Source of the DNA: Rhizobium indicum
Lineage (GTDB): Bacteria > Pseudomonadota > Alphaproteobacteria > Rhizobiales > Rhizobiaceae
Assembly (NCBI RefSeq): GCF_005862305.2
Contig: NZ_CP054023.1
Coordinates: forward strand, 310,001 to 374,000
Direction of reading: 5' to 3'
DNA: 64,000 bases
The translations under genes and the position numbers were made by a program. This document shows positions 1-64,000 of the stretch, one piece after another; position 1 is the first letter of the stretch; each line of letters opens with the position of its first letter. The notes below the pieces were generated by a model. It had not been told where the DNA came from and made no database searches. It saw nothing but the letters and a program-made list of their open reading frames with translations.

Positions 1-120
1 GTGGCGCTCAGCCTTTCCAGCCGCTTCGGCCTGACCTTCGTCGGCTACTACCTGCTTTCCGGCGCTGTCTGCACGCTGGCAGCACTTGCCTTCAGCAGGG
101 CGCTGGAGCAGCGCGAATAG
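1..120 (+). CDS. C-terminal fragment of a membrane protein, possibly a transporter
   Basis: An open frame runs from the window edge to a TAG stop at 118-120, giving 39 residues. It holds one hydrophobic helix (about residues 9-30, rich in Leu, Ala, Gly and Tyr) and a short charged tail ending LEQRE. This looks like the last membrane helix of a multi-pass permease, for example an MFS carrier, but too little is present to name a family. The start lies outside the window. Confidence 0.5.
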   Translation: MALSLSSRFGLTFVGYYLLSGAVCTLAALAFSRALEQRE

Positions 121-137
121 GACTTTGCGAGGAAGCC

Positions 138-353
138 ATGCCCGGGAGAGAAGTGGGACCGGATCGTGCAGAGGCTTTGCGGCGAACTCACGAGGCGGCG
201 GCATACGAGGGATGGTTTCTCGAACGGGTCGAGGAAGCAATCCGGGAAGCCGATGATCCGAACGCTGTCTGGATCCCGCATGAAGTCATTAAGGGAGAGA
301 TGGCGCGCGAGCGTGCCGAGTTGCTTGCCTTGCTCAAGGATGAGGCCAAGTGA
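138..353 (+). CDS. PaaA/ParD-type antitoxin-like small protein (orphan)
   Basis: A 71-residue acidic, helical protein. The central pattern YEGWFLERVEEAI, then IPHEVIKGEMAREREL-like spacing, resembles the PaaA2/stability-determinant antitoxins, which carry a YxxWLRxKV segment followed by a PHxEVxxxM segment. Such antitoxins bind and neutralise a ParE/RelE-fold toxin encoded just downstream. Here the stop codon overlaps a GTG that begins a frame reading VRIVWPPKSYS and then stops, which fits a toxin gene reduced to its first codons. Family assignment is by motif similarity from memory; the orphan status is seen directly. Confidence 0.6.
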   Translation: MPGREVGPDRAEALRRTHEAAAYEGWFLERVEEAIREADDPNAVWIPHEVIKGEMARERAELLALLKDEAK

Positions 354-385
354 GGATCGTTTGGCCACCCAAATCCTATAGCTGA
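350..385 (+). pseudogene. Remnant of a ParE/RelE-type toxin start
   Basis: A GTG codon at 350-352 overlaps the antitoxin TGA (GTGA), the usual coupling of antitoxin and toxin genes. It reads VRIVWPPKSYS and ends at a TGA at 383-385. ParE/RelE toxins commonly begin with a short strand such as (M)xIxWSPxA, so the first residues fit, but the roughly 80 remaining residues are absent; the next gene lies immediately beyond on the other strand. Interpreted as a toxin stub left by deletion. The similarity covers only about eight residues. Confidence 0.4.
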
Positions 386-388
386 ATC

Positions 389-856
389 CTACTGCGCCAT
401 CTGCGGTTGTTTCGCCGCCCGGGCTGCGGTCAGTTCCGCCGTGGTATGGTTCAGGCGGTCGGCCAGCACCCGCATGATTTCCACGGCCATCTCGGGAAAG
501 TCGCTGAGCAGCTTCAGGAAGTGCTCCTTGCTGATGCGCAGCACCTCGAGCGGTGAGGTGGCACGCACCGTTGCCGTGCGCGAGACATCGCAGAGGATGG
601 CGATTTCGCCGACGATGGAATTGGGTTCGACGTCGGCGACCTTGATCTCGCCCGCCGGCGAGTCGACGACGATATCGGCGGTACCCGAGAGGATGACGTA
701 GGCGGCATCACCGACATCGCCCTGATGAAAGAGGTTCTGCCCGGCCTTGTAGGTCATGCGATCGGAGGTAAAGGCTAAAAGCTTGAGCTTTGCTGGCGCG
801 ATCCTTGAAAAGATCGGCACCCTTCGCAGCATTTCGACTTCGTCTCTCAACAGCAT
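389..856 (-). CDS. Cyclic nucleotide-binding domain protein, single domain
   Basis: 155 residues forming one cNMP-binding beta-roll (about 12-130), with the glycine-rich turns GQNLFHQGDVGDAAYVILSG typical of the CAP family and a phosphate-binding-cassette-like segment IVGEIAILCDVSRTATVRA, including the GE and RTATVRA pattern. No DNA-binding helix-turn-helix follows, so it is not a Crp-type transcription factor. It more likely acts as a stand-alone sensor or regulatory subunit. It lies 101 bp downstream of the degenerate ABC protein on the same strand and may be co-transcribed. Which nucleotide it binds cannot be read from the sequence. Confidence 0.85.
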   Translation of the reverse strand: MLLRDEVEMLRRVPIFSRIAPAKLKLLAFTSDRMTYKAGQNLFHQGDVGDAAYVILSGTADIVVDSPAGEIKVADVEPNSIVGEIAILCDVSRTATVRATSPLEVLRISKEHFLKLLSDFPEMAVEIMRVLADRLNHTTAELTAARAAKQPQMAQ

Positions 857-957
857 GAGCGTTTCAATCCCCTGACGCAGGGTCCGCAGGACCAGGCATC
901 TTCAAACTCCGAGGCGTCCCCATCGGGAACACCCACCATCGCCGCCCCTATAGAATA

Positions 958-3672
958 TTACGATAACAGTTCCTTGAACATCCCGTTTTTCTCGGAAAGT
1001 TCCGGATAGTTTCCGGCTTCTGCCAATCCGCCGCGGTCGAAGAGCAGGATGCGGTCGAACATCTCTGCCAGCCGGGCATTGGAGAGCACCCAGATGATCG
1101 CCGGCCGATGCCCTTCTTCGTGCAGGCCTTCGATGATGTTGCGGGTGATCTGATCCTGAAGGCGCTGGTCAAGCGCCGACAGCGGCCGATTGAAGATGAA
1201 ATAGTCCGAGCGCTTCAACAGCGCGCGGGCCAGGTTCAGCTTCTGCCGCTGCACCATGGTCAGTCGCTTGCCGCCGGAGCCGACGTCGAATTCGAGACCG
1301 ATCGACAGCACGTCGTCATAAAGATCGAGCGCATCGAAGAGTTCGCCCATGATGCCGCGGATGCGGTCGGAGGCGTCGGCCTGCTGATAGGCGATACGGC
1401 CGAAGAGCACATTGTCCATCAGGCTTGCCGACGGGGTGAAACGCTCGGCGTCGTAGCGCTCGATCAGCTCGGCGAGATCAGCCGGAATATGCTCGTGGAA
1501 CTGCTTGCGGGCGCTGACGATCTTGTCCATGAGCTCGTCGGTCAGCAAGCCGAAGCGATGGCGCGGCTCGATATAGGCAAAACTCAGCCGGATGATGGCC
1601 GAACGTTCCTCTGGCGTGGCGTCCTCGAAGCGGCGGCTTTGCAGCTTCTGCAGCAGCGCCTGATAGGTCGGGATGTCGTCCGCCGTCATGAAGGTCAGCT
1701 GCTGGAAGAATGGATGGTCCGGCGGCAGGTCGTGGAAGAGTTCCACCGCATTCTCGGCGATCTCAAGGCCCATGGCGTAGAGATCGGTGCTGAGGCCTGT
1801 CTCACGGAAGAGCTGCTGGAAATAGGGATGCGCGGCAAGCCTGCGGTTGGTCATCAACGGCCGCTTCATCGTGCCGAAGAGCAGGTTCTCGCCGACCGTC
1901 GCCTGGCCGTTATAGGCATCGAAATCGAAAGGCACGACGATCGTGTCGAGCCCCTCGTCGCGCAGCCGGTCCCTAAGCGAGGCGCGTAGCGCCACGACAT
2001 GGTCGCCGAGCGCCACATGCACGTCAGTGTTGACGGTCGAGCGCAGCGCCAGATCGAGGATGTCCTGCGAGATCAGGACGGCGTCGAGCACCGGGCGGAT
2101 CGCTTTCAGAATGTCCTCGGGCCCGCTGGCGCCGGCGGCCTTGTAGTCCACCCAGTCGCTGTTGAGGTCGAGCGTCGGATTGCCGGCCTTCTCCGCCTCG
2201 GCGGAATGCCATTTATACTCCAGCGCTTCCCGCTCGTCGTAAACCGGATCGGTCATCGGCGCATGTTTCAGGCCGTAGAGCAGATTGCTGGCGAGCGTGC
2301 CGTGGAAGAAGAAGGTGTCGGACGAGGCATAGGAGATCCGACGGCCGGTGATCGATTCCGGCATGTCGAGGAGATCGCGGCCGTCGATGGTGATGCGGCC
2401 GGAGTCCGGCCAGACCATGCGGCCGAGCGCTTCGGCGAAGGCTTCCGCGCCGCTGCCGTTCGGCCCGACGATCGCCACCGTCTCGTTCGGCTTGATCTCG
2501 ACGGAGACGTGGTCGACGAGGCGGGCGCCGCTGTCGTCGGAGAGCGACAGGTTGGTGACGACGAACGCGCCCGTCAGCGCGCCGACCGGGGCGGTTGCGA
2601 GTTCCTGGATGCGGCTGTCGATCAGCGGCTCGACATTGAACTGCTCGTAGACCTGCTGGTACTTCACCTGCACGTCCTGGCGCATCTGGTCCCAGTCGAT
2701 CAGTTCCTTCAGCGGGCCGGGCAGGTCCTTGTAGGCTGATATGACGGCGACGAGCTGTCCGATGTCGAGCCGGCCCTGCAGCGCCAGGTAGCCGCCGATC
2801 GCATAGAACAGGAAGGGCGTGACCTGGGCGAGGAAGTTGTTGATGAACTTCACCAGGAACTTCCACTGGTAAAGGTCGTAGCGGATCGAGAAGATGCGGC
2901 CGAGCCGCGAGGCGATGTCGGCGCGTTCGAGGTTGGATGTGTCGTTGCCGTGGATCGTGCCGATGCCCTCGACGATTTCGCCGACCCGGCCGGAGAGCTC
3001 GCGGGCCGTCAGCTGCCGCTGGCGGCCGAGATCCAGCAGGCGCTTGCGCATGCGGGGAATGACGATCGCCTGCACACCGACGATGCCGGCGGCGATCATG
3101 CCGAGCCAGAAATTCTGGACGATGATGAAGGCGAGCGCCGTGATCGCCTGGCCGCCGAGAAGGGCAGGGGAGACGAAGGCATCACCGGTGAAGCCGCCCA
3201 TTGGCTCCACCTCGTCCTTGATCATGGTGGCGATTTCGGCCGATTTCACCCGCTTGAAATGAATGGGCGGAAAGCGCAGCACCCGGTCGATCAGCTCGAA
3301 GCGGATACGGCGCAGCATGCGCTCGCCGAGCCTGCCCTTATAGGTGTTGATGTAGAACTTGAAGAGGCCGTTCAGCACCACCAGCGCCAGAAACACCAGG
3401 CTGAGGGCCATCAGCATCTGGAAGCGGTTGAGCTGCAACCCTTGAAAGAACTCGACATGGCCGATCAGCGGCAGGTCGTAGGCAATGTGCATGAAGGTCT
3501 GCGTTGCGCCAGGACCTTCGAAGCCGTCACCCTGGATCGGTCCGTTGACGATCTGTTTCGGCAGGTCGAAGGACAGGAAGTAGGGCACCATCGAGGCGGC
3601 GACGACAGCCAGAATCCACAGCTGCTGCAGCCGCGTGTTCTTCCAGATGTAGCGGGCGAGGCTTTTTTCCAT
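958..3672 (-). CDS. Large ABC-exporter-like protein with degenerate ATPase motifs
   Basis: 904 residues. The first ~350 form an exporter-type membrane domain (hydrophobic segments near 17-35, 87-107, 168-205 and 275-300, linked by EAA-like helices). An NBD-like region follows with most catalytic motifs lost: Walker A is GPNGSGAE at 403-410 (Lys and Ser/Thr replaced), Walker B is YFIFNRP at 824-830 (Asp-Glu replaced by Asn-Arg), and the H-switch position reads WVLSNARL. The D-loop SALD and a signature-like GSGGKRL remain. About 390 residues separate Walker A from the signature, with three copies of a NxLxxG segment (near 463, 596 and 754) that a normal NBD has once. It is flanked by glycosyltransferases and a cNMP-binding protein. 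ATP hydrolysis looks unlikely; substrate unknown. Confidence 0.85.
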   Translation of the reverse strand: MEKSLARYIWKNTRLQQLWILAVVAASMVPYFLSFDLPKQIVNGPIQGDGFEGPGATQTFMHIAYDLPLIGHVEFFQGLQLNRFQMLMALSLVFLALVVLNGLFKFYINTYKGRLGERMLRRIRFELIDRVLRFPPIHFKRVKSAEIATMIKDEVEPMGGFTGDAFVSPALLGGQAITALAFIIVQNFWLGMIAAGIVGVQAIVIPRMRKRLLDLGRQRQLTARELSGRVGEIVEGIGTIHGNDTSNLERADIASRLGRIFSIRYDLYQWKFLVKFINNFLAQVTPFLFYAIGGYLALQGRLDIGQLVAVISAYKDLPGPLKELIDWDQMRQDVQVKYQQVYEQFNVEPLIDSRIQELATAPVGALTGAFVVTNLSLSDDSGARLVDHVSVEIKPNETVAIVGPNGSGAEAFAEALGRMVWPDSGRITIDGRDLLDMPESITGRRISYASSDTFFFHGTLASNLLYGLKHAPMTDPVYDEREALEYKWHSAEAEKAGNPTLDLNSDWVDYKAAGASGPEDILKAIRPVLDAVLISQDILDLALRSTVNTDVHVALGDHVVALRASLRDRLRDEGLDTIVVPFDFDAYNGQATVGENLLFGTMKRPLMTNRRLAAHPYFQQLFRETGLSTDLYAMGLEIAENAVELFHDLPPDHPFFQQLTFMTADDIPTYQALLQKLQSRRFEDATPEERSAIIRLSFAYIEPRHRFGLLTDELMDKIVSARKQFHEHIPADLAELIERYDAERFTPSASLMDNVLFGRIAYQQADASDRIRGIMGELFDALDLYDDVLSIGLEFDVGSGGKRLTMVQRQKLNLARALLKRSDYFIFNRPLSALDQRLQDQITRNIIEGLHEEGHRPAIIWVLSNARLAEMFDRILLFDRGGLAEAGNYPELSEKNGMFKELLS

Positions 3673-3854
3673 GGCTAACCGTCAGCTTGCTGGGAAATTC
3701 CGGGGGCGCGATCCGGGCGCCGGGACGGGAAGGAATTTTGAGAACAGGATCATGCAGCCGGACCGCCGATATCGCAATGAAAACAAGGCGAAGCGACCGG
3801 CTGCAAAAATGCCGATTCTCGCCGGAACATTGCTTATATCACAGGAATTTTGGA

Positions 3855-5000
3855 TTAGGCGAGGGATTCGGCAATCATGGAGCGAATGATGAGGGCGGTT
3901 TTCTCCGCCCCGTCGAGGTCGAGCAAGACCGGCCCCCGTGGCTGTGCGGCGAGTGCCTTTTCGACCGCCTCTTTCACATGGCCCGCCGTCAGTCCGTTTT
4001 CCGGCAGGATATCGGCGAGGCCGAGCGCCTGCAGCCGTTCGGCGCGCACCGTCTGCTCGGTCTCGCCACCGGCGACGAAGGGGATGAGGATCGCCCGGCA
4101 TTCGGTGCGCAAGAGATCGCCGACCGTGTTATACCCTGCCTGCGAGATCGACACCTTCGCACCGCGCAGCAGCGAGGGAAAATCCTTGCGGAAGCGCACC
4201 AGCGTTACATTCGGGGCCGCGTCCTCAGACAGCGCGGCGAAATCGGTCTCCGGCAGGTTCGGGCCTGCGACCAGCAGCCAGCGAAGATTGTCCGGCAGCA
4301 GCGCTGCCGCTTCTTTTGCCGCGCCGATCAGCGCGGCGCCGACCGCGCCACCGCCCGCCGATGCGATGATGTCGAATGTTTCGGCGGGTTCCGGCGCCGG
4401 CGGGGCTGCGACGAGACCGGTATATCGCAGCCGGTCGGCGATCTCTGACGTCAGCGGGAAGGTGTCCTCGAGCCTGACGAAACCGGGATCGCCGTGGACG
4501 AGCACGGCATCGAAATGATCCTTGACCAGCGTGACGGTCTCCGCGTCGCGGCCGGCCTTGCGGTTTTCCTGCAGGATGTCGCGCACCGAGCTTATGAGTT
4601 TCGGCCGCGGTTCGGCCTTGTCGATGGCCTCGAGCAAAGGCAGCAGTTCGAAGCGCATCTGTCGCCGGCCGAAGGGGAAGGCTTCGATGATGACGACATC
4701 CGGCCTTGCGGCATGGAAGGCATCGAGTAGCAGCTGGCGGCGAGCATGGAGGAAATCCTCGCCGGCCGGCCGGCCATCGGCATCAGCGAGGCCGGAGAAA
4801 CCGGCATTGTTGGCGACGACCGCCGGCAAGGCTACGGTCTTCACGCCTTCGCCGGGAAAGCCCGGCACCGGCAGGCCGCCGGTCACGACAGTCACGTCAA
4901 AACCGTCCTTGACCAAGGCATTGGCGATGCGGCTGGCGCGGGCTATGTGGCCGATGCCGAGCAGATGCTGGACATAGAAGAAAATACGCGGTGCCGTCAT
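3855..5000 (-). CDS. MurG-like (GT28-type) glycosyltransferase
   Basis: 381 residues with the GT-B layout. The N-terminal half begins FFYVQHLLGIGHIARASRIA, the Gly-His acceptor-side loop seen in MurG-like enzymes. The C-terminal half carries SQAGYNTVGDLL followed by a GGETEQTVRAERL segment, which in this family contacts the nucleotide sugar. The ATG at 5000 overlaps the upstream stop as ATGA, so I use it rather than a start five codons earlier. It is the third of three consecutive glycosyltransferases. Donor and acceptor are not predictable; a cell-surface glycan or glycolipid is the likely product. Confidence 0.8.
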   Translation of the reverse strand: MTAPRIFFYVQHLLGIGHIARASRIANALVKDGFDVTVVTGGLPVPGFPGEGVKTVALPAVVANNAGFSGLADADGRPAGEDFLHARRQLLLDAFHAARPDVVIIEAFPFGRRQMRFELLPLLEAIDKAEPRPKLISSVRDILQENRKAGRDAETVTLVKDHFDAVLVHGDPGFVRLEDTFPLTSEIADRLRYTGLVAAPPAPEPAETFDIIASAGGGAVGAALIGAAKEAAALLPDNLRWLLVAGPNLPETDFAALSEDAAPNVTLVRFRKDFPSLLRGAKVSISQAGYNTVGDLLRTECRAILIPFVAGGETEQTVRAERLQALGLADILPENGLTAGHVKEAVEKALAAQPRGPVLLDLDGAEKTALIIRSMIAESLA

Positions 5001-6244
5001 GACGCCTTCTGCCATTCGGCCTCGAACAGGCCGGTGAGCTGTCTGATGCTGGAGTGATAGTCGAAATATTCGCGCACCTGGCTTTCGGCGGCGTCGCCGA
5101 GGCGCTTGCGCAGCGCCGGGTCGCGGATCGCCGCCTCCAGCGCGCTGGCCAGCAGTGCCGGGTCCTCCGGCGGCACGACGAGGCCGTTTTCACCGTTCTT
5201 CAGGAGCTCCGGCACGCCGGATACGTCGGTCGAGAGGCAGACGAGCCGCTGGCTCGAGGCTTCGACCAGGACGTTCGGCAGGCCGTCGCGGTCGCCGTTG
5301 GCGGCGATGCGGCAGGCAAGCGCGAAGAGGTCGGCACGGCGGTAATGATCGAGCACGTCTTCCTGCGCCATGGCGCCCTTCCAGATGATGCGGCCGGAAA
5401 TGCCGAGTTCGGTGGCCAGCGCCTTCAGTTTCGCAAGCTCCTCGCCGCCGCCGATATGGTCCATGCGCCAGTGAAGGTCGGCGGGCAACAGCGCCAGCGC
5501 GTGCAGCAGCACGTCGTAACCCTTCTTCTCGACGGCGCGGCCGACGCTGAGGATGAAGGCCGGATCGTCGGGGTCGCTGCCTGTGCGGTTCGAACGCTCG
5601 CCGGCAAAATGGCCGAAACGCGCAAGATCGAGACCATGGTAACTCAAGTGCACGGCCTCCTTGCGTGACGTCAGCGTCTGCATGTGGTCGTAGCCCGTCC
5701 TGGTGCAGGTAACGGTCCAGCGGGCGCTGCCGAGTTTCTCGTTCAGCTCCCAGTCGGGCGACGTCCAAATGTCCTTGGCGTGCGCCGAGCAGGTCCAGGG
5801 CGTGTCCGTGAGGATGCTTGCATATTCCGTCACCGAGGCCGGCGTGTGGATGAAATGCGCATGCAGCCATTCACCCTCGTCCGGCCATTCGCGGCCCAGC
5901 ACCAGCGCTTGGCCGAGACGGCGGAAGCGGTTGCGGGAGATATCGCGCTTGAGGTCGGCGAGGAAGCGTTTCATCAGCGCCTTGAAGCCGGGTTTGGAGA
6001 AACCAGCGATGAGGCCCTTCAGCACGCGGATCGGCTCCTCGTGCAGATATTCAGGCAGATAGACGACACGCGCCCGGATCTCGTCATGCACAGGATGCCG
6101 CTTCTTGTCGGTCGGCCGGCGCATCGAAATCAGCGTCAGGTTGAAGCCGGCCTTTTCGAGGCCGAGCAGCTCCTGGGCGATGAAGGTTTCCGAAAGGCGG
6201 GGATAGCCTTTCAGCACGACGAGGATCTTGCGGCGTGGCGGCAA
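4997..6244 (-). CDS. Glycosyltransferase family 4 (GT-B) enzyme
   Basis: 415 residues. The N-terminal Rossmann half opens ILVVLKGYPRLSETFIAQEL, typical of GT4 enzymes acting on surface polysaccharide. The C-terminal half has the phosphate-binding SVGRAVEKKGYDVLLHAL and the E(x7)E-type segment GDRDGLPNVLVEASS. The chosen start is a TTG nine bases after the preceding gene; no ATG or GTG lies upstream in frame, so this start is uncertain. It sits between two other GT-B enzymes in one leftward operon and ends with a four-base ATGA overlap. It likely adds a sugar from a nucleotide donor to a glycan or lipid acceptor in the cytoplasm. Confidence 0.85.
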   Translation of the reverse strand: MPPRRKILVVLKGYPRLSETFIAQELLGLEKAGFNLTLISMRRPTDKKRHPVHDEIRARVVYLPEYLHEEPIRVLKGLIAGFSKPGFKALMKRFLADLKRDISRNRFRRLGQALVLGREWPDEGEWLHAHFIHTPASVTEYASILTDTPWTCSAHAKDIWTSPDWELNEKLGSARWTVTCTRTGYDHMQTLTSRKEAVHLSYHGLDLARFGHFAGERSNRTGSDPDDPAFILSVGRAVEKKGYDVLLHALALLPADLHWRMDHIGGGEELAKLKALATELGISGRIIWKGAMAQEDVLDHYRRADLFALACRIAANGDRDGLPNVLVEASSQRLVCLSTDVSGVPELLKNGENGLVVPPEDPALLASALEAAIRDPALRKRLGDAAESQVREYFDYHSSIRQLTGLFEAEWQKAS

Positions 6245-6253
6245 GGCTGTGCC

Positions 6254-7462
6254 CTATTCCGCGCCGACGAGGGAAAGGTGGCTGCCGCGGCCGTCGATCC
6301 ACCGGCCGACGGTCTGCGAGATATGGTCCAGTCCTTCGAGACGCATATTGCCGCCGCTCTTCGACGGTGGCTGGCGGGAGGGCAGGCGCTTCAGCGCCTC
6401 GGCCATGATTGTGGGGTCGACCGACTGTTCCGGCAGCAGCATGTCGACGAGGCCGAGTTCGCTTGCCCGCTGGGCGCGCAGCAGCTGTTCCTCGCGCGGC
6501 TTGACACGCGGCACGATGAGGGCCGGTTTGTCGAAGGAGAGGATCTCGCAATAGGTGTTGTAGCCACCCATGGCGACGACGCCGGTGGCGCTGTCGATCA
6601 GCTCTTCCATGTGATTGTCGAACTCGATCACCTCGATATAGGGAATGGCTTCCCCCTTCTGCACCAGCTTGGCGCGCTCGGCGGCCGGCATATAGGGCCC
6701 GAGCACCACGAGCGCCTTCTGCGTCAGCGTCGGATCGGCCTCGTAGGCGTTCATGACGTCGTGGACGAGATCGGAGCCGTCGCCGCCGCCGCCTGTGGTG
6801 ACGAGGATGTAATTATCCTTGCGGGCGTTGATCGACGTCTTGCCCCTGGAGACGCTGCGTTGCAGGAAGCCGACGAAATCCATCTTCCGGCGCAGGCTTT
6901 GCGGCACGTCAAGGCCGATCAGCGGATCGTAGAATTCCGGCGGACCGTAGACCCAGACGCTGTCGTAATACTGGTCGATCTTCTGCATGATGCTGTTTTT
7001 CTTCCACTCGGCCTCGAGCAGATGCGGCGCGTCCATGATCTCGCGCAGGCCGAGCACCAGAACGGTGCCGCGGGCCTTGAGATAGGCAAGCGTATCCTCG
7101 ACCTCGCCCTTCAGTCCCATCGGTTCCTTGTCGACGATGAAGATATCGGGCTGGAAGGTCTCGGCCGTGTGGCGAATGCTCGATTCGCGCATCTTCAGCG
7201 TCTCGTGCAGGTCGATATGGCTGGCGAGCGACGTATATTCACCGTTGCGGAGCTTGATGACGCTCGGGATCTTCACGAAGTCGACACGGGCGCGGTAGTC
7301 GAAGGCGCCGGCGATCGTGGCACCCGAAATGATCAGAATATTGAGGCCGCGATAATCCTCGACCAGCGCATGGGCGATGGCGCGACAGCGGCGCAGATGG
7401 CCGAGACCGAAAGTATCGTGGCTGTACATGAGGATGCGCGCATCTTCGAGACGTCTGGACAT
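6254..7462 (-). CDS. MurG-like glycosyltransferase
   Basis: 402 residues, GT-B type. The N-terminus ILMYSHDTFGLGHLRRCRAIA carries the Gly-His loop, and the C-terminal half has VVAMGGYNTYCEILSF and RVKPREEQLLRA, the donor-binding region of MurG-like enzymes. The ATG at 7462 has an AGAAGGG ribosome site six bases upstream; longer forms starting at 7468 or 7504 are less well placed. It is the first gene of the five-gene leftward set that continues through two more glycosyltransferases, the degenerate ABC protein and the cNMP-binding protein. Its sugar is unknown. Confidence 0.8.
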   Translation of the reverse strand: MSRRLEDARILMYSHDTFGLGHLRRCRAIAHALVEDYRGLNILIISGATIAGAFDYRARVDFVKIPSVIKLRNGEYTSLASHIDLHETLKMRESSIRHTAETFQPDIFIVDKEPMGLKGEVEDTLAYLKARGTVLVLGLREIMDAPHLLEAEWKKNSIMQKIDQYYDSVWVYGPPEFYDPLIGLDVPQSLRRKMDFVGFLQRSVSRGKTSINARKDNYILVTTGGGGDGSDLVHDVMNAYEADPTLTQKALVVLGPYMPAAERAKLVQKGEAIPYIEVIEFDNHMEELIDSATGVVAMGGYNTYCEILSFDKPALIVPRVKPREEQLLRAQRASELGLVDMLLPEQSVDPTIMAEALKRLPSRQPPSKSGGNMRLEGLDHISQTVGRWIDGRGSHLSLVGAE

Positions 7463-7558
7463 GGGCATCCCTTCTGGGCTCAGCAACATATTTAGTACCC
7501 CCACCGTCCGGAGGCCAAGAGGTGGGGGCGGTGCCGTGATGCGCCGCCGCGTTTCCTG

Positions 7559-8731
7559 CTATTTGTAGGGATCTGCCGCATCACGCAAGCCGTCTCCCAG
7601 AAAGTTGAACGCCAAAATGACAAGAACAACAGGAATGATCGGATAGAGCAGCCATGGATAGAAGGCGATGACGCTGACGCTTTTTGCCTCGGTCAGCAGA
7701 ATGCCCCAGCTGGTGATCGGCGGACGAAGGCCGAGGCCGAGGAAGGAGAGCGCGGTCTCTCCAAGGATCATGCCGGGGATCGAAATCGTCGCCGAAGCAA
7801 TGAGATGCGACATGAAGCCCGGCACCAGGTGCCGGCCGATGATGCGTGGCGTGCTGGCACCCATCAGCTGTGCGGCCTGGACATAATCCTCCTCGCGCAG
7901 CGCCAGGAGTTTGGAGCGCACGGCACGCGCGAGCCCCGTCCAGTCGATGATGCCGAGGATGACGGTGATGCCGAAATAGATGACGATCGGGCTCCACGTT
8001 ACCGGCATGATGGCGGCCAGCGCCATCCAGAGCGGCAGGCTCGGCAGCGATTGCAGCACTTCGATCAGGCGCTGGACGATGAGATCGAAAATGCCGCCAC
8101 GATAACCGGCAAGGCCGCCAATGACGATACCGAGCACGAAGCTGATCGAAATGCCGATCAGACCGATGGTCAGCGATATCCGCGCGCCGTAGAGGATGCG
8201 CGAGAGCACGTCACGGCCGAGCCGGTCGGTGCCGAGCAGGAACATCTGCCCGCCGATCGCCGGGCAGACGAGATGATAGTTCGAGGCAACAACGCCCCAG
8301 AATTTGTAGGCATCGCCGCGGCAGAAGAATCGGATTGGCTGCACGTCGTTCGGCCTATCCGTATAGACACGATGCAGCGTGTCGAGATCGAGCGTCATGC
8401 TGCGGCCGTAAACGAAGGGACCGACGAAGCTGCCCTTGTCGAAGAAGTGGATGGGTTGCGGCGGCGCGTGGATGAAATCGACATTGCGCGTGTGCAGGCC
8501 GTAGGGCGCCAGGAACTCGACGATCAGGATCATCAGGTAGACGACGGCGAGAAAGATGCCGGAGATCAAGGCCAGCTTGTGCTGCTTGAATTTCCACCAC
8601 ATCAGCTGCTTCTGCGAGGCGAGATGAATGCGCGATTGCGCCGCCGTCATCGATTCGGTCGCAAGGGGATCGAAAGGCGCGGTCGAGACGTAATGCGGCA
8701 GCGGCGCGCCGGGTGCGGGAAGGGGCGACAT
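7559..8731 (-). CDS. Peptide-type ABC transporter permease (YejE/DppC-like)
   Basis: 390 residues. A cytoplasmic N-terminus is followed by one membrane helix (LISGIFLAVVYLMILIVEFL), then an unusually long periplasmic stretch of about 100 residues including FFDKGSFVGPFVYGRSM, and then LLGTDRLGRDVLSRILYGARIS, the hallmark entry to the DppC/OppC core. The core carries an EAA loop (AAQLMGASTPRIIGRHLVPG). The ATG overlaps the stop of the upstream permease (TAATG). The long insert is typical of YejE-like permeases. It pairs with the adjacent DppB-like subunit to form the inner-membrane channel. Confidence 0.9.
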   Translation of the reverse strand: MSPLPAPGAPLPHYVSTAPFDPLATESMTAAQSRIHLASQKQLMWWKFKQHKLALISGIFLAVVYLMILIVEFLAPYGLHTRNVDFIHAPPQPIHFFDKGSFVGPFVYGRSMTLDLDTLHRVYTDRPNDVQPIRFFCRGDAYKFWGVVASNYHLVCPAIGGQMFLLGTDRLGRDVLSRILYGARISLTIGLIGISISFVLGIVIGGLAGYRGGIFDLIVQRLIEVLQSLPSLPLWMALAAIMPVTWSPIVIYFGITVILGIIDWTGLARAVRSKLLALREEDYVQAAQLMGASTPRIIGRHLVPGFMSHLIASATISIPGMILGETALSFLGLGLRPPITSWGILLTEAKSVSVIAFYPWLLYPIIPVVLVILAFNFLGDGLRDAADPYK

Positions 8732-9729
8732 TATTTGGTGCTCCTGCCTTGCAGACGGATGCGGGGATCGAGGAAGCCGAGCGCGATGTCGGAGATCAGC
8801 ACGCCGATGACGTTGAGGAAGGCCAGGAACATCAGGAAGGAACCGGCGAGATACATGTCCTGGCTCTGCAGCGCCTTGATGAGCATTGGCCCCGTCGTTT
8901 CCAGCGACAGCACGATCGCGACGATCTCGGCGCCCGAGATGATCGACGGCAGGATCGAGCCGATATCGGCGACGAAGAAGTTGAGCGCCATGCGCAGCGG
9001 ATATTTGACCAGCGCCTTCAGCGGCGGCAGGCCCTTGGCACGGGCGGTGACGACATACTGCTTCTGCATCTCGTCGAGCAGGTTGGCACGCAGCCGCCGG
9101 ATCATGCCGGCCGTGCCGGCCGTGCCGACGATGATCACAGGGATCCACAGGTGAGAGAGGATCGACCGCGCCTTCTCCCAGCTCATCGGCGCCGAGATAT
9201 ATTGCTGGTCCATCAGATGGCCGATCGAGATGCCGAACCAGATATTGGCGAAATACATCAGGATCAGCGCCAGCATGAAGTTCGGAATGGCGATGCCGAG
9301 CAGGCCGAGGAACGTCAGCCCGTAATCACCCCAACTGTACTGGTGCGTGGCCGAATAGATGCCGATCGGAAAGGCGATCAGCCAGGTGAGCAGGATCGTC
9401 GTGAAGGAGACGAGCATCGTCAGCCAGAGGCGATCGCCGACCACGTCGGAGACCGGCAGCTGATATTCGAAGGAATAGCCGAAATCGCCGTGCAGCATGC
9501 CGCCGACCCAGTAGAAATAACGCACGATCTCCGGCTTGTCGAAGCCGTATTGCTGGCGCATCTCCTCGATTTCCTGGAGGTTGGCGGTCTCGCCGGAGGC
9601 ACGCAGCTCGGCGATCTGGCTCTCGAAGAAGTCGCCGGGCGGCAGCTCGATAATCGTGAAAACCAGCGCCGAAATGACGAAGAGCGTCGGCACCATGGCG
9701 GCGATGCGCCAGAGAATGTATCTGAGCAC
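8731..9729 (-). CDS. Peptide-type ABC transporter permease (YejB/DppB-like)
   Basis: 332 residues with the DppB layout: an N-terminal helix (YILWRIAAMVPTLFVISALV), a periplasmic segment with ELPPGDFFESQIAEL, and five further helices with the EAA motif in VTARAKGLPPLKALVKYPLR. The segment YGFDKPEIVRYFYWVGGMLHGDFGYS is characteristic of oligopeptide permease B subunits. It lies 3 bp after the binding-protein gene and overlaps the next permease by one base, so the four genes form one operon. Substrate is probably a peptide or a peptide-like compound; the exact ligand is not readable. Confidence 0.9.
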   Translation of the reverse strand: MLRYILWRIAAMVPTLFVISALVFTIIELPPGDFFESQIAELRASGETANLQEIEEMRQQYGFDKPEIVRYFYWVGGMLHGDFGYSFEYQLPVSDVVGDRLWLTMLVSFTTILLTWLIAFPIGIYSATHQYSWGDYGLTFLGLLGIAIPNFMLALILMYFANIWFGISIGHLMDQQYISAPMSWEKARSILSHLWIPVIIVGTAGTAGMIRRLRANLLDEMQKQYVVTARAKGLPPLKALVKYPLRMALNFFVADIGSILPSIISGAEIVAIVLSLETTGPMLIKALQSQDMYLAGSFLMFLAFLNVIGVLISDIALGFLDPRIRLQGRSTK

Positions 9730-9732
9730 GCC

Positions 9733-11640
9733 TCAGGCCTCCTTGTACCAGAATGCATCCGGCATGTAGACGCCGAGATAGGAGGTGGGATCGAAGCCGT
9801 AGAGCGCTCTCTCCGGCAGGTTCTGCAGCTTGGCAGCGCGAAGGATCGGCTGCAGCGTGCTGTTGATGAGGCCGATCGAGAATACCTGCTGCGTATAGAG
9901 CGACAGCATCTTGTGCCAGATCACCTGGCGTTCCTCGAATTTCGCCGTCGAGCCCCATTGGCTGAGCAGGTTGACCAGCTCGGCTGCCTCCGGCAGGTCG
10001 GGTGCGACCCCCTCCTGGCCGGCGGAGAGGTAATGCATGCCCCAGAGCGGCCATTGCAACTGATCGTCGAGTGTCGGCGCAAGGCCGGCCGGCGACATGT
10101 CGGCCGTCGGGACGCCATTGTCGAGGCCGTACCAGATCGACATCATGATCGAACCGCTCATGGCGCGATTGCGGAAGACATCGCGCTGCGAGGTCCGGGT
10201 ATAGAGCGCCAGGCCGATATTGGCCCAGTGATCTCGCACCAGTTCCAGCACGTCGGTGTCGAGATTGCTCTCGCCGGCGGTCTCGACGGTGATCTCGGCG
10301 CGACGCCCGTCCGGCAGCAGCCGAATGCCGTCGTCACCGCGTTTGGTCAAGCCGAGTTCGTCGAGCAGGCGGTTGGCCTCGTCGGGATCGAACTTCACGA
10401 AGGCATCGGCATATTCCTGCTTGAAGAGCGGGCTATCGGGCAGGACGGTATCGGCGCTTGGCGTGCCGAGGCCGTAGAAGGCGACCATGTTGACCTCGTG
10501 CCGGTCGATCGCCAACGACAAAGCGCGGCGCAGGCGGACGTCGCGGAAAAGGCCGCGCCACACTTCGTCAGCACAGTTGAGGTTCGGCAGCAGCGTGATG
10601 CGCGAGCCGCGCGCGAGCTTCCAGAGATTGACCTTCACCGGGAAGCGCTTCTCGGCCTCCTTCAGGAAGGTGTAGTCGTTGAAATCGATGCCGGTCACCT
10701 GCAGGTCGGCTTCGCCTGCCCCCGCCTTGGCGGCGATGATCGATGAGGAGGAGACGTTGAGGATGAAGCGGTCGAGATAGGGTAGCTGCCTGCCGGTCTC
10801 GTCGATGCGGTGGAAGAACGGGTTGCGCTCGAAGACGAACTGCTCGGACGGCAGCGGCGTCGTATTGCGCCAGGGATCGAGCGTCGGCAGGTTCGGATTT
10901 TCCGGACGGTAGGAACGCGCCATCTTGATGTGCAGATCCTGCCATTTCTTGACGCGGTAGGTCTTCATCAGCTCGTCCATCTTCGCTTGGTCCGGCTGGA
11001 ATTTCTTGTGGAACTGCTTGAGATAATGACCAGGGCCGAAGATGACGAGCGGCTGCGGGCCTGCCAGCGTCGGCAGGAACATCGGGTTGGGTTTTTCCCA
11101 GGTGTAGCGCACGGTCAGCGGATCGAGCATCTCGAAGCGCGGCAGGCTGCCGTGCGGACGAAGCTCTAGCGCGCCGCCGCCGGGCGTCAGCTTGTCGTTC
11201 AGGATGACGTCTTCCCACCAGTAGCGGAAATCGTCAGCCGTAAACGGCTGGCCGTCGGACCATTTATGGCCCTCGCGCAGTGTGAAGGTGAAGACCGTGT
11301 CGTCCTCGGACTGGAAACCGGCCAGGATGTCCGGCTGGAACTGCAGGTGCTTGTTGTAGCCGACCAGGCGGGCATAGCCGTAGATCGTCATGAAGCGGAT
11401 GTCGCGCTGGCTGCCGATGATGGTGCGCACCGTGCCGCCGTAGGCACCGGGTTCGAGCCCCATCTCCTTCAGATTGACGATACGCGGGCGGACGGGAATG
11501 CGCTCCGCCATCGGCGGCAGGCTGCCTGATGTCAGCCGCTCCTTCAGGAATTCCGGCTCGCCGACCTGTCCGGCGCGAAGCAGCGCGGGCGCGATCGCCG
11601 CGCCGACGAGGCCGCCGAGAAAAATGCGACGCGTCACCAT
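9733..11640 (-). CDS. Tat-exported extracellular solute-binding protein, family 5
   Basis: 635 residues of the DppA/OppA (SBP_bac_5) type. The N-terminus TRRIFLGGLVGAAIAPALL is a twin-arginine signal, so export is probably by Tat in folded form. Family features include FTFTLREGHKWSDGQPFTADDFRYWWEDV and LRRALSLAIDRHEVN. It is longer than classical DppA (about 530), as in the YejA-type branch. The ATG shares one base with the ATPase stop (TGATG). It captures the ligand in the periplasm for the two permeases that follow. Confidence 0.9.
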   Translation of the reverse strand: MVTRRIFLGGLVGAAIAPALLRAGQVGEPEFLKERLTSGSLPPMAERIPVRPRIVNLKEMGLEPGAYGGTVRTIIGSQRDIRFMTIYGYARLVGYNKHLQFQPDILAGFQSEDDTVFTFTLREGHKWSDGQPFTADDFRYWWEDVILNDKLTPGGGALELRPHGSLPRFEMLDPLTVRYTWEKPNPMFLPTLAGPQPLVIFGPGHYLKQFHKKFQPDQAKMDELMKTYRVKKWQDLHIKMARSYRPENPNLPTLDPWRNTTPLPSEQFVFERNPFFHRIDETGRQLPYLDRFILNVSSSSIIAAKAGAGEADLQVTGIDFNDYTFLKEAEKRFPVKVNLWKLARGSRITLLPNLNCADEVWRGLFRDVRLRRALSLAIDRHEVNMVAFYGLGTPSADTVLPDSPLFKQEYADAFVKFDPDEANRLLDELGLTKRGDDGIRLLPDGRRAEITVETAGESNLDTDVLELVRDHWANIGLALYTRTSQRDVFRNRAMSGSIMMSIWYGLDNGVPTADMSPAGLAPTLDDQLQWPLWGMHYLSAGQEGVAPDLPEAAELVNLLSQWGSTAKFEERQVIWHKMLSLYTQQVFSIGLINSTLQPILRAAKLQNLPERALYGFDPTSYLGVYMPDAFWYKEA

Positions 11641-13529
11641 CAGCGCAACTCCTTGGCATCGGCGCCTTTGCGGGCGCGCACCAGATGGCCGTCGCCGAGG
11701 TCGGCATAGGCAAGTTCGGAAGCGTCGTCATGCTCGGCGGTGAAGGTCGCGCCCCAGTTCTGCTTGTCGGCGGCGCCGTTTTCCCTGAGCGCCTTGAAAT
11801 CGAGCGGCCGGTCGAGATCGGGGAAGGGGACGGCGGCGAGCAGCGATTTCGTATAGGGGTGCACCGGATCGCGCAGGATGATCTCGCGCGGCGCGATCTC
11901 GACGATGCGGCCCTTGCACATCACCGCGATGCGGTCGGCCATGTAATCGACGACGGCGAGATTGTGCGAAATGAACAGATAAGTAAGCCCCAGCTCTTTC
12001 TGCAGGTCCTTCAACAGGTTGAGGATCTGCGCCTGCACGGAGACGTCAAGCGCCGAGACCGGCTCGTCGAGGATGACGAGCTTCGGGCCGAGCGCGAGCG
12101 CCCGCGCGATGCCGATGCGCTGGCGCTGGCCGCCCGAAAAACTGTGCGGGTAACGGCTGAGATAACGCTTGTCGAGGCCGATTGCCGCCATCAGCCCTTC
12201 GACCTTGCGCTTGCGCTCGTCGCTGTCGCCGCGGTCATGGATTTCCAGCGGTTCACTCAGGATGTTGCGCACCGTCATGCGCGGCGAGAGCGAGGAGACC
12301 GGGTCCTGGAACACCATCTGGATCTTGGTCCGCATGTCCTGCAGTTCGGCGCCTTTGACGGAGAGGACGTCGACGACCTCCTTGCCGTCGTTGAACACCA
12401 CTGCGCCGCTGTCCGGCGTGATGGCGCGCATCAGGATCTTGCTGAGCGTCGTCTTGCCGCAGCCGGACTCGCCCACCAGGCCCAGACATTCGCCGCGGCG
12501 GATGTCGAAGCTGACGTCGTCGACGGCGCGCAGGACGGTGGCTTCATGCTTGCCGAAGAAACTGCGCTTGCGCGTCTTGTAGGTCTTCGAGAGATTGGCG
12601 ACGGAAAGCAGGATGCCCGGCGCCTCTGCCTGGAGCGGCTTCTTCTTGCCGACGAGGGACTCGAGATTGACCGTTACCTCCCGCAGCGCTTTCAGCCGCT
12701 CGCCGGGTTTCATGTCGAAATGCGGGACGGCGGCCATCAGGCCCTTGAGATAGGGATGCTGCGGATTGCGGAAGATATCCTCGACCGGTCCTGCTTCCAT
12801 GATCTCGCCGTGATAGATGACGACCACCTCGTCGGCCATGTTGGCGACGATGCCGAGATCGTGGGTAATGAGCAGCATCGCCATGCCGAGCTTGGCCTGC
12901 AGCTCGCGGAGCAGTTCGAGGATCTGCGCCTGGATCGTCACGTCGAGCGCAGTCGTCGGCTCGTCGGCGATCAAGAGCGCCGGCTTGCAGATCAGCGCCA
13001 TGGCGATCATCGCGCGCTGGCGCATGCCGCCGGACAGTTCGAACGGATACATGTCGTAGGTGCGATGTGGATTGGAGAAGCCGACCAGCCCAAGCATCTC
13101 CTCGGTCTTTTCACGGGCTTCCTGCTTGTCGGCTTCGGTATGGATCAGCAGCACTTCGCTGATCTGATTGCCGATCGTATGGAGCGGCGACAGCGAGGTC
13201 ATCGGCTCCTGGAAGATCGTCGCCATGCGGCGGCCGCGCAGGTCGCGCATTTCCTCGCTGTCGCGCGGAAAGGACAGGATATCGGTCGTGCTGCCGTCGA
13301 GCGGATCGGTGAACAGGATGCTGCCCGAGGCCTTGGCCGGATTGGGCAGGATGCCCATGATCGACTGGCTGATCACCGATTTTCCGGAGCCGGATTCACC
13401 GACGAGAGCGGTGACCTTGCCCGGAAGAATGCGAAGATTGGCTTGCTTTACGACGCGTAGCCGGTCACCGAAAACCGAGAAGGAGACGTCGAGATTTTCA
13501 ATACGCAACAGATCCGCTGCAGACGCCAT
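11640..13529 (-). CDS. Double ATP-binding subunit of the peptide-type ABC importer (YejF-like)
   Basis: 629 residues containing two complete ATPase domains. Domain 1 has Walker A GESGSGKS, signature [15 protein letters not shown] and Walker [13 protein letters not shown]. Domain 2 has [25 protein letters not shown] and [12 protein letters not shown]. Each is followed by the oligopeptide-type C-terminal segment [10 protein letters not shown] or [11 protein letters not shown] single protein thus supplies both NBDs. It is the first gene of the leftward operon, which makes the importer complete: ATPase, binding protein, two permeases. Confidence 0.95.
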
Positions 13530-13683
13530 ACCAATGAAATTCCCCAGTCTTCTATGTTCCCGTTAAGGCACACTAGCGTACCGCAAACGGGGTGTCTAGC
13601 TGATGACAATCATAGATAAACCAGCATGTCCCGCCGAAGTTCCCCGGGCGAGACGCGCAGATTCTGACTGGGGTTCTGAGCTC

Positions 13684-15027
13684 TTACTGGATGAATTTCT
13701 CCATGCTGGTGCGCTCGACCTGTTTCTTGGCGTCACGATGCAGGAGAATGACCTGCTCGGCTTCTGAAAGTCCGTTCTGCACGGCCTCGCGGAAGCTCTC
13801 GTCGACGTTGATCGCCGGCGCCGGCGCGCGCGGCTGCAGCACCGTCACCTTCTGGCGGATGCCGCGCAGCTTCTCTTCGCCGAGCGTCGTCCATTCGCCG
13901 CCGCAATAGCCGGCGAAGGCCTGGCTGGCGACGACCTCGCGGCCGTATTTCTTGGTCAGGATCTGCAGGCGTTGCACCTCGTTGACCGCCGAGCCGAAGG
14001 CGGAGAAGGTCAGGCGGTCCTTGAGGCCGACATTGCCGAACATGACGTTGCCGACATGCAGGCCGATGCCGTAGCCGACCCTGGTCAGGCCCTTCTGCTC
14101 GCGGTCCCTGTTGAGCTCGGCAACCCGCGCCTGCGCCTGATGGACGGCCGAAAGAGCCGCCTCGCAGGCAATTTTCGATGGGTCCTTATGGCGTCCACAG
14201 GGATAGACGGCGAGAAAGCCGTCGCCGAGGAAACTCAGGATCTCGCCGCCATTGCGGTTGAAGGGGGCGGCGATCGCGTCGAAGAACTGGTTCAGCGTGT
14301 CGATATAGGCCTGCCGGCCTTCCTTTTCGGCATAGACGGTGGATTCGCGCATGTCGCCCATGACAAGGGCCGCGCGGATCGTCTCACCGTCGCCCCGGCG
14401 GATCTGGCCGTTCAGCACCCGCTTGCCGGCGTCGCCACCAAGATAGGTGGTCAGCATGTTGTTGGCGAGCTTGCCGAGCACGGCCATCTTGGCGGCGACC
14501 GCCAGATGGTTCTGCATCCTGAGCAGCGCGTCGATCATGTCGTCGGAAAAGCCGGTGTGATGGTCGGTCGACCAGGAGCCCATCATGCCCTGCACCGAGC
14601 CGTCGCCGAAGGGCTGCACGAAGGCGAGATAGTCGGTGATGCTGTCCTTGCGCAGGTCCTCGAAAATCGGGAACTCGTTCGGCCCATCCTGCATCAGCCG
14701 GCGGCGGATGTGCTGCAGATTGTTGTCGAGCAGGTAATAATAAGGGCTCTGCAGGAAGCGGTCCGGCTTCTGCCCGGCGGGCATGCGGAAGCCCTCGATG
14801 GTGACGCCGCTGGCGCGCCGCCAGGTGAAGCTCAGCGCATCGTAGAGCGGGTGCAGCATCGAGAAGGAAAGATGCACGCGCGCAAGTGGCAGGCCCGCAG
14901 CAGTGAGCCTTTCGCAGAAACCGCGGACGATGTTTTCAAGCTCGTCTCCGGCCAGCGAAGAGTTCGTCAGCCATTCAGCGACCCGGTCCAACAGGATGGA
15001 GGACACGCTGGATTCGATCGTGCTCAT
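13684..15027 (-). CDS. Class III adenylate/guanylate cyclase homologue
   Basis: 447 residues from the ATG at 15027 (an upstream in-frame ATG at 15096 is possible). The N-terminal ~210 residues form an uncharacterised sensor region. The catalytic domain follows with metal-binding Asp225 (VMGDMREST) and Asp269 (FLGDGFLAV), and transition-state residues Asn349 and Arg353 (GSAVNEVQRL). The residues that usually select adenine are changed: the Lys four positions before the second Asp is Ser, and the Asp of the usual GDxVN is Ser. It may still be active, but its purine preference cannot be assumed. It stands alone as a leftward gene. Confidence 0.85.
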   Translation of the reverse strand: MSTIESSVSSILLDRVAEWLTNSSLAGDELENIVRGFCERLTAAGLPLARVHLSFSMLHPLYDALSFTWRRASGVTIEGFRMPAGQKPDRFLQSPYYYLLDNNLQHIRRRLMQDGPNEFPIFEDLRKDSITDYLAFVQPFGDGSVQGMMGSWSTDHHTGFSDDMIDALLRMQNHLAVAAKMAVLGKLANNMLTTYLGGDAGKRVLNGQIRRGDGETIRAALVMGDMRESTVYAEKEGRQAYIDTLNQFFDAIAAPFNRNGGEILSFLGDGFLAVYPCGRHKDPSKIACEAALSAVHQAQARVAELNRDREQKGLTRVGYGIGLHVGNVMFGNVGLKDRLTFSAFGSAVNEVQRLQILTKKYGREVVASQAFAGYCGGEWTTLGEEKLRGIRQKVTVLQPRAPAPAINVDESFREAVQNGLSEAEQVILLHRDAKKQVERTSMEKFIQ

Positions 15028-15482
15028 TCTCGGTATGATCCTCATAAGGCACGCCATCCCCAAGAGCCAAAAGTCCCCCGGCCGGCACATTTTCATGCGC
15101 AGGTCACAAGGAAATCAGGATGTACGAGCGGTATTATTGTGTCAACGATCTGCCGAAAGCCCGGCAGCGGCGCCCCTCAGTTCCCCCATAGCGGGATCGG
15201 ACGGGTAGTCCTTTCGCGGTGGTTCATTATCAAAAGTCAAAATAGGGATGCTGCAAATGCGAAACAATGGGATGCGCATTTTTTTGTGCGCTCAAGTTGC
15301 AGCGAAGGGAGCGGCCTGAGTCATTTCGGCCACACCCGGTCGGCCACACCCGATAAGCATCGCAAGGGGTCGCGGCCCTGTTTTTCAGCTCCTGTCGTAC
15401 GCGGAGAGACGGGGCCTGGGTTTAATTTGCCTGGAGCATGCATTAGATCAGCTTTCCCTGTTCCCGTTCGAAAGATCCCGCC
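15028..15482. other. Intergenic region with a 14-bp tandem repeat
   Basis: 455 bp between two divergent genes, expected to hold both promoters. The only structure seen is a tandem direct duplication at 15326-15353 (TCGGCCACACCCGG then TCGGCCACACCCGA). AT-rich stretches at about 15220-15295 are plausible promoter DNA, but no clear paired -35/-10 boxes were found. No convincing coding frame. Confidence 0.5.
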
Positions 15483-16820
15483 TTGGCCATCTCCCCCTTC
15501 GATACGCTTTTGCAGAAGATCGAAACCCGCGCGGCCCGTGCCGGCATCATCGGCCTCGGTTATGTCGGCCTGCCGCTGGCGATGGCGGTGGCGCGTAGCG
15601 GCTTTGCCGTCACCGGCTTCGACATCGATCCCGGGAAGATGGTGGCTCTCGATGCCCGCCGCTCCTATATCGACGCGGTGAGCGACGCGGCGTTGTCGGC
15701 CGAGATCGATGCGGGACGCTTCAAGGCGACGACCGATTTCGCCGGCCTTGGCGAGTGCGACGTCATCATCATCTGCGTGCCGACGCCGCTGACCAAGCAT
15801 CGCGATCCCGATCTTTCCTTCGTCGAGGCGACGTCGCGCTCGATCGCCGCGCATTTGCGCCCCGGTCAGCTCGTCGTGCTGGAATCGACCACCTATCCCG
15901 GCACGACCGACGACGTGGTGAAGGTCATTCTCGAAGGCACCGGGCTGAAATCCCGCTCGGACTTTTTCGTTGGCTTCTCGCCGGAGCGCGAGGATCCCGG
16001 CAACCAGCATTATCATACCGCCACCATCCCCAAGGTCGTCGCCGGCGACGGGCCCGAGGCGCTGGCGCTGATGAAGGCTTTCTATGGCGCGGCGGTATCA
16101 TCCGTCGTTCCGGTCTCGTCGAATGCCACGGCCGAGGCCGTGAAGCTCACCGAAAACATCTTCCGCTCGGTCAACATCGCCCTCGTCAACGAGCTGAAGA
16201 CCGTCTATGCGGCCATGGGCATCGACGTCTGGGAAGTGATCGACGCGGCCAAGACCAAGCCCTTCGGCTACATGCCCTTCTATCCCGGCCCCGGCCTTGG
16301 CGGCCATTGCATCCCGATTGATCCTTTCTACCTCACCTGGAAATCGCGCGAATACGAGCTGCCGACCCGCTTCATCGAGCTCGCCGGCGAGATCAATTCG
16401 GCAATGCCGCGTTACGTCGTCGGCAAGCTCGCCGAAGCACTCGACATCCGCGCCGGCAAGGCGCTGAGCCGCAGCAAGGTGCTGGTGCTCGGGCTTGCCT
16501 ACAAGAAGAACGTCGCCGATATTCGCGAAAGCCCGTCGCTGCGGTTGATCGAGATCATCGAGGAGCGTGGCGGACACGCGGATTATCATGATCCCTTCGT
16601 CGCCGAGATCCCGCCGACGCGCGAATACCAGGCGCTGAAGGGCCGCAAATCGGTGGCGCTGACGCCTGATACCATTGCCGGCTACGATGCTGTGCTGGTC
16701 GCGACCGATCACGACAGGGTGGATTATGCGGCGCTCGCAAAAAGTGCCTCGTTGATCGTCGACACGCGCAACGTCTTCAACCGGCTCGGCCTTTCGGCCG
16801 ATCACGTCATCAAGGCATGA
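15483..16820 (+). CDS. UDP-sugar (probably UDP-GlcNAc-type) 6-dehydrogenase
   Basis: 445 residues of the UDP-glucose/UDP-GlcNAc dehydrogenase family, which oxidises the C6 hydroxyl of a nucleotide sugar to a carboxylate with two NAD+. The NAD-binding GLGYVGLPLA is at 24-33, catalytic Lys221 and Asn225 are in EAVKLTENIF, and the nucleophile Cys276 is in GPGLGGHCIPIDPF. Lengths and motifs fit the WbpA/TviB/WecC branch more than UDP-glucose dehydrogenase. The start is TTG at 15483; no better start was seen. The uronic-acid donor made here could feed the surface-glycan glycosyltransferases elsewhere in the window, but this is inference. Confidence 0.9.
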   Translation: MAISPFDTLLQKIETRAARAGIIGLGYVGLPLAMAVARSGFAVTGFDIDPGKMVALDARRSYIDAVSDAALSAEIDAGRFKATTDFAGLGECDVIIICVPTPLTKHRDPDLSFVEATSRSIAAHLRPGQLVVLESTTYPGTTDDVVKVILEGTGLKSRSDFFVGFSPEREDPGNQHYHTATIPKVVAGDGPEALALMKAFYGAAVSSVVPVSSNATAEAVKLTENIFRSVNIALVNELKTVYAAMGIDVWEVIDAAKTKPFGYMPFYPGPGLGGHCIPIDPFYLTWKSREYELPTRFIELAGEINSAMPRYVVGKLAEALDIRAGKALSRSKVLVLGLAYKKNVADIRESPSLRLIEIIEERGGHADYHDPFVAEIPPTREYQALKGRKSVALTPDTIAGYDAVLVATDHDRVDYAALAKSASLIVDTRNVFNRLGLSADHVIKA

Positions 16821-16985
16821 CGGAAACGTTGCTGCATTATGCGGCAACTCAAAGTGCTACGGCCTCTTATACTGATCCGCGCGGCTTCTTGTTGTTAAGG
16901 CAGGCTTCATCCCCGCGCTTTAAGCTGCCGACCTTGCCACGACCATTTCGGGGGCGGATTGGGTGAGTTCCGAGGGAGGACTATC

Positions 16986-17360
16986 TTGAAGAGTTTTGTT
17001 GCTGCGGCTATCGCAATCGGTGTCATGTGCTCCGGCGCTTCTGTCGCATCTGCGCAGACGAAGGGCGACTGGGTTCTCGGAAACTGGAAGGGAGCCGGTT
17101 ATTGGTTCCCTGGCGTTATCGACAACACCTCCGGCGGGAAGGTCACCATCCGATATGATGACGGCGATAGGGAAACCGTTCCTTTGAGCGATGTGCGTCC
17201 TTACAACTGGGTCATCGGGATGAAGGTCGAGTGCAACTACAAGGGTGCCGGCGATTGGTATGCAGGGAAGATCACCTCGCTTGGGGGCGAGAAGATTGGT
17301 ATTGCCTACGATGACGGCGACAAGGAAACCACCCGAACCGGCCGCTGCCGTTCACGATAA
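16986..17360 (+). CDS. Secreted protein with two Tudor-like (SH3-type) repeats
   Basis: 124 residues from a TTG start at 16986, placed five bases after a strong GGGAGGA ribosome site. A Sec signal peptide (FVAAAIAIGVMCSGASVASA) ends near residue 22. The mature part is two tandem beta-barrel-like repeats: GDWVLGNWKGAGYWFPGVID...IRYDDGDRET, then VECNYKGAGDWYAGKITSL...IAYDDGDKET. The W/Y-GxI-YDDGD-E-T pattern is that of Tudor/Agenet-like SH3 barrels known mainly from eukaryotes. Function is unknown; a periplasmic binding role is possible. A terminator follows. Confidence 0.8.
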   Translation: MKSFVAAAIAIGVMCSGASVASAQTKGDWVLGNWKGAGYWFPGVIDNTSGGKVTIRYDDGDRETVPLSDVRPYNWVIGMKVECNYKGAGDWYAGKITSLGGEKIGIAYDDGDKETTRTGRCRSR

Positions 17361-17389
17361 AGTCTTTGCCTGAACCGATGCGAGATCAG

Positions 17390-17422
17390 CCCGTCGCCGT
17401 CAAAGCGACGGGTTTATTTTTC
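17390..17422 (+). terminator. Rho-independent terminator after the Tudor-like gene
   Basis: Perfect 8-bp stem CCCGTCGC / GCGACGGG (17390-17397 with 17405-17412), a seven-base loop, then TTTATTTTTC. It ends the rightward Tudor-like gene. The converging DUF3095 gene stops at 17432, so it may serve that side too. Confidence 0.85.
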
Positions 17423-17431
17423 TTCGGACAA

Positions 17432-18606
17432 TCACGTTTGATGCGGCGCTGTCGCAAGCACCTTGCCGGTCATCCGGCTTGCGGCCACCGCATAACCGCC
17501 GGCCGCGCCGTCGATGAAATGCATGTGATCGCGCGAGATCGGCGTCGGCACGAAGCAGGTCATCAGCGCCGAGGCCTGCCGATGCAGGCCGTAGCGGGCA
17601 ATGCCCTTGGCGCGTGCCGCTTCCAGTAGCGTCTCGATCCGTTTCAAATGTTCGGCGTCGACGTCGATCGTCATCTTCAGCCCGTCATCGAACTTGCGGA
17701 AGTCGGAATTGCCGGCGACGTCGCGCTTGTAGCGGCGGGCATCGAAGCGGCCGAGCGGAATGCCGAGCTTGTAGCACACGACGGTGATGGCGAGCTGCAG
17801 GAAGATGATGAGCTTCTGCCGCAATCGCCGGCCAGCCGGCGCGGTGGCCTTGGCTTCGCGGTTGATGCCGTGCAGCGAAAAGGCAAGGTTCGGACCATCC
17901 GCCGGCACCGGATGGCTGTCCCGGTTCTGCTCGGTGGTGATGGAGACGATGCCGTTGACGAGGTCCCGGAATTCCTGCCCCGGCCGGCCCTCGCCAGGAA
18001 CCGCGATGATCGAGACGATCTCGCCGTGCCTGGCGTCGATCGGCTCCAGCGGCAGGAAAGGCCGGTGAGATCCGGGCGCGTTCCCGGGGCCGCGCGATCG
18101 ATACCGTAGCGGCCGAGCTTCATTTGTCTTTCGGCCCAGCTGGTGCCGCCGCCCCAGAACATCGCATAGGTGACATAAGGGCTTGCGGAGTAACGTGCGA
18201 CGCGAACGTCGAGGCCCTCGGCGCGGGTGTCGGCGACCGGCACGATGGCGATGCGCAGCGTCAGGCCGAGATCCTCCTCGACCCAGACCTGCACGGCGGC
18301 AAGGGCGTCGCGCGCTGCCTTTTCCAGCGAGCCCGGAAGCGCGATCAGCGCGCCGTCGCCGCCGAAGACGAAGGGATAGTCGCCCTTGCCGACGGAATTC
18401 AACACCGCCGATATGACGCTGGCGCCCGCCATGTTGACGTCCTTGTAGCGGCCGGCGGCGATCGCCGGCGTCGAGCCGACGATGTCGGCCAGCGCCAGCA
18501 CCCATCCGTCCGGCAGCGGCCGGTAATTGGCGGCGTCGGTCACGCCCTCGAATTCGCTGAAGAGCGGCACTTCGGCAAAGAAGGTTTCGTCGGTCACGGT
18601 TTTCAT
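17432..18606 (-). pseudogene. DUF3095 (cyclase-like) gene with a single-base frameshift
   Basis: Two overlapping frames together give a ~390-residue DUF3095 protein. The 5' part starts MKTVTDETFF and includes LADIVGSTPAIAAGRYKDVN and FVFGGDGALIALPG, reminiscent of class III cyclase metal-binding loops. It is in frame until LTGLSCRWS near 18045. The remainder (PIDARHGEIVSIIAVP... to a TGA at 17432) continues in another frame. Adding one C to the CC at about 18043 would restore SPIDARHGE and one uninterrupted product. Either a recent inactivating deletion or a sequencing error; both halves keep good coding character, which favours a recent event. Confidence 0.8.
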
Positions 18607-18690
18607 ATCGTCCAGCTTAGCACAGACCCATGTCGCCACTGCAACGCCAATTCCCATTTACGGCAATCGACTTGGCAAGGTTTCATGTGT

Positions 18691-18793
18691 TAGAGCATTT
18701 CGTGCTTTTTCGGACGTACGGAAATGCGCTATCTTTTTGTTTTTACGCAATTCCGGACGCAAAACCGCTCTCGCACTTTTGCTGGAATTCCTC
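18691..18793. repeat. RIME-like palindromic mosaic element
   Basis: Two imperfect palindromes in tandem: AGAGCATTTC...GAAATGCGCT, then ACGCAATTCCGG...CTGGAATTCCT with inner GCAAAACCGC/GCACTTTTGC arms. The second module recurs in the elements at 41042 (as its reverse complement) and in shortened form at 33160. Lies directly upstream of the small methyltransferase gene. Confidence 0.75.
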
Positions 18794-18830
18794 CTGGACC
18801 GCCGACGATTTCATGACGGATATAGATTAG

Positions 18831-19310
18831 ATGAGCCGCCTCGACAGCTTCATTCGCCGGTTGACGGCTCAACGCGACATTTTGAACTCGATCATCGATC
18901 TGGTGGGGGAAACGCCAGGCCCGGTGCTGGAGTTCGGCCTCGGCAACGGCCGCACCTATGATCACCTGCGCGAGAACTTTCCCGGCAGGCGCATCGTCGC
19001 TTTCGACTGGGAAGTCCGTTCCTATTCGGCCTCGACACCATCGGCAGAAGACATGGTGACCGGCAATATCCGCGAGTCCGGCCAGGCCTTCGTCGGCATC
19101 GGCGCAGCCCTTGCCCATGCCGATATCGGCACCGGTCATGACGAGATCGACGCGGTGACGCTGACCTGGCTGCCGCAGCTGATGGCCGGCGTGCTCGCCC
19201 ATGACGGCATCGCCGTCAGCGGGCTGCCGCTGGAGCATCCCGAGCTGATGGCGCTGCCGCTGCCAGACGGCATCAAGGAAGGCCGCTATTTCCTGTATCG
19301 CAGGACGTAG
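18831..19310 (+). CDS. Small class I SAM-dependent methyltransferase (Methyltransf_17-like)
   Basis: 159 residues. The SAM-binding motif I is GPVLEFGLGNGRTYDHL (residues 30-46), followed by an acidic end to strand 2 (VAFDWEVRS). The protein is short for a methyltransferase and matches in size and pattern the small Methyltransf_17 family, whose substrate is not known to me. It is preceded by a palindromic repeat and followed five bases later by another repeat type, so it is probably transcribed alone. Confidence 0.75.
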   Translation: MSRLDSFIRRLTAQRDILNSIIDLVGETPGPVLEFGLGNGRTYDHLRENFPGRRIVAFDWEVRSYSASTPSAEDMVTGNIRESGQAFVGIGAALAHADIGTGHDEIDAVTLTWLPQLMAGVLAHDGIAVSGLPLEHPELMALPLPDGIKEGRYFLYRRT

Positions 19311-19314
19311 CATC

Positions 19315-19371
19315 AGCAATTGAAAGTGCTAGAGCGCCGCGGCTCTCGAAAAGACGCGCGGCGCTGTCGTG
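19315..19371. repeat. Partial copy of a second rhizobial repeat (AAAGTGCTAGAGCG type)
   Basis: Contains CAGCAATTGAAAGTGCTAGAGCGCCGCG and AAAAGACGCGCGGCGCTGT, with an internal GCGCCGCG/CGCGGCGC inverted repeat. The same blocks in the opposite orientation occur at 60947-61053, and a short fragment (CAAAGTGCTAC) at about 16852. It sits between two convergent stop codons and may form a hairpin at their transcript ends. Confidence 0.65.
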
Positions 19372-19377
19372 TTTCGG

Positions 19378-21168
19378 TTACGCCACCAGACCCTTGGTCA
19401 GTTCCAGTGCCTGCCGTTCGAACAGCCGGCGATAGATACCGTTATTGAGCCTGATCAGCGCTTGGTGATCGCCTTCCTCGACGATCTTTCCCTTGTCGAA
19501 GACCAGCAGCCGGTCCAGCGCCCTTACCGTGGACAGCCGGTGGGCGATGACCAGCGTCGTGCGGCCGTTCATCAGGCGTTCCATGGCCTGCTGGATCTGC
19601 ACCTCGCTCTCGCTGTCGAGGCTCGACGTCGCCTCGTCCAGGATCAGCACCGGTGCATCGGCCAGGAAGGCACGGGCAATGGCGACACGCTGCCGCTCGC
19701 CGCCCGACAGCTTGACGCCGCGTTCCCCCACCATCGTCTCATAGCCCTTGGGAAGGCCCATGATGAAGTCGTGGGCACTCGCCTGTTTCGCCGCCTGCAC
19801 GATCTCGCGCCGCGAGGCGTTAGGCCGGCTATAGGCGATGTTTTCCGCCAGCGTGCGGTGGAACAGGATAGGCTCCTGTTGCACGATGGCGATCTGGCCG
19901 CGCAGACTGGATTGCTTGACCGCCGCGATATCCTGTCCGTCGATGCGGATTTCGCCCGAGTTGACGTCATAGAGGCGCTGGATGAGCTTGACGAAGGTCG
20001 TCTTGCCCGAGCCCGAATGCCCGACCAGGCCCACGCGCTCACCCGGCTTGATGGTGACCGAGAAATCCTCATAAAGCGGGGTGGGATGCGCGCCATACTG
20101 GAAGGTGATGCGATCGAAGACGATCTCGCCCTCGCCAATCTCGATCGGCTTGGCGTTCGGCTTGTCCTCGATGCCGAGCGGCATCTTGTCGAGCAGCACC
20201 AGTTCCTCCATGTCGTTGACGGCACGCTGCAGATTGCGGATGTCCTGGCCGACATTGCGCAGATAGCCCTGCAGGACGAAGAACATCGCCAGCACGAAGG
20301 TGATGTCGCCAGGCGTCGCCAGCCCCTGCCGCCACATGATCAGGCCCGTTCCCAGAATGCCGGCCTGCATGGAAACCATCAGGAAACCCTGGATCGTGCC
20401 GCTCAATGTGCCGCGCTTCCATGTCCGCCGCGTGCGGCTGTCCCATTTCGCCATCACGTGGCGCAGGCGCACCTCTTCGCGGCCTTCGGCGCCGAAGGCC
20501 TTGACCACCGAATTGCAGCTGATGGCATCCGCCAGCGCGCCGCCCAGCTTGGTGTCCCAAGCATTGGCAAGCCGTGCCGCCGGCGACACGAAGCCCATGG
20601 AAAGCGCCACGGTCACGCCGATATAGATCAGCGACCCGGCAGCAACGATCAGGCCCATGATCGGCCAATAGCTGCCGAGCACAATGCTTGCGCCGACCAG
20701 CATGACGATGGACGGCAGCAGGGCGACCAGCAGCAGGTCGTTGAGCTGGTCGAGCGCCCACATGCCGCGGGTGATCTTGCGCACCGTCGAACCGGCAAAG
20801 CTGTTGGCGTGCCAGTCGGTCGAGAACCGCTGCACCTTATGGAAACCGTTATTCGTCACATCCGCCATGGTGCGCAGCGTCAGCCGGATAATGCCGTTGA
20901 AGATGAACCAGCGCAGTGCCACGCTGGTCAGGCCCAGTGCCACGACGATGACGAAAGCGCGCAGCGCCCTGTCAGCCGCATTGCTGCCGGCAATGGCATC
21001 GACGATCTGACCGGAAAACACCGGCACCATGACTTCGGCCAGGGTGCTGGCAATGACCAACACGATGATGATGCCCACCAATACTGGCCGATGGCGCCAA
21101 TGATGGAAAACAAAGCCGAGCACATGGCGATAGGCATCGGCGCGGAAATCGAGCTTCTTGCGAGTCAT
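19378..21168 (-). CDS. ABC exporter, fused membrane and ATPase domains
   Basis: 596 residues: a six-helix exporter domain (about 1-330) followed by one complete ATPase domain with Walker A GHSGSGKTTF, Q-loop region, signature [14 protein letters not shown], Walker B VLILDEATSSLD and H-switch VIAHRLSTV. It would act as a homodimeric half-transporter in the inner membrane of the MsbA/multidrug type. All catalytic residues are intact, unlike the large ABC protein at 958-3672. The substrate is not predictable from sequence. No other transport gene adjoins it. Confidence 0.93.
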   Translation of the reverse strand: MTRKKLDFRADAYRHVLGFVFHHWRHRPVLVGIIIVLVIASTLAEVMVPVFSGQIVDAIAGSNAADRALRAFVIVVALGLTSVALRWFIFNGIIRLTLRTMADVTNNGFHKVQRFSTDWHANSFAGSTVRKITRGMWALDQLNDLLLVALLPSIVMLVGASIVLGSYWPIMGLIVAAGSLIYIGVTVALSMGFVSPAARLANAWDTKLGGALADAISCNSVVKAFGAEGREEVRLRHVMAKWDSRTRRTWKRGTLSGTIQGFLMVSMQAGILGTGLIMWRQGLATPGDITFVLAMFFVLQGYLRNVGQDIRNLQRAVNDMEELVLLDKMPLGIEDKPNAKPIEIGEGEIVFDRITFQYGAHPTPLYEDFSVTIKPGERVGLVGHSGSGKTTFVKLIQRLYDVNSGEIRIDGQDIAAVKQSSLRGQIAIVQQEPILFHRTLAENIAYSRPNASRREIVQAAKQASAHDFIMGLPKGYETMVGERGVKLSGGERQRVAIARAFLADAPVLILDEATSSLDSESEVQIQQAMERLMNGRTTLVIAHRLSTVRALDRLLVFDKGKIVEEGDHQALIRLNNGIYRRLFERQALELTKGLVA

Positions 21169-21512
21169 TTCAATCGCTCGGCGCCGTGTCGGCGACCGGT
21201 CCTCAAAATCGAGAGTTGGATGGCACAGCCCAAGCGGGAGACGAAATGATCCCGCGGACCAATCGGGCTATGAATTAAGGGAAAACCGCATGTCGGGCGC
21301 GCTCGAGGCGGGCCGCGAATGGAAATGACCTAGTGTCGGGACATTCCGCACGGGAAGGTTTCGATGATTGCTGGTGTCATGCAACGCCTCCCTTATGTTC
21401 GAACTAAAGCGGTCAGCGTTTTGTACCGAAGCAATTCGCCATTGCCAAGCGGATATTTGCAACCTTACGGAAAGTGATGCGGAAACGACACACCTTGTGA
21501 GCTTGCGACCGC
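21169..21512. other. Intergenic region; one possible mini-ORF
   Basis: 344 bp upstream of the leftward ABC exporter and downstream of the Rrf2 gene. It should contain the exporter promoter. The one notable item is a leftward 16-codon frame (21380 to 21330) with an AGGGAGG ribosome site 6 bases before its ATG and the product MTPAIIETFPCGMSRH. It could be a leader peptide or a gene remnant. Nothing else identifiable. Confidence 0.4.
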
Positions 21513-21968
21513 TCAGGAGGCGCAGGAATGGGATGTGGCCGGGCGCGTGGCCAGTTTCGCCTCGAAGTCGGCCGCGATTTTGTCTAGCGTCACGCTGTCC
21601 AACCGCCGCAGGAGCAGGGCCTGGGCTTCTTTCATCGCGTCGCCGAGGACGACATTCACCGCCTGTTCCACCAGGCATTGCGGCTGGTCGTCGGCCGGGC
21701 CGATGGCGAAGAGATGCGGTTCGCCGATGGCGTTATAGACGTCGAGCAGGGTGATGTCGGACAAGGGACGCACCAGCGTCCAGCCGCCGCCATGGCCCTT
21801 TTCGGAGCGGACGTAGCCCTGTTCGCGAAGGCCGGCCATGGTGCGGCGGACGACGACGGGATTGGTGTTCAGCATCTTTGCAATCATGTCGGAGGTCGCC
21901 GAATGCTGGTGCTTATCCATGTGGATCAGCACGTGCAGCATGCGTGAAAGGCGGCTGTCATTGCGCAT
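21513..21968 (-). CDS. Rrf2-family transcriptional regulator
   Basis: 151 residues from the ATG at 21968. The N-terminal winged helix SRMLHVLIHM...TSDMIAKMLNTNPVVVRRTMAGLREQGYVRSEKGHGGGW is the Rrf2 signature, including the GGG turn. Only two cysteines are present (98 and 149), so the three-Cys [Fe-S] cluster of IscR/NsrR is not obvious; it resembles the YwnA-like branch. It is divergent from the thioredoxin-reductase-like gene, with a near-perfect inverted repeat between them, suggesting that it controls that gene and itself. Confidence 0.9.
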   Translation of the reverse strand: MRNDSRLSRMLHVLIHMDKHQHSATSDMIAKMLNTNPVVVRRTMAGLREQGYVRSEKGHGGGWTLVRPLSDITLLDVYNAIGEPHLFAIGPADDQPQCLVEQAVNVVLGDAMKEAQALLLRRLDSVTLDKIAADFEAKLATRPATSHSCAS

Positions 21969-22023
21969 GGGTCTCTTCCTGTCGATCGGACGGGCCATTA
22001 TCGCAAAGGGATCGTAACAAGAC

Positions 22024-22062
22024 AAGTAACATGATGCTTGACGACATTGGTTCATGTAACTT
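22024..22062. promoter_or_regulatory. Candidate Rrf2 operator in the divergent promoter
   Basis: Two 11-bp arms, AAGTAACATGA (22024-22034) and TCATGTAACTT (22052-22062), are inverted copies with one mismatch and centres 28 bp apart. They lie midway between the Rrf2 start (21968) and the flavoprotein start (22100). Assignment to the Rrf2 protein is inference from position. Confidence 0.5.
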
Positions 22063-22099
22063 ATGTTGAGTCATGAGTTCAATATCAAGGAAGAGTTCC

Positions 22100-23005
22100 A
22101 TGTCGTTCGAAGCCATCATCATCGGCGGAAACTTCGCCGGCCTTTCGGCAGCGATGCAGCTGGCCCGGGCACGGCGGCGCGTTCTGCTCGTCGATGCCGG
22201 CGCGCCGCGCAATCGTTTTTCTGAAGCCTCGCACGGTTTCCTCGGCCAGGACGGCCAGACGCCGGCGGCGATCATGCGGGAGGGAAAACGGCAGCTTTCG
22301 CTTTATCCGACCATCACCATCCGCGAGGGGAAAGTCGTCCGGGCGCAAAGCGATGGTGACGCCTTCACTATCGGCACCGAAGACGGCGGCGAGGAACGAG
22401 CCGCGCGCATCGTGCTCGCAACCGGCGTCAGCGACACGCTGCCCGAAATCCCCGGCCTCAAGGAGCGATGGGGCCGCTCCGCGCTGCACTGCCCCTATTG
22501 CCACGGTTTTGAGGTCGGCGGCGGCAAGCTCGGCGTTCTCGCAAACCATCCGCATTCGGCTCATTCGGCCATGATGATCCCAGACTGGGGTGCGACGACC
22601 TTTTTCACCCAAGCGCTGTTCGAGCCCGATGAAGAGCAATTGGTGAAGTTGACGGCCCGTGACGTCCGGATCGAACGCAGCCCTATCGTGGAATTGTTGG
22701 GCGACAAACCGAAGCTTGAGGCCGTTCGCCTCGCCGATGCCCGCGTCGTGCCGCTGGACGCCATCTTCGTCGCTCCGAGAACGGCGATGGCGAGCACGAT
22801 TGCCGAACAGCTCGGCTGCGCCTTCGACGACGGCCCGTTCGGGCCAATCGTTCGGATCGCCGATAACAAGGAAACCACCATCAAGGGCGTCTTTGCCGCC
22901 GGCGATGCGGCAAGCGCCATGCACAATGCCACGCTCGCCTCCGCCTCAGGCGTGCTCGCCGGCGTGCACTGCCATCAATCGCTTGTCATGCAGTCGGCCG
23001 CTTAG
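22100..23005 (+). CDS. Thioredoxin-reductase-like FAD-dependent pyridine nucleotide oxidoreductase
   Basis: 301 residues. FAD-binding IIIGGNFAGLSAAMQLARA near the N-terminus, a redox pair C131-P-Y-C134 in ALHCPYCHGFEVGG, and the FAD-closing motif GVFAAGDAA near residue 270. The organisation is that of low-molecular-weight thioredoxin reductase, though the NAD(P)H site reads LGVLANHPHSAHSA rather than the usual GGGDSA, so the cofactor or partner may differ. The ATG at 22100 follows an AAGGAAG ribosome site. It is divergent from an Rrf2 regulator and probably under its control. Confidence 0.85.
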   Translation: MSFEAIIIGGNFAGLSAAMQLARARRRVLLVDAGAPRNRFSEASHGFLGQDGQTPAAIMREGKRQLSLYPTITIREGKVVRAQSDGDAFTIGTEDGGEERAARIVLATGVSDTLPEIPGLKERWGRSALHCPYCHGFEVGGGKLGVLANHPHSAHSAMMIPDWGATTFFTQALFEPDEEQLVKLTARDVRIERSPIVELLGDKPKLEAVRLADARVVPLDAIFVAPRTAMASTIAEQLGCAFDDGPFGPIVRIADNKETTIKGVFAAGDAASAMHNATLASASGVLAGVHCHQSLVMQSAA

Positions 23006-23251
23006 GGCGGAAACAGCACGTTAAACGGGTGGAATTCTCCCCAACAGGTCAGGGACACGTGCACCTCGCGGTCATCGAGGTGAAAATCTCAACGCGTTAA
23101 TCATTGCTTTTAAAATAATGAGCCGATGCAACCGACTTATTGCAATTTCTACGTTTGAATTGTAGCTGTTTTCATCTGAATGACTATCAAGCAAGACGAT
23201 GGTGAGACCGTGGATCACCGCGCTTGCAGCAAGCAGAAATGGGGGATTTCA

Positions 23252-23695
23252 ATGGGGTTTACTGAAGCTGTTCGGACTGTTCTGAAGCAGAAATATGCGA
23301 CCTTTTCCGGCAGGGCTTCCCGGTCGGAATATTGGTGGTTCGTGCTATTCTATCTGCTGGCGCTGTTCGCACTCATAATTCCGGCCTTTATACTCGCCTT
23401 CGCTACCAGTGGCGGCGGAGCCCCGTCACCGGTTCACTATACCGTGGTCATCTGGATGTTGTTCACACTCGCAATTTTTTTGCCGCTGACATCTCTTCAG
23501 GTTCGCCGCTTCCATGATCGCAACATTTCCGGTTGGTGGTATCTCGCGCTGTTTATCGGGAGCTTCGTTCCCTATGTCGTTCTCGTCACCGCCCCAGTGA
23601 CTATTGTTATTTCCGTGCTCCCGGGCACAGAAGGTCCGAACAAGTTCGGGGCGGATCCGCTGCGTCCGGAACGAAGCGCGGAGGTCTTTGCTTAG
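23252..23695 (+). CDS. DUF805 inner-membrane protein
   Basis: 147 residues with the DUF805 features: the N-terminal FSGRASRSEYWWFVLFYLL, a central LQVRRFHDRNISGWW, and a C-terminal GPNKFGADPL. Four hydrophobic segments predict a small integral membrane protein (YhaH/YhaI-like). The ATG at 23252 follows GGGGGA. Function of the family is unknown. It stands in a loose region without clear operon partners. Confidence 0.85.
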   Translation: MGFTEAVRTVLKQKYATFSGRASRSEYWWFVLFYLLALFALIIPAFILAFATSGGGAPSPVHYTVVIWMLFTLAIFLPLTSLQVRRFHDRNISGWWYLALFIGSFVPYVVLVTAPVTIVISVLPGTEGPNKFGADPLRPERSAEVFA

Positions 23696-23881
23696 AGCAT
23701 GACCATTCGCAAGGCCGACCTGCTGTGGCTGTGTGCTCGCCGCAAATGATGATTGGACGGTGGGATCCGATCCCTCCTATCGATGTAACTCTGAAAGAAT
23801 AGTGGTTCTGAGCGGCGAATTGACTTCGGAAATTCGCCGAGGTGTATGGCGCCGAAGGATTGTATTTTAAGGGCAGGGGTA

Positions 23882-24214
23882 ATGAAGCTACGTATTTTAG
23901 GCGCTTTCGCGCTTGTTCTTGCTGCTACGGGTCACGCTCAGGCTGGCGATCGCACAGCCGCGGCAGCAACCTTCTTTCGTGATGTGACGAAATCGACATG
24001 CGGTTTCAAGATGACGCCAGAGTCGGCGTTAAAAGCTGCAACCACTCTTGGAATGTCGGATCCTATTAGCGAGCCATCGCTTTCTGCGGTGGTTGCAATT
24101 TGTGGAGAGGTAAAAAAAGGAAACAAAAGCAAAACCATTGTAATCCAGGTTCCCGACAACCGAAAAGTGCTTCGGAAAGTCATGATTGAAAGAGCCAAGT
24201 GGTGGCAAGCATGA
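23882..24214 (+). CDS. Small exported protein of unknown function
   Basis: 110 residues beginning with a Sec signal peptide (MKLRILGAFALVLAATGHAQAG, cleavage near 21). The mature part has two cysteines (STCGF and AICGE) that could form a disulfide, and a basic tail. The ATG at 23882 follows GGCAGGGGTA. I recognise no family. Base composition is less GC-rich than its neighbours, with codons such as AAA and ATT common, which may indicate transfer. A hairpin lies downstream. Confidence 0.55.
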   Translation: MKLRILGAFALVLAATGHAQAGDRTAAAATFFRDVTKSTCGFKMTPESALKAATTLGMSDPISEPSLSAVVAICGEVKKGNKSKTIVIQVPDNRKVLRKVMIERAKWWQA

Positions 24215-24291
24215 TGAGAGCGGCAGGGCTTGGCGGAGATGACAAACCTGCTGTAACTGCTGGATACCCAAGGAAGTGACAAGTGCTGCAT

Positions 24292-24317
24292 ATTCACCGC
24301 GTGTCTTCGCGGTGAAT
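24292..24317. terminator. Hairpin between convergent genes
   Basis: Perfect 10-bp stem ATTCACCGCG / CGCGGTGAAT with loop TGTCTT. It lies between the converging exported-protein and FkbM genes. There is no U tract, so this may be a transcript-stabilising hairpin rather than a classical terminator. Confidence 0.5.
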
Positions 24318-24368
24318 GACTCAATTGCCGCAGGGGAAATAGTCTCTCCGGCATTCACGGCCGAACAT

Positions 24369-25247
24369 CTAAGGCAAAAACAGCACGTTATACTGATCGA
24401 CATCGCTCGGCAGGTCCCGCACCCTCATCTCCTCCTCGCGATCCTCGAAGAGGACCAGGCAATCCTCGTAGAAGCCTGATAGCATGGATATGAAGGCTTT
24501 CGTTCCCTCACGCCCGTAAAAGAGTGGCGTGAACTCCATGTAGAGCGGCACGCGGCGGGCAAGCAGCGGCTGCATTGAGCGGCAGGCGACCGGCTCGTAG
24601 CCCTCGATATCCATCCAGACGAGGCCGATTGCGACCGGGTCGATCGAAAGTCCGGCAAGGATCTCGGAAATCGGCTTTACCGGCACGCTGATCTTCCTGT
24701 CCGTCGGGCTTTGGCGGATGGCGCTGCTCTTGCCGTGATTATTGAGGTTGAGAAAAAAGTCGATCTCGCCTTCGCTCTCGCCGGCGGCGCAATTGACGAG
24801 TCGGACTTTTTCCTCCAGCCGGTTCTGGCGAATGTTAAGTTGAAGCAGCGGGAAATTACGTGGATCGGGCTCGATGCTGACGATCTTGATGTAGGTGTCG
24901 CTGAGGGCGAAATAGACGGTCTGGGTGCCGATATTGCCGCCGATCTCGAGCAGCGTCGCGTCTTTTCGCAAAAGGCCGCGCTCGCGCAGGATGACGATCA
25001 GCCGGTCGACGGCCTCGCGCTCGAAATGGCCCTTCCGGAACACCTTGCGACCGATATAGTCGGCCGGCGAGAAGGTCATCAGGTGGTCGCCGGCATCGAC
25101 CGTCATCGAGACGACGCGCGGGCCGATATTCTCGATCAGCAGGCGGCGGCCGAAGCGGGTGTCGAAGAAGCGCGAAGCGGCCGCATTGCGCGCCTTGCGC
25201 AGCCGGCGGCTCCAGTATTTGGCGGTCAGCCAGGGCTTGCCAGGCAT
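24369..25247 (-). CDS. FkbM-family methyltransferase
   Basis: 292 residues. SAM-binding motif I is TLLEIGGNIGTQTVYFAL, with motif II IVSIEPDPRNF and the FkbM-type VWMDIEGYEPVACRS segment. FkbM enzymes O-methylate sugars or other hydroxyl groups, and several rhizobial ones act on glycans. The ATG shares one base with the stop of the upstream cyclase gene (TGATG), so the two are translationally coupled. The target is unknown. Confidence 0.85.
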   Translation of the reverse strand: MPGKPWLTAKYWSRRLRKARNAAASRFFDTRFGRRLLIENIGPRVVSMTVDAGDHLMTFSPADYIGRKVFRKGHFEREAVDRLIVILRERGLLRKDATLLEIGGNIGTQTVYFALSDTYIKIVSIEPDPRNFPLLQLNIRQNRLEEKVRLVNCAAGESEGEIDFFLNLNNHGKSSAIRQSPTDRKISVPVKPISEILAGLSIDPVAIGLVWMDIEGYEPVACRSMQPLLARRVPLYMEFTPLFYGREGTKAFISMLSGFYEDCLVLFEDREEEMRVRDLPSDVDQYNVLFLP

Positions 25248-26965
25248 CAGGCTTTTCCTTCGAGCGGCTCTGCCGCTTTCTCTCTCGGAATGACGTAGAC
25301 TTTCAAGGGCAGGGCCCGGCCGCGCACACTGATTTCACGGCTTTCGATGCCGGCGAGGTTAGCACCCGAAAGGCTCGCCACCGGCTCGGAGATGACGATC
25401 GCCGCCTCGAACTCCTTGGCGGCGCTTTCCAACCGGCTCGCAACATTCACGGTGTCGCCGATCGCCGTCATGCTGCGCACCCGGCCATATCCCATCGTGC
25501 CGACGACGGCCGGGCCGGTATGAATGCCGATCGCGATGCGCAGCGGCAGCGCCAGTTCGTCGGCCAGCTCGGCGGCGAGTTTCTCGATCTCGGCGACGAT
25601 CGCCGCGGCCGCGTTGAGCGCCTGGCGGCAGGCTTCCTCCGGTGCGGTGTTGAGCCCGAAGAGCGCCATGGCGCCGTCGCCGATGAACTTGTCGAGCCGC
25701 CCGCCCGACTGCTCCACCGCCTTGCCGATGATGGCGAAATAGCGGTTCAGCAGGAAGACGACGTCGAAGGGCAGGCGGGTTTCCGTCAGCGTGGTGAAAT
25801 GGCGGATATCGACGAAGAGCACGGCGATCTCGCGCTCGCGGCCGGGGCTCGTCTCCTGGCTGTTGGCGGGAAGGGCCGCCTCGATCGCCGGCACGAGAAG
25901 CGGCGCGACGGCAACGTTGCCGTTCGGGCGAAGCTGGCAGGCGAGCCGGACATCCGGGCCGGCATTGATGCGCCTCAGTGTCGTCTGTTCCATCTTGTCG
26001 GGGGCAGGCAGGCTTTCGTAATCGCCAAGGATCTGCACGCGACAGGTGGAGCACTGGCCCTTGCCGCCGCAGACGGCATAATGCGGCAGGCCGCCGAGCC
26101 GGCTTGCCTCCAGCACCGAGAAGCCGCGCGGCACACGGATCACCTCGCCGCCCGGATAATTCACGGCGACCTGGTCAAGCCGCTCCTTCAACTTGCGCCG
26201 GGCGCGGGCGACGACGACGATGAGCAGCGAGGCCGAGAAGGCGCCGTAGAGCCCGGCGCGGATCATGGCGACCTGACGGTGAACCTCCGGGTTCGAGGCG
26301 TAACGGGTGTTGACGCCCTCCTTGTAAGCGCTGACCGTCATTGACTGCTGGTAGGAAGGGTCGGCGAGCGTCCTGCCCATTTCGACGAAGCCGAGCAGCG
26401 AGAGCACCGGCACGAGGATGGCGAGTGCCAGCATGAGCGGTGCGAAGTCCGGGTACCAGGAGCGGTAGCGCAGCCAGAAATGGATGCCGATGCAGCCGTG
26501 GATCCAGACGGCGACGACGGCGAGCGCCTGCCGCGCGCCGTTCGCCGGAGACCTGATCCACAGCGAACTGACGACCGTCTCGTAGTCGTCGATATAGCCA
26601 TAGAACTCGTGGGCGATGCGCGTGCCGATGACATGATCGAGGAGAAGCAGCGGGATCATCAGGCCGAGCACAATCTGCGCCATTTCCCCCTTCGGCATGA
26701 CCAGGCTGCGGCGCATGTAGATGGCGCGCAGCACCAGCGCGATATGGATTAGCACCGACGAATAGAAGACGGTGGTCCCCAGGGGATTACGCCAGATCGC
26801 CAGGAAGAGGTGGGCGGCTTTATCGGCGGCTGCGACGGAAATCAGGCCAATCGCATGGTTCGACAAATGCAGCACGACGAAGATGAAAATGACGAGGCCG
26901 GAACCGAGCCTCGCCCTTCTGATCGTACGTTCCGAAAAAATCCCTGTGGCCGAGACCGTCGTCAT
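25247..26965 (-). CDS. Membrane adenylate cyclase with cytochrome-b-like anchor and [2Fe-2S] ferredoxin domain
   Basis: 572 residues in three parts. Residues 1-255 hold about six membrane helices with several helix-borne histidines (33, 37, 74, 111, 156, 162), resembling a succinate dehydrogenase cytochrome-b anchor. Residues 265-355 are a plant-type ferredoxin domain with Cys299, 305, 308 and 343. Residues 375-560 are a canonical class III cyclase: Asp386, Asp430, adenine-selecting Lys426 and Asp504, Asn507, Arg511. S. meliloti CyaC is reported as a redox-controlled, diheme-b-anchored adenylate cyclase, and the anchor here matches that idea. It probably makes cAMP in response to quinone or redox state. 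Confidence 0.9.
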   Translation of the reverse strand: MTTVSATGIFSERTIRRARLGSGLVIFIFVVLHLSNHAIGLISVAAADKAAHLFLAIWRNPLGTTVFYSSVLIHIALVLRAIYMRRSLVMPKGEMAQIVLGLMIPLLLLDHVIGTRIAHEFYGYIDDYETVVSSLWIRSPANGARQALAVVAVWIHGCIGIHFWLRYRSWYPDFAPLMLALAILVPVLSLLGFVEMGRTLADPSYQQSMTVSAYKEGVNTRYASNPEVHRQVAMIRAGLYGAFSASLLIVVVARARRKLKERLDQVAVNYPGGEVIRVPRGFSVLEASRLGGLPHYAVCGGKGQCSTCRVQILGDYESLPAPDKMEQTTLRRINAGPDVRLACQLRPNGNVAVAPLLVPAIEAALPANSQETSPGREREIAVLFVDIRHFTTLTETRLPFDVVFLLNRYFAIIGKAVEQSGGRLDKFIGDGAMALFGLNTAPEEACRQALNAAAAIVAEIEKLAAELADELALPLRIAIGIHTGPAVVGTMGYGRVRSMTAIGDTVNVASRLESAAKEFEAAIVISEPVASLSGANLAGIESREISVRGRALPLKVYVIPREKAAEPLEGKA

Positions 26966-27144
26966 TCATTCCCGTTCTTGTCGATGTAACCGCAGGCCCA
27001 TAGAGATTGGGAAAGAGGCGGAATTGCTTCGATGGCGATCACATTCCATATGCTTATGCGCAAGTTTTCGGCAAAGGGACAATAGCGGAATTTTCCCGAC
27101 AGGCGCGAAAGTTGTAAACAGTGTGTCTTACCTGAGGTGTCCCA

Positions 27145-28233
27145 ATGCAGGTGGCTTTCTACGCGCCGATGAAATCGCCGAACCATCCGGTGCCGTCGGG
27201 CGACCGTTTGATGGCGCGGCTGCTGATCCGGGCGCTGGAGCTTGGCGGGCATCAGGTCGAAGTCGCCTCCGAATTCCGCACCCATGCCTCGACACCGGAG
27301 GCGGCAGCCGCGCTCGAACCCGCCATCGGCGCCGAACTGGAGCGGCTGCGGCTGAGATGGAAATCTGGGCCGCGACCGGAACTCTGGTTCTGCTACCACC
27401 CCTATTACAAATCGCCCGATCCCTTCGGGCCGGCGATTTCTGCCGAATTCGCCATTCCCTATGTCACTGCCGAAGCCTCCTATGCGGCAAAACGCGACCG
27501 AACCGGCTGGGCAACATCACAGAAGCTGGTGGGCGAGGCGATCATGCAGGCGGCGGTCAATATCAGCTTCACCGAGCGTGACCAGGCCGGGCTTGCCGCC
27601 GTCTTTCCGCAGGCGGGCCTTGCCAGGCTGAAACCCTTCATCGACACGGCGTTGTTCGAGAACGTGTCGCCGGCGCCCGATCCGCGCCGGCTGATGACGG
27701 TCGCGATGATGCGGGCCGGCGACAAGATGGACAGTTATGCGATGCTTGCGAGAGCATTGCGGCTGATCGAAGACCGGCCCTGGACGATTGCCGTCATCGG
27801 CGATGGTCCGATGCGCCAGGAGGTACAGGCGGTGTTTGCCGAGTTTCCTGGCCGGATCGAATGGCTGGGCGAGCGCAATGCCGTCGAGATCGCCGAACTG
27901 CTCGGGCGCGGCGGCGTCTATGTCTGGCCCGGATGCGGTGAGGCCTATGGCCTTGCCTACCTGGAAGCCCAGGCCGCCGGCCTGCCTGTCGTCGCTCAGG
28001 AAACGGCAGGCGTGCCAGCGGTGGTCGAGGCTGGCGTGACCGGCCTGCTGACGCCGGATGGCGATGTCACTGCCTATGCCGAGGCCCTGGCTGCCCTGCT
28101 TGACGACAGGCAAAGGCGCGACGCCATGGGGCAGGCGGCGCGGCGCTTCGTGCTCGGCGAGCGATCGCTTGCGACGGCGGCGCAGGTATTGAACGGAATT
28201 TTGCGCGACAGCGCAGCAACAGGAGTGACGTGA
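27145..28233 (+). CDS. Glycosyltransferase family 4 enzyme
   Basis: 362 residues, GT-B fold. N-terminal FYAPMKSPNHPVPSGDRLMARLL and C-terminal VYVWPGCGEAYGLAYLEAQAAGLPVVAQ, the latter carrying the E(x7)E donor-binding pattern of GT4. The ATG at 27145 is preceded by TGAGGTG. It overlaps the following deacetylase gene by one base (TGATG), so the two are coupled and probably act on the same glycan. Donor and acceptor unknown. Confidence 0.9.
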   Translation: MQVAFYAPMKSPNHPVPSGDRLMARLLIRALELGGHQVEVASEFRTHASTPEAAAALEPAIGAELERLRLRWKSGPRPELWFCYHPYYKSPDPFGPAISAEFAIPYVTAEASYAAKRDRTGWATSQKLVGEAIMQAAVNISFTERDQAGLAAVFPQAGLARLKPFIDTALFENVSPAPDPRRLMTVAMMRAGDKMDSYAMLARALRLIEDRPWTIAVIGDGPMRQEVQAVFAEFPGRIEWLGERNAVEIAELLGRGGVYVWPGCGEAYGLAYLEAQAAGLPVVAQETAGVPAVVEAGVTGLLTPDGDVTAYAEALAALLDDRQRRDAMGQAARRFVLGERSLATAAQVLNGILRDSAATGVT

Positions 28234-28985
28234 TGACCGACGGGATAGCCTGGGACCCCCTGCACCATGAGCTTGACCGCTGGCAGGCCGCCGACCGGGT
28301 GGCGCGGTTCTGGCTGCGGGACGACGACGCCGTTGAGCCGACCCAGGCGCTGGAGACGTTGATGGCGCTCGCCTGTCAAAGCGAGGTTCCGCTGACACTC
28401 GCCGTCATTCCCGGCTTGACCGGCGAGGCATTGGCCGCGCGCCTGGTGGAAGACGCAGCCGTCGCTGTCGCGGTGCATGGCTGGTCTCATACGAACCATG
28501 CGGGGCCGGAGAGAAAAAAGCAGGAACTCGGCGGCGACCGGCCGGCAGATGTCGTGCTCGGCGAGTTGGGTGAAGGGTTCCGGCTGCTGCAGCGGCTGCA
28601 TCCGGCCCGCTTCCTGCCGGTGCTGGTGCCGCCGTGGAACCGGATCGACGCGGCCCTCATCCCGGCGCTGCCCGGTCTCGGATTTGCAGCACTGTCGGTC
28701 TATGGGCGGGCAAATCAGGGTGGCCCGGTGCCGCTCCTCAACACCCATGTCGACATCATCGACTGGCATGGCACGCGCGGCGGACGAAGCGAGGCGGACC
28801 TGGTGGCCGAGCTGGTGGCCGAGCTTCGCCACCGGTTTGCCGGGAGCGACGAGCCTGTCGGCGTGCTCACCCACCATCTGGTGCATGATGCAGCCGCGTG
28901 GGACTTCCTGTCGGCCTTGTTTGCAGTGACGGGCCGGCATCCGGCCGTCCGCTGGTCGCCGGCGTCGGAACTGCTAGGGCCTTAG
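28233..28985 (+). CDS. Polysaccharide-deacetylase-like protein
   Basis: 250 residues. Recognisable elements of the NodB-like fold are FWLRDDDAVEPTQAL (double Asp of the metal site), VAVHGWSHTNH (the HxxxH metal motif region) and VLTHHLVHDAA near the C-terminus. The ATG at 28233 overlaps the GT4 stop, with AGGAG upstream. Many glycosyltransferase-linked members of this group remain uncharacterised; a role in trimming or de-acetylating the product of the GT4 is inferred from coupling. Confidence 0.75.
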   Translation: MTDGIAWDPLHHELDRWQAADRVARFWLRDDDAVEPTQALETLMALACQSEVPLTLAVIPGLTGEALAARLVEDAAVAVAVHGWSHTNHAGPERKKQELGGDRPADVVLGELGEGFRLLQRLHPARFLPVLVPPWNRIDAALIPALPGLGFAALSVYGRANQGGPVPLLNTHVDIIDWHGTRGGRSEADLVAELVAELRHRFAGSDEPVGVLTHHLVHDAAAWDFLSALFAVTGRHPAVRWSPASELLGP

Positions 28986-28995
28986 ACATTGCCGA

Positions 28996-29865
28996 TCAGG
29001 CGGCGTGAACGCGTCCGAGGAACTCTCGCATGAGTGCTACGACATCATCGAGATGCGTCTCGAGCAGCCAGTGCCCGCCGCCGAGCAGATGGAGTTCGGC
29101 ATCCGGCAGATCGCGCAGATAGGCCCGAGCCGACTTTTCCGGCATGTAGTGGTCGTTCGGACCCCAGACGATCAAGGTCGGCGGCCGGTATTCGCTGAGA
29201 TATTTGCGGTGTTCCGGGAACCAGGCCCGGTTCTCCCTCAGTCCGGCGATGAGGTCTATGGCGATGTCCTTGCGCCGCGGCGTGATCAGCGACCAATGCA
29301 GCTTCCAGAGATCGGGCGGGATCGTATCGGCCAAAGCAGGCGGCAGATCGTTGAGGAACTCCTCCTTGAAGGCCGCCTCGCTGATCGCCTCCGCCAGCAC
29401 CTTCCTCATCTCCGATCTCGGAAGCGTCCATGTCGCCTCGATATCCGCATATTTCGGTCCGAGGGCATCTTCATAGGGGATATCGCCATTCTGGATGATC
29501 AGCCCGGCGACGCGGTGAGGGTCTTTGATTGCCAACCGCGCACCGATAGGCGACCCGAAGTCGTGGAGGTAGAGGACAAACCGGTCGACATGCATCGCAT
29601 CGACGAAGGCCTCCAGCCAGGCGGCATATCCATCGAAGCTATAGTCGAAATCATCCGGCGTACCGCTATAGCCCGCACCCGGGAAATCCGGCGCAATCAG
29701 GCGCCAACGGTCGGCAAGGCGCGGCATTAGATTGCGAAATTCATAGGATGAGCAGGGATATCCGTGCGGCAGCAACAAGACCGGTGCATCTTCCCGGCCG
29801 GCCTCGCGGTAAAAAGTCTCGACGCCTGCAACCGTCATCCAGCGATGTCGGACGAGAGTGGCCAT
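28996..29865 (-). CDS. Alpha/beta hydrolase, epoxide hydrolase/haloalkane dehalogenase type
   Basis: 289 residues. Oxyanion motif HGYP at 34-37, nucleophile elbow LHDFGS with Asp102 (Asp rather than Ser), acid candidate Asp238 in WGPNDHY, and catalytic His265 in GGGHWLLE. An Asp nucleophile points to epoxide hydrolases or dehalogenases, not esterases. The halide-stabilising second Trp next to the nucleophile is Phe here, which favours an epoxide hydrolase or a related activity. It is a stand-alone leftward gene. Confidence 0.85.
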   Translation of the reverse strand: MATLVRHRWMTVAGVETFYREAGREDAPVLLLPHGYPCSSYEFRNLMPRLADRWRLIAPDFPGAGYSGTPDDFDYSFDGYAAWLEAFVDAMHVDRFVLYLHDFGSPIGARLAIKDPHRVAGLIIQNGDIPYEDALGPKYADIEATWTLPRSEMRKVLAEAISEAAFKEEFLNDLPPALADTIPPDLWKLHWSLITPRRKDIAIDLIAGLRENRAWFPEHRKYLSEYRPPTLIVWGPNDHYMPEKSARAYLRDLPDAELHLLGGGHWLLETHLDDVVALMREFLGRVHAA

Positions 29866-29889
29866 CAGAAAGCTCCTCAGAACCGTTCT

Positions 29890-30264
29890 TCACTTTCGGT
29901 CTTCGTCATACTGCTTGGCGCCTTCCACCGGTCGCAGCCACGGTTCACGGCGTTTGATCCAGAGTTCGTAGCTCGGCACCAGAGGCGTCGGCGCCTCGGA
30001 GAGGATGCCAAGCTTGATTTCCGCCTCCCGGTCATCGGCGGAAAACAGCCGCGAGCCGCAACCGGTACAGAAATGCCGACCTTGGAACGCGCCAGTTTCC
30101 CCTGAATGTTCGAATTGGCCGGCGGGCCAGATCCCATAAAAGGTAAAAGCCGAACCGCTTTCCTGCCTGCAGTCCGTGCAATGACAAATTCCAACGCGCA
30201 AGGGTTCGCCCCGGACAGAAATACGCACCTGCCCGCAAAGACACTTTCCGGAAAGCACGGTCAT
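29890..30264 (-). CDS. GFA-family (glutathione-dependent formaldehyde-activating-like) zinc protein
   Basis: 124 residues from the ATG at 30264. Zinc-binding cysteines lie in the family pattern: C8-x-C10 (GKCLCG), C27-x-C29-x2-C32 (CHCTDC) and C66-x2-C69 (FCTGCG). Proteins of this family are widespread and mostly uncharacterised; only a few have been tied to formaldehyde-glutathione chemistry, so the name should be read as structural. It lies 24 bp upstream of the hydrolase gene with the same orientation and may share its transcript. Confidence 0.88.
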   Translation of the reverse strand: MTVLSGKCLCGQVRISVRGEPLRVGICHCTDCRQESGSAFTFYGIWPAGQFEHSGETGAFQGRHFCTGCGSRLFSADDREAEIKLGILSEAPTPLVPSYELWIKRREPWLRPVEGAKQYDEDRK

Positions 30265-30415
30265 GACGGATCCCTGTTTCGTTGATTTGCGCTGCCGGGA
30301 AAACGGTCCGGCCCGGCATCTGTTCCTTCGTGACGTCGCCGGCATGCCAGTTCGACGAATGGGCTCTCTGTCGAAGAGCTTCGGACGCAAGATGGAGCCG
30401 GCCTTCGGCGGCCTG

Positions 30416-31246
30416 CTAGATCACCACGGTCTGATTGTCGCGGGCGGCAAAAGATTCGGGGAAGGCGGCCTGCGCCTGCATTTCCATCTCCGCCAGCTGT
30501 TCGTCCGTGCGCGAGGGGGCGTGGTGGAACAGCGCGAAGCGCTTGGTGCCCGCCATTTTCGCAAGCTCGGTGCCATGCTGCCAGGTCGAATGGCCGAAGC
30601 CCTTGAAACGCTGCATCTCGTCTTCATTGTAGGTGCAGTCGTAGACGACGAGATCGGCGTCCCGCATCATCTCCAGCGAGACCGGATCATAGCTGCCGGG
30701 AATATGCTCGATATCATAGACGAGAGCGACCGAACGGCCCTGCCATTCGATGCGGTAGCCGATGGCGCCGCCCGGATGGTTCAGCATGAAAGTCTTGATC
30801 TCGATGCCCGCATGCGGGGTCAGCACCTGACCGGCATGGAAATCCCGGAAGTTCATCGTCGCCTGACAGATGTCGGTCTTGACGGGAAACCAGGGCGGGC
30901 TGATGAACTGCTCGACCATTTCCCGCGTGCTCATCTTGCCATCGAGATGGCCGGACCAGATGTTGACGTTGATCGAGGGATAATAGATCGCCTTGAAGAA
31001 GGGCAGGCCAATGATGTGGTCGTAATGGCAGTGGCTGAAGAACAGGTCGACGTCGCTGACGCCGTCGGCGAGCATCGACAGCCCGGCCTCGCGCAGGCCC
31101 GAACCCGCGTCGAAGATCATCCGATGTTTTCCGCAGCGAATTTCGATGCAGGAAGTGTTACCGCCGTAGCGATCGAACTCGGGGCCCGACACGGGAATAC
31201 TGCCGCGGACGCCCCAAAATTTTATTTGAAACAAATCTGTCGTCAT
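30416..31246 (-). CDS. Metallo-beta-lactamase-fold hydrolase
   Basis: 276 residues with the metal motif H72-C-H74-Y-D76-H77 (FFSHCHYDHIIG), a further His in STWQHG, and DLVVYDCTYNEDE. The N-terminus WGVRGSIPVSGPEFDRYGGN with NTSC is typical of a large MBL-fold group of hydrolases related to phosphodiesterases. Substrate unknown. Given three cyclase homologues in the window a cyclic-nucleotide role is conceivable, but nothing in the sequence proves it. Confidence 0.85.
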   Translation of the reverse strand: MTTDLFQIKFWGVRGSIPVSGPEFDRYGGNTSCIEIRCGKHRMIFDAGSGLREAGLSMLADGVSDVDLFFSHCHYDHIIGLPFFKAIYYPSINVNIWSGHLDGKMSTREMVEQFISPPWFPVKTDICQATMNFRDFHAGQVLTPHAGIEIKTFMLNHPGGAIGYRIEWQGRSVALVYDIEHIPGSYDPVSLEMMRDADLVVYDCTYNEDEMQRFKGFGHSTWQHGTELAKMAGTKRFALFHHAPSRTDEQLAEMEMQAQAAFPESFAARDNQTVVI

Positions 31247-31744
31247 CGTTCTTCAAACCGGCCTTCCCGCATCGCCATCGTAGTCATAGTTCGTCTCTAT
31301 GCGAAGCAGCAGAATTCCACGGGTTTGTCTGTTCCCCTTTGTATTCTCCTAACCGCTAGCGGAAGAAGAAGTAGATTTTCCTAAGCAATCGGCTTTCGGC
31401 TCGGAAAGCAACCCGGTATGGTTGGTTTTCGGTAAACAGGCTGCTGAGGACGGGGGACATTTTCCCGTAAGTCATGCCTATTAGATGGTTGCGCGCGATT
31501 GAAAAAACAATTGCCGCCATGTTGAGCCGAAAATCCCGTCTTGAAAGCAGCACGAACGCGGCGCCGAAGGGGCTGTCCGAAACGACATGTGGCGCGTGGA
31601 TTCTCGTTCGGCCCGCTCGCCCGGTTCTCCGGGAAAACCGCCATCATATGAGAAAATTGTGCTTCCTATTCCGCGAATGTTTCCTTGATTGGGAATGGCA
31701 AAAAGCGATATATCCGACGATACAGGAAATATAAGAGACTCGCC
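31247..31744. other. Long intergenic region upstream of the first GntR gene
   Basis: 498 bp between divergent genes. It is AT-richer than the surroundings, especially 31640-31740, and should contain the GntR promoter. It carries a 12-bp motif (31643-31654) shared with the promoter region of the dehydratase/transporter genes. No convincing coding frame was seen. Confidence 0.55.
31643..31654. promoter_or_regulatory. Candidate regulator site ATCATATGAGAA, copy 1
   Basis: The 12-mer ATCATATGAGAA lies about 90 bp before the first GntR/FCD gene. Its exact reverse complement occurs at 35291-35302, in the divergent promoter of the QuiC-type dehydratase and the ABC binding protein. The core CATATG is palindromic. 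A shared operator for one of the two GntR proteins is a reasonable inference. Confidence 0.45.
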
Positions 31745-32413
31745 ATGTTGCAGCCGGTTATCAACGAGACCATCGCCGAAAGCAGCTACAGGCGCATTCG
31801 GGCCGACATTATTTTTGGCCGGCTGGCTCCCGGACAAAAGTTGAAGCTGGAAAGCCTGAAGGAGACCTACGAGACCAGCATCAGCACACTTCGAGAAGTG
31901 CTAAACCGGCTCTCCTCCGAAGGGCTTGTCCTCGCCGAGGGACAAAAAGGTTTCGAAGTGTCTCCGGTGTCCGTTTCGGACCTCAAGGAGACAGCGGCAC
32001 TCAGGCTTCTCCTGGAAACACATGCGCTGGAGCAGTCGTTCGTGCATGGCGACGTGGAGTGGGAGGCTCCCCTGGTATCCGCGCACTACAAATTGGCGCG
32101 GATGGAACAGGTGATGGCATCCGGCGACACCGGCAGGGCCGAGGACTGGAAGCGCTACGACTGGGAGTTTCACCAAGCGCTGATATCCGCCTGCGGGTCG
32201 AAACTGCTGATGGAGACGCATTCGGTGATCTTCGACAGATATCTCAGATATCAGATGGTTGCCTTGTCCTATCGAGGCGATGTCGCGGCCAATGAACATC
32301 AGCAGCTTCTGGACGCGGCATTGCGACGGGACGCAGAGACGGCCAAGCGGGTGCTTGTCCTGCATATTCAAGGCGGGGTTGAACATGCGCTGGCGAGAGG
32401 GACGCTGAAATAG
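31745..32413 (+). CDS. GntR-family (FCD/FadR-type) transcriptional regulator
   Basis: 222 residues. N-terminal winged helix: YRRIRADIIFGRLAPGQKLKLESLKETYETSISTLREVLNRLSSEGLV. C-terminal all-helical FCD ligand domain with the metal/ligand pattern DWEFHQALISAC, then histidines in LVLHIQGGVEH. FCD regulators often bind organic acids and repress catabolic operons. It is clearly paralogous to the next gene and stands at the edge of the quinate/shikimate island, so it probably senses a pathway intermediate. The ATG at 31745 was chosen over an upstream start because the domain begins just after it. Confidence 0.9.
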   Translation: MLQPVINETIAESSYRRIRADIIFGRLAPGQKLKLESLKETYETSISTLREVLNRLSSEGLVLAEGQKGFEVSPVSVSDLKETAALRLLLETHALEQSFVHGDVEWEAPLVSAHYKLARMEQVMASGDTGRAEDWKRYDWEFHQALISACGSKLLMETHSVIFDRYLRYQMVALSYRGDVAANEHQQLLDAALRRDAETAKRVLVLHIQGGVEHALARGTLK

Positions 32414-32486
32414 AAGTGGTTCGGACGTTTCTCTTCGAGCTTCAGGTCCCGACGTAAATTGCATTTCGGCGAAATCAGGAAAAGCC

Positions 32487-33161
32487 ATGCTCAAGCAAGT
32501 CCACGACCCGGCTGAAACAGTAAGCGATGTTGTCTTCCGACAGATCCGCGAGGACATCATATCGGGCACATTGCCGCCGGGGGCCAAGATCAAGCTGGAG
32601 CAGGCAAAGGAGCGCTATTCCATCGGCATTTCATCGCTGCGCGAAATTTTGAGCCGCCTCACCACGGAAAACCTCGTCGTCGCCGAGGGGCAGCGTGGCT
32701 TTGAAGTGAGCCCTGCTTCGCGCCGCGAACTTCTGGAGCTCGCCGACCTTAGGATCGTTCTGGAAACGCACGCGATCGGCCTTGCCTTCGCCGCGGGAAA
32801 TCTTGAATGGGAAGGGCGCATCGTCGCCGCCCATCACCGGCTGGCTGCCGCCGAACGCAAGCTCCTTGCCGGCGACGTCTCGCGGACCGTCGACTGGGTT
32901 CGATACGATTGGGAGTTCCATCAGGCGATCGTCTCGGCCTGCAATTCGGCGACGCTGATGGCGACATTGTCATCCGTCTTCGACCGCTTTCTCCGCTACC
33001 ATATGCTGGCCGAGAGTTTTCGCGGAAAGCCCGTCGTCGATGACCACAGGCTTATGTTTGAACTTTCCATTCGGCGCGACGTCGCTGGCGCGACCGACAT
33101 CGTCAGGCGGCACGTTCAAAGCGGCGTGGACCATGTGCTGAAGAGCGGCCGGATTACTTAG
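32487..33161 (+). CDS. GntR-family (FCD/FadR-type) regulator, paralogue of the preceding gene
   Basis: 224 residues. DNA-binding domain FRQIREDIISGTLPPGAKIKLEQAKERYSIGISSLREILSRL and FCD domain with RYDWEFHQAIVSAC and RRHVQSGVDHVL. It aligns with the preceding protein over its whole length with many identical blocks (for example RYDWEFHQA and ETHA), so the pair arose by tandem duplication. The ligand-domain residues differ more than the DNA-binding ones, suggesting two inducers for related operators. It reads toward, and is convergent with, the QuiC-type dehydratase gene. Confidence 0.9.
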   Translation: MLKQVHDPAETVSDVVFRQIREDIISGTLPPGAKIKLEQAKERYSIGISSLREILSRLTTENLVVAEGQRGFEVSPASRRELLELADLRIVLETHAIGLAFAAGNLEWEGRIVAAHHRLAAAERKLLAGDVSRTVDWVRYDWEFHQAIVSACNSATLMATLSSVFDRFLRYHMLAESFRGKPVVDDHRLMFELSIRRDVAGATDIVRRHVQSGVDHVLKSGRIT

Positions 33162-33258
33162 CTCAATTCCAGGAAAAGTGCGACGCGGTTCCGTCCGGAA
33201 TGCGCGAAACAAGAGGTTGGAGCGGCTCTGCGTTTTCATGAAAAGCTGAGCCGCTCCT
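33160..33258. repeat. RIME-like palindromic element, degenerate
   Basis: GCTCAATTCCAGGAAAAGTGCGACGCGG...CCGGAATGCG resembles the GAGCAATTCCAGCAAAAGTGTG module at 41042. It is followed by a GGAGCGGCTC...GAGCCGCTCC inverted repeat (33219-33257). It fills the gap between two convergent genes and may act as a two-way terminator. Confidence 0.6.
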
Positions 33259-33268
33259 AAACCATGGC

Positions 33269-35164
33269 TCAAGAGGCGTCTTTAGGAATTCCTTCCGGAC
33301 GCATCTGTTTCTTCAGAGCGGCGATCCGGAAAATTGCGTTCGGGGCGCCGTAGCCGCGGTAGCCGCGGCGCTCGACGATCTCGAAAAAGAAACCCTCTCC
33401 ATAGGTTCCGCTATAGAGCTGGAAATATTCGCCATGCTCGTCGCGGTCATAGAGGATGTTCTCCGCCTTCAGCCGCTCGGTCAATGCAGGATCGAGGCCG
33501 AAGCGTGCTTCGACGTCGTCATAGTAGTTCGGCGAAATGTGCAGTGATCTGAAACCGCAAACACGAAGGCTTTCGGCGGTCGCGAAGATGTCGTCGGTCA
33601 CAAACGCCAGATGCTGGATGCCGGCCCCGAATTTCTCGGCGATGAAATGTCCCGCCAGAGTGCGGCGATTCTCGGCGCCGTTCATGGTAATGCGCAGCGC
33701 CCCGGTGTCGTTCTCGACGACTTGACTGCGCACCACCCCGGCCGGATCGATGATATCGACCATCGGGGTCTTCCGCGTCTCGAAAATGGACGTGTAGAAC
33801 AGAAGCCAGGTGAGCATTTCATCGTAGCCGACCGTCTGGGCGACGTGATCAATGCGCAAAAGGCCTGCAGGCGGCGCGTCGCTGTCGTCGGTGACCGGCT
33901 GAAAGTCGATTTCGGAGAAGCGACCCAATGCGCTCTTGTCGTCGATGAGATAGACGATCCCGCCCCCCACGCCCCGAATGGCGGGCAGCTCAAGCTCACC
34001 GTCTGCGACAGGCTGGGTGAATGGCTCGGCATCCAAGGCGAGCGCGCGCTCATAGGCCTTGGCCGCATCGTCGACGACCAGGGCCATGGCATAGGCAAAA
34101 GTACCGTGAACGGCGTAGGCCGCATTGGCGAACCCTGCCTGATCGACATTGACGAGGATCCGTATCTCGCCCTGCTCGAAAAGAGAGACTTTCTTCGTGC
34201 GGTGGATTGCCGTCTTTTTAAATCCGAGGGTGCGCAGCAAGGCAACCAGCTCGACTTCATCTTCCTCGTCCGTGGCAAACTCGACGAAGCCGACGCCCTT
34301 GACGGAAGGCCTTTCCGGCATTGCCGCCCCGGTCATGCTGCCGATGCCGAGATGGCGGCGCACCTGATCGCCGAGATAGATCAGGGAGCGGTGGCCGTCG
34401 GCCGCAATCGCCCGCGACAAACCGCCTCGAAATTGATCGTTGAAGATCTCCAGGGAGAAATACCCGTCATAACCTGTCGCCGCGACGGCTTCGGTGAACG
34501 CCGTCACGGGAAGGTCGCCTTCACCCGGCATGTTTCGGAAGTGGCGGCTCCAGTAGAGCAGGTCCATGTCGATATCAGGGGCATCGGCAAGCTGGACGAT
34601 GAAGATTTTCTCTTTGGGAATTGAGCGGATCGAATTGACGTCGATCTTCCGCGACAAGGTGTGGAAGCTGTCGAGGATAAGACCGATATTCGGATGATCG
34701 GCGCGACGGACGATCTCCCAGGCGTCGCGATGGTCGCTGATATGGCGGCCCCAGGCAAGCGCCTCATAGCCCACCCTCAGTCCACGCCGGGCAGCACGCT
34801 CGCCAAGTTCATGAAAGTCCGCTGCCGCCCGGTCGATGCCGCCGATAGCGGCCGGCGAGACGTTGGAGCAGACAAGCACCAGATCCGTTCCGAGCTGCTG
34901 CATCACGTCGAACTTCCGTTCCGCGCGGTCAAACGTACGGCTTCGCAAGGGCTCCGGCATGCCCTCGAAATCACGAAATGGCTGAAACAGGGTGATCTCC
35001 AGGCCATGGTCGCGGACGAGTTTTCCGACATCGGCCGGGCTTCCGTCGAAGGCGAGGAAGTCATTTTCGAAGATCTCGACGCCGTCGAAGCCCGCCCGGG
35101 CGATCGCCTCGAGCTTCTCCGGAAGTTCGCCGCTGATCGTTACAGTCGCAATCGAGGTCCTCAT
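33269..35164 (-). CDS. quiC: 3-dehydroshikimate dehydratase, QuiC two-domain type
   Basis: 631 residues. Domain 1 (1-270) is a sugar-isomerase-like TIM barrel with the metal ligands Glu134 (GYEALAW), Asp165 (LILDSFH), Gln191 (IVQLAD) and Glu239 (FSLEIF). As I recall, these positions match the ligands of Pseudomonas QuiC1. Domain 2 (about 290-620) is a 4-hydroxyphenylpyruvate-dioxygenase-like fold (RIDHVAQTV, GIQHLAFVT, GEGFFFEIVER). QuiC enzymes dehydrate 3-dehydroshikimate to protocatechuate. The pca genes that degrade protocatechuate are only 7 kb away, and a dehydroquinase and AroE-like enzyme lie between. It is divergent from the ABC importer. The start at 35164 fits the domain start. Confidence 0.9.
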   Translation of the reverse strand: MRTSIATVTISGELPEKLEAIARAGFDGVEIFENDFLAFDGSPADVGKLVRDHGLEITLFQPFRDFEGMPEPLRSRTFDRAERKFDVMQQLGTDLVLVCSNVSPAAIGGIDRAAADFHELGERAARRGLRVGYEALAWGRHISDHRDAWEIVRRADHPNIGLILDSFHTLSRKIDVNSIRSIPKEKIFIVQLADAPDIDMDLLYWSRHFRNMPGEGDLPVTAFTEAVAATGYDGYFSLEIFNDQFRGGLSRAIAADGHRSLIYLGDQVRRHLGIGSMTGAAMPERPSVKGVGFVEFATDEEDEVELVALLRTLGFKKTAIHRTKKVSLFEQGEIRILVNVDQAGFANAAYAVHGTFAYAMALVVDDAAKAYERALALDAEPFTQPVADGELELPAIRGVGGGIVYLIDDKSALGRFSEIDFQPVTDDSDAPPAGLLRIDHVAQTVGYDEMLTWLLFYTSIFETRKTPMVDIIDPAGVVRSQVVENDTGALRITMNGAENRRTLAGHFIAEKFGAGIQHLAFVTDDIFATAESLRVCGFRSLHISPNYYDDVEARFGLDPALTERLKAENILYDRDEHGEYFQLYSGTYGEGFFFEIVERRGYRGYGAPNAIFRIAALKKQMRPEGIPKDAS

Positions 35165-35290
35165 GTCAAACCCTTCCGATATCCGTGCGAGATTAAACGA
35201 GCGCCGAACACCACGATGCGTCACGGAAAATCGCTCGCTACTATTATGGCAAATGTCGTGAGGAATTCAAATAGCGTGTCTTATTATAAA

Positions 35291-35302
35291 TTCTCATATG
35301 AT
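35291..35302. promoter_or_regulatory. Candidate regulator site TTCTCATATGAT, copy 2
   Basis: Exact reverse complement of the 12-mer at 31643-31654. It lies between the dehydratase start (35164) and the binding-protein start (35412), so one bound regulator could control both directions. AT-rich flanks suggest overlapping promoters. Confidence 0.45.
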
Positions 35303-35411
35303 TTTGAAAAACTCTGTTGATTTGACCGCTCGTCTCTGGCAATCATTGCTCACACAGTCAAAAGGTGAGGTGGCTGTCCGGTCGAGTGACCGCCAAAGGA
35401 GGAGGAATCAC

Positions 35412-36242
35412 ATGTTCAAATCTATGCTGACGCGCCGAAACGCGATGCTCGGAGCCGCGGCCCTGGTGGCTGCCGTCACCCTAGCGCAACCGGCCGCCGC
35501 CATCACGCCTGATGAAATCAAGGCTCGCGGCAAGATCATCGTCGGAATTCAGGGTGACAACCCGCCTTGGGGCTTCGTGACCAGCGGCGGCAAACAGGAC
35601 GGCCTCGATGCCGACATCGCGACGCTGTTTGCCAAGGAACTGGGTGTTGCCGTCGAGTTCGTGCCGCTTGAAGTCAACAACCGCATTCCCGCACTGACGG
35701 CCGGCCGCGTCGACGTTCTGTTCGCGACGATGGCGATGCTGCCGGATCGCGCAAAGGCCGTGCAGTTCAGCAAGCCCTATGTTGCTAATGCCATCGTTCT
35801 GATTGGTCCGAAATCGGCTGAGATCAAGAAGAATGACGACATGGCCAAGTTCACGGTCGGCGTCGCCAAGGGTGCAGCCCAGGACACGCAGGTCACCAAG
35901 AACGCGCCGCCGAGCACGACCATCCGGCGCTATGATGGAGACGCCGCGAGCGTCCAGGCCCTGGTGTCCGGCCAGGTCGAGACGCTTGGTGGCAACATTT
36001 TCTACATGGACCGGGTGGAGAAGGCCCGTCCGGGCGAATTCGAAAACAAGCTTGAATTCCAGAAGCTCTACAACGGTGCTTGCACGCGTCTCGGCGAAAA
36101 GGAAATCAATGCGGCGCTCAACACCTTCATCGACAAGATCAAGGCAAACGGCGAACTCAAGGCAGTCTACGACAAGTGGATGAAGGTTCCGGTCCCGGAA
36201 TTCCCGGAAACGCTGGAAGGCATTCCGTTCGCGGCGAACTGA
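35412..36242 (+). CDS. ABC transporter substrate-binding protein, amino-acid (PAAT) type, altered ligand site
   Basis: 276 residues with a signal peptide (MLTRRNAMLGAAALVAAVTLAQPAAA) and the two-lobed family-3 binding fold. The conserved ligand Arg is retained (Arg113, LPDRAKAVQFS). The Asp that in HisJ-like proteins holds the alpha-amino group is Asn195 here (GQVETLGGN); the other family-3 protein in this window keeps Asp there (GRIDLGFDD). Loss of the ammonium-binding acid suggests a carboxylate without an amino group. It is the first gene of a run with dehydroquinase, two permeases, ATPase and two dehydrogenases, so a quinate/shikimate-like ligand is inferred. A strong AAAGGAGGAGG site precedes the ATG. 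Confidence 0.88.
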   Translation: MFKSMLTRRNAMLGAAALVAAVTLAQPAAAITPDEIKARGKIIVGIQGDNPPWGFVTSGGKQDGLDADIATLFAKELGVAVEFVPLEVNNRIPALTAGRVDVLFATMAMLPDRAKAVQFSKPYVANAIVLIGPKSAEIKKNDDMAKFTVGVAKGAAQDTQVTKNAPPSTTIRRYDGDAASVQALVSGQVETLGGNIFYMDRVEKARPGEFENKLEFQKLYNGACTRLGEKEINAALNTFIDKIKANGELKAVYDKWMKVPVPEFPETLEGIPFAAN

Positions 36243-36305
36243 GCGAACCGCAAAGGCGGACGAGGCCCGGCCTTCCGGCTGATGACAGGGTCTGCCAACC
36301 GCTCG

Positions 36306-36373
36306 CCGTCATGCTCGGGCTCGTGTCCCGAGCATCTACGGCGGCAGATCCCCGGCACAGGCCGAGGATGACG
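36306..36373. repeat. Palindromic repeat, CGTCATGCTCGGG type
   Basis: CGTCATGCTCGGGCTCGTGTCCCGAGCAT followed by GATCCCCGGCACAGGCCGAGGATGACG: outer arms CGTCAT.CTCGG and CCGAG.ATGACG are inverted. It lies inside the presumed operon between the binding-protein gene and aroQ and could form a stabilising hairpin that keeps binding-protein mRNA abundant. I know similar sequences from other alphaproteobacteria. Confidence 0.6.
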
Positions 36374-36473
36374 TCCAGAAAGAGGCAGTCTCTCACCAAG
36401 CAAGGCCGGGCATGCCAATGCCCGGCAACGCAACCGCCATGCTTAAGGCTCTGCCCCGTTTGAGGTGCGCGAC

Positions 36474-36917
36474 ATGACCAAAACCATCTTTGTGCTCAAC
36501 GGACCGAACCTGAACCTGCTGGGCCAGCGCGAACCGGCGATCTATGGAACCACGACGCTGGCCGACATCAGGAAACGGTGCGTGACCAAGGCAAAGTCCT
36601 TGGGATTCGACGTCGAGTTCCGGCAGACCAATTTCGAGGGCGAACTGGTCGAGAGCGTGCACCAGGCCCGGACCGACGCCTGTGGCATCATCATCAATCC
36701 CGCCGGCTATACCTTCACATCGATCGCTCTTCTCGATGCGTTGAAAATGTTCGACCCGCCGAAGATCGAGCTGCATATTTCGAATGTTCATGCGCGCGAA
36801 AGCATCTACCACAATTCGCTGATCTCGCGCGTTGCCACGGCCATCATGATCGGCTTTGGAGCGGATGGCTACGAGCTGGCTATCCAGGCGATGGCTGGAA
36901 TGGTCAAGCAGGACTGA
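36474..36917 (+). CDS. aroQ: Type II 3-dehydroquinate dehydratase
   Basis: 147 residues, full length for the type II dodecameric enzyme, which interconverts 3-dehydroquinate and 3-dehydroshikimate. Motifs: NGPNLNLLGQREPAIYG with catalytic Tyr24, INPAGYTFTS, and ELHISNVHARE with the catalytic His101. The ATG at 36474 is preferred over a GTG three codons earlier because MTKTIFVLNGPN is the usual start. Its place between transport genes and next to QuiC-type and pca genes argues for a catabolic rather than biosynthetic copy. Confidence 0.95.
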   Translation: MTKTIFVLNGPNLNLLGQREPAIYGTTTLADIRKRCVTKAKSLGFDVEFRQTNFEGELVESVHQARTDACGIIINPAGYTFTSIALLDALKMFDPPKIELHISNVHARESIYHNSLISRVATAIMIGFGADGYELAIQAMAGMVKQD

Positions 36918-36948
36918 ACTTTCAGGAAGACGGACCAGAAGGATCGCC

Positions 36949-37617
36949 ATGAATTATAAGTTGGATTTCACCCCGGTCATAGATGGCCTGCCGAGCCTTC
37001 TGCTCGGCTGCCTCGGGACATTCTTGCTTGCCATTTGTGGGATGCTGCTGGCGATCATCATCGGAATTGGCGGCGTCGCCTTGCGCGACTCCGCCCTGAA
37101 GCCGGCGCGATGGCTGGTCATCGCCTTCGTCGAGTTGATCCGTAACACGCCGTTTCTGGTGCAGATCTTTTTCATCTACTTCGCGCTTCCGCTGACAGGC
37201 ATCAGGCTGGATCCGACACCGACGGCGATTATCGCGCTCGGCATTAACGGTGGTGCCTACGCAATTGAGATCATTCGCGGCGGCGTCCAGTCGATCCCGA
37301 AGGGACAGATGGAAGCGGGTCTGGCGCTTGGTCTGCACAAGGCTCAGGTCTTCCGGCTGATCATCCTCAAGCCGGCATTACGGGCGATCTATCCGTCCTT
37401 GACCAGCCAGTTCGTCCTGTTGACGCTGACCACCAGCATCGCATCGGCGATTTCCGCCTACGAGCTAACGTCCGTTTCGCAGCGCATCGAGTCGGAGAGC
37501 TTCCGCAGCTTCGAGGTCTACTTCACCGTCACGGTTTTCTACTTCGTGATCTCCTGGCTGATGATGCGCATCTTCGCGCTGTTTTCGGCGCGTTACTTCA
37601 AATATCCGGTCAAGTAG
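36949..37617 (+). CDS. Amino-acid-type (PAAT) ABC transporter permease
   Basis: 222 residues with the HisM/GlnP layout: membrane helices from about 12, the FVELIRNTPFLVQIFFIYF segment, and the EAA loop GQMEAGLALGLHKAQVFRLIILKPALR. Starts 31 bp after aroQ. It pairs with the next permease to make the heteromeric channel of the importer whose binding protein is encoded at 35412. The insertion of aroQ within the transport genes is unusual and links transport to the quinate pathway. Confidence 0.93.
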   Translation: MNYKLDFTPVIDGLPSLLLGCLGTFLLAICGMLLAIIIGIGGVALRDSALKPARWLVIAFVELIRNTPFLVQIFFIYFALPLTGIRLDPTPTAIIALGINGGAYAIEIIRGGVQSIPKGQMEAGLALGLHKAQVFRLIILKPALRAIYPSLTSQFVLLTLTTSIASAISAYELTSVSQRIESESFRSFEVYFTVTVFYFVISWLMMRIFALFSARYFKYPVK

Positions 37618-37627
37618 GAGGAATTCC

Positions 37628-38269
37628 ATGGGTCACGAAGAATTCGTCTTCCTCCTGATCGGCCTGAAATGGACAGTGCTCCTGTCCGCCGTCGGTTTTG
37701 TCTGCGGCGGCATCGCGGGGCTCGGCGTCGCCCTTGCCCGTGCCTCGGGCATACCGCTGCTGGAACGCGTCACGGCCGGCTATATCGCCGTCTTCCAGGG
37801 AACCCCGCTGCTGATGCAGCTGTTCGTCGTCTATTACGGCTTGGCGCTGGTGGGGCTGATGCTCGATTCCTGGGTGGCCGTCGCCATCGGCCTGACGCTG
37901 CATGCGAGCGCCTATCTCGGCGAGATCTGGCGCGGATCGATCGAAGCGGTTCCGCGCGGCCAGACGGAAGCGGCAAAGGCTCTCAGCCTCAGATACATCT
38001 CGCGCATGAAGGATGTCATCCTGCCGCAGGCGCTGCGCATTTCGCTGCCCGCCACGATCGGTTTCCTCGTCCAGTTGATCAAGGGCACCTCGCTTGCGTC
38101 GATCGTCGGCTTCACCGAGCTGACGCGGGCCGGCAACATCATCTCCAACCAGATTTTCCAACCGCTGACGGTCTTCGGCATCGTCGGCATTCTCTATTTC
38201 CTGATGTGCTGCCCACTGACGATTCTTGGCGCTCGCCTCGAACGAAAGTTCGCCGCCTCCGCGCGCTGA
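37628..38269 (+). CDS. Amino-acid-type (PAAT) ABC transporter permease, second subunit
   Basis: 213 residues, HisQ/HisM type, with [22 protein letters not shown] and the EAA loop [27 protein letters not shown]. Starts 10 bp after the first permease with GGAGGAATTCC in front of its ATG. Together the two permeases, ATPase and binding protein make a complete importer. Confidence 0.93.
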
Positions 38270-38322
38270 TCCGCATCCCTCGTCTTCGATGCGGTCCAGC
38301 CCGCCAATATGGAGTTCTACCG

Positions 38323-39087
38323 ATGACCATTCCCAGTCCTGCTCAAGGCGCGGAAACCATGATCACCATGGAGCGGGTGGAGAAGTGGTATGGCGCTTTT
38401 CAAGCCCTGCACGACATCAACATATCGGTTCGCAGCGGCGAGAGGATCGTCTTGTGCGGGCCTTCCGGCAGCGGCAAGTCGACGCTCATTCGCTGCATCA
38501 ACCATCTCGAGACCTATGAAAAAGGTGAAATCCGCGTCGGCGGGATTCTTCTCGGCAATCAGGCCAAGACCATCGATGCGATCCGTCGCGAGGTCGGCAT
38601 GGTCTTCCAGCAGTTCAACCTGTTTCCGCATCTGACCGTGCTGCAGAACTGCATGCTGGCGCCGATGAAGGCAGCCGGCGTTGGCAGGGCGGAGGCCGAG
38701 GAACGGGCACGCGGGCTGCTCGAGCGGGTCAAGATCCTGGAGCAGGCCGACAAATATCCGGTGCAGCTTTCTGGTGGCCAGCAGCAGCGCGTGGCCATTG
38801 CCCGCGCGCTTTGCATGCGGCCGAAAGTCATGCTGTTCGATGAGCCGACCTCGGCGCTTGATCCGGAGATGGTCAAGGAGGTGCTGGATACGATGATCGC
38901 GCTTGCTGATGAGGGCATGACGATGATCTGCGTCACGCACGAGATGGGCTTTGCCCGCCAGGTCGCCGATCGCGTGATCTTCATGGCCAGCGGCGCGATC
39001 GTCGAGGAAGCCCCGCCCGCCGAGTTCTTCACGAACCCACAGCATGAGCGAACCAGGAAATTCCTCGGAGAAATCCTGCGGAAGTAG
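38323..39087 (+). CDS. ATP-binding subunit of the PAAT-type importer
   Basis: 254 residues of the GlnQ/HisP class. Walker [12 protein letters not shown]-loop [15 protein letters not shown], signature [15 protein letters not shown], Walker [15 protein letters not shown] and H-switch [13 protein letters not shown] are all intact. A short N-terminal extension ([13 protein letters not shown]) precedes the core; a second ATG at 38359 is possible. It energises the importer encoded by the preceding genes. Confidence 0.95.
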
Positions 39088-39130
39088 GGGTCTCAAGGTC
39101 GATGCGTCTGGCAAATTATGGGAGCCGGCA

Positions 39131-40198
39131 ATGAAGCCGCTGGAGATTGCAGTCATGGGAGCCGGCCTGATCGGCAGGCGCCACGTCGAGCGTGTCATGT
39201 CCGAGCCCGGAACCGTTCTCTCGGCGGTGATCGATCCTTCCGCCGCCGGTCGCGACTTTGCCGAGACTGTCGGCGCCCGATGGTATCGGAGCTTTTCGGA
39301 CATTCGCGTCGAGGATAGGCCTGACGGCGTCATCGTGGCGACGCCGAACCAGCTTCACGTCGAGAACGGAATGGAGATCGTCGCCGCCGGCATCCCCGTT
39401 CTGATCGAGAAACCGATCGCCGACGATGTCGATGCCGCCGCGGCGCTGGTCGCCGCCGGCGAGAAGGCGGGCATACCGCTGCTGGTCGGCCATCACAGGC
39501 GCCACAATCCGATGATCCAGGCGGTAAAGCAGATCGTCGACGGCGGAAGGCTTGGCCGGATCATCGCGGTGCACGGCACGTTCTGGGTCGCCAAGCCCGA
39601 CAACTATTTCGATATCCCCTGGCGGCGCGAAGCGGGCGCCGGCCCGGTCTTCGTCAACCTGATCCACGATGTCGATCTCTTCCGATATCTCTTCGGCGAG
39701 GTCGAAGCCGTCCATGCGCTGGAATCGCACGCCGTGCGGAACCATGCCGTCGAGGATACGGCCGTCGTCACGCTGCGTTTTGCAAGCGGGGTGCTTGCCA
39801 CCCTCAACGGCAGTGATGCCGTGGCCGCGCCCTGGAGCTGGGAGACGACCACCGGTGAGAACCCCGCTTTTCCCCATTACGATCAATTCTGCTACCAGAT
39901 CGGCGGCACCAGGGGTTCGCTCGGAATTCCCGATTTGACGCTTTGGACGAGCCCTTCGAGGCCCGATTGGCTGGAGCGGCTCGACCAGGAGCGGGTGCCC
40001 TACGCGGCAGCCGATCCCCTTCGCGTTCAGCTCGGACATTTTTGCGACGTCATTCGTGGCGATGCCACGCCTCTGGTGAGTGGCCGGGAGGGCCTCGCCA
40101 CGCTCAGGGTCGTCGAGGCGATCAAGAGATCGGCGCGCTCGGGACGGATGATCCACCTCGCTGACGCCCGCGCCTCTTCCGATCCCCAGAAAGTCTGA
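39131..40198 (+). CDS. Gfo/Idh/MocA-family NAD(P)-dependent dehydrogenase
   Basis: 355 residues. The N-terminal Rossmann motif is VMGAGLIGRRHVE, followed by the family EKP motif at 93-95 (LIEKPIADDV). The catalytic segment is FVNLIHDVDLFRYL with His179 and Asp180. Family members oxidise inositols and other polyols or sugars. It begins 43 bp after the importer ATPase gene and ends 4 bp before the AroE-like gene. Since the cluster lacks an obvious PQQ quinate dehydrogenase, this enzyme is a candidate for the first oxidation of quinate or a related cyclitol acid; that is inference from context. Confidence 0.88.
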   Translation: MKPLEIAVMGAGLIGRRHVERVMSEPGTVLSAVIDPSAAGRDFAETVGARWYRSFSDIRVEDRPDGVIVATPNQLHVENGMEIVAAGIPVLIEKPIADDVDAAAALVAAGEKAGIPLLVGHHRRHNPMIQAVKQIVDGGRLGRIIAVHGTFWVAKPDNYFDIPWRREAGAGPVFVNLIHDVDLFRYLFGEVEAVHALESHAVRNHAVEDTAVVTLRFASGVLATLNGSDAVAAPWSWETTTGENPAFPHYDQFCYQIGGTRGSLGIPDLTLWTSPSRPDWLERLDQERVPYAAADPLRVQLGHFCDVIRGDATPLVSGREGLATLRVVEAIKRSARSGRMIHLADARASSDPQKV

Positions 40199-40202
40199 CC
40201 AC

Positions 40203-41033
40203 ATGATCACCGGGACGACCAAACTCATCGCTCACCTCGGCTATCCGACGGAGTCCTTCAAGGCCCCGCTGATCTACAATCCGTATTTCGAGAAGAACGG
40301 AATTGATGCCGTCGTCGTGCCGATGGGCTGCAGGCCGGAGGACTATTCGGTATTTCTGAAGCTTCTGTTCCGGCTATCCAATATCCACGGCGCTCTGATC
40401 ACGATGCCGCACAAGATTTCGACGATGGCGCTGCTCGACGAAACGTCGACCAACGCGAAAGTCGCAGGCTCGTGCAATGCAGTGCGCCTCGGTTCGGACG
40501 GCAGGCTGATCGGTGACATGTTCGATGGCGAGGGCTTCGTTCGCGGCGTGTTGCGCAAGGGTAAAAAGGTTGAAGGCGCCCATGCGCTCATTGCGGGTGC
40601 CGGCGGCGTCGGCTCGGCGATCGCGGCGTCGTTGGCACAGGCGGGCGTGGACCATCTCGCCATCTTCGACGCCAACGAGACGACCGCGACCGCGCTGCTG
40701 GACAGGCTGAAGAAATATTATCCACAGCTTGAAGTGACGGTCGGTTCCGCCGATCCGGCAGGTTTCGACATTGTCGTCAATGCGACACCTCTCGGAATGC
40801 GACGGGGTGACCCGCTGCCAATCGATATCGACCGCATTTCTCCATCGACCTTCGTCGGCGAAGTCGTGCTGACCAAGGAGATAACCCCTTTTCTCGAGGC
40901 CGTGCGGGCGCGCGGCTGTGCATTTCAGGTTGGGACGGACATGTTGTTCGAACAGATCCCCGCCTATCTCGAATTCTTCGAATTTCCGACGACGACGGCC
41001 GACAATCTGCGGGCAATCGCCAAACTCGGATGA
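40203..41033 (+). CDS. Shikimate dehydrogenase-like (AroE family) protein, divergent substrate site
   Basis: 276 residues. The catalytic pair is kept: Lys71 (ITMPHK) and Asp108 (GDMFDGEG), plus Asn92 and the NADP-binding AGAGGVGSAIA. The shikimate-carboxylate SxS motif of AroE (HSKSP in E. coli) reads ESFKAP here. Two further substrate contacts are also replaced: the Asn of NVTVP is Leu, and NTDG is MFDG. It is therefore an AroE-like dehydrogenase acting on shikimate, quinate or a related compound, with specificity uncertain. It closes the rightward operon of importer, dehydroquinase and dehydrogenases. Confidence 0.88.
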   Translation: MITGTTKLIAHLGYPTESFKAPLIYNPYFEKNGIDAVVVPMGCRPEDYSVFLKLLFRLSNIHGALITMPHKISTMALLDETSTNAKVAGSCNAVRLGSDGRLIGDMFDGEGFVRGVLRKGKKVEGAHALIAGAGGVGSAIAASLAQAGVDHLAIFDANETTATALLDRLKKYYPQLEVTVGSADPAGFDIVVNATPLGMRRGDPLPIDIDRISPSTFVGEVVLTKEITPFLEAVRARGCAFQVGTDMLFEQIPAYLEFFEFPTTTADNLRAIAKLG

Positions 41034-41041
41034 TGCGAATT

Positions 41042-41157
41042 TAGAGCAATTCCAGCAAAAGTGTGCAGCGGTTTTGCTTTCGGAATTGCGTAAAAACAAA
41101 GAGATAGAACATGATGCCGAAAAGTGTGCGCGGTTTTCGGACGACATCCTGTTCTAG
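41042..41157. repeat. RIME-like mosaic element, two palindromes
   Basis: Module A: GAGCAATTCCAGCAAAAGTGTGCAGCGGTTTTGCTTTCGGAATTGC. Module B: GAACATGATGCCGAAAAGTG...CGGTTTTCGGACGACATCCTGTTC. Module B recurs at 48997 and 63692, module A at 18691. It separates two convergent genes and reaches the SDR stop codon. Confidence 0.8.
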
Positions 41158-41921
41158 AGCGAGACGGTGATGCCGCCGTCTACGGTCAGCATATGGCCGT
41201 TGACGAAGGAGGAGGCATCCGAGGCGAGGAAGACGGCGGCGCCGACGAGCTCCTTGACCTCGCCCCAGCGGCCGGCCGGCGTGCGGGTTTCCAGCCAGCC
41301 AGAAAACTTCGGATCGTCGACAAGCGCCTGGTTGAGCGGCGTGCGGAAATAGCCGGGCGCGATCGCATTGACCTGCAGGCCGTATTTCGCCCAGTCGGTC
41401 GCCATGCCGCGCGTGAGGTTCTTCACCGCGCCCTTGGTCGCGGTATAGGGCGCGATGCCGGGGCGGGCGAGTTCGGCCTGGACGGAGGCGATGTTGATGA
41501 TCTTGCCGCGGCCGCGCGATATCATCGCCTGGGCGACTGGCTGGCTGACATAGAACAGGCTGGAGACATTGGTCTTGAAGATCTCGTCCCATTTGTCGAC
41601 CGGGAAGTTCTCCAGCGGTGTGCGGAACTGCATGCCGGCATTGTTGACGAGGATGTCGATCGGGCCGATCTCCGCCTCGATATAGGCGATGGCGGTGCGG
41701 CTGGCCTCGGCATCGGTGACGTCGAAGGCGGCGCTGACGGCATGGCGATGGCTGCGACGGATATCCTCGGCGGCGGCCTCAGCCTTCTGCGCGTTGCGGC
41801 CGTTGATGATGATCGAAGCGCCATGCTCGGCAAGCCCGACCGCCAACGCGCGGCCGATGCCTTGGCTGGAGCCGGTAACGAGGGCGCGGCGCCCGGAGAG
41901 GTCGAAGAGGGGAAAGGTCAC
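41154..41921 (-). CDS. Short-chain dehydrogenase/reductase (gluconate 5-dehydrogenase-like)
   Basis: 255 residues from a GTG at 41921, seven bases after AGGAG. NAD(P)-binding TGSSQGIG at 17-24, NNAG at 93-96, and the catalytic Ser146, Tyr159 and Lys163 (YTATK). The C-terminal SDASSFVNGHMLTVDGG is standard for classical SDRs. Closest in character to gluconate 5-dehydrogenases or 3-oxoacyl-ACP reductases. It follows pcaB by 67 bp on the same strand and could be the last gene of the pca transcript; a role in the adjoining cyclitol-acid pathway is possible. Confidence 0.88.
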   Translation of the reverse strand: MTFPLFDLSGRRALVTGSSQGIGRALAVGLAEHGASIIINGRNAQKAEAAAEDIRRSHRHAVSAAFDVTDAEASRTAIAYIEAEIGPIDILVNNAGMQFRTPLENFPVDKWDEIFKTNVSSLFYVSQPVAQAMISRGRGKIINIASVQAELARPGIAPYTATKGAVKNLTRGMATDWAKYGLQVNAIAPGYFRTPLNQALVDDPKFSGWLETRTPAGRWGEVKELVGAAVFLASDASSFVNGHMLTVDGGITVSL

Positions 41922-41988
41922 GAGGCTGCTCCTGATTTCATTGCACTCTGCATAGCCGGTTTCCGGCATTACATGCAAAGGTGCTGGA

Positions 41989-43035
41989 TCAGCCCGTTCC
42001 AAGCCTCTTGATATTTCCTGCAAGCTCTCCGGCTAGCCGCAGGCTGGCGGCGGTTGCCATCGTCATTTGCGGCAGAAGCAGCCATTCGAGCGTCCAGGCA
42101 GCGCCCGAGCGTTCCTGTTCGTGGACGAGGGACTGGTGAACGCCCGATAAAGCCGTGGCGTTGAAGCGGGCGAGCGAGACGAGGACTTCGGCGGAAACGG
42201 GGTTCTGCTTGTGCGCCATCGCCGACGACGTGCCGCCGCCTGAGATTTCGATCTCGCCGCCAGCCTGGGCAAGCAGCGCGATATCCTGCCCCATCTTGCC
42301 GAGGCTGCCCGATATCGACGCGAACAGGCCGGCGATATCGGCGATCGGCAGACGCCCGCTCTGCCATTGCGGCGCATCGGTGAGACCGAGTTCCTGGGCG
42401 AGCGAGGCCCGGATGGCTGCGGCCTGCGACCCGAGCTTGTCAAGCGTGCCGGCCGCACCACCGAACTGGACGGGAAAACCCTGTTCGGTCAGGCGGTCGC
42501 GATAGGTCGCCAGCGGCTCCCGCCACGCACGGAGGCGATCGGCGACGGTGATCGGGATCGCCGCCTGCATGCGGGTATGACCCATCAGCTGGTTCCGGCC
42601 GAACTGGCCGTCGAGCGCATCGAGCCCCACGGCGATGGTGGAAAGCCGGCCGGCAAACAGGAAGACGACGGCCTTCAGGCGGATCATCAGGCTGGTATCG
42701 ATGACATCCTGGCTGGTCGCGCCGAGATGCAGGCTTTTTGCCGCTTCCTCGCCGACATCGGTGCGCAGCTGCTTGATGAGGTCGGGAACGACGACACCGT
42801 CCCTTGCCGTTGCTGATCGAAGACTGGACACATCGGGCGAGAAGGCGGCGCAGGTGTCAGCGATGCGCCTTGCGGCTTCGGCGGGAATGAGGCCGTGAGC
42901 GGCTTCAGCCTTGGCGAGCGCGGCCTCGAAGGAGAGCATGGCCCGTATATCCGCCTCGGCGGAGAAATAGGGCGCGATTTCATCGTCGCCGAGCAGGCTG
43001 GAAAGGAAGGGGTGGTCGAAGGGCGATGCAGTCAT
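41989..43035 (-). CDS. pcaB: 3-carboxy-cis,cis-muconate cycloisomerase
   Basis: 348 residues of the fumarase/aspartase superfamily. The signature loop is GGGTSSAMAHKQNPV, with LHLGATSQDVIDTSL earlier. PcaB converts beta-carboxymuconate to gamma-carboxymuconolactone, the step after ring cleavage. The ATG at 43035 gives the usual PcaB N-terminus (FDHPFLSSLLGD). It follows pcaG after a 173-bp gap that holds a repeat fragment, and probably belongs to the pcaDCHGB operon. Confidence 0.93.
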   Translation of the reverse strand: MTASPFDHPFLSSLLGDDEIAPYFSAEADIRAMLSFEAALAKAEAAHGLIPAEAARRIADTCAAFSPDVSSLRSATARDGVVVPDLIKQLRTDVGEEAAKSLHLGATSQDVIDTSLMIRLKAVVFLFAGRLSTIAVGLDALDGQFGRNQLMGHTRMQAAIPITVADRLRAWREPLATYRDRLTEQGFPVQFGGAAGTLDKLGSQAAAIRASLAQELGLTDAPQWQSGRLPIADIAGLFASISGSLGKMGQDIALLAQAGGEIEISGGGTSSAMAHKQNPVSAEVLVSLARFNATALSGVHQSLVHEQERSGAAWTLEWLLLPQMTMATAASLRLAGELAGNIKRLGTG

Positions 43036-43059
43036 GATCGTCTCGGTTCGTGGTTGTGG

Positions 43060-43100
43060 CCCCTCATCCGGCTGCCGCCACCTTCTCCCCGCTGAAGGGG
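43060..43100. repeat. Fragment of a rhizobial intergenic repeat
   Basis: CCCCTCATCCGGCTGCCGCCACCTTCTCCCCGCTGAAGGGGC resembles a repeat I know from other rhizobial intergenic regions. Here only one half is present. It lies between pcaG and pcaB. Confidence 0.4.
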
Positions 43101-43208
43101 CTCGAGGCGGCGTCCGCGCTTCATGGGCGGGTGATCTCGTACGGCACATCCCCTGGCGGACGCTACCCGCACATCACCGCCCCAGCAAGCCGATGGCGAC
43201 GCCGGCCT

Positions 43209-43820
43209 TCAGATATCCAGAAACACCGTTTCCTTCGGACCCTGCAGATGGATGTCGAAGTGACAGGTCGCGCCGTCGCGGGTGGCGACCATTGTTGCGA
43301 CGCGCTCGCGATGTTCGATGCGGGAAAGCAGCGGGTCGGCGGCGTTGGCCTCCGTCTCTTCCGGAAAATACATGCGCGTGTGCAGGCCGATATTGATGCC
43401 GCGGGCGACGATCCAGAAGGTGATGTGCGGGGCTTGTCTGCGGCCGTCCTTGAAGGGGACACGGCCGGGCTTGACCGTCTCGAAGCTGTAGACGCCGTCC
43501 TCAGCGCGGGTCGGGCAGCGGCCCCAGCCGGCGAAATTCGGGTCGGCGGCGCCGCGCATTTCCGACGGGCTGTTATAGAGCCCGGCGCTGTCGGCCTGCC
43601 AGATCTCGATGACCGCATCGCGCACCAATGCCCCGGCGCCATCGAAGATCCGGCCGGTAACGGTGATGCGTTCGCCGAGCGTCTTGTCGTTGACCATCCC
43701 GATGCCGAGATCGGTGTCGTAGACGCCCGTTATGTCGCAGAAATTCGGCGTCAGGCCGATATGCACATAGGGACCCGCCGTCTGCGACGGGGTTTCCTTG
43801 AGATAGCCGAGCTGCTGCAT
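43209..43820 (-). CDS. pcaG: Protocatechuate 3,4-dioxygenase alpha subunit
   Basis: 203 residues, the usual length of PcaG. Features include QTAGPYVHIGL near the N-terminus and the intradiol dioxygenase core GAGALVRDAVIEIWQADSAG, PNFAGWGRCPT and LHTRMYFPEE. The alpha chain lacks the iron ligands, which are in the beta chain, but forms the heterodimer and shapes the active site. It starts 2 bp after pcaH. The enzyme cleaves protocatechuate between its two hydroxyls. Confidence 0.95.
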   Translation of the reverse strand: MQQLGYLKETPSQTAGPYVHIGLTPNFCDITGVYDTDLGIGMVNDKTLGERITVTGRIFDGAGALVRDAVIEIWQADSAGLYNSPSEMRGAADPNFAGWGRCPTRAEDGVYSFETVKPGRVPFKDGRRQAPHITFWIVARGINIGLHTRMYFPEETEANAADPLLSRIEHRERVATMVATRDGATCHFDIHLQGPKETVFLDI

Positions 43821-43822
43821 GG

Positions 43823-44572
43823 TCAGTTGCCCTCCGGTCTGTTTTCGAACATCGTCGAGCGGCGGCCGCGCAGCACGATATCGAATTTATAGGCGCGTGA
43901 ATCCATCGGAATGGTGTTGCCCCAGTCAAGCGGCGCGATCAGCTGCTCGATCGCCGCCTTGTCGGGGATGGTGCCGACGATCGGACATTTCCAGATCATC
44001 GGGTCGCCTTCGAAATACATCTGGGTGATCAGGCGCTGGGCAAAGCCATGGCCGAAGATCGAGAAATGGATATGGGCGGGACGCCAGTCGTTGATGCCGT
44101 TCGGCCAGGGATAGGCGCCGGGACGGATGGTGCGGAAATGGTAGCGGCCGTCCTCGTCGGTGATGGCGCGGCCGCAGCCGCCGAAATTCGGGTCGATCGC
44201 CGCCAGATAGGTTTCCTTCTTGTGGCGATAGCGGCCGCCGGCATTGGCCTGCCAGAACTCGACCAAGGCGCCTGCAACCGGCCTGGCGCGCTCGTCGAGC
44301 ACGCGGCCATGGACGATGATGCGTTCGCCGATGGCACTCTCGCCGGGCTGCGCGTAGTTCAGGATCAGGTCGTTGTCGAGTTCGCCGATCATCGAATGAC
44401 CGAAGACCGGACCGGTGGTCTCGGAAATCGTGCCATCGAGCGAGAGCAGCGCGCGCTGCGGCGCGCGCAGCACGGAGGTCTTGTAGCCGGGGGTCAGCGC
44501 TGGCGCATGCCAGGCGCGGTCGCGGGCGAAGAAGCCGCCGGTCTCGGGCTTGCGGTTCGGTCGTTCGGACAT
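43823..44572 (-). CDS. pcaH: Protocatechuate 3,4-dioxygenase beta subunit
   Basis: 249 residues. The four ligands of the non-heme Fe(III) are visible: Tyr115 (GGRYRHK), Tyr154 (GAYPWPN), His167 and His169 (PAHIHFS). [12 protein letters not shown] and [16 protein letters not shown] are diagnostic of the beta chain. With PcaG it opens the ring of protocatechuate with O2 to give beta-carboxymuconate. Order pcaD-pcaC-pcaH-pcaG-pcaB matches the operon of Agrobacterium and Sinorhizobium. Confidence 0.97.
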
Positions 44573-44581
44573 GTTCCTCCC

Positions 44582-44986
44582 TCAGGCCGCCTTTTCGGCG
44601 TCCATCTGTTCAAAAGCCTGCTTTGCGATCTTGATCGCGTGATTGGCGGCGGGAACGCCGGCATAGATCGCCACATGCAGCAGCGCCTCGCAGATATCCT
44701 CGCGGGTCGCCCCCGTATTGGCGGTGGCGCGCACATGCATGGCGACCTCGTCGTCCTGGCCGAGGGCGGCAAGCAGAGCGATCGTGACGATCGAGCGTTC
44801 GCGCTTCGTCAGTGCCGGGCGTGACCAGACATGGCCCCAGGCGGCTTCGGTGATCAGTTCCTGGAAGGGGCGGTCGAACTCCGTCGATGTGGTGGCGGCG
44901 CGGTCGACATGGGCGTCGCCGAGCACGGCGCGGCGGGTCGCCATGCCCTGGCGATAGCGCTCGGAAGGGGACGCGGTCTCATTCAT
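44582..44986 (-). CDS. pcaC: 4-carboxymuconolactone decarboxylase
   Basis: 134 residues of the AhpD-like CMD family, with WGHVWSRPALTKRERSIVTIALL and the helix HVRATANTGATREDICEALLHVAIYAGVPAA. It decarboxylates gamma-carboxymuconolactone to beta-ketoadipate enol-lactone. The ATG at 44986 overlaps the pcaD stop as ATGA, so the two are translationally coupled; a longer start upstream is unlikely. Confidence 0.95.
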   Translation of the reverse strand: MNETASPSERYRQGMATRRAVLGDAHVDRAATTSTEFDRPFQELITEAAWGHVWSRPALTKRERSIVTIALLAALGQDDEVAMHVRATANTGATREDICEALLHVAIYAGVPAANHAIKIAKQAFEQMDAEKAA

Positions 44987-45792
44987 GGGCTGACTTCTCC
45001 AGGCGGAATGGATGTGAGGAAGGCGCGGATGATCGTCGTCAGCGCCTCCGGCTGCTCGACACAGGGAATGTGCGCGCAATTAGGGATGACCTCGTAGCGG
45101 GCGCCTGATATCAGCTTCGCGGTCGAAAGCACGAGATCGGGCGGCGTCGAGCCATCCTGGTCGCCGACGATGCAGATCGTTGGCACGGCGATCGTCTTTG
45201 CGACCTCGGTGAAATCGGCATCACGGATCGCGGCGCAGGCGGCGACATAACCCTCGACGGGTTGGCGCGTCAGCATGTTGCAATAGCCGGCATAGGCGGT
45301 GCTCTCGGGTCGGCGGAAGGCGGGTGTGAACCAGCGTTCCATGATGGCGTCGACAATGCTGCCGATGCCGTTTTTCTCGACGGCGGCGATGCGGGCGTTC
45401 CAGCTTTCCGCCGTGCCGATCTTATGGGCGGTGTCGCAGAGGATGAGCGCGCGGACCAGGTCCGGCCGGCGGTGATAGAGCGACTGGGCGATGAGGCCGC
45501 CGACGGAGAGGCCGCAGATGACGGCATCCTTGACAGACAGCAGATCGAGAAGGCCGGCGAGATCCGTCGCATGGTCCTCGATCGATGAGGGAAGCTGGCC
45601 GACATCGGAAAGGCCGTGGCCACGCTTGTCGTAAAGTACGATGGCAAATTCACCGGCAAGCCGCACTACGACATCACGCCAGATGCGGAAATCCGTTCCG
45701 AGCGAATTGGTAAAGACGATCACCGGCCTGTCGGCAGGCGCGCCGATGATCTGATAATGGATCGTCACGTCGTTTATGCGGGCGAATTGCAC
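44983..45792 (-). CDS. pcaD: Beta-ketoadipate enol-lactone hydrolase
   Basis: 269 residues, alpha/beta hydrolase. Nucleophile elbow CGLSVGG, acid region IVGDQDGSTPPD, and catalytic His in IPNCAHIPCVEQPEAL. It hydrolyses the enol-lactone to beta-ketoadipate. The start is a GTG at 45792 with AGGAGGAGAG six to seven bases before it. It is the first gene of the leftward pca operon and is divergent from pcaQ. Confidence 0.95.
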   Translation of the reverse strand: MQFARINDVTIHYQIIGAPADRPVIVFTNSLGTDFRIWRDVVVRLAGEFAIVLYDKRGHGLSDVGQLPSSIEDHATDLAGLLDLLSVKDAVICGLSVGGLIAQSLYHRRPDLVRALILCDTAHKIGTAESWNARIAAVEKNGIGSIVDAIMERWFTPAFRRPESTAYAGYCNMLTRQPVEGYVAACAAIRDADFTEVAKTIAVPTICIVGDQDGSTPPDLVLSTAKLISGARYEVIPNCAHIPCVEQPEALTTIIRAFLTSIPPGEVSP

Positions 45793-45864
45793 GTCACTCT
45801 CCTCCTGAATGGCGAAATTGACTGGTTGATCCGGTTAAGTAAAATGATATTTATTGGCGTTTCG

Positions 45865-45880
45865 ATAACTCGGGAGTTAT
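45865..45880. promoter_or_regulatory. Candidate PcaQ operator (perfect palindrome)
   Basis: ATAACTCGGGAGTTAT is a perfect 16-bp palindrome between pcaD and pcaQ. The PcaQ site I recall from S. meliloti is ATAACC-N4-GGTTAA; the spacing and the ATAAC/GTTA arms agree. It overlaps one possible pcaQ ATG (45879), which supports the later start at 45888 and suggests autoregulation. Confidence 0.7.
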
Positions 45881-45887
45881 GCGAGCG

Positions 45888-46808
45888 ATGATCGACAGCC
45901 GGGTCAAGTTCCGCCATCTGCAAACCTTTGTCGAGGTGGCGCGGCAGAAGAGCGTCATGAAGGCCGCCGAATTGCTGCATGTCAGCCAGCCGGCGGTCAC
46001 CAAGACGATCCGCGAACTGGAACAGGTGCTGGGCGTCGATGTCTTCGAGCGTGATGGCCGCGGCATCAAGATCACCCGCTACGGCGAGGTCTTCCTGCGG
46101 CATGCAGGTGCGGCGCTGACGGCGCTACGCCAGGGTCTCGATTCCGTCTCGCAGGAGCAGTTCGCAGATGCGCCGCCGATCCGGATCGGCGCGCTGCCGA
46201 CGGTGTCATCGCGCATCATGCCGCGGGCGATGGAACTCTTCCTCAAGGAAAAGACCTGGAGCCGGGTGAAGATCGTCACCGGCGAGAACGCCGTGCTCCT
46301 TGAACAGCTCCGCGTCGGTGATCTCGACCTCGTCGTCGGACGTCTGGCCGGCGCCGAGAATATGGCAGGGTTTTCCTTCGAGCATCTTTATTCCGAGCAG
46401 GTGGTGTTTGCCGTGCGCGCCGGCCATCCGCTGCTCGACGGCCGGCAAGCACTGTTTGCCGGCTTCGGCAACTATACGGTGCTGATGCCGACGCGGGGTT
46501 CGATTATTCGGCCGGTGGTCGAAAATTTCCTCATCGCCAACGGCGTCTCCAGCCTGCCGAACCAGATCGAGACGGTTTCGGATTCCTTCGGCCGCGCATT
46601 CCTGCGGGCAAGCGATGCGATCTGGATCATTTCCAACGGCGTCGTGGCCAACGATGTCGCCGACGGGCGGCTGGCGCTTCTGCCGGTCGATACCGGCGAG
46701 ACCAAGGGGCCGGTCGGGTTGACGATGCGCGCCGATGCCGTGCCGTCACTGCCGCAATCGATCCTGATGCAGACGATCCGCGAGGCGGCAGGCGAGGCGG
46801 CCCTTTAA
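45888..46808 (+). CDS. pcaQ: LysR-type activator of the pca operon
   Basis: 306 residues. LysR helix-turn-helix: RHLQTFVEVARQKSVMKAAELLHVSQPAVTKTIRELEQ, followed by the co-inducer domain. In rhizobia PcaQ activates pcaDCHGB in response to beta-carboxymuconate lactone-type intermediates. I start at the ATG at 45888 (MIDSRVKFRHL) because the ATG at 45879 lies within the operator palindrome and GGGAG is too close to it. Divergent orientation from pcaD is the conserved arrangement. Confidence 0.95.
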   Translation: MIDSRVKFRHLQTFVEVARQKSVMKAAELLHVSQPAVTKTIRELEQVLGVDVFERDGRGIKITRYGEVFLRHAGAALTALRQGLDSVSQEQFADAPPIRIGALPTVSSRIMPRAMELFLKEKTWSRVKIVTGENAVLLEQLRVGDLDLVVGRLAGAENMAGFSFEHLYSEQVVFAVRAGHPLLDGRQALFAGFGNYTVLMPTRGSIIRPVVENFLIANGVSSLPNQIETVSDSFGRAFLRASDAIWIISNGVVANDVADGRLALLPVDTGETKGPVGLTMRADAVPSLPQSILMQTIREAAGEAAL

Positions 46809-46865
46809 ATTTGCTTGATGAATGCCCAGATTTGGACTAAGTCTAATTCAAGACAGGAGGCTTTC

Positions 46866-47387
46866 ATGCAGCATGCGCGACGGGAGCAACGGGAAGACCA
46901 AGGGCCACAGCGGCTGGAAATGGAGCGGTTTGCTCCGGCAAACCGCAAGAGGCTGAGCGCCCCGGCCCTGCGAACCTTTCTGGCGATCGCCGATCTCTGG
47001 GGGCTGAGCGAGGAGCAGCGTCTGCTCATGCTCGGCTATCCCTCTCGGTCGACCTATCACAATTGGGCCAAACAGGCGCGCGAGCACGGCGCTTTCACGC
47101 TCGATGTCGATACGCTGACCCGCATCTCCGCCGTGCTCGGTATCCATCAGGCGCTCGGCGTGCTGTTTTCCGATGAACGCGCCGGCGTCGCCTGGCTGCG
47201 CACGCCGCATCAGGCGCCGGTTTTCGGCGGCCATCCGCCGCTTGATATCATGACGAACGGGACCCAGGACGGGTTGATGACCGTCCGCCGGTTTCTCGAC
47301 GGCGCCCGCGGCGGTCTCTATATGCAGCCAAATGCGCTCGACGAGGCCTTCACACCTTACGAAGATGCGGACATCGTCTTCCGGTGA
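46866..47387 (+). CDS. Xre/MbcA/ParS-type antitoxin
   Basis: 173 residues from the ATG at 46866, five bases after AGGAGG. The region RKRLSAPALRTFLAIADLWGLSEEQRLLMLGYPSRSTYHNW is the Xre-like helical DNA-binding part. The C-terminal half (ISAVLGIHQALGVLFSDE...WLRTPHQAPVFGGHPPLDIMTNG) is the DUF2384 antitoxin domain, which blocks the RES toxin active site. Its stop overlaps the toxin start (GTGA). The complex probably represses its own promoter. Confidence 0.92.
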   Translation: MQHARREQREDQGPQRLEMERFAPANRKRLSAPALRTFLAIADLWGLSEEQRLLMLGYPSRSTYHNWAKQAREHGAFTLDVDTLTRISAVLGIHQALGVLFSDERAGVAWLRTPHQAPVFGGHPPLDIMTNGTQDGLMTVRRFLDGARGGLYMQPNALDEAFTPYEDADIVFR

Positions 47388-48055
47388 GCGATCGTTTTGC
47401 TGAAGCGCCGCGTCCGTCATATCGGCTGATCCCGTCGCAATTTCCACCGATCGGGCTTTTTGAGACGGTGACGCGGGCGGCAGATCTCGAAGCCGTGATG
47501 GAGCTCGTCGGCTGGACCAACGACCGGCTCGTCGCCGACCGCATCCAACGGCTTCCCGAGGACCAATGGGTTTATGGCGTTGCCAATGCCAGCATTGTCA
47601 TGGCGGCATTCCTGCATGTTGCGCCGGGAGGAATGCGCTTCAACGGCCCCGATCTCGGCGCCTGGTATGCCGCCGACAATCTCAGGACAGCCGCAGCCGA
47701 GGTTGGCCATCATCTCCGGCGCGAGGCTGTCGCGCGCGGAGTGGCGACGGTGGCCCGCACCTATAGAAGCTACGCAGCCACTCTGTTGGGGGACTATCTC
47801 GACATTCGTGGAGAGCAGACGCTACGGCCCAATGTCTATGACGGCACCAGCTATGCGGCGTCGCAGGTTCTGGGAGAAGAGGTGCGCTCGAGCGGCGGCG
47901 CCGGTATCCTCTATGACAGTGTCCGGCTGAGAGGTGGAGTGGCGATCGTCGCCCATCGGCCGCGCAATATTCGGGGCGTGGTGCAGGCCGACCACTTCGA
48001 AATCACCGTTTCCGCCACCGACCGACGCATCGATGTCAGGAAGCTCGCTGCCTGA
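47384..48055 (+). CDS. RES-domain toxin (NAD+-consuming type)
   Basis: 223 residues from a GTG overlapping the antitoxin stop. The RES-fold residues are in place: Arg85 (GGMRFNGPD), Tyr95, Glu106 (TAAAEVGHH) and Ser179 (ILYDSVRL). Characterised RES toxins degrade NAD+ (for example MbcT with phosphate) or modify a metabolic enzyme (ParT). With the preceding gene it forms a res-xre toxin-antitoxin module that looks intact. Confidence 0.92.
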   Translation: MSDRFAEAPRPSYRLIPSQFPPIGLFETVTRAADLEAVMELVGWTNDRLVADRIQRLPEDQWVYGVANASIVMAAFLHVAPGGMRFNGPDLGAWYAADNLRTAAAEVGHHLRREAVARGVATVARTYRSYAATLLGDYLDIRGEQTLRPNVYDGTSYAASQVLGEEVRSSGGAGILYDSVRLRGGVAIVAHRPRNIRGVVQADHFEITVSATDRRIDVRKLAA

Positions 48056-48096
48056 CGGCGGCGCCGGCAGGCTGACGGCACCGGGGATGGTGATGC

Positions 48097-48738
48097 TTAA
48101 ACCGGCAAACCTTCGGCCCATGCCTTTGCCGCCTTCGCCATCGTGGCGAGGTGGTCGGCACTGGAGAAGCCGGAGATCGTCTTGCGCGGCTTGAGATCGT
48201 GGTCGCCGTCCTCGAGCCAGAGGATCTCGATCCTGTCGGACAGATCGTAGTCCGGCACCTCGTCCCGCGTGCCGAATTCGTCGCGTGTTCCCTGGCAGAT
48301 CAACGCGGGAGTCGTCAGCCCCGTGAGATGGCCGGTGCGCAGCTTCTCCGGCTGGCCGGGTGGATGGAAGGGATAGCCGAGGCAGAGCAGGCCGGCAATC
48401 TTTCCCCGACGATGAAGGTCGTCGGCGACCATGCTGGCGACCCGGCCGCCCATCGACTTGCCGCCGATGATCAGCGGACCGCTGGCGCCGAGTTCGGCAA
48501 TGGCCGCCTCGTATTCGGGATTGAGCGTTTCGGCGCGTGGCGGCGGCTTGCGACCTTCTAAGGTGCGGCGGGCGGCCATATAGGCGAATTCGAAACGGGC
48601 GACGCGGAAGCCGACACCAGCGAGGGCATTTGCCGCTGCTGTCATCGATGCCGAATCCATCGGCGCGCCGGCGCCATGCGCAAGAAGGATGGTGAAGCGC
48701 GCATCGGGAGCGCCTTGAAGCAGAAACCTGTCAAGCAT
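48097..48738 (-). CDS. Alpha/beta hydrolase of the KANL3/Tex30-like family
   Basis: 213 residues. N-terminal LLAHGAGAPMDSASM, nucleophile elbow GGKSMGGRVAS (Ser nucleophile), acid candidate in CQGTRDEFGT, and His in EDGDHDLKP. This short dienelactone-hydrolase-like group is common in proteobacteria; substrates are unknown. It is convergent with the RES toxin gene, and no metabolic partner is adjacent. Confidence 0.82.
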   Translation of the reverse strand: MLDRFLLQGAPDARFTILLAHGAGAPMDSASMTAAANALAGVGFRVARFEFAYMAARRTLEGRKPPPRAETLNPEYEAAIAELGASGPLIIGGKSMGGRVASMVADDLHRRGKIAGLLCLGYPFHPPGQPEKLRTGHLTGLTTPALICQGTRDEFGTRDEVPDYDLSDRIEILWLEDGDHDLKPRKTISGFSSADHLATMAKAAKAWAEGLPV

Positions 48739-48808
48739 CGGTAATCCTCCATCCCATCGTCGGAACCATGTCGACGGCCGTGACTTCTTCCTGGAAGGGA
48801 GACCGACA

Positions 48809-48991
48809 ATGTCGACGAATGATCAAAACGTAAAGCCCGGGCAGCGGCGCCCCAAAGATGTCGGCGCCGTTCCTGAAAAGCCGGAGCCCGCCGATGCAGA
48901 ATCGATGGCGCCGCCGGTGGTGCAGCCGGCGGGGGTCAGAGACAAAAGCGAACGACCTGTGGTCAATCCGATCACCGGGGTCGCCTCCTGA
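48809..48991 (+). CDS. Small hydrophilic hypothetical protein
   Basis: 60 residues, rich in Pro, Glu, Lys and Asp, without hydrophobic segments and so probably disordered. An ATG at 48809 follows GGAAGGGA by eight bases, and the frame ends just before a palindromic repeat. I recognise no family. The good ribosome site and composition support expression, but the gene is small and the call modest. Confidence 0.5.
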   Translation: MSTNDQNVKPGQRRPKDVGAVPEKPEPADAESMAPPVVQPAGVRDKSERPVVNPITGVAS

Positions 48992-48996
48992 TCGAC

Positions 48997-49114
48997 TAGA
49001 GCATGATGCCGAAAAGTGTGAGCGGTTTTCGGACGACATCATGCTCCACTTCTTTGATTTAGATCAGGATCAGATTTTAGGCCGACCCGGCCTAAAATCT
49101 GAATCCTGTTCTAG
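48997..49114. repeat. RIME-like mosaic element, modules B and C
   Basis: Module B hairpin at 48999-49046: GAGCATGATG...CATCATGCTC with inner CCGAAAA/TTTTCGG. Module C hairpin at 49072-49100: AGATTTTAGGCC/GGCCTAAAATCT. The same two modules occur at 63692-63804 in the opposite orientation and order, so the whole is an inverted copy of that element. Confidence 0.85.
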
Positions 49115-49453
49115 GGTCAATTATCGTGTAGAACCGCTGAACCGCCTCTTGAAACCCCGGTGGAAAGGGTCCATATACCCGTCCTGCCTGAAAAATGGAT
49201 GCGCGCGGTATCGACGTCGTCGAACTGTTCGTTGTCCGACAGGATAAGGGCGCTCCCCGCAAGGGTCGAGCGCCCTTTTTGTTTTCCAGCCCTTGCGCAT
49301 ATCGCCGTTTTCGTCTTGTCGTTGGCGGAAGGGATTTCAGCGGCGGAGAAGCGAGGTCGCGAGAGACTGCATCATGTCGCAGGAACTCTTTCATGCGAAT
49401 GTTGTTCATAGTCATTCCACATAGCGGGACCGCTCGTCAGCTCGGGGATTTTA
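49115..49453. other. Intergenic region without a supported gene
   Basis: 339 bp between the mosaic repeat and the Ku remnant. It contains a clear terminator at 49245-49278. A rightward frame of about 100 codons from 49195 reads through the terminator and has no ribosome site or recognisable motif, so I do not call it. A small transcript ending at the terminator is possible. Confidence 0.4.
49245..49278 (+). terminator. Rho-independent terminator
   Basis: Perfect stem AGGGCGCTC (49245-49253) / GAGCGCCCT (49266-49274) followed by TTTT. It is strong, yet no intact gene ends just upstream on the plus strand, suggesting a small RNA or the relic of a lost gene. Confidence 0.8.
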
Positions 49454-49598
49454 TCAGGCCGCTTTCTTTCGACGTTTCATGTCGGCTTCGACGCTCTTCT
49501 TGAGGGCATCCATGATGTTGATGACGTTCGAAAAGCTTTGCGGCGTCGTCCTTTTTGCCCCTGGCCGCCTTGGACGATTGGACGGCTTGAGAGCCTTC
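49454..49598 (-). pseudogene. Remnant of the C-terminus of a Ku-type DNA end-joining protein
   Basis: Read leftward from a TGA at 49456-49454, the last codons give SNVINIMDALKKSVEAD then MKRRKKAA, the lysine-rich C-terminal tail typical of bacterial Ku proteins. Upstream, in another frame, lies the linker EGSQAVQSSKAARGKK, so a frameshift near 49540 separates the two. A stop precedes the linker, and the ~220-residue Ku core is missing. This is a truncated, frameshifted relic; no ligD is present in the window. Confidence 0.7.
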
Positions 49599-49740
49599 TT
49601 ATTGGTAGCTAACGTCGAGCTGGGTGTAAAATAAACTGATCACCATGTAGCCGTGCGTCGCGATCGAGGACAGGGGATAGTCTCTGATGGATTGACGGGC
49701 CGCCCGGCGTTAGACAAAACGCGTCAGCAGGAGTTTATCG

Positions 49741-50055
49741 ATGCGTGTTGCCGCCATCCTCTTCATAGCCGTCTGCCTATTCCTGGCGGGAGCGACCGCT
49801 TCCCGCGCATATGTGAGCAACTCGAACCTTTGGCTGCTCGCCACCGCGCTTGTCCTCTACACATTAGGCAATCTTTCGATGATCGCTCTCATGCGGACAA
49901 GCGGGCTTTCCCTTGCTATTTCGTTATCGTCGGTCGCGCAGCTCATCGCCATCAACGCGATCGCCGTTTTGGTTTTCGACGAGAGGCTCGGCTGGCATCA
50001 GGCGGTTGGCGTACTCCTCGGGATAGCATCGGTTACGCTCATGGTGATCGGATGA
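49741..50055 (+). CDS. Small four-helix membrane protein, SMR/EamA-like
   Basis: 104 residues with four hydrophobic segments. The C-terminal part AISLSSVAQLIAINAIAVLVFDERLGWHQAVGVLLGIASVTLMV has the pattern of EamA/small multidrug resistance helices (FxERLxxxQxxGxxLI). Length fits the SMR class, which works as dimers. The typical SMR membrane Glu near the N-terminus is absent, so transport by proton exchange is uncertain. Confidence 0.65.
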   Translation: MRVAAILFIAVCLFLAGATASRAYVSNSNLWLLATALVLYTLGNLSMIALMRTSGLSLAISLSSVAQLIAINAIAVLVFDERLGWHQAVGVLLGIASVTLMVIG

Positions 50056-50203
50056 ATGGCTCTCAATTGCGTTTCCCTGACTACGGCGAATGGCAGTCGT
50101 GGGGCGGACTCTTCTGGATGCGCAACGGCGTGCGGCGAGTTGACTGCGGTATTGGACGAGAGGCTCGGCCGGACTCAGCATTGGGGGCTAAGGCGACCTG
50201 AAC

Positions 50204-50953
50204 ATGTACGATATCATGCTTCTTTTCCTTGCTGGCTTGTTAGCAGGCAGCATGAATGCGTTGGCGGGCGGCGGATCGTTCGTCTCCCTGCCTGCGCTGA
50301 TATCGGTCGGAGTGCCATCGGTAGCCGCAAACGCGACAAGCACCCTAGCCTTGTTTCCCGGCGGTATGGCGAGCTCGTGGGTCTATCGTGACGGGGTTAG
50401 GAGTGTGTGCGGCGTCAATGTCGTGCCCATTGCCATCGTGACGGTGATGGGTGGTGTCGCCGGAAGCATTCTATTGCTGCTAACCCCATCCAGGATTTTC
50501 GATGGTCTCCTGCCATGGCTTTTGCTGGTGGCGACATTGATGCTGACTGCAGGTCCGAGGCTCAGCGCCCGGTTCCAGACGCAGGCACGTCCAAGTGTTC
50601 TGGCGTTCGCAACGGTTCAATTCTTTCTGGGTCTTTATGGCGGCTATTTTGGCGGCGCGGTGGGTCTCATGATGCTCGCGGCATGGAGCGCGCTCGGGGG
50701 CGGGGACATCAAGAGCCTGAACCCGACAAGAATGGTGATGGTAACTGCCGCCAACGCGGTCGCCGTCGTCGTCTTCGTACTTGCCGGGGCAATTGTATGG
50801 CAGGAGTGCATTCCCATGACGATTGGAGCCGTTATCGGCGGGTGGATCGGAGCGCATATCGGACGAAGGCTGCCATCATCGGTCGTTCGGGTGCTAACCC
50901 TCGCGGTCGCCTTTTTAACGACCGCGGTGTTCTTTTTACGAGCTTACCTTTGA
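50204..50953 (+). CDS. TSUP (TauE/SafE) family membrane transporter
   Basis: 249 residues, about eight hydrophobic helices in two similar halves: AGLLAGSMNALAGGGSFVSLPAL near the N-terminus and LGLYGGYFGGAVGLMMLAAW in the middle, the two glycine-rich signatures of the family. Members export sulfite, sulfoacetate or related anions, or take up sulfur compounds. The flanking genes give no substrate clue. Upstream bases 50056-50203 hold nothing recognisable. Confidence 0.9.
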   Translation: MYDIMLLFLAGLLAGSMNALAGGGSFVSLPALISVGVPSVAANATSTLALFPGGMASSWVYRDGVRSVCGVNVVPIAIVTVMGGVAGSILLLLTPSRIFDGLLPWLLLVATLMLTAGPRLSARFQTQARPSVLAFATVQFFLGLYGGYFGGAVGLMMLAAWSALGGGDIKSLNPTRMVMVTAANAVAVVVFVLAGAIVWQECIPMTIGAVIGGWIGAHIGRRLPSSVVRVLTLAVAFLTTAVFFLRAYL

Positions 50954-51308
50954 GCGGAGGTCCATCCCTCAGGCTCTCAGTCAATAACTTTCTTGTTTTA
51001 TAGGTATTGAGCTTCCTGCGATTGTGCGCCGCCTCCATTGGAGCCAGCCGGTCGAAGGCAGAGCTGATCGATCTTTCGGCGGCGGCCTTATCGGCTTCAG
51101 CATGGCGGGTAATGAGGCCGGCGACCGTTTCCCTGCCAACAGGTGCCCATGCTGACGCTGGCGATGATGAGGCGACTAAAGCGCCCTTTAAAAAATGTTC
51201 TTCTTTCCACTATGCGGCCTTCGAAACCAGCTTCGGGTATGCCAGCGGAGATCGCGGAACGGTTCTTGCACGGTTACTAATATGTTTACTGTGGGGAGAC
51301 CTAACGTC
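50954..51308. other. Intergenic region, possible gene relic
   Basis: 355 bp. A leftward frame is open for about 120 codons across 51200-50832 and gives a helical, Ala/Arg/Glu-rich sequence, but it has no start near its upstream end and overlaps the TSUP gene. It may be the tail of a decayed gene. The DUF982 promoter should lie near 51240-51290, which is AT-richer. Confidence 0.35.
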
Positions 51309-51569
51309 ATGAAGTGGCGCACATCCGAAGAGTTTGCCCCTCTGATGCTCGTTGTGAGTGGGTCGGAAAAATACAAGCTTGTCGCAACCCTTTTCCAGGC
51401 TGCCGAGATGCTGACAGTTGGCTGGCCGATCGACGACGGAGAAGAATATCTTATAGCGATTAGGGCGTGCCGGAATGCAATTCATGGGGAAATTCCGGCT
51501 CAGGACGCGCGGGCAGCGCTTATCCGTGCCGCCGACGAAGCTGGCATTCCGGTGATCACCGTTCATTGA
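51309..51569 (+). CDS. DUF982 family small protein
   Basis: 86 residues. The pattern YKLVATLFQAAEMLTVGWPIDDGEEYLIAIRACRNAIHGEIPAQDARAALIRAADEAGI is the DUF982 fold found in many copies in rhizobial genomes. Function unknown. The ATG at 51309 lies ten bases after GGGGAG; an ATG at 51282 is an alternative with less family support. Stands alone. Confidence 0.8.
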   Translation: MKWRTSEEFAPLMLVVSGSEKYKLVATLFQAAEMLTVGWPIDDGEEYLIAIRACRNAIHGEIPAQDARAALIRAADEAGIPVITVH

Positions 51570-51626
51570 GTTTCGCAGCCGACGGTGAAATGAGTTCACG
51601 GGGCGGCGTCCTCCAGGAAGGGCGTG

Positions 51627-51830
51627 ATGCTGATCATGAGTTGGTTCGATGATCCGCATTTTGGAACGCGCGATCTTGATCTGCTTGGCTTTGGCGATCC
51701 GGGCGCCGAGCCGGCCAAAGCGCGGGGCGAATATTTTCCGTCGGCACTGTCGATTTTCGCATCAGCCGATCGTCCTTGTAATGATGTGCTGCGACCCGGT
51801 CGTGGCTTCAGCACGTTCTCAGGCAATTGA
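51627..51830 (+). CDS. Possible small hypothetical protein
   Basis: A 67-codon frame starting ATG at 51627 with AGGAAGG five bases upstream and ending 14 bp before the DUF899 gene. The product has the sequence SWFDDPHFGTRDLDLLGFG and no recognisable family. Placement and ribosome site favour a real gene, but the length is short and an overlapping frame is equally open. Low confidence. Confidence 0.3.
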   Translation: MLIMSWFDDPHFGTRDLDLLGFGDPGAEPAKARGEYFPSALSIFASADRPCNDVLRPGRGFSTFSGN

Positions 51831-51844
51831 AGGAGGATATCGTC

Positions 51845-52546
51845 ATGGATAATCAGCATCTGGTACCCGCCGCCGTGCTTGCGGCCAAGAACGGCGTCCG
51901 GTTTCCCAATGAGAGTGAGGAATATCGCATTGCCCGCGACGCGCTGCTGGCCGAAGAGATCGAATTGCGCCGGCACATCGAGCGCGTGGCGGTACAGCGC
52001 CGGGCGTTACCGCCAGGCGGCGAGGTGACGAAAGACTACCGCTTCGAAGGCAGCGATGGGCCGATATCCCTGACCGAACTCTTTGCCGACAAGGAGACGC
52101 TGATCGTCTACAGCTACATGTTCGGCCCGGAACGCGAGCGCCCTTGCCCGATGTGCACCTCGCTGCTGTCGGCCTGGGACGGCGAGGTGCCAGACATCCA
52201 GCAGCGCGCAGCCTTGGCGGTGGTCGCACTTTCGCCGATCGGCAGGCTGCTCGCCTTCAAGAAGGAACGCGGCTGGCACCACCTGCCGCTCTATTCCGAC
52301 ACGACGGGCGATTACAGCCGCGACTATCACGCGATCGGCAGGGGCGGCGGCGATGACGCGGCCTTCAACGTCTTCACGCGCCGCGACGGCACCATCCGCC
52401 ATTTCTGGAGCCAGGAGATGGGCGACGTGACGTCCGATCCCGGCGAGGATCCTCGCGGCGCCCCCGACCTGATGCCGCTCTGGACCGTGATCGACACGAC
52501 GCCAGAAGGCCGGCCGGCGGACTGGTATCCGAAGCTGTCTTATTAA
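51845..52546 (+). CDS. DUF899 family thioredoxin-like protein
   Basis: 233 residues from the ATG at 51845 after GAAGGAGGA. Thioredoxin-like features typical of DUF899: LIVYSYMFGPERERPCPMCTSLLSAWDG with a CPMC motif, then LLAFKKERGWHHLPLYSD and DAAFNVFTRRDGTIRHFW. Often annotated as a dithiol-disulfide isomerase relative, without biochemical proof. No operon partner except the doubtful small frame upstream. Confidence 0.85.
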   Translation: MDNQHLVPAAVLAAKNGVRFPNESEEYRIARDALLAEEIELRRHIERVAVQRRALPPGGEVTKDYRFEGSDGPISLTELFADKETLIVYSYMFGPERERPCPMCTSLLSAWDGEVPDIQQRAALAVVALSPIGRLLAFKKERGWHHLPLYSDTTGDYSRDYHAIGRGGGDDAAFNVFTRRDGTIRHFWSQEMGDVTSDPGEDPRGAPDLMPLWTVIDTTPEGRPADWYPKLSY

Positions 52547-52564
52547 GATCAGCGGCGTCCGGCG

Positions 52565-53194
52565 TCAGCCGGTGGAGCGGTTTCTGGAGGGTTCGGCCCA
52601 TTCGATGCTGGTGACCGCGGCATCCGGCAACGGCGGCGGATCGATGTCGTAGACATAGCCGCTGAGCATGTCGGCGGCGCGTTCCGTCGCCTTGATCTTC
52701 GCCTCGGTTTCCGCGACCGCCTTGGAGATCGCTTCGATGCGGGCGCGGAACATGTGGGCGAGCACATCGCGGCCGGACTGTTTTTCGAGCCGTTCCAGAT
52801 GCAGGCCGATTCGCGAGGCGTGGCGCTCGAGCTCGCTCTTGCTGAAACGCGCCTTTCGCAGTTCCTCGGAAAGACTGTCCTGCATGACGGCGACGGGATC
52901 GAAACTTCCGGGTGCGCGCTCGTCGAGGACCGCGTCGGTGACGAGCTTCTCGATCATCACGAGCGCCTGCAATTCGGCCGCATCGGCGAATTCGACGTCG
53001 TAGCCGGTATCGTCGTAGACCTTGCGCCGGACCGGATCGAGAAGCAGCCCATAGGCTTTCTGCAGAGTGGCAAAGGCTTCCGAATCACCACCCGAATCGG
53101 GGTGGGCAACCTTCGCCAGGCGCCGATAGGCGGCCTTCAACTGCGCCTCGTCCGCATCGCGTTCAACGCCGAGAATATCGTATGGATCCGTCAC
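52565..53194 (-). CDS. J-domain (DnaJ-like) protein
   Basis: 209 residues from a GTG at 53194, five bases after AGGGAG; a GTG eight codons earlier is less well placed. The N-terminal J domain DPYDILGVERDADEAQLKAAYRRLAKVAHPDSGGD holds the HPD tripeptide needed to stimulate DnaK-type Hsp70. The rest is a long helical region (about 90-185) with coiled-coil character and no zinc finger, so it is a specialised type III J-protein. Its client is unknown. Confidence 0.85.
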   Translation of the reverse strand: MTDPYDILGVERDADEAQLKAAYRRLAKVAHPDSGGDSEAFATLQKAYGLLLDPVRRKVYDDTGYDVEFADAAELQALVMIEKLVTDAVLDERAPGSFDPVAVMQDSLSEELRKARFSKSELERHASRIGLHLERLEKQSGRDVLAHMFRARIEAISKAVAETEAKIKATERAADMLSGYVYDIDPPPLPDAAVTSIEWAEPSRNRSTG

Positions 53195-53368
53195 GCCTGC
53201 TCCCTTGCTCCCCGCCACGTTGCGGGCAGTCTAGGTCTTCTTCTTCATCAGAAGGGCGAAGTTTAGACCGAAACGAGGAATGACGTCCATGGCCCGAGAT
53301 GGCGATGGTTTATGCAGATGCTTCGTCAAACCTCGATTGCTTAATGTTTTCAAGTTGTTGTTCGAAGA

Positions 53369-53944
53369 TCAGCCCGTGGTGATCGAGGCGAGATAACATC
53401 TGGCTTCGCCATCGATTTCCAGCACGGTGGCAGTCGCGTCCTCGATCAGCAGCGCATCGCCGGCCGCAAGCGCGCCGGTCTCGTCCTCCCGCCGGAATGA
53501 CACCGCACCGCGATGGCAAAGCAACAGGCATGCCGAGGGCGAAAGCCGCACGGTCTTGCTGCCATCGAGGTCGATGCGGATCAGCGTATGGGCGAGCCCG
53601 TCACGGCGCGTCATGACGTTGAGATCGGTGATCGCTCCGTCCTCGAGCCTGGCCGCGACGGGGACATCCGCCGGGAAGGCCAGCGGATCGCTTGTCGTTG
53701 TCAGCAGCACGGGCGAGCTGCCTGCGACATCGAGCACCATGCCGTTGCCATCGAGGATCGCCAGCGTGCGGTCGATGCCGGGAAAGATCGAAAACGGGCC
53801 GTCCTCGGCGACCGTCGCCATGCTGATGCGCCAGTCGAAGTCGTTGATCGAAGCGCCGGGTGGAAAGACGGCGATTTCCACCGTCTCTCCCTTGCCGTTT
53901 TTCCAGGGCATGCGTTTGTGATCGCCGGCGCGCAGGATCCTCAC
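53369..53944 (-). CDS. hutD: HutD family protein
   Basis: 191 residues, cupin-like. The N-terminus RILRAGDHKRMPWKNGKGETVEIAVFP is diagnostic of HutD, as is SINDFDWRISMATVAEDGPFS. HutD is conserved in hut operons and is thought to limit excessive histidine pathway flux, possibly by binding formylglutamate; its biochemistry is not settled. The GTG at 53944 lies 5 bp after the hutU stop and matches the usual N-terminus. Last gene of the leftward hut operon. Confidence 0.9.
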   Translation of the reverse strand: MRILRAGDHKRMPWKNGKGETVEIAVFPPGASINDFDWRISMATVAEDGPFSIFPGIDRTLAILDGNGMVLDVAGSSPVLLTTTSDPLAFPADVPVAARLEDGAITDLNVMTRRDGLAHTLIRIDLDGSKTVRLSPSACLLLCHRGAVSFRREDETGALAAGDALLIEDATATVLEIDGEARCYLASITTG

Positions 53945-53949
53945 CGGGC

Positions 53950-55623
53950 TCAGTTCCCGAGAATGCCGGGCAGGCGCAGGCCCTTTTCCTTGGCGCAGTC
54001 GATGGCGATTTCGTAGCCGGCATCGGCGTGGCGCATGACGCCGGTCGCCGGGTCGTTCCAGAGCACGCGCTCGAGGCGTCTTGCGGCATCGTCCGTGCCA
54101 TCGGCGCAGATGACCATGCCGGAATGCTGCGAGAAGCCCATGCCGACGCCGCCGCCGTGATGCAGCGACACCCAGGTGGCGCCCGACGCCGTGTTGAGCA
54201 GGGCGTTGAGCAGCGGCCAGTCGGAGACGGCGTCGGAGCCGTCCTTCATCGCCTCCGTCTCGCGGTTCGGCGAGGCGACGGAGCCGGAGTCCAGATGATC
54301 GCGGCCGATGACGATCGGGGCGGAGAGTTCGCCTGTTCTCACCATCTCGTTGAAGGCGAGGCCGAGCTTGTGACGGTCGCCCAGGCCCACCCAGCAGATG
54401 CGCGCCGGCAGGCCCTGGAAGGCGATGCGCTCCCTGGCCATGTCGAGCCAATGATGCAGGTGCTTGTTGTCAGGCAGCAATTCCTTCACCTTGGCATCGG
54501 TCTTGTAGATATCCTCCGGATCGCCGGAAAGGGCTGCCCAGCGGAAGGGGCCGATGCCGCGGCAAAACAGCGGGCGGATATAGGCCGGCACGAAGCCCGG
54601 GAAGGCGAAGGCGTTTTCGAGGCCTTCGTCCTTGGCGACCTGGCGGATATTGTTGCCGTAATCGAGGGTCGGCACGCCGGCGTTCCAGAAGGCGATCATC
54701 GCTTCGACATGCTCGCGCATCGAGGCGCGCGCCGCTTTTTCCACGGCCTTCGGATCGCTTTCGCGCTTTGCCTTCCACTCACCCATCGTCCAGCCCTTCG
54801 GCAGGTAGCCGTTGATCGGGTCGTGGGCCGAGGTCTGGTCGGTGACGATATCGGGGCGGATGCCGCGGCGAACCATCTCCGGCAGGATTTCGGCGGCGTT
54901 ACCGAGCAGGCCGACGGACTTCGCCTCGCCGGCCTTGGTCCAGCGGTCGATCATCTCAAGCGCTTCATCCAGCGTCTCCGCCTTGGCGTCGACATAGCGG
55001 GTGCGGAGCCGGAAATCGATCGAATCGGGATTGCATTCGACGGCAAGGCAGCAGGCGCCGGCCATGACGGCGGCGAGCGGCTGGGCGCCGCCCATGCCGC
55101 CGAGGCCGCCGGTCAGGATCCATTTGCCCTTGAGATTGCCGCCGTAGTGCTGGCGGCCGGCCTCGACGAAGGTCTCGTAAGTGCCCTGCACGATGCCCTG
55201 GGTGCCGATATAGATCCACGAACCGGCCGTCATCTGGCCGTACATGGCAAGGCCCTTCTTATCCAGTTCGTTGAAATGATCCCAGGTCGCCCAATGCGGC
55301 ACGAGGTTGGAATTGGCGATCAGCACGCGCGGCGCATCCTTGTGGGTGCGGAACACGCCGACCGGCTTGCCGGATTGCACGACCAGCGTTTCTTCTTCCG
55401 TCAGCGTCTTCAGCGTCGCGACGATGCGGTCGAAATCCTCCCAGGTGCGGGCGGCGCGGCCGATGCCGCCATAGACGACGAGCTCGTTCGGATTTTCGGC
55501 GACGTCAGGATCGAGATTGTTCATCAGCATGCGCAGCGGCGCTTCGGTCATCCAGCTCTTGGCATTGAGATCGTTGCCGCGGGGTGCGCGGATTTCGCGG
55601 ATATTATGGCGTGGATTGTTCAT
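53950..55623 (-). CDS. hutU: Urocanate hydratase
   Basis: 557 residues, full length. NAD+-dependent enzyme converting urocanate to imidazolonepropionate. Diagnostic segments: [31 protein letters not shown] (NAD-binding), [16 protein letters not shown], and [17 protein letters not shown]. Conserved Cys in [10 protein letters not shown]. It follows hutG by 24 bp. Confidence 0.98.
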
Positions 55624-55647
55624 GGCGGTTCCCCTGTCGAGAGATCG

Positions 55648-56451
55648 TTATCGTTTCAGGCCTGGCGCAATCTGTTCGATGCGCACCAGAATGTTTTTGA
55701 GATGAACGCGAAGTCTGTCTGCCTTGGCGGCGTCGTAGGCAAAGGGCGCAGTCTCGGTCTGGAGATGGGTCGATTGTGCGAGCTCCATCTGGATCGCGTG
55801 CACACCAGTGTCGGGCCGACCATAGTGGCGTGTCGTCCAGCCGCCCTTGAAGCGGCCATTGAGCACGCCGTCGTAACCTTCGGCGGCTGCGACGACTGTG
55901 AGCGTCGCCTGCTCGATCGCGCTGTCGCAGGTCTTTCCCATATCGGTGCCGATATTGAAATCCGGCAGCTTGCCTTCGAAGAGAAAGGGAATGTGCGACC
56001 GGATCGAGTGGCAGTCGTAGAGGATTGCGACGCCGTGGATTGCCTTGACGCGTTCGATCTCGGCGGCAAGCGCAGTATGATAGGGGGCATGAAAATCCCG
56101 CAGCCGCGCCGCGATGTCGGCCTCATCGGGTGCAGCGCCTTCCTTCCAGATCGCCTTGCCGTCGAAATCCGTCTGGGGAATGAGGCCGGTGGTGTTCTGG
56201 CCGGGGTAGAGGCTCACGCCTTGGGGATCGCGGTTGGCGTCGATCACGTAGCGGTGGAAGGTGGCGCGCACCACTGTGACATTGTCGAGCAGGCCATCAT
56301 AGAGGCGGTGGATGTGCCAGTCGGTGTCGGCGAGGATGCGGCCGTTGTCGTTGAGGCGGTCGGCGATCTCAGGCGGCACGTCGGTGCCGGTATGGGGGAA
56401 GCCGAGGATGACGGGGGAGGTGCCCTGGCGGATTTCGTATGGTGTGGTCAT
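55648..56451 (-). CDS. hutG: N-formylglutamate amidohydrolase
   Basis: 267 residues. Features: ILGFPHTGTDVPPEI (metal His), DTDWHIHRLYDG, YDCHSIRSHIPFLFEGKLPDFNIGT and LYPGQNTTGLIPQTDF. It hydrolyses N-formylglutamate to glutamate and formate, the last step of the five-step hut route, in agreement with the presence of hutF. ATG at 56451 preferred over a TTG two codons earlier. A 200-bp gap with a palindromic repeat separates it from hutH. Confidence 0.95.
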   Translation of the reverse strand: MTTPYEIRQGTSPVILGFPHTGTDVPPEIADRLNDNGRILADTDWHIHRLYDGLLDNVTVVRATFHRYVIDANRDPQGVSLYPGQNTTGLIPQTDFDGKAIWKEGAAPDEADIAARLRDFHAPYHTALAAEIERVKAIHGVAILYDCHSIRSHIPFLFEGKLPDFNIGTDMGKTCDSAIEQATLTVVAAAEGYDGVLNGRFKGGWTTRHYGRPDTGVHAIQMELAQSTHLQTETAPFAYDAAKADRLRVHLKNILVRIEQIAPGLKR

Positions 56452-56480
56452 AGGCAAAGCGCTCCGGTGTCTGGGGCGCT

Positions 56481-56631
56481 ACCCCCCTCTGTCCTGCCGG
56501 ACATCTCCCCCACAAGGGGGGAGATTGACTCGTGGATGGGGCTTTGCCAAACAATTGATGTCGGAGCGAGCGGGGCCAACCAGCCGATCTCCCCCCTTGT
56601 GGGGGAGATGCCCGGCAGGGCAGAGGGGGGT
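56481..56631. repeat. Large inverted repeat (RIME-type) inside the hut operon
   Basis: The left arm (56481-56526, ACCCCCCTCTGTCCTGCCGG...) and right arm (56586-56631, ...CAGAGGGGGGT) are near-perfect inverted copies of about 45 bp separated by 59 bp. The CCCCCACAAGGGGGGAGAT blocks make inner hairpins. It lies between hutH and hutG and could act as an mRNA stabiliser or partial terminator, tuning hutGUD against hutIH. Confidence 0.85.
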
Positions 56632-56653
56632 ACCAAGTCCAGAACCATCACGA

Positions 56654-58189
56654 TCAACCCTCCAGAACCGGCAGAATACCATTCGAAACCGAGGCGTTCA
56701 GGGCGCCCGTTGCCACCAGTTCGGCGGCGGCGGCGAGGTCGTTTGCCATGTAGCGATCGACGTCGAGGCTCGAAACCTTGGTGCGGATCGCGGTGATCGC
56801 CTTGCTCAGTTCCGGGCTCGTCGACAGCGGTGCGCGCAGTTCGACGCCTTGGGCGGCGGTCAGCGCCTCGATGCCGATGATGCCGAACAGGTTCTCGGTC
56901 ATGCCGAGGAGCCGGCGGGCGCCGTGGCAGGCCATGGAGACATGGTCTTCCTGGTTGGCCGATGTCGGCGTCGAATCGACCGAGGCCGGGTGCGACATCT
57001 GTTTGTTCTCGGACATCAGCGCCGCAGAGGTGACCTCGGCGATCATCAGGCCGGAATTCAAGCCTGGCTTCTTGGCGAGGAAGGCCGGCAGGCCGTAGGA
57101 GAGGGTCGGATCGACCAGCAGCGCGATGCGGCGTTGCGAAATCGCGCCGATCTCGCAGACGGCCAACGCGATCTGGTCAGCAGCGAAGGCGACGGGTTCG
57201 GCGTGGAAATTGCCGCCGGAAACGACGGAATTGTCCGAGAGCACCAGCGGATTGTCGGTGACCGCGTTGGCCTCGATTTCAAGGGTGCGGGCGACCGAGC
57301 GCAGCAGATCGAGACAGGCGCCGTCGACCTGCGGCTGGCAGCGGATGCAATAGGGATCCTGCACACGCTCGTCGCCCTCGATGTGGCTCTGGCGAATGAT
57401 GGAGTTTTCGAGCAGCGCGCGAAGGGCTGATGCCGTGTCGATCTGGCCCTTGTGGCCACGCAATGTGTGAATATCCGGATGGAACGGCGCCGAAGAGCCC
57501 ATGGCGGCGTCGGTGGACATCGCGCCGGTGATCAGGGCGGCCTGCGCGGCACGATGGGCGCGGAAGAGGCCGGCGAGCGCCAGCGCCGTCGAGGTCTGGG
57601 TGCCGTTGATCAGCGCTAGGCCCTCCTTGGCGGCGAGCACCACCGGTCTGAGGCCAGCTTTTTCGAGGGCTTTGGCGCCTGAGAGGCGTTGGCCGGCGAA
57701 GAAGGCTTCGGCCCCGCCCATCATCACCGCCGCCATATGGGCAAGGGGCGCAAGATCGCCGGAGGCGCCGACCGAGCCCTTTTCCGGGATCAGCGGAATG
57801 ACGCCCTTTTCCAGCATGCCTTCGATCAGCCGCACCAGCTCCAGCCGCACGCCGGAGGCGCCGCGCCCGAGCGAGACCAGCTTCAGCGCCATGATCAGCC
57901 GCACGATATTCTCAGGCAGCGGCGCGCCGACGCCGCAGCAATGCGACAGGATGAGATTGCGCTGCAAGGTGGTCACATCGGCGCTGTCGATCTTGATCGA
58001 GGCGAGTTTGCCGAAGCCGGTATTGATGCCGTAGACCGGCGCATTGCCGGCGGCGATCTCGGCGATGCGGGCAGCGGCCTTGGCGATCCCCGCATCGAAG
58101 GTGGGATCGAGCCTTGCCGGCACACCGGTCCAGTAGATGGTTTCGAGATCCTTGAGCGAGACGGAGCCCGGGTGGAGCGTGATGGTCAT
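56654..58189 (-). CDS. hutH: Histidine ammonia-lyase
   Basis: 511 residues. The MIO prosthetic group forms from Ala142-Ser143-Gly144 in [14 protein letters not shown]. Other conserved parts: [32 protein letters not shown] and [13 protein letters not shown]. It deaminates histidine to urocanate. The ATG at 58189 overlaps the hutI stop as ATGA, so hutI and hutH are coupled. Confidence 0.98.
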
Positions 58190-59448
58190 CGGCCGTTCCT
58201 TTCGCCCTTGAAGACGCGTGCGTGAAGCGGGTTGAAGCCGATGCGGTAAACGAGCTCGGCGAGGTTTTCGATATTCCAGACGGCGAGATCGGCGGATTTG
58301 CCGGGTTCGAGCGTTCCCGTCTTGTCGAGCAGGCCGAGCGCGCGGGCGCCATCGCGGGTGGCGCCGGCGATGCATTCCTCGACGGTGAGGCCGAAAAGCG
58401 TCGCCGACATGTTCATGGTGAGCAACATCGAGGTGAGCGGCGAGGTGCCGGGATTGCAATCGGTGGCGATTGCGATCGGCACGCCTGCCCGCCGCAGCGC
58501 CTCTACCGGCGGCTTCTGCTTTTCATGGATGGCGTAGAAGGCGCCGGGCAGGAGCACGGCGACGGTGCCGGCTGCGGCCATCGCCGCAACGCCATCATCG
58601 TCGAGATATTCGAGGTGATCGGCTGAAAGCGCGCCATAGGATGCGGCGAGCCTGGCGCCGCCGAGATTGGAGAGCTGCTCAGCATGCAGCTTGACCGGCA
58701 GGCCGAGCGCTTTGGCCTTGTCGAAGACGCGGGCGATCTCGGCGGTCGAAAAAGCGATGCCCTCGCAGAAGCCGTCGACGGCATCGGCAAGACCGAGGCC
58801 GTGCATGTCGTCGAGACCGGGCAGGACGACATCATCGAGATAATCGCCGTTGCGACCCTTATATTCCACAGGCGTCGCATGGGCGCCGAGATAGCTGGTG
58901 GCGACGCGCACCGGTCTGATATGGCCGAGCAGGCGGGCGCTCTGCAGCATCTTCACTTCACCGGTCCGGTTCAGCCCGTAGCCGGATTTGATCTCGATCG
59001 TGGTGACGCCTTCGGCAAGCAGCGTGTCGAGCCGCGGCAGGGCCTGGGCGACAAGCTCCTCGACCGACAGCGCATTGGTCGCCTTCACCGAGGAAACGAT
59101 GCCGCCGCCGGCGCGGGCGACCTCCTCATAGGTCGCGCCTGCAAGGCGCATTTCGAACTCGCGGGCGCGGTTGCCGCCGTGAACGATATGGGTGTGGCAG
59201 TCGACGAGACCGGGCGTTACCCAGCGGCCTTCGAGATCGACGATGTCGGAATGTTCGATGGCCGATGCCGGCAGCTCGCTTTCGGCGCCGGCAAAGGCGA
59301 TGCGGCCGTTTTCGATCAGCACGGCGCCTTTTTCGACGATGCCGAGCCCTTCTTTAGCAGGCGCCAGCGTGGCCAGCCGCGCATTGCGCCACAGCGCCGG
59401 GCGGGTGTCGGCAGATGGGGCTTCCTCTGAAAAATTGTTCCCGGTCAT
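58186..59448 (-). CDS. hutI: Imidazolonepropionase
   Basis: 420 residues of the amidohydrolase superfamily with the metal motif D84-C-H85-x-H87 region ([12 protein letters not shown]), [20 protein letters not shown] and [10 protein letters not shown]. Hydrolyses imidazolonepropionate to formiminoglutamate. The ATG at 59448 begins [12 protein letters not shown]; nothing upstream in frame resembles the family. First gene of the leftward hut operon, divergent from hutF. Confidence 0.97.
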
Positions 59449-59477
59449 CAGCTTTGCGCCTTTCCTTATGCCAAAAC

Positions 59478-59489
59478 ATGTATATACAT
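59478..59489. promoter_or_regulatory. Candidate HutC operator ATGTATATACAT
   Basis: A perfect 12-bp palindrome in the 122-bp gap between the divergent hutI and hutF genes. HutC of Pseudomonas and relatives recognises TGTATATACA-type sites, contained here exactly. One bound repressor could silence both directions. Confidence 0.8.
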
Positions 59490-59570
59490 AATCGACAGGT
59501 GACAAGAGAAATTTTGTGCGCTTTTCTGGAAAAGAAAGATCGGCGGCACGGCAAGAGGAGAGGGAAGGCC

Positions 59571-60914
59571 ATGACCACACTTCACGCAGACACGGCGCTG
59601 ACGCCGCAGGGCTGGCAGAAGGACGTGCGGCTGACGCTCGAGGCCGGGCGCATCGCGCGGGTCGAAATCGGCACTGCTCCCGAGCCCGGCGACGAACGCC
59701 ACGCTCTCCTCGTTCCCGCCATGGCGAACCTGCACAGCCATGCCTTCCAGCGGGCGATGGCCGGCCTTGCCGAAGTGCGCGGCCCGGCCAATGACAGCTT
59801 CTGGAGCTGGCGCACTGTCATGTACAAGTTTGCCCTGGCGATGACGCCGGAGCATGTCGAAGCGGTCGCGGCCAAGCTTTATACAGAGATGCTGGAGGCC
59901 GGTTTTTCCCGCGTCGGCGAGTTCCACTATCTCCACCACGACAGGGATGGCGGCACTTACGCCAATATCGCCGAGCTTGCCGAACGCATCGGTGCGGCAA
60001 GCGAAGAGGCCGGTATCGGCCTGACGCTGCTGCCGGTCTTCTATGCCCATTCCGGCTTCGGCGGAGCTGCCCCGATCGACGGCCAGCGGCGTTTCATCAA
60101 TTCGCTCGAAAGCTTCGAAAGGCTGATGGAGGGATGCCGAGCGGTAACCGGCCGGCTCGCCGGCGCCGAGCTTGGGCTTGCACCGCACAGCCTGCGCGCC
60201 GCAACGCCGGACGAGCTCACAAGGCTGGTGCCGATGGCGGGCGACGGCCCCATCCATATCCATGTCGCCGAGCAGGTGAAGGAGGTCGAGGACTGCATCG
60301 CCTGGTCCGGCGCGCGGCCGGTGCAATGGCTGCTCGATCATGCGCCGGTCAATGAGCGCTGGTGCCTGATCCATGCGACGCACATGACCGAGGACGAAAC
60401 GCGGCGGATGGCGAAAAGCGGCGCTATCGCCGGCCTCTGCCCGATCACCGAAGCCAATCTCGGCGACGGCGCCTTTGCTGCGCCGCTCTTTCTCGAAGAG
60501 GGCGGGCGCTACGGCATCGGTTCTGATTCCAACGTGCTGATCTCCGTGCCGGAGGAATTGCGTCAGCTCGAATATTCTCAGCGCCTGGCGCTTCGCGCCC
60601 GCAACGTCGTCGCAGCACCCGGCGGTTCGACGGCGCTTTCGCTGTTCACACATGCACTTGCCGGCGGCGCCGCGCTGAAAGCGCCCGCAGGTCTCGTTGA
60701 GGGGCATCATGCCGATATCGTATCGCTCGATGCCACGGCCGTTCCTTATCTCACAGGCGACCAGATCCTCGACCATTGGCTGTTTGCCGGCGGCGTCGCC
60801 GTCGATTGCGTCTGGGCGCATGGCGGCAAGCAAGTGGAGGGCGGTCGCCATCTCAAGCGTGACGCCATCGACCGGCGATTCCTCGCTGCGATGGGGGAAT
60901 TGCTTGCTGCCTGA
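59571..60914 (+). CDS. hutF: Formimidoylglutamate deiminase
   Basis: 447 residues, amidohydrolase superfamily: [16 protein letters not shown] (metal His pair), [23 protein letters not shown] and [11 protein letters not shown]. HutF converts formiminoglutamate to N-formylglutamate and ammonia, which HutG then cleaves, so histidine yields glutamate, formate and two ammonia. The ATG at 59571 follows AAGAGGAGAGGG. Divergent from hutI. Confidence 0.97.
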
Positions 60915-60946
60915 AAAGGAGCTTTTCCTGGCGGGCTATTGGAATT

Positions 60947-61053
60947 ACAGCGCCACGCGTCTTTTCAGGCGCGCAAAGGACGCTGTAACACTTTGAATCG
61001 ACGCATCGTGTTTCCGAGAATCGATTTCGATTTTCGGGCCGATGCGCTAGAGC
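60947..61053. repeat. Rhizobial repeat (ACAGCGCCACGCG type), full-length copy
   Basis: ACAGCGCCACGCGTC / GGCGCGCAAAGGACGCTGT form imperfect inverted arms, followed by AACACTTTGAATCGACGCATCGTG and an AAATCGATTTCGATTTTCGGGCCGATGCGCTAGAGC tail with a GAATCGATTTC core. A partial inverted copy is at 19315. It fills the gap before the GntR/UTRA gene and so carries or abuts its promoter. Confidence 0.7.
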
Positions 61054-61076
61054 GGGAGATCAACCGGAGCGTGGCG

Positions 61077-61796
61077 ATGGACCAAAGCAGGGATCCGACC
61101 TTGCATCAGCGCATCCTGAGCGACATCGAGGGCCATATCGTCTCGGGCGTATGGCCGCCGGGGTACCGCATTCCCTTCGAGGTCGATCTCGCCACGCAGT
61201 ATGACTGCTCGCGCATGACGGTGAACAAGGTGCTGACCCAGCTCGCCAAGGCCGGCCTCATCGAGCGCCGCAAGAAGTCCGGCAGTTTCGTCACCCAGCC
61301 GCAGGCGCAATCGGCCATTCTCGAAATCCACGACATCAAGGCCGAGGTGCAGTCGCTGAACCTGCCCTATTCCTATGCGGTTTCGAAGAAGGTGAGCCGC
61401 AAAGCCAAGGCGGACGACAGCCGAAGGCTGGAACTGCCGGTCGCCTCCTCGGTTGTCGAAATCGTCTGCGTCCACAATGCCGGCATGCGGCCCTTCTGCC
61501 TGGAGGAGCGGCTGATCAGTCTTGCGACCGTACCGGAAGCCGCCGATGCCGATTTCCTGACGATGGCGCCGGGTCCGTGGCTGCTCAACCAGGTGCCGTG
61601 GAGCACGGCCGAACACCGGATCCATGCCGTCTCAGCTAGTGCCGAGCTGGCCGCGGCTCTCGATATACCACGCAATACCGCCTGCCTCGTGGTCGAACGC
61701 CGCACCTGGAGCAATGCCGGCCCAGTGACGCATGTGCGCTTCACCTATCCGGGCGATCGTCACGCGCTGGTGGCGCGTTTCACGCCGGCATCCTAA
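61077..61796 (+). CDS. GntR/UTRA-family regulator, HutC-like paralogue
   Basis: 239 residues. N-terminal winged helix (ILSDIEGHIVSGVWPPGYRIPFEVDLATQYDCSRMTVNKVL) and a C-terminal UTRA ligand domain ending RRTWSNAGPVTHVRFTYPGDRHAL, close to the HutC ending. It is less like the Pseudomonas HutC I recall than is the convergent gene. Being just downstream of hutF, it probably senses urocanate or another hut intermediate. The start is ATG at 61077 (a GTG two codons earlier is possible). Confidence 0.88.
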   Translation: MDQSRDPTLHQRILSDIEGHIVSGVWPPGYRIPFEVDLATQYDCSRMTVNKVLTQLAKAGLIERRKKSGSFVTQPQAQSAILEIHDIKAEVQSLNLPYSYAVSKKVSRKAKADDSRRLELPVASSVVEIVCVHNAGMRPFCLEERLISLATVPEAADADFLTMAPGPWLLNQVPWSTAEHRIHAVSASAELAAALDIPRNTACLVVERRTWSNAGPVTHVRFTYPGDRHALVARFTPAS

Positions 61797-61800
61797 TAAG

Positions 61801-61828
61801 TGCCCATGTTCCATATACAACATGGGCA
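61801..61828. terminator. Two-way terminator between the two HutC-type genes
   Basis: Perfect 10-bp stem TGCCCATGTT / AACATGGGCA with an 8-base loop CCATATAC, followed on the plus strand by GTGTTTTC. It lies in the 38-bp gap between convergent stops. The loop resembles part of a HutC-type site, which may be chance. Confidence 0.7.
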
Positions 61829-61834
61829 GTGTTT

Positions 61835-62590
61835 TCATTCCTCGAACATCTTGCCGCTGCGCGCTTCGAGCCGGTAGCGGTGGCCGGGATAGACGAGGCG
61901 GGCGGTTGAGACCACCTGCTTTGCCGACCATGTGCGCCGGCGGATCGTCAGGCACGGCTCGGTCTTCATGATGGTCAGCAGCTTGCATTCCCAGGCCTGC
62001 GGCATTGCCGCCTCGACGACGTGCTCGGAGCCGCTGAGCGGGGCTGCGGCCGTCAGATAGGCGTTCGGTGTCAGCGTCGAAAAATCCTGAGCGAGATATT
62101 CTGGGGCGGCTTCCGGATGGACGAAGCGGTCCTCGATCTGCACCGGAACGCCGTTTTCGCTGTGGACGATCAGCGAGTGGAAAACCGCAGCGCCGATCGG
62201 CAATTCGAGCGCGTCGGCAACCTCGGGAGAGGCGGTTTCCTGGGCGAGAACGACGACGGCGGCCTCATGGACATGGCCGCGTTCGGCGATTTCCTCGGCG
62301 ATGTTGCGCACTTCGAACAGCGCCGAATAGCCCTTGCGCTCGGCAACGAAGGAGCCGACGCCCTGGATGCGGATGAGTTCGCCCTCATTGGCAAGTTCGC
62401 GCAGTGCTCGGTTGGCGGTCATCTTGCTGACGCCGAGTTCGACGACCAGCTCGTTTTCCGAGGGCACGCGATATTTCGGCGGCCACTCGCCGCTCTGGAT
62501 ACGGTCGAGGATCACCTGCTTGACGCCGGCATAGAGCGGGGTGCTGTCATTTTCTGCCAGTTCGCGCTTCATCTCGCCGGGACGTTTCAT
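61835..62590 (-). CDS. hutC: Histidine utilisation repressor
   Basis: 251 residues, GntR family with UTRA ligand domain. It follows HutC block by block: LYAGVKQVILDRIQSGEW, YRVPSENELVVELGVSKMTANRALREL, IRIQGVGSFVAE, PVQIEDRFVHPEAAPEYL, LTPNAYLTAAAPLS and TIRRRTWSAKQVVSTARLVYPG. HutC releases its operators on binding urocanate. It is divergent from a HisJ-like binding-protein gene, with a palindrome between, so it probably also controls uptake. Confidence 0.93.
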   Translation of the reverse strand: MKRPGEMKRELAENDSTPLYAGVKQVILDRIQSGEWPPKYRVPSENELVVELGVSKMTANRALRELANEGELIRIQGVGSFVAERKGYSALFEVRNIAEEIAERGHVHEAAVVVLAQETASPEVADALELPIGAAVFHSLIVHSENGVPVQIEDRFVHPEAAPEYLAQDFSTLTPNAYLTAAAPLSGSEHVVEAAMPQAWECKLLTIMKTEPCLTIRRRTWSAKQVVSTARLVYPGHRYRLEARSGKMFEE

Positions 62591-62663
62591 TGCCTATTCC
62601 TTTTGCACGAATGGAATTCGCCACATAATTCGACTTTCCCTCTTGCATATCACAAAATATCTC

Positions 62664-62677
62664 ATATGGTACCATAT
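62664..62677. promoter_or_regulatory. Candidate GntR/HutC operator ATATGGTACCATAT
   Basis: Perfect 14-bp palindrome between hutC (62590) and the binding-protein gene (62787), followed by ACAACC. The half-site differs from the ATGTATATACAT site at hutI/hutF, so it may be recognised by the other UTRA regulator. Confidence 0.6.
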
Positions 62678-62786
62678 ACAACCTCCCAATCGGTCCTTTG
62701 AGAAAAATAGGACAAGAAAGGGCAAGCCGGCGAAGATCGGCCGTGGTGCCGCAAGGTCTGTTTCAACTCCAGAGGAGAATTCACAA

Positions 62787-63629
62787 ATGAAATTCAGCGC
62801 AATCCTGCTTTGCGGTGTGGCGGCTTTTTCCGCCTTCGCCGCGCCTGCCTTTTCCAAGGACTGGACGAAGGCGACTATTACGCTCGAAGGCGCCTATGCG
62901 CCCTGGAACCTCACCAATGCCGACGGCACGCTCGGCGGCTTCGAGCCGGAACTCGCCAAGGTGCTGTGCGAGCGCGCCAAGATCGAGTGCACGCTGGTTG
63001 CCTCCGATTGGGACGGCATGATCCCGGCGCTCAACGCCGGCAAGTTCGACGTTATCATGGATGCGCTATCGATTACCGAAGAGCGCAAGAAGATCATCGA
63101 CTTCACCATTCCCTATGCCGCCACGCCCGCCGCCTTCGCCGCCGCTAAGGACAGCCCGCTGGCGAACGCCGCCGGCACCGGCGCCACGATCAAGATGACG
63201 CCCGGCCAGACCGGCGTGAAGGAGATCGACGCGCTGAAGGAAGTCTTCAAGGGCAAGACGATCGGCATCCAGGCGGCCACCGTCTACGCCAAGTTCGTCT
63301 ATGACAATTTCGGCGACATCGCCGAGATCCGCGAATACAAGACCGGCGCCGATCGCGACCTCGACCTGCAGAACGGCCGTATCGACCTCGGCTTCGATGA
63401 CGCCGTCTATTTCGCCAACGCGTTCAAGGCCGCCAACGACACGCTCGCCTTCACCGGCCCGGAGATCGCCGGCTCGATCTGGGGCGAGGGTGAAGGTCTC
63501 GGCCTGCGCAAGGCCGATACCGACCTGCGCGACAAGTTCAACGAGGCGATCAAGTCGACGCTTGCCGACGGCACGGTCAAGACCCTGTCGATGAAGTGGT
63601 TCAAGATGGACGTCAGCCCGCAGCAGTAA
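62787..63629 (+). CDS. HisJ-like ABC substrate-binding protein (amino-acid type)
   Basis: 280 residues with a signal peptide (MKFSAILLCGVAAFSAFAAPAFS). Family-3 fold: GFEPELAKVLCERAKIECTLV, VIMDALSITEERKKIIDFTIPYA with the ligand Arg, and GRIDLGFDDAVYF, which keeps the Asp that binds an alpha-amino group. This predicts an amino acid ligand, plausibly histidine given hutC next door. AGAGGAG precedes the ATG. The permease genes follow after a repeat, cut by the window end. Confidence 0.9.
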   Translation: MKFSAILLCGVAAFSAFAAPAFSKDWTKATITLEGAYAPWNLTNADGTLGGFEPELAKVLCERAKIECTLVASDWDGMIPALNAGKFDVIMDALSITEERKKIIDFTIPYAATPAAFAAAKDSPLANAAGTGATIKMTPGQTGVKEIDALKEVFKGKTIGIQAATVYAKFVYDNFGDIAEIREYKTGADRDLDLQNGRIDLGFDDAVYFANAFKAANDTLAFTGPEIAGSIWGEGEGLGLRKADTDLRDKFNEAIKSTLADGTVKTLSMKWFKMDVSPQQ

Positions 63630-63691
63630 GCGTTTCGGCCTTTCGGGCCGCAGACACGGGTCTCCGGCTTTATCGCCGGGGACTGCATGCT

Positions 63692-63804
63692 CGAACAGGA
63701 TGATTTTAGGCCGGGCCGGCCTAAAATCTGAATCCTGTTCTAAATAAAAGAGTTAGAGCATGATGTCGTCCGAAAACCGCTCACACTTTTCGGCATCATG
63801 CTCT
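63692..63804. repeat. RIME-like mosaic element, inverted copy of 48997-49114
   Basis: Module C hairpin GATTTTAGGCC/GGCCTAAAATC at 63702-63728, then module B hairpin GAGCATGATG/CATCATGCTC at 63756-63803 with inner CCGAAAA/TTTTCGG. It lies between the binding-protein gene and the permease gene of one transporter and may raise the level of the binding protein by stabilising its mRNA end. Confidence 0.85.
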
Positions 63805-63848
63805 GGTGTCAATCCACAAAACACTGCCGCGGACGGGGAACGGACGAT

Positions 63849-64000
63849 ATGGCAAGTTTGGAACTGCTTGGCTTCGGCTCGACGGGATGGGGCGCGCTGC
63901 TCATTGCCGCCACCTTGATGACGCTGGCCGTCACGGCAACGGCGCTGGCGATCGGCGCGGTGCTCGGCGCGATCGTCGCGGCGGCGAAACTCTCCGGCAA
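63849..64000 (+). CDS. Amino-acid-type ABC transporter permease, N-terminal part
   Basis: The first 50 codons are present: MASLELLGFGSTGWGALLIAATLMTLAVTATALAIGAVLG, with a GWGxxLLxxxxxTLxVT start and a hydrophobic helix typical of HisQ-like permeases. It follows the HisJ-like gene after the mosaic element, and GGGGAACGGA precedes the ATG. It continues beyond the window. Confidence 0.88.
   Translation, partial: MASLELLGFGSTGWGALLIAATLMTLAVTATALAIGAVLGAIVAAAKLSG

Follow-up and report, generated by a model that had tools for sequence, protein, structure and literature searches.

A gene island within the 64,000-nucleotide stretch of DNA analysed here (the window), from the root-nodule bacterium Rhizobium indicum, probably serves the catabolism of an alicyclic acid of the quinate/shikimate class, for which it would provide a dedicated ABC importer. 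That the importer serves quinate/shikimate-type acids is well supported by sequence comparison. To our knowledge, the known uptake systems for quinate and shikimate are all single-protein carriers, and no ABC importer for acids of this type was found in the open-access literature among the matches listed, in agreement with the sequence-only reading of this DNA, according to which such an importer would be new. The window belongs to the R. leguminosarum complex, and plasmid pRL11 of R. johnstonii 3841 is syntenic with the island; six pRL11 locus tags, assigned to the island by counting from pcaG, were searched for in the literature and none was found.

All of the genes named in the sequence-only reading (QuiC, the importer, an AroQ family member, AroE-like and Idh/MocA dehydrogenases, and pcaBGHCD) are present by profile matches. 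Three further elements were identified: an SDR oxidoreductase gene (41154..41921, minus strand; profile matches) between the AroE-like gene and pcaB, which was not detected at the same place in several relatives; two FCD-type GntR regulators, encoded in tandem just upstream; and pcaQ just downstream. Both GntR regulators have Pfam GntR and FCD matches and are on the plus strand (31745..32413, in an open reading frame that opens at 31685, with the start set by synteny with RL_RS30120; and 32487..33161, also syntenic).

PcaB (41989..43035; 375.6 bits against a cut-off of 355.75), PcaG (43209..43820), PcaH (43823..44572), PcaC (44582..44986), and PcaD (44983..45792), all encoded on the minus strand, and the LysR regulator PcaQ (45888..46808, plus strand; scanned from 45879, start set by synteny) all score above the NCBIfam cut-offs, so that the protocatechuate branch of the beta-ketoadipate pathway is encoded. 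The QuiC1-type 3-dehydroshikimate dehydratase (33269..35164, minus strand; profile matches) is a full-length two-domain protein, in which a TIM barrel (DSD) and an HPPD-like domain align with 5hmq over residues 3-622 at 589 bits. We take 5hmq to be QuiC1 of Pseudomonas putida; the structure is deposited as a 4-hydroxyphenylpyruvate dioxygenase. Against the NCBIfam equivalog NF042435, the island protein scores 661 bits and does not reach the cut-off of 1200; on the basis of its sequence, 3-dehydroshikimate dehydratase activity is probable. The island thus has the same two-domain protein as the P. putida QuiC1 route, encoded next to pca genes, but here quiC is linked with an ABC importer and with AroQ and AroE-like proteins of atypical active site, which sets the island apart from that route.

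The AroQ homologue (36474..36917, plus strand; residues counted from the GTG at 36465) matches PF01220 (DHquinase_II family) with 184.3 bits. It has the family and the catalytic Arg and Tyr (Arg22 and Tyr27) in common with the type II 3-dehydroquinate dehydratase AroQ of S. coelicolor (1d0i), but Phe84 replaces the canonical catalytic His, which sits in the THTS motif of canonical enzymes, and Tyr115 replaces an active-site Arg. The two changes are coupled: Tyr accompanies Phe in every protein of this FY-type that was seen, and 106 distinct AroQ sequences comprise 77 of FY-type and 29 of HR-type, with no mixtures. (The 106 are a recount of 120 alignment rows, which include places taken twice from different collections; at the catalytic-His position, 88 of these rows carry Phe and 32 carry His.) The designation "dehydroquinase" in the sequence-only reading therefore denotes the family and not necessarily the function, given the atypical active site. 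A similar label is attached to the copy of strain 3841, which the public record names "type II 3-dehydroquinate dehydratase" despite the absence of the canonical catalytic His, so pathway predictions that rest on the label may be wrong.

A similar pattern is seen in the AroE-like dehydrogenase (AroEL; 40203..41033, plus strand; profile matches). The catalytic Lys71 and Asp108 of shikimate dehydrogenases are present, and are kept in 116/116 alignment rows, whereas Phe19 and Ala21 occupy the places of both serines that we take to hold the substrate carboxylate. Phe19 is invariant across the AroEL alignment; among 107 distinct AroE-type sequences, 90 have Phe/Ala and four have Phe/Ser. Neither island enzyme is a housekeeping enzyme, because separate canonical copies are encoded on C1 of the same genome, where the housekeeping AroE has HSRSP at the serine site. 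The claim that the enzymes would convert quinate or shikimate to protocatechuate and then to beta-ketoadipate is thus supported for the QuiC and Pca assignments but uncertain for the AroQ and AroEL steps (quinate to dehydroquinate to dehydroshikimate), at which canonical residues are absent.

How literally the enzymes are to be read bears on the nature of the substrate, for which two narrower forms of the quinate/shikimate-class explanation were considered. It is quite possible that the island performs plain quinate/shikimate catabolism, with AroQ still acting as a dehydroquinase, AroEL as a quinate/shikimate dehydrogenase, and the importer carrying both acids; this form is not exclusive of the broader explanation and shares its neighbourhood logic. 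It is favored by the conserved Arg22 and Tyr27 of AroQ and Lys71 and Asp108 of AroEL, by ShiA-class MHS symporters that replace the importer in some AroEL loci, and by a related importer group that has canonical enzymes in the same operon (HR-type AroQ, and AroE with both Ser/Thr). The strict Phe/Tyr pairing in AroQ argues against it, as does the occurrence of both AroQ types together in eight loci, which is hard to explain if their job is identical. Because AroQ and AroEL both lack canonical residues, the substrate may instead be a relative of quinate or shikimate (a stereoisomer, or a deoxy, amino, or ester derivative) that FY-type AroQ and F-A-type AroEL feed into the dehydroshikimate/protocatechuate route. 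We regard this as possible, if tentative: the coupled FY/HR switch, the loci of Bosea and of some Rhizobium that encode the two AroQ types side by side, and an AroE-type protein with Phe at the place of Phe19 in 86/87 FY-type AroQ loci are in its favor, but there are also AroEL loci in which the only AroQ is of HR-type or no AroQ was found. About as likely is the full proposal of an unmapped route, in which an ABC class for polyhydroxylated alicyclic acids, oxidation by AroE-like enzymes with a rebuilt carboxylate site, and a Phe/Tyr AroQ that is not a dehydroquinase would precede QuiC and the Pca enzymes.

The importer itself is a complete system of the PAAT (SBP_bac_3) class, as had been proposed from the sequence. 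By Pfam and NCBIfam matches it comprises a solute-binding protein (SBP; 35412..36242, start set by RBS and synteny), two HEQRo-type permeases (36949..37617 and 37628..38269), and one ATPase (38323..39087), the permease and ATPase genes being also syntenic and all four genes being on the plus strand. It has the fold family, subunit make-up, and conserved Arg115 (SBP numbering from 35406) in common with PAAT amino-acid importers of the GlnH/HisJ type, but 47/47 SBPs linked to aro-type genes have Ala or Gly at position 110 and Asn at position 197 (A-R-N at 110/115/197 in 41/47; G-R-N in 6/47), where the AncQR and AncCDT rows have T-R-D. The Thr (or Ser) and Asp positions are assumed here to hold the alpha-amino group of an amino-acid ligand, and the Arg its carboxylate. 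PAAT membership by fold stands, yet amino-acid specificity does not follow from it, because the amino-group residues are lost. Asp197 is also absent from 21/29 other PAAT SBPs, so its loss alone cannot identify the ligand. A quick tree places 32/32 sampled aro-linked SBPs in one supported set together with three others not counted as aro-linked (L026, L027, and L133); the L133 locus has an AroE-like gene at 37%, and in the L026 and L027 loci neither AroQ nor an AroE-type protein was matched. The AF2 model of the SBP (mean pLDDT 66.3; residues 91-127 below 50) is too poor in the pocket to be used. Aminoshikimate is one ligand considered for the importer (PMC8788734).

Linkage was counted from two starting genes. 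The importer (scored when an SBP with 55% identity or more and two permeases lay no further than 8 kb away and the locus also had an ATPase of at least 60%) is present in 65/80 loci picked by AroEL. As a point against the quinate/shikimate-class explanation, the enzyme genes were not detected in all of these 80 loci: AroQ was detected in 73, QuiC in 63, and Idh/MocA (at least 35%) in 55. Among 53 loci picked by SBP, a sample chosen to span the identity range, AroQ is present in 37/37 at 46% identity or more (20/20 at 83-99%, 12/12 at 54-65%, and 5/5 at 46-49%) and in 0/16 at 44% or less (38-44%). Many of these linkage loci come from related Rhizobium and so are not independent, but gene order varies among lineages, and the importer occurs with AroQ, AroE-like, Idh, and QuiC genes in differing orders across several genera. 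Because of the counts from both starting genes, the association goes beyond chance, and a chance neighbourhood is ruled out. A sister operon of R. etli lies near pcaRIJF; the L023 locus encodes a minus-strand protein with Pfam Dioxygenase_C and Dioxygenase_N.

Where the importer is missing, other carriers appear. In thirteen AroEL loci, some of them on short contigs, no PAAT part was found, and nine of these have an MHS symporter (four loci) or TRAP genes (five). The MHS proteins, of which those of L106 and L074 score 266 and 261 bits against the NCBIfam shikimate transporter (cut-off 538, not reached), resemble ShiA-class symporters of the MFS, each a single protein in contrast to the ABC importer of the island. 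That the importer is instead an ordinary amino-acid transporter, standing by chance among aromatic-catabolism genes, is very improbable: it has PAAT family membership and the NCBI annotation, made by family, on its side, and against it the recurrent AroQ/AroE/Idh linkage, the loss of both amine-holding residues, and these carrier replacements. The assignment of the importer to acids of the quinate/shikimate type is accordingly favored by its pocket, linkage, and replacements, but is qualified by the MFS protein RL4709, to which shikimate uptake of strain 3841 is ascribed in PMC3333776; shikimate may thus enter wholly or mainly by other routes than the island importer. In Sinorhizobium meliloti, too, a transporter (PcaMNVWX) is described as linked to pca genes (PMC4495286), but this belongs to another ABC class and carries a different substrate, the aromatic acid protocatechuate itself; its R. 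leguminosarum homologue (a HAAT-type relative) is, according to the same paper, not linked to pca.

Under the quinate/shikimate-class explanation, a periplasmic SBP derived from the polar-amino-acid family would use Arg115 to grip the carboxylate of the ligand, and a polar set could hold the hydroxyls of the ring: Gln49, Asp51, Asn52, Gln159, Asp160, Asn197, Tyr222, and Asn223. Uptake would proceed via the two permeases and the ATPase, as in the family generally. A ring hydroxyl may then be oxidised by the Gfo/Idh/MocA dehydrogenase (39131..40198, plus strand; profile matches) and AroEL, and the resulting ketone would be the substrate of the AroQ homologue, the product of which may enter as 3-dehydroshikimate or a close analogue. 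From their strong family assignments, QuiC would catalyse dehydration to protocatechuate, and PcaHG, PcaB, PcaC, and PcaD the subsequent steps towards beta-ketoadipate.

For regulation, the GntR pair probably governs the divergent quiC and importer promoters. A 30-bp motif (TCATATGATTTNNAAAAACTNTGTTGATTT; 35294..35323, plus strand), a candidate regulatory site, is conserved upstream of the SBP gene in Rhizobium-type islands. PcaQ probably controls the pca operon. Between pcaD and pcaQ lies the dyad ATAACT-N4-AGTTAT (45865..45880), which has two mismatches to what we take to be the PcaQ-site consensus; with 10 such matches in the window against 5.63 expected, it is on its own a weak candidate for a PcaQ site.

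Plants contain quinate, shikimate, and esters of both in abundance. If the ABC importer acts as proposed, it would account for the scavenging of such acids by root bacteria when only traces are present, and its SBP would be available for sensing them. The result on AroQ reaches wider, as it bears on pathway predictions built on the "type II 3-dehydroquinate dehydratase" label.

The genes that the sequence-only reading placed around a complete importer (quiC, aroQ, aroE-like and idh/mocA, beside pcaBGHCD) were found in that arrangement and, judged from the encoded proteins, a single island (31745–46808) combines the whole importer with a QuiC-type dehydratase and the enzymes of the protocatechuate branch up to PcaD. 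The island lies on contig C3 of the six-contig, 7.5 Mb genome, and begins with two GntR/FCD regulators, followed by divergent quiC (33269–35164), the solute-binding protein (SBP) gene (35412–36242), an AroQ homologue, two permeases, an ATPase, an Idh/MocA dehydrogenase and an AroE-like dehydrogenase (AroEL; 40203–41033); an SDR and pcaB, G, H, C, and D are on the opposite strand, with pcaQ at the end. QuiC aligned over residues 3–622 to the solved protein 5hmq (589 bits), and scored 661 bits against its NCBIfam equivalog, under the cut-off of 1200; the pca proteins all passed their NCBIfam cut-offs. The whole island has its counterpart on pRL11, a plasmid of Rhizobium johnstonii 3841, except that there a TetR gene and a saccharopine-dehydrogenase-like gene separate AroEL from the SDR.

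A 30-bp motif upstream of the SBP gene (35294–35323) occurs once in the window, and its 18-bp core has exact matches in 51 of 171 loci, some loci being repeats of the same place. An Xre/MbcA-type antitoxin and RES-domain toxin pair directly follows pcaQ (46815–48055; syntenic with RL_RS30215/30220), and strain 3841 has a second Xre/MbcA-RES pair left of the island. ARAGORN placed a tRNA-like gene of unclear anticodon at 6359–6450.

Linkage was counted from AroEL in the best 80 of at least 532 relatives confirmed across a collection of genomes, the importer being scored where an SBP (≥55% identity) and two permeases lay within 8 kb and an ATPase in the locus. Among these best 80, the importer was present in 65 loci, AroQ in 73, QuiC (≥45%) in 63, Idh/MocA (≥35%) in 55, and matches to pcaG or pcaH in 29. 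SBP matches (E ≤ 1e-55) occurred in 68 of 100 genomes for the genus, 14 of 297 for the order, 4 of 385 for the class and 13 of 398 for the phylum, in overlapping sets that count the own genome and some others more than once. From these matches 53 loci were chosen to span the identity range: AroQ was beside the SBP in all loci at 83–99% (20/20), 54–65% (12/12), and 46–49% (5/5), and in none of the 16 at 38–44%. Identity alone gives no exact dividing line, because AroQ adjoins a Roseomonas relative at 43.9% (tblastn), whereas a Sinorhizobium meliloti relative at 42% has hydantoinase and aminotransferase genes as neighbors and no AroQ beside it. A quick tree of 61 rows, with a long-branch warning by which single forks are to be trusted less, gathered all 32 sampled aro-linked SBPs in one supported set, together with three not counted as linked.

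Gene order varies: the SBP leads in the Rhizobium type; AroQ and the permeases lead, with QuiC at the end, in most Bosea, Microvirga, and Ancylobacter loci; a second Rhizobium group has permeases-SBP-ATPase-AroE-AroQ-Idh; and a third group has Idh-AroQ-QuiC after the ATPase. An annotated Bradyrhizobium japonicum record holds two 'shikimate dehydrogenases', importer, AroQ, and Idh/MocA together, and an R. etli record holds the same gene set near pcaRIJF. One Bosea operon (L062) has two SBP genes (78% and 79% to the window SBP) with one permease pair and one ATPase.

By their predicted active sites, the window AroQ and AroEL are not textbook copies. Compared with the DHQase of S. coelicolor and the second AroQ of the same genome, the window's AroQ replaces the (T/S)HTS His by Phe and the FRH(H/K)S Arg by Tyr. 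This His is the general acid of type II enzymes. For these enzymes PMC7144000 gives Tyr as the proposed base and Arg as an essential residue; over 120 AroQ rows from the fetched loci, the REPxIYG-type loop kept its Arg and Tyr without exception. These rows, which include places fetched twice, comprised 88 Phe/Tyr (FY type), 32 His/Arg (HR type) and no mixtures (77 and 29 among 106 distinct sequences), and eight loci held both types (L054, L089, L092, L099, L103, L105, L110, and L111). In AroE, two serines anchor the substrate carboxylate, and F19 and A21 of AroEL occupy their positions. Among 107 distinct AroE-type sequences these positions were F/A in 90, S/S in nine, F/S in four, S/T in two, and V/S and V/A in one each, and the catalytic Lys and Asp were kept in 116/116 rows. 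An AroE-type protein with Phe at the first serine place was found in 86 of 87 loci with FY-type AroQ (exception L134). The sister operons (SBP 54–65%) have HR-type AroQ, and kept both Ser/Thr in 11 of the 12 AroE-type rows counted (L021 is F/A; L143 gave no row here, though a match was found there separately). Canonical as well as altered enzymes thus accompany the importer class. Conservation of the AroQ and AroEL changes in different genera suggests re-specialisation rather than decay.

Amino-acid-binding members of the SBP family use Arg for the carboxylate, and Thr/Ser plus Asp for the amino group. We aligned 47 distinct aro-linked SBPs (the window's, 37 SBP-chosen and nine from AroEL loci) with 29 others (non-linked relatives, own paralogues, and two solved structures), with AncQR and AncCDT rows as reference. 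Positions 110/115/197 (numbered from 35406) were A-R-N in 41 and G-R-N in six of the 47; all 29 others kept the Arg, with Asp at the third position in eight and A-R-N in one. The set Q49-D/E51-N52-T/V108-A/G110-R115-Q159-D160-N197-Y/F222-N223 occurred in 46/47 linked SBPs and 0/29 others. The pattern fits a carboxylate ligand that bears multiple hydroxyls and lacks an alpha-amino group, without naming the ligand. The nearest paralogue in the genome is 34% identical; a further PAAT binding-protein match (24% over part of the protein) lies towards the window's right end (62808–63158).

The importer as defined above was not found in 15 of the 80 AroEL loci, two of which (L043 and L061) are contigs ending within the importer operon. 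The remaining 13 include four with an MHS-type (ShiA-class) symporter (L074, L079, L106, and L113, about 6 kb off in the last) and five with TRAP permease genes (L076, L082, L086, L087, and L108); none of the probed carrier types was found in L075, L080, L094, and L112, the contigs of L075 and L094 being cut short beside AroEL. Against the NCBIfam shikimate transporter, the MHS proteins of L106 (266 bits) and L074 (261 bits) missed the cut-off of 538. That carriers of these classes stand in for the ABC importer argues that its substrate belongs to this class of acids. Among three MHS homologues in the window's genome (E ≤ 1e-20), the best scored 266.5 bits to the shikimate-transporter model, under the cut-off. 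An MHS-type transporter at the left edge (window 1–102; gene C3:308897–310102), about 33 kb from the island, is 30% identical to that of the Bradyrhizobium locus L106.

Ramachandran et al. (2011; PMC3333776) attribute shikimate uptake by strain 3841 to RL4709, an MFS protein, and Garcia-Fraile et al. (2015; PMC4495286) locate pcaGHCDQ on pRL11. Quinate and shikimate are absent from the main text of the latter, and from that of a rhizosphere transposon-sequencing study of strain 3841 (PMC11103875). An R. leguminosarum phenotype paper cites that quinate and protocatechuate use in Sinorhizobium meliloti depends on a large segment of one of its replicons (PMC3597991). The suggestion that an ABC importer for these acids would be new agrees with searches of open-access full text, where none of the papers listed was seen to describe an ABC or binding-protein-dependent quinate or shikimate importer, subscription journals lying largely outside this scope.

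In the proposed route, the SBP would capture the acid in the periplasm and the importer would bring it in; AroEL and/or Idh/MocA would then oxidise it, the AroQ homologue would process the product, and QuiC would receive 3-dehydroshikimate or a close analogue. The substrate may be quinate or shikimate themselves or, only slightly less probably, a relative of these acids, each at something short of an even chance. A related Rhizobium importer group (L023, L024, and L140–L146), with no QuiC detected beside the importer, is associated with a TIM-barrel protein (AP_endonuc_2), a catechol-type intradiol dioxygenase, HpaH and HpaI, families probed in L023 only, and may represent an alternative way of ending in ring opening for acids of the same class. 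For the window, we consider it probable that the island serves the import and catabolism of a quinate/shikimate-class acid.
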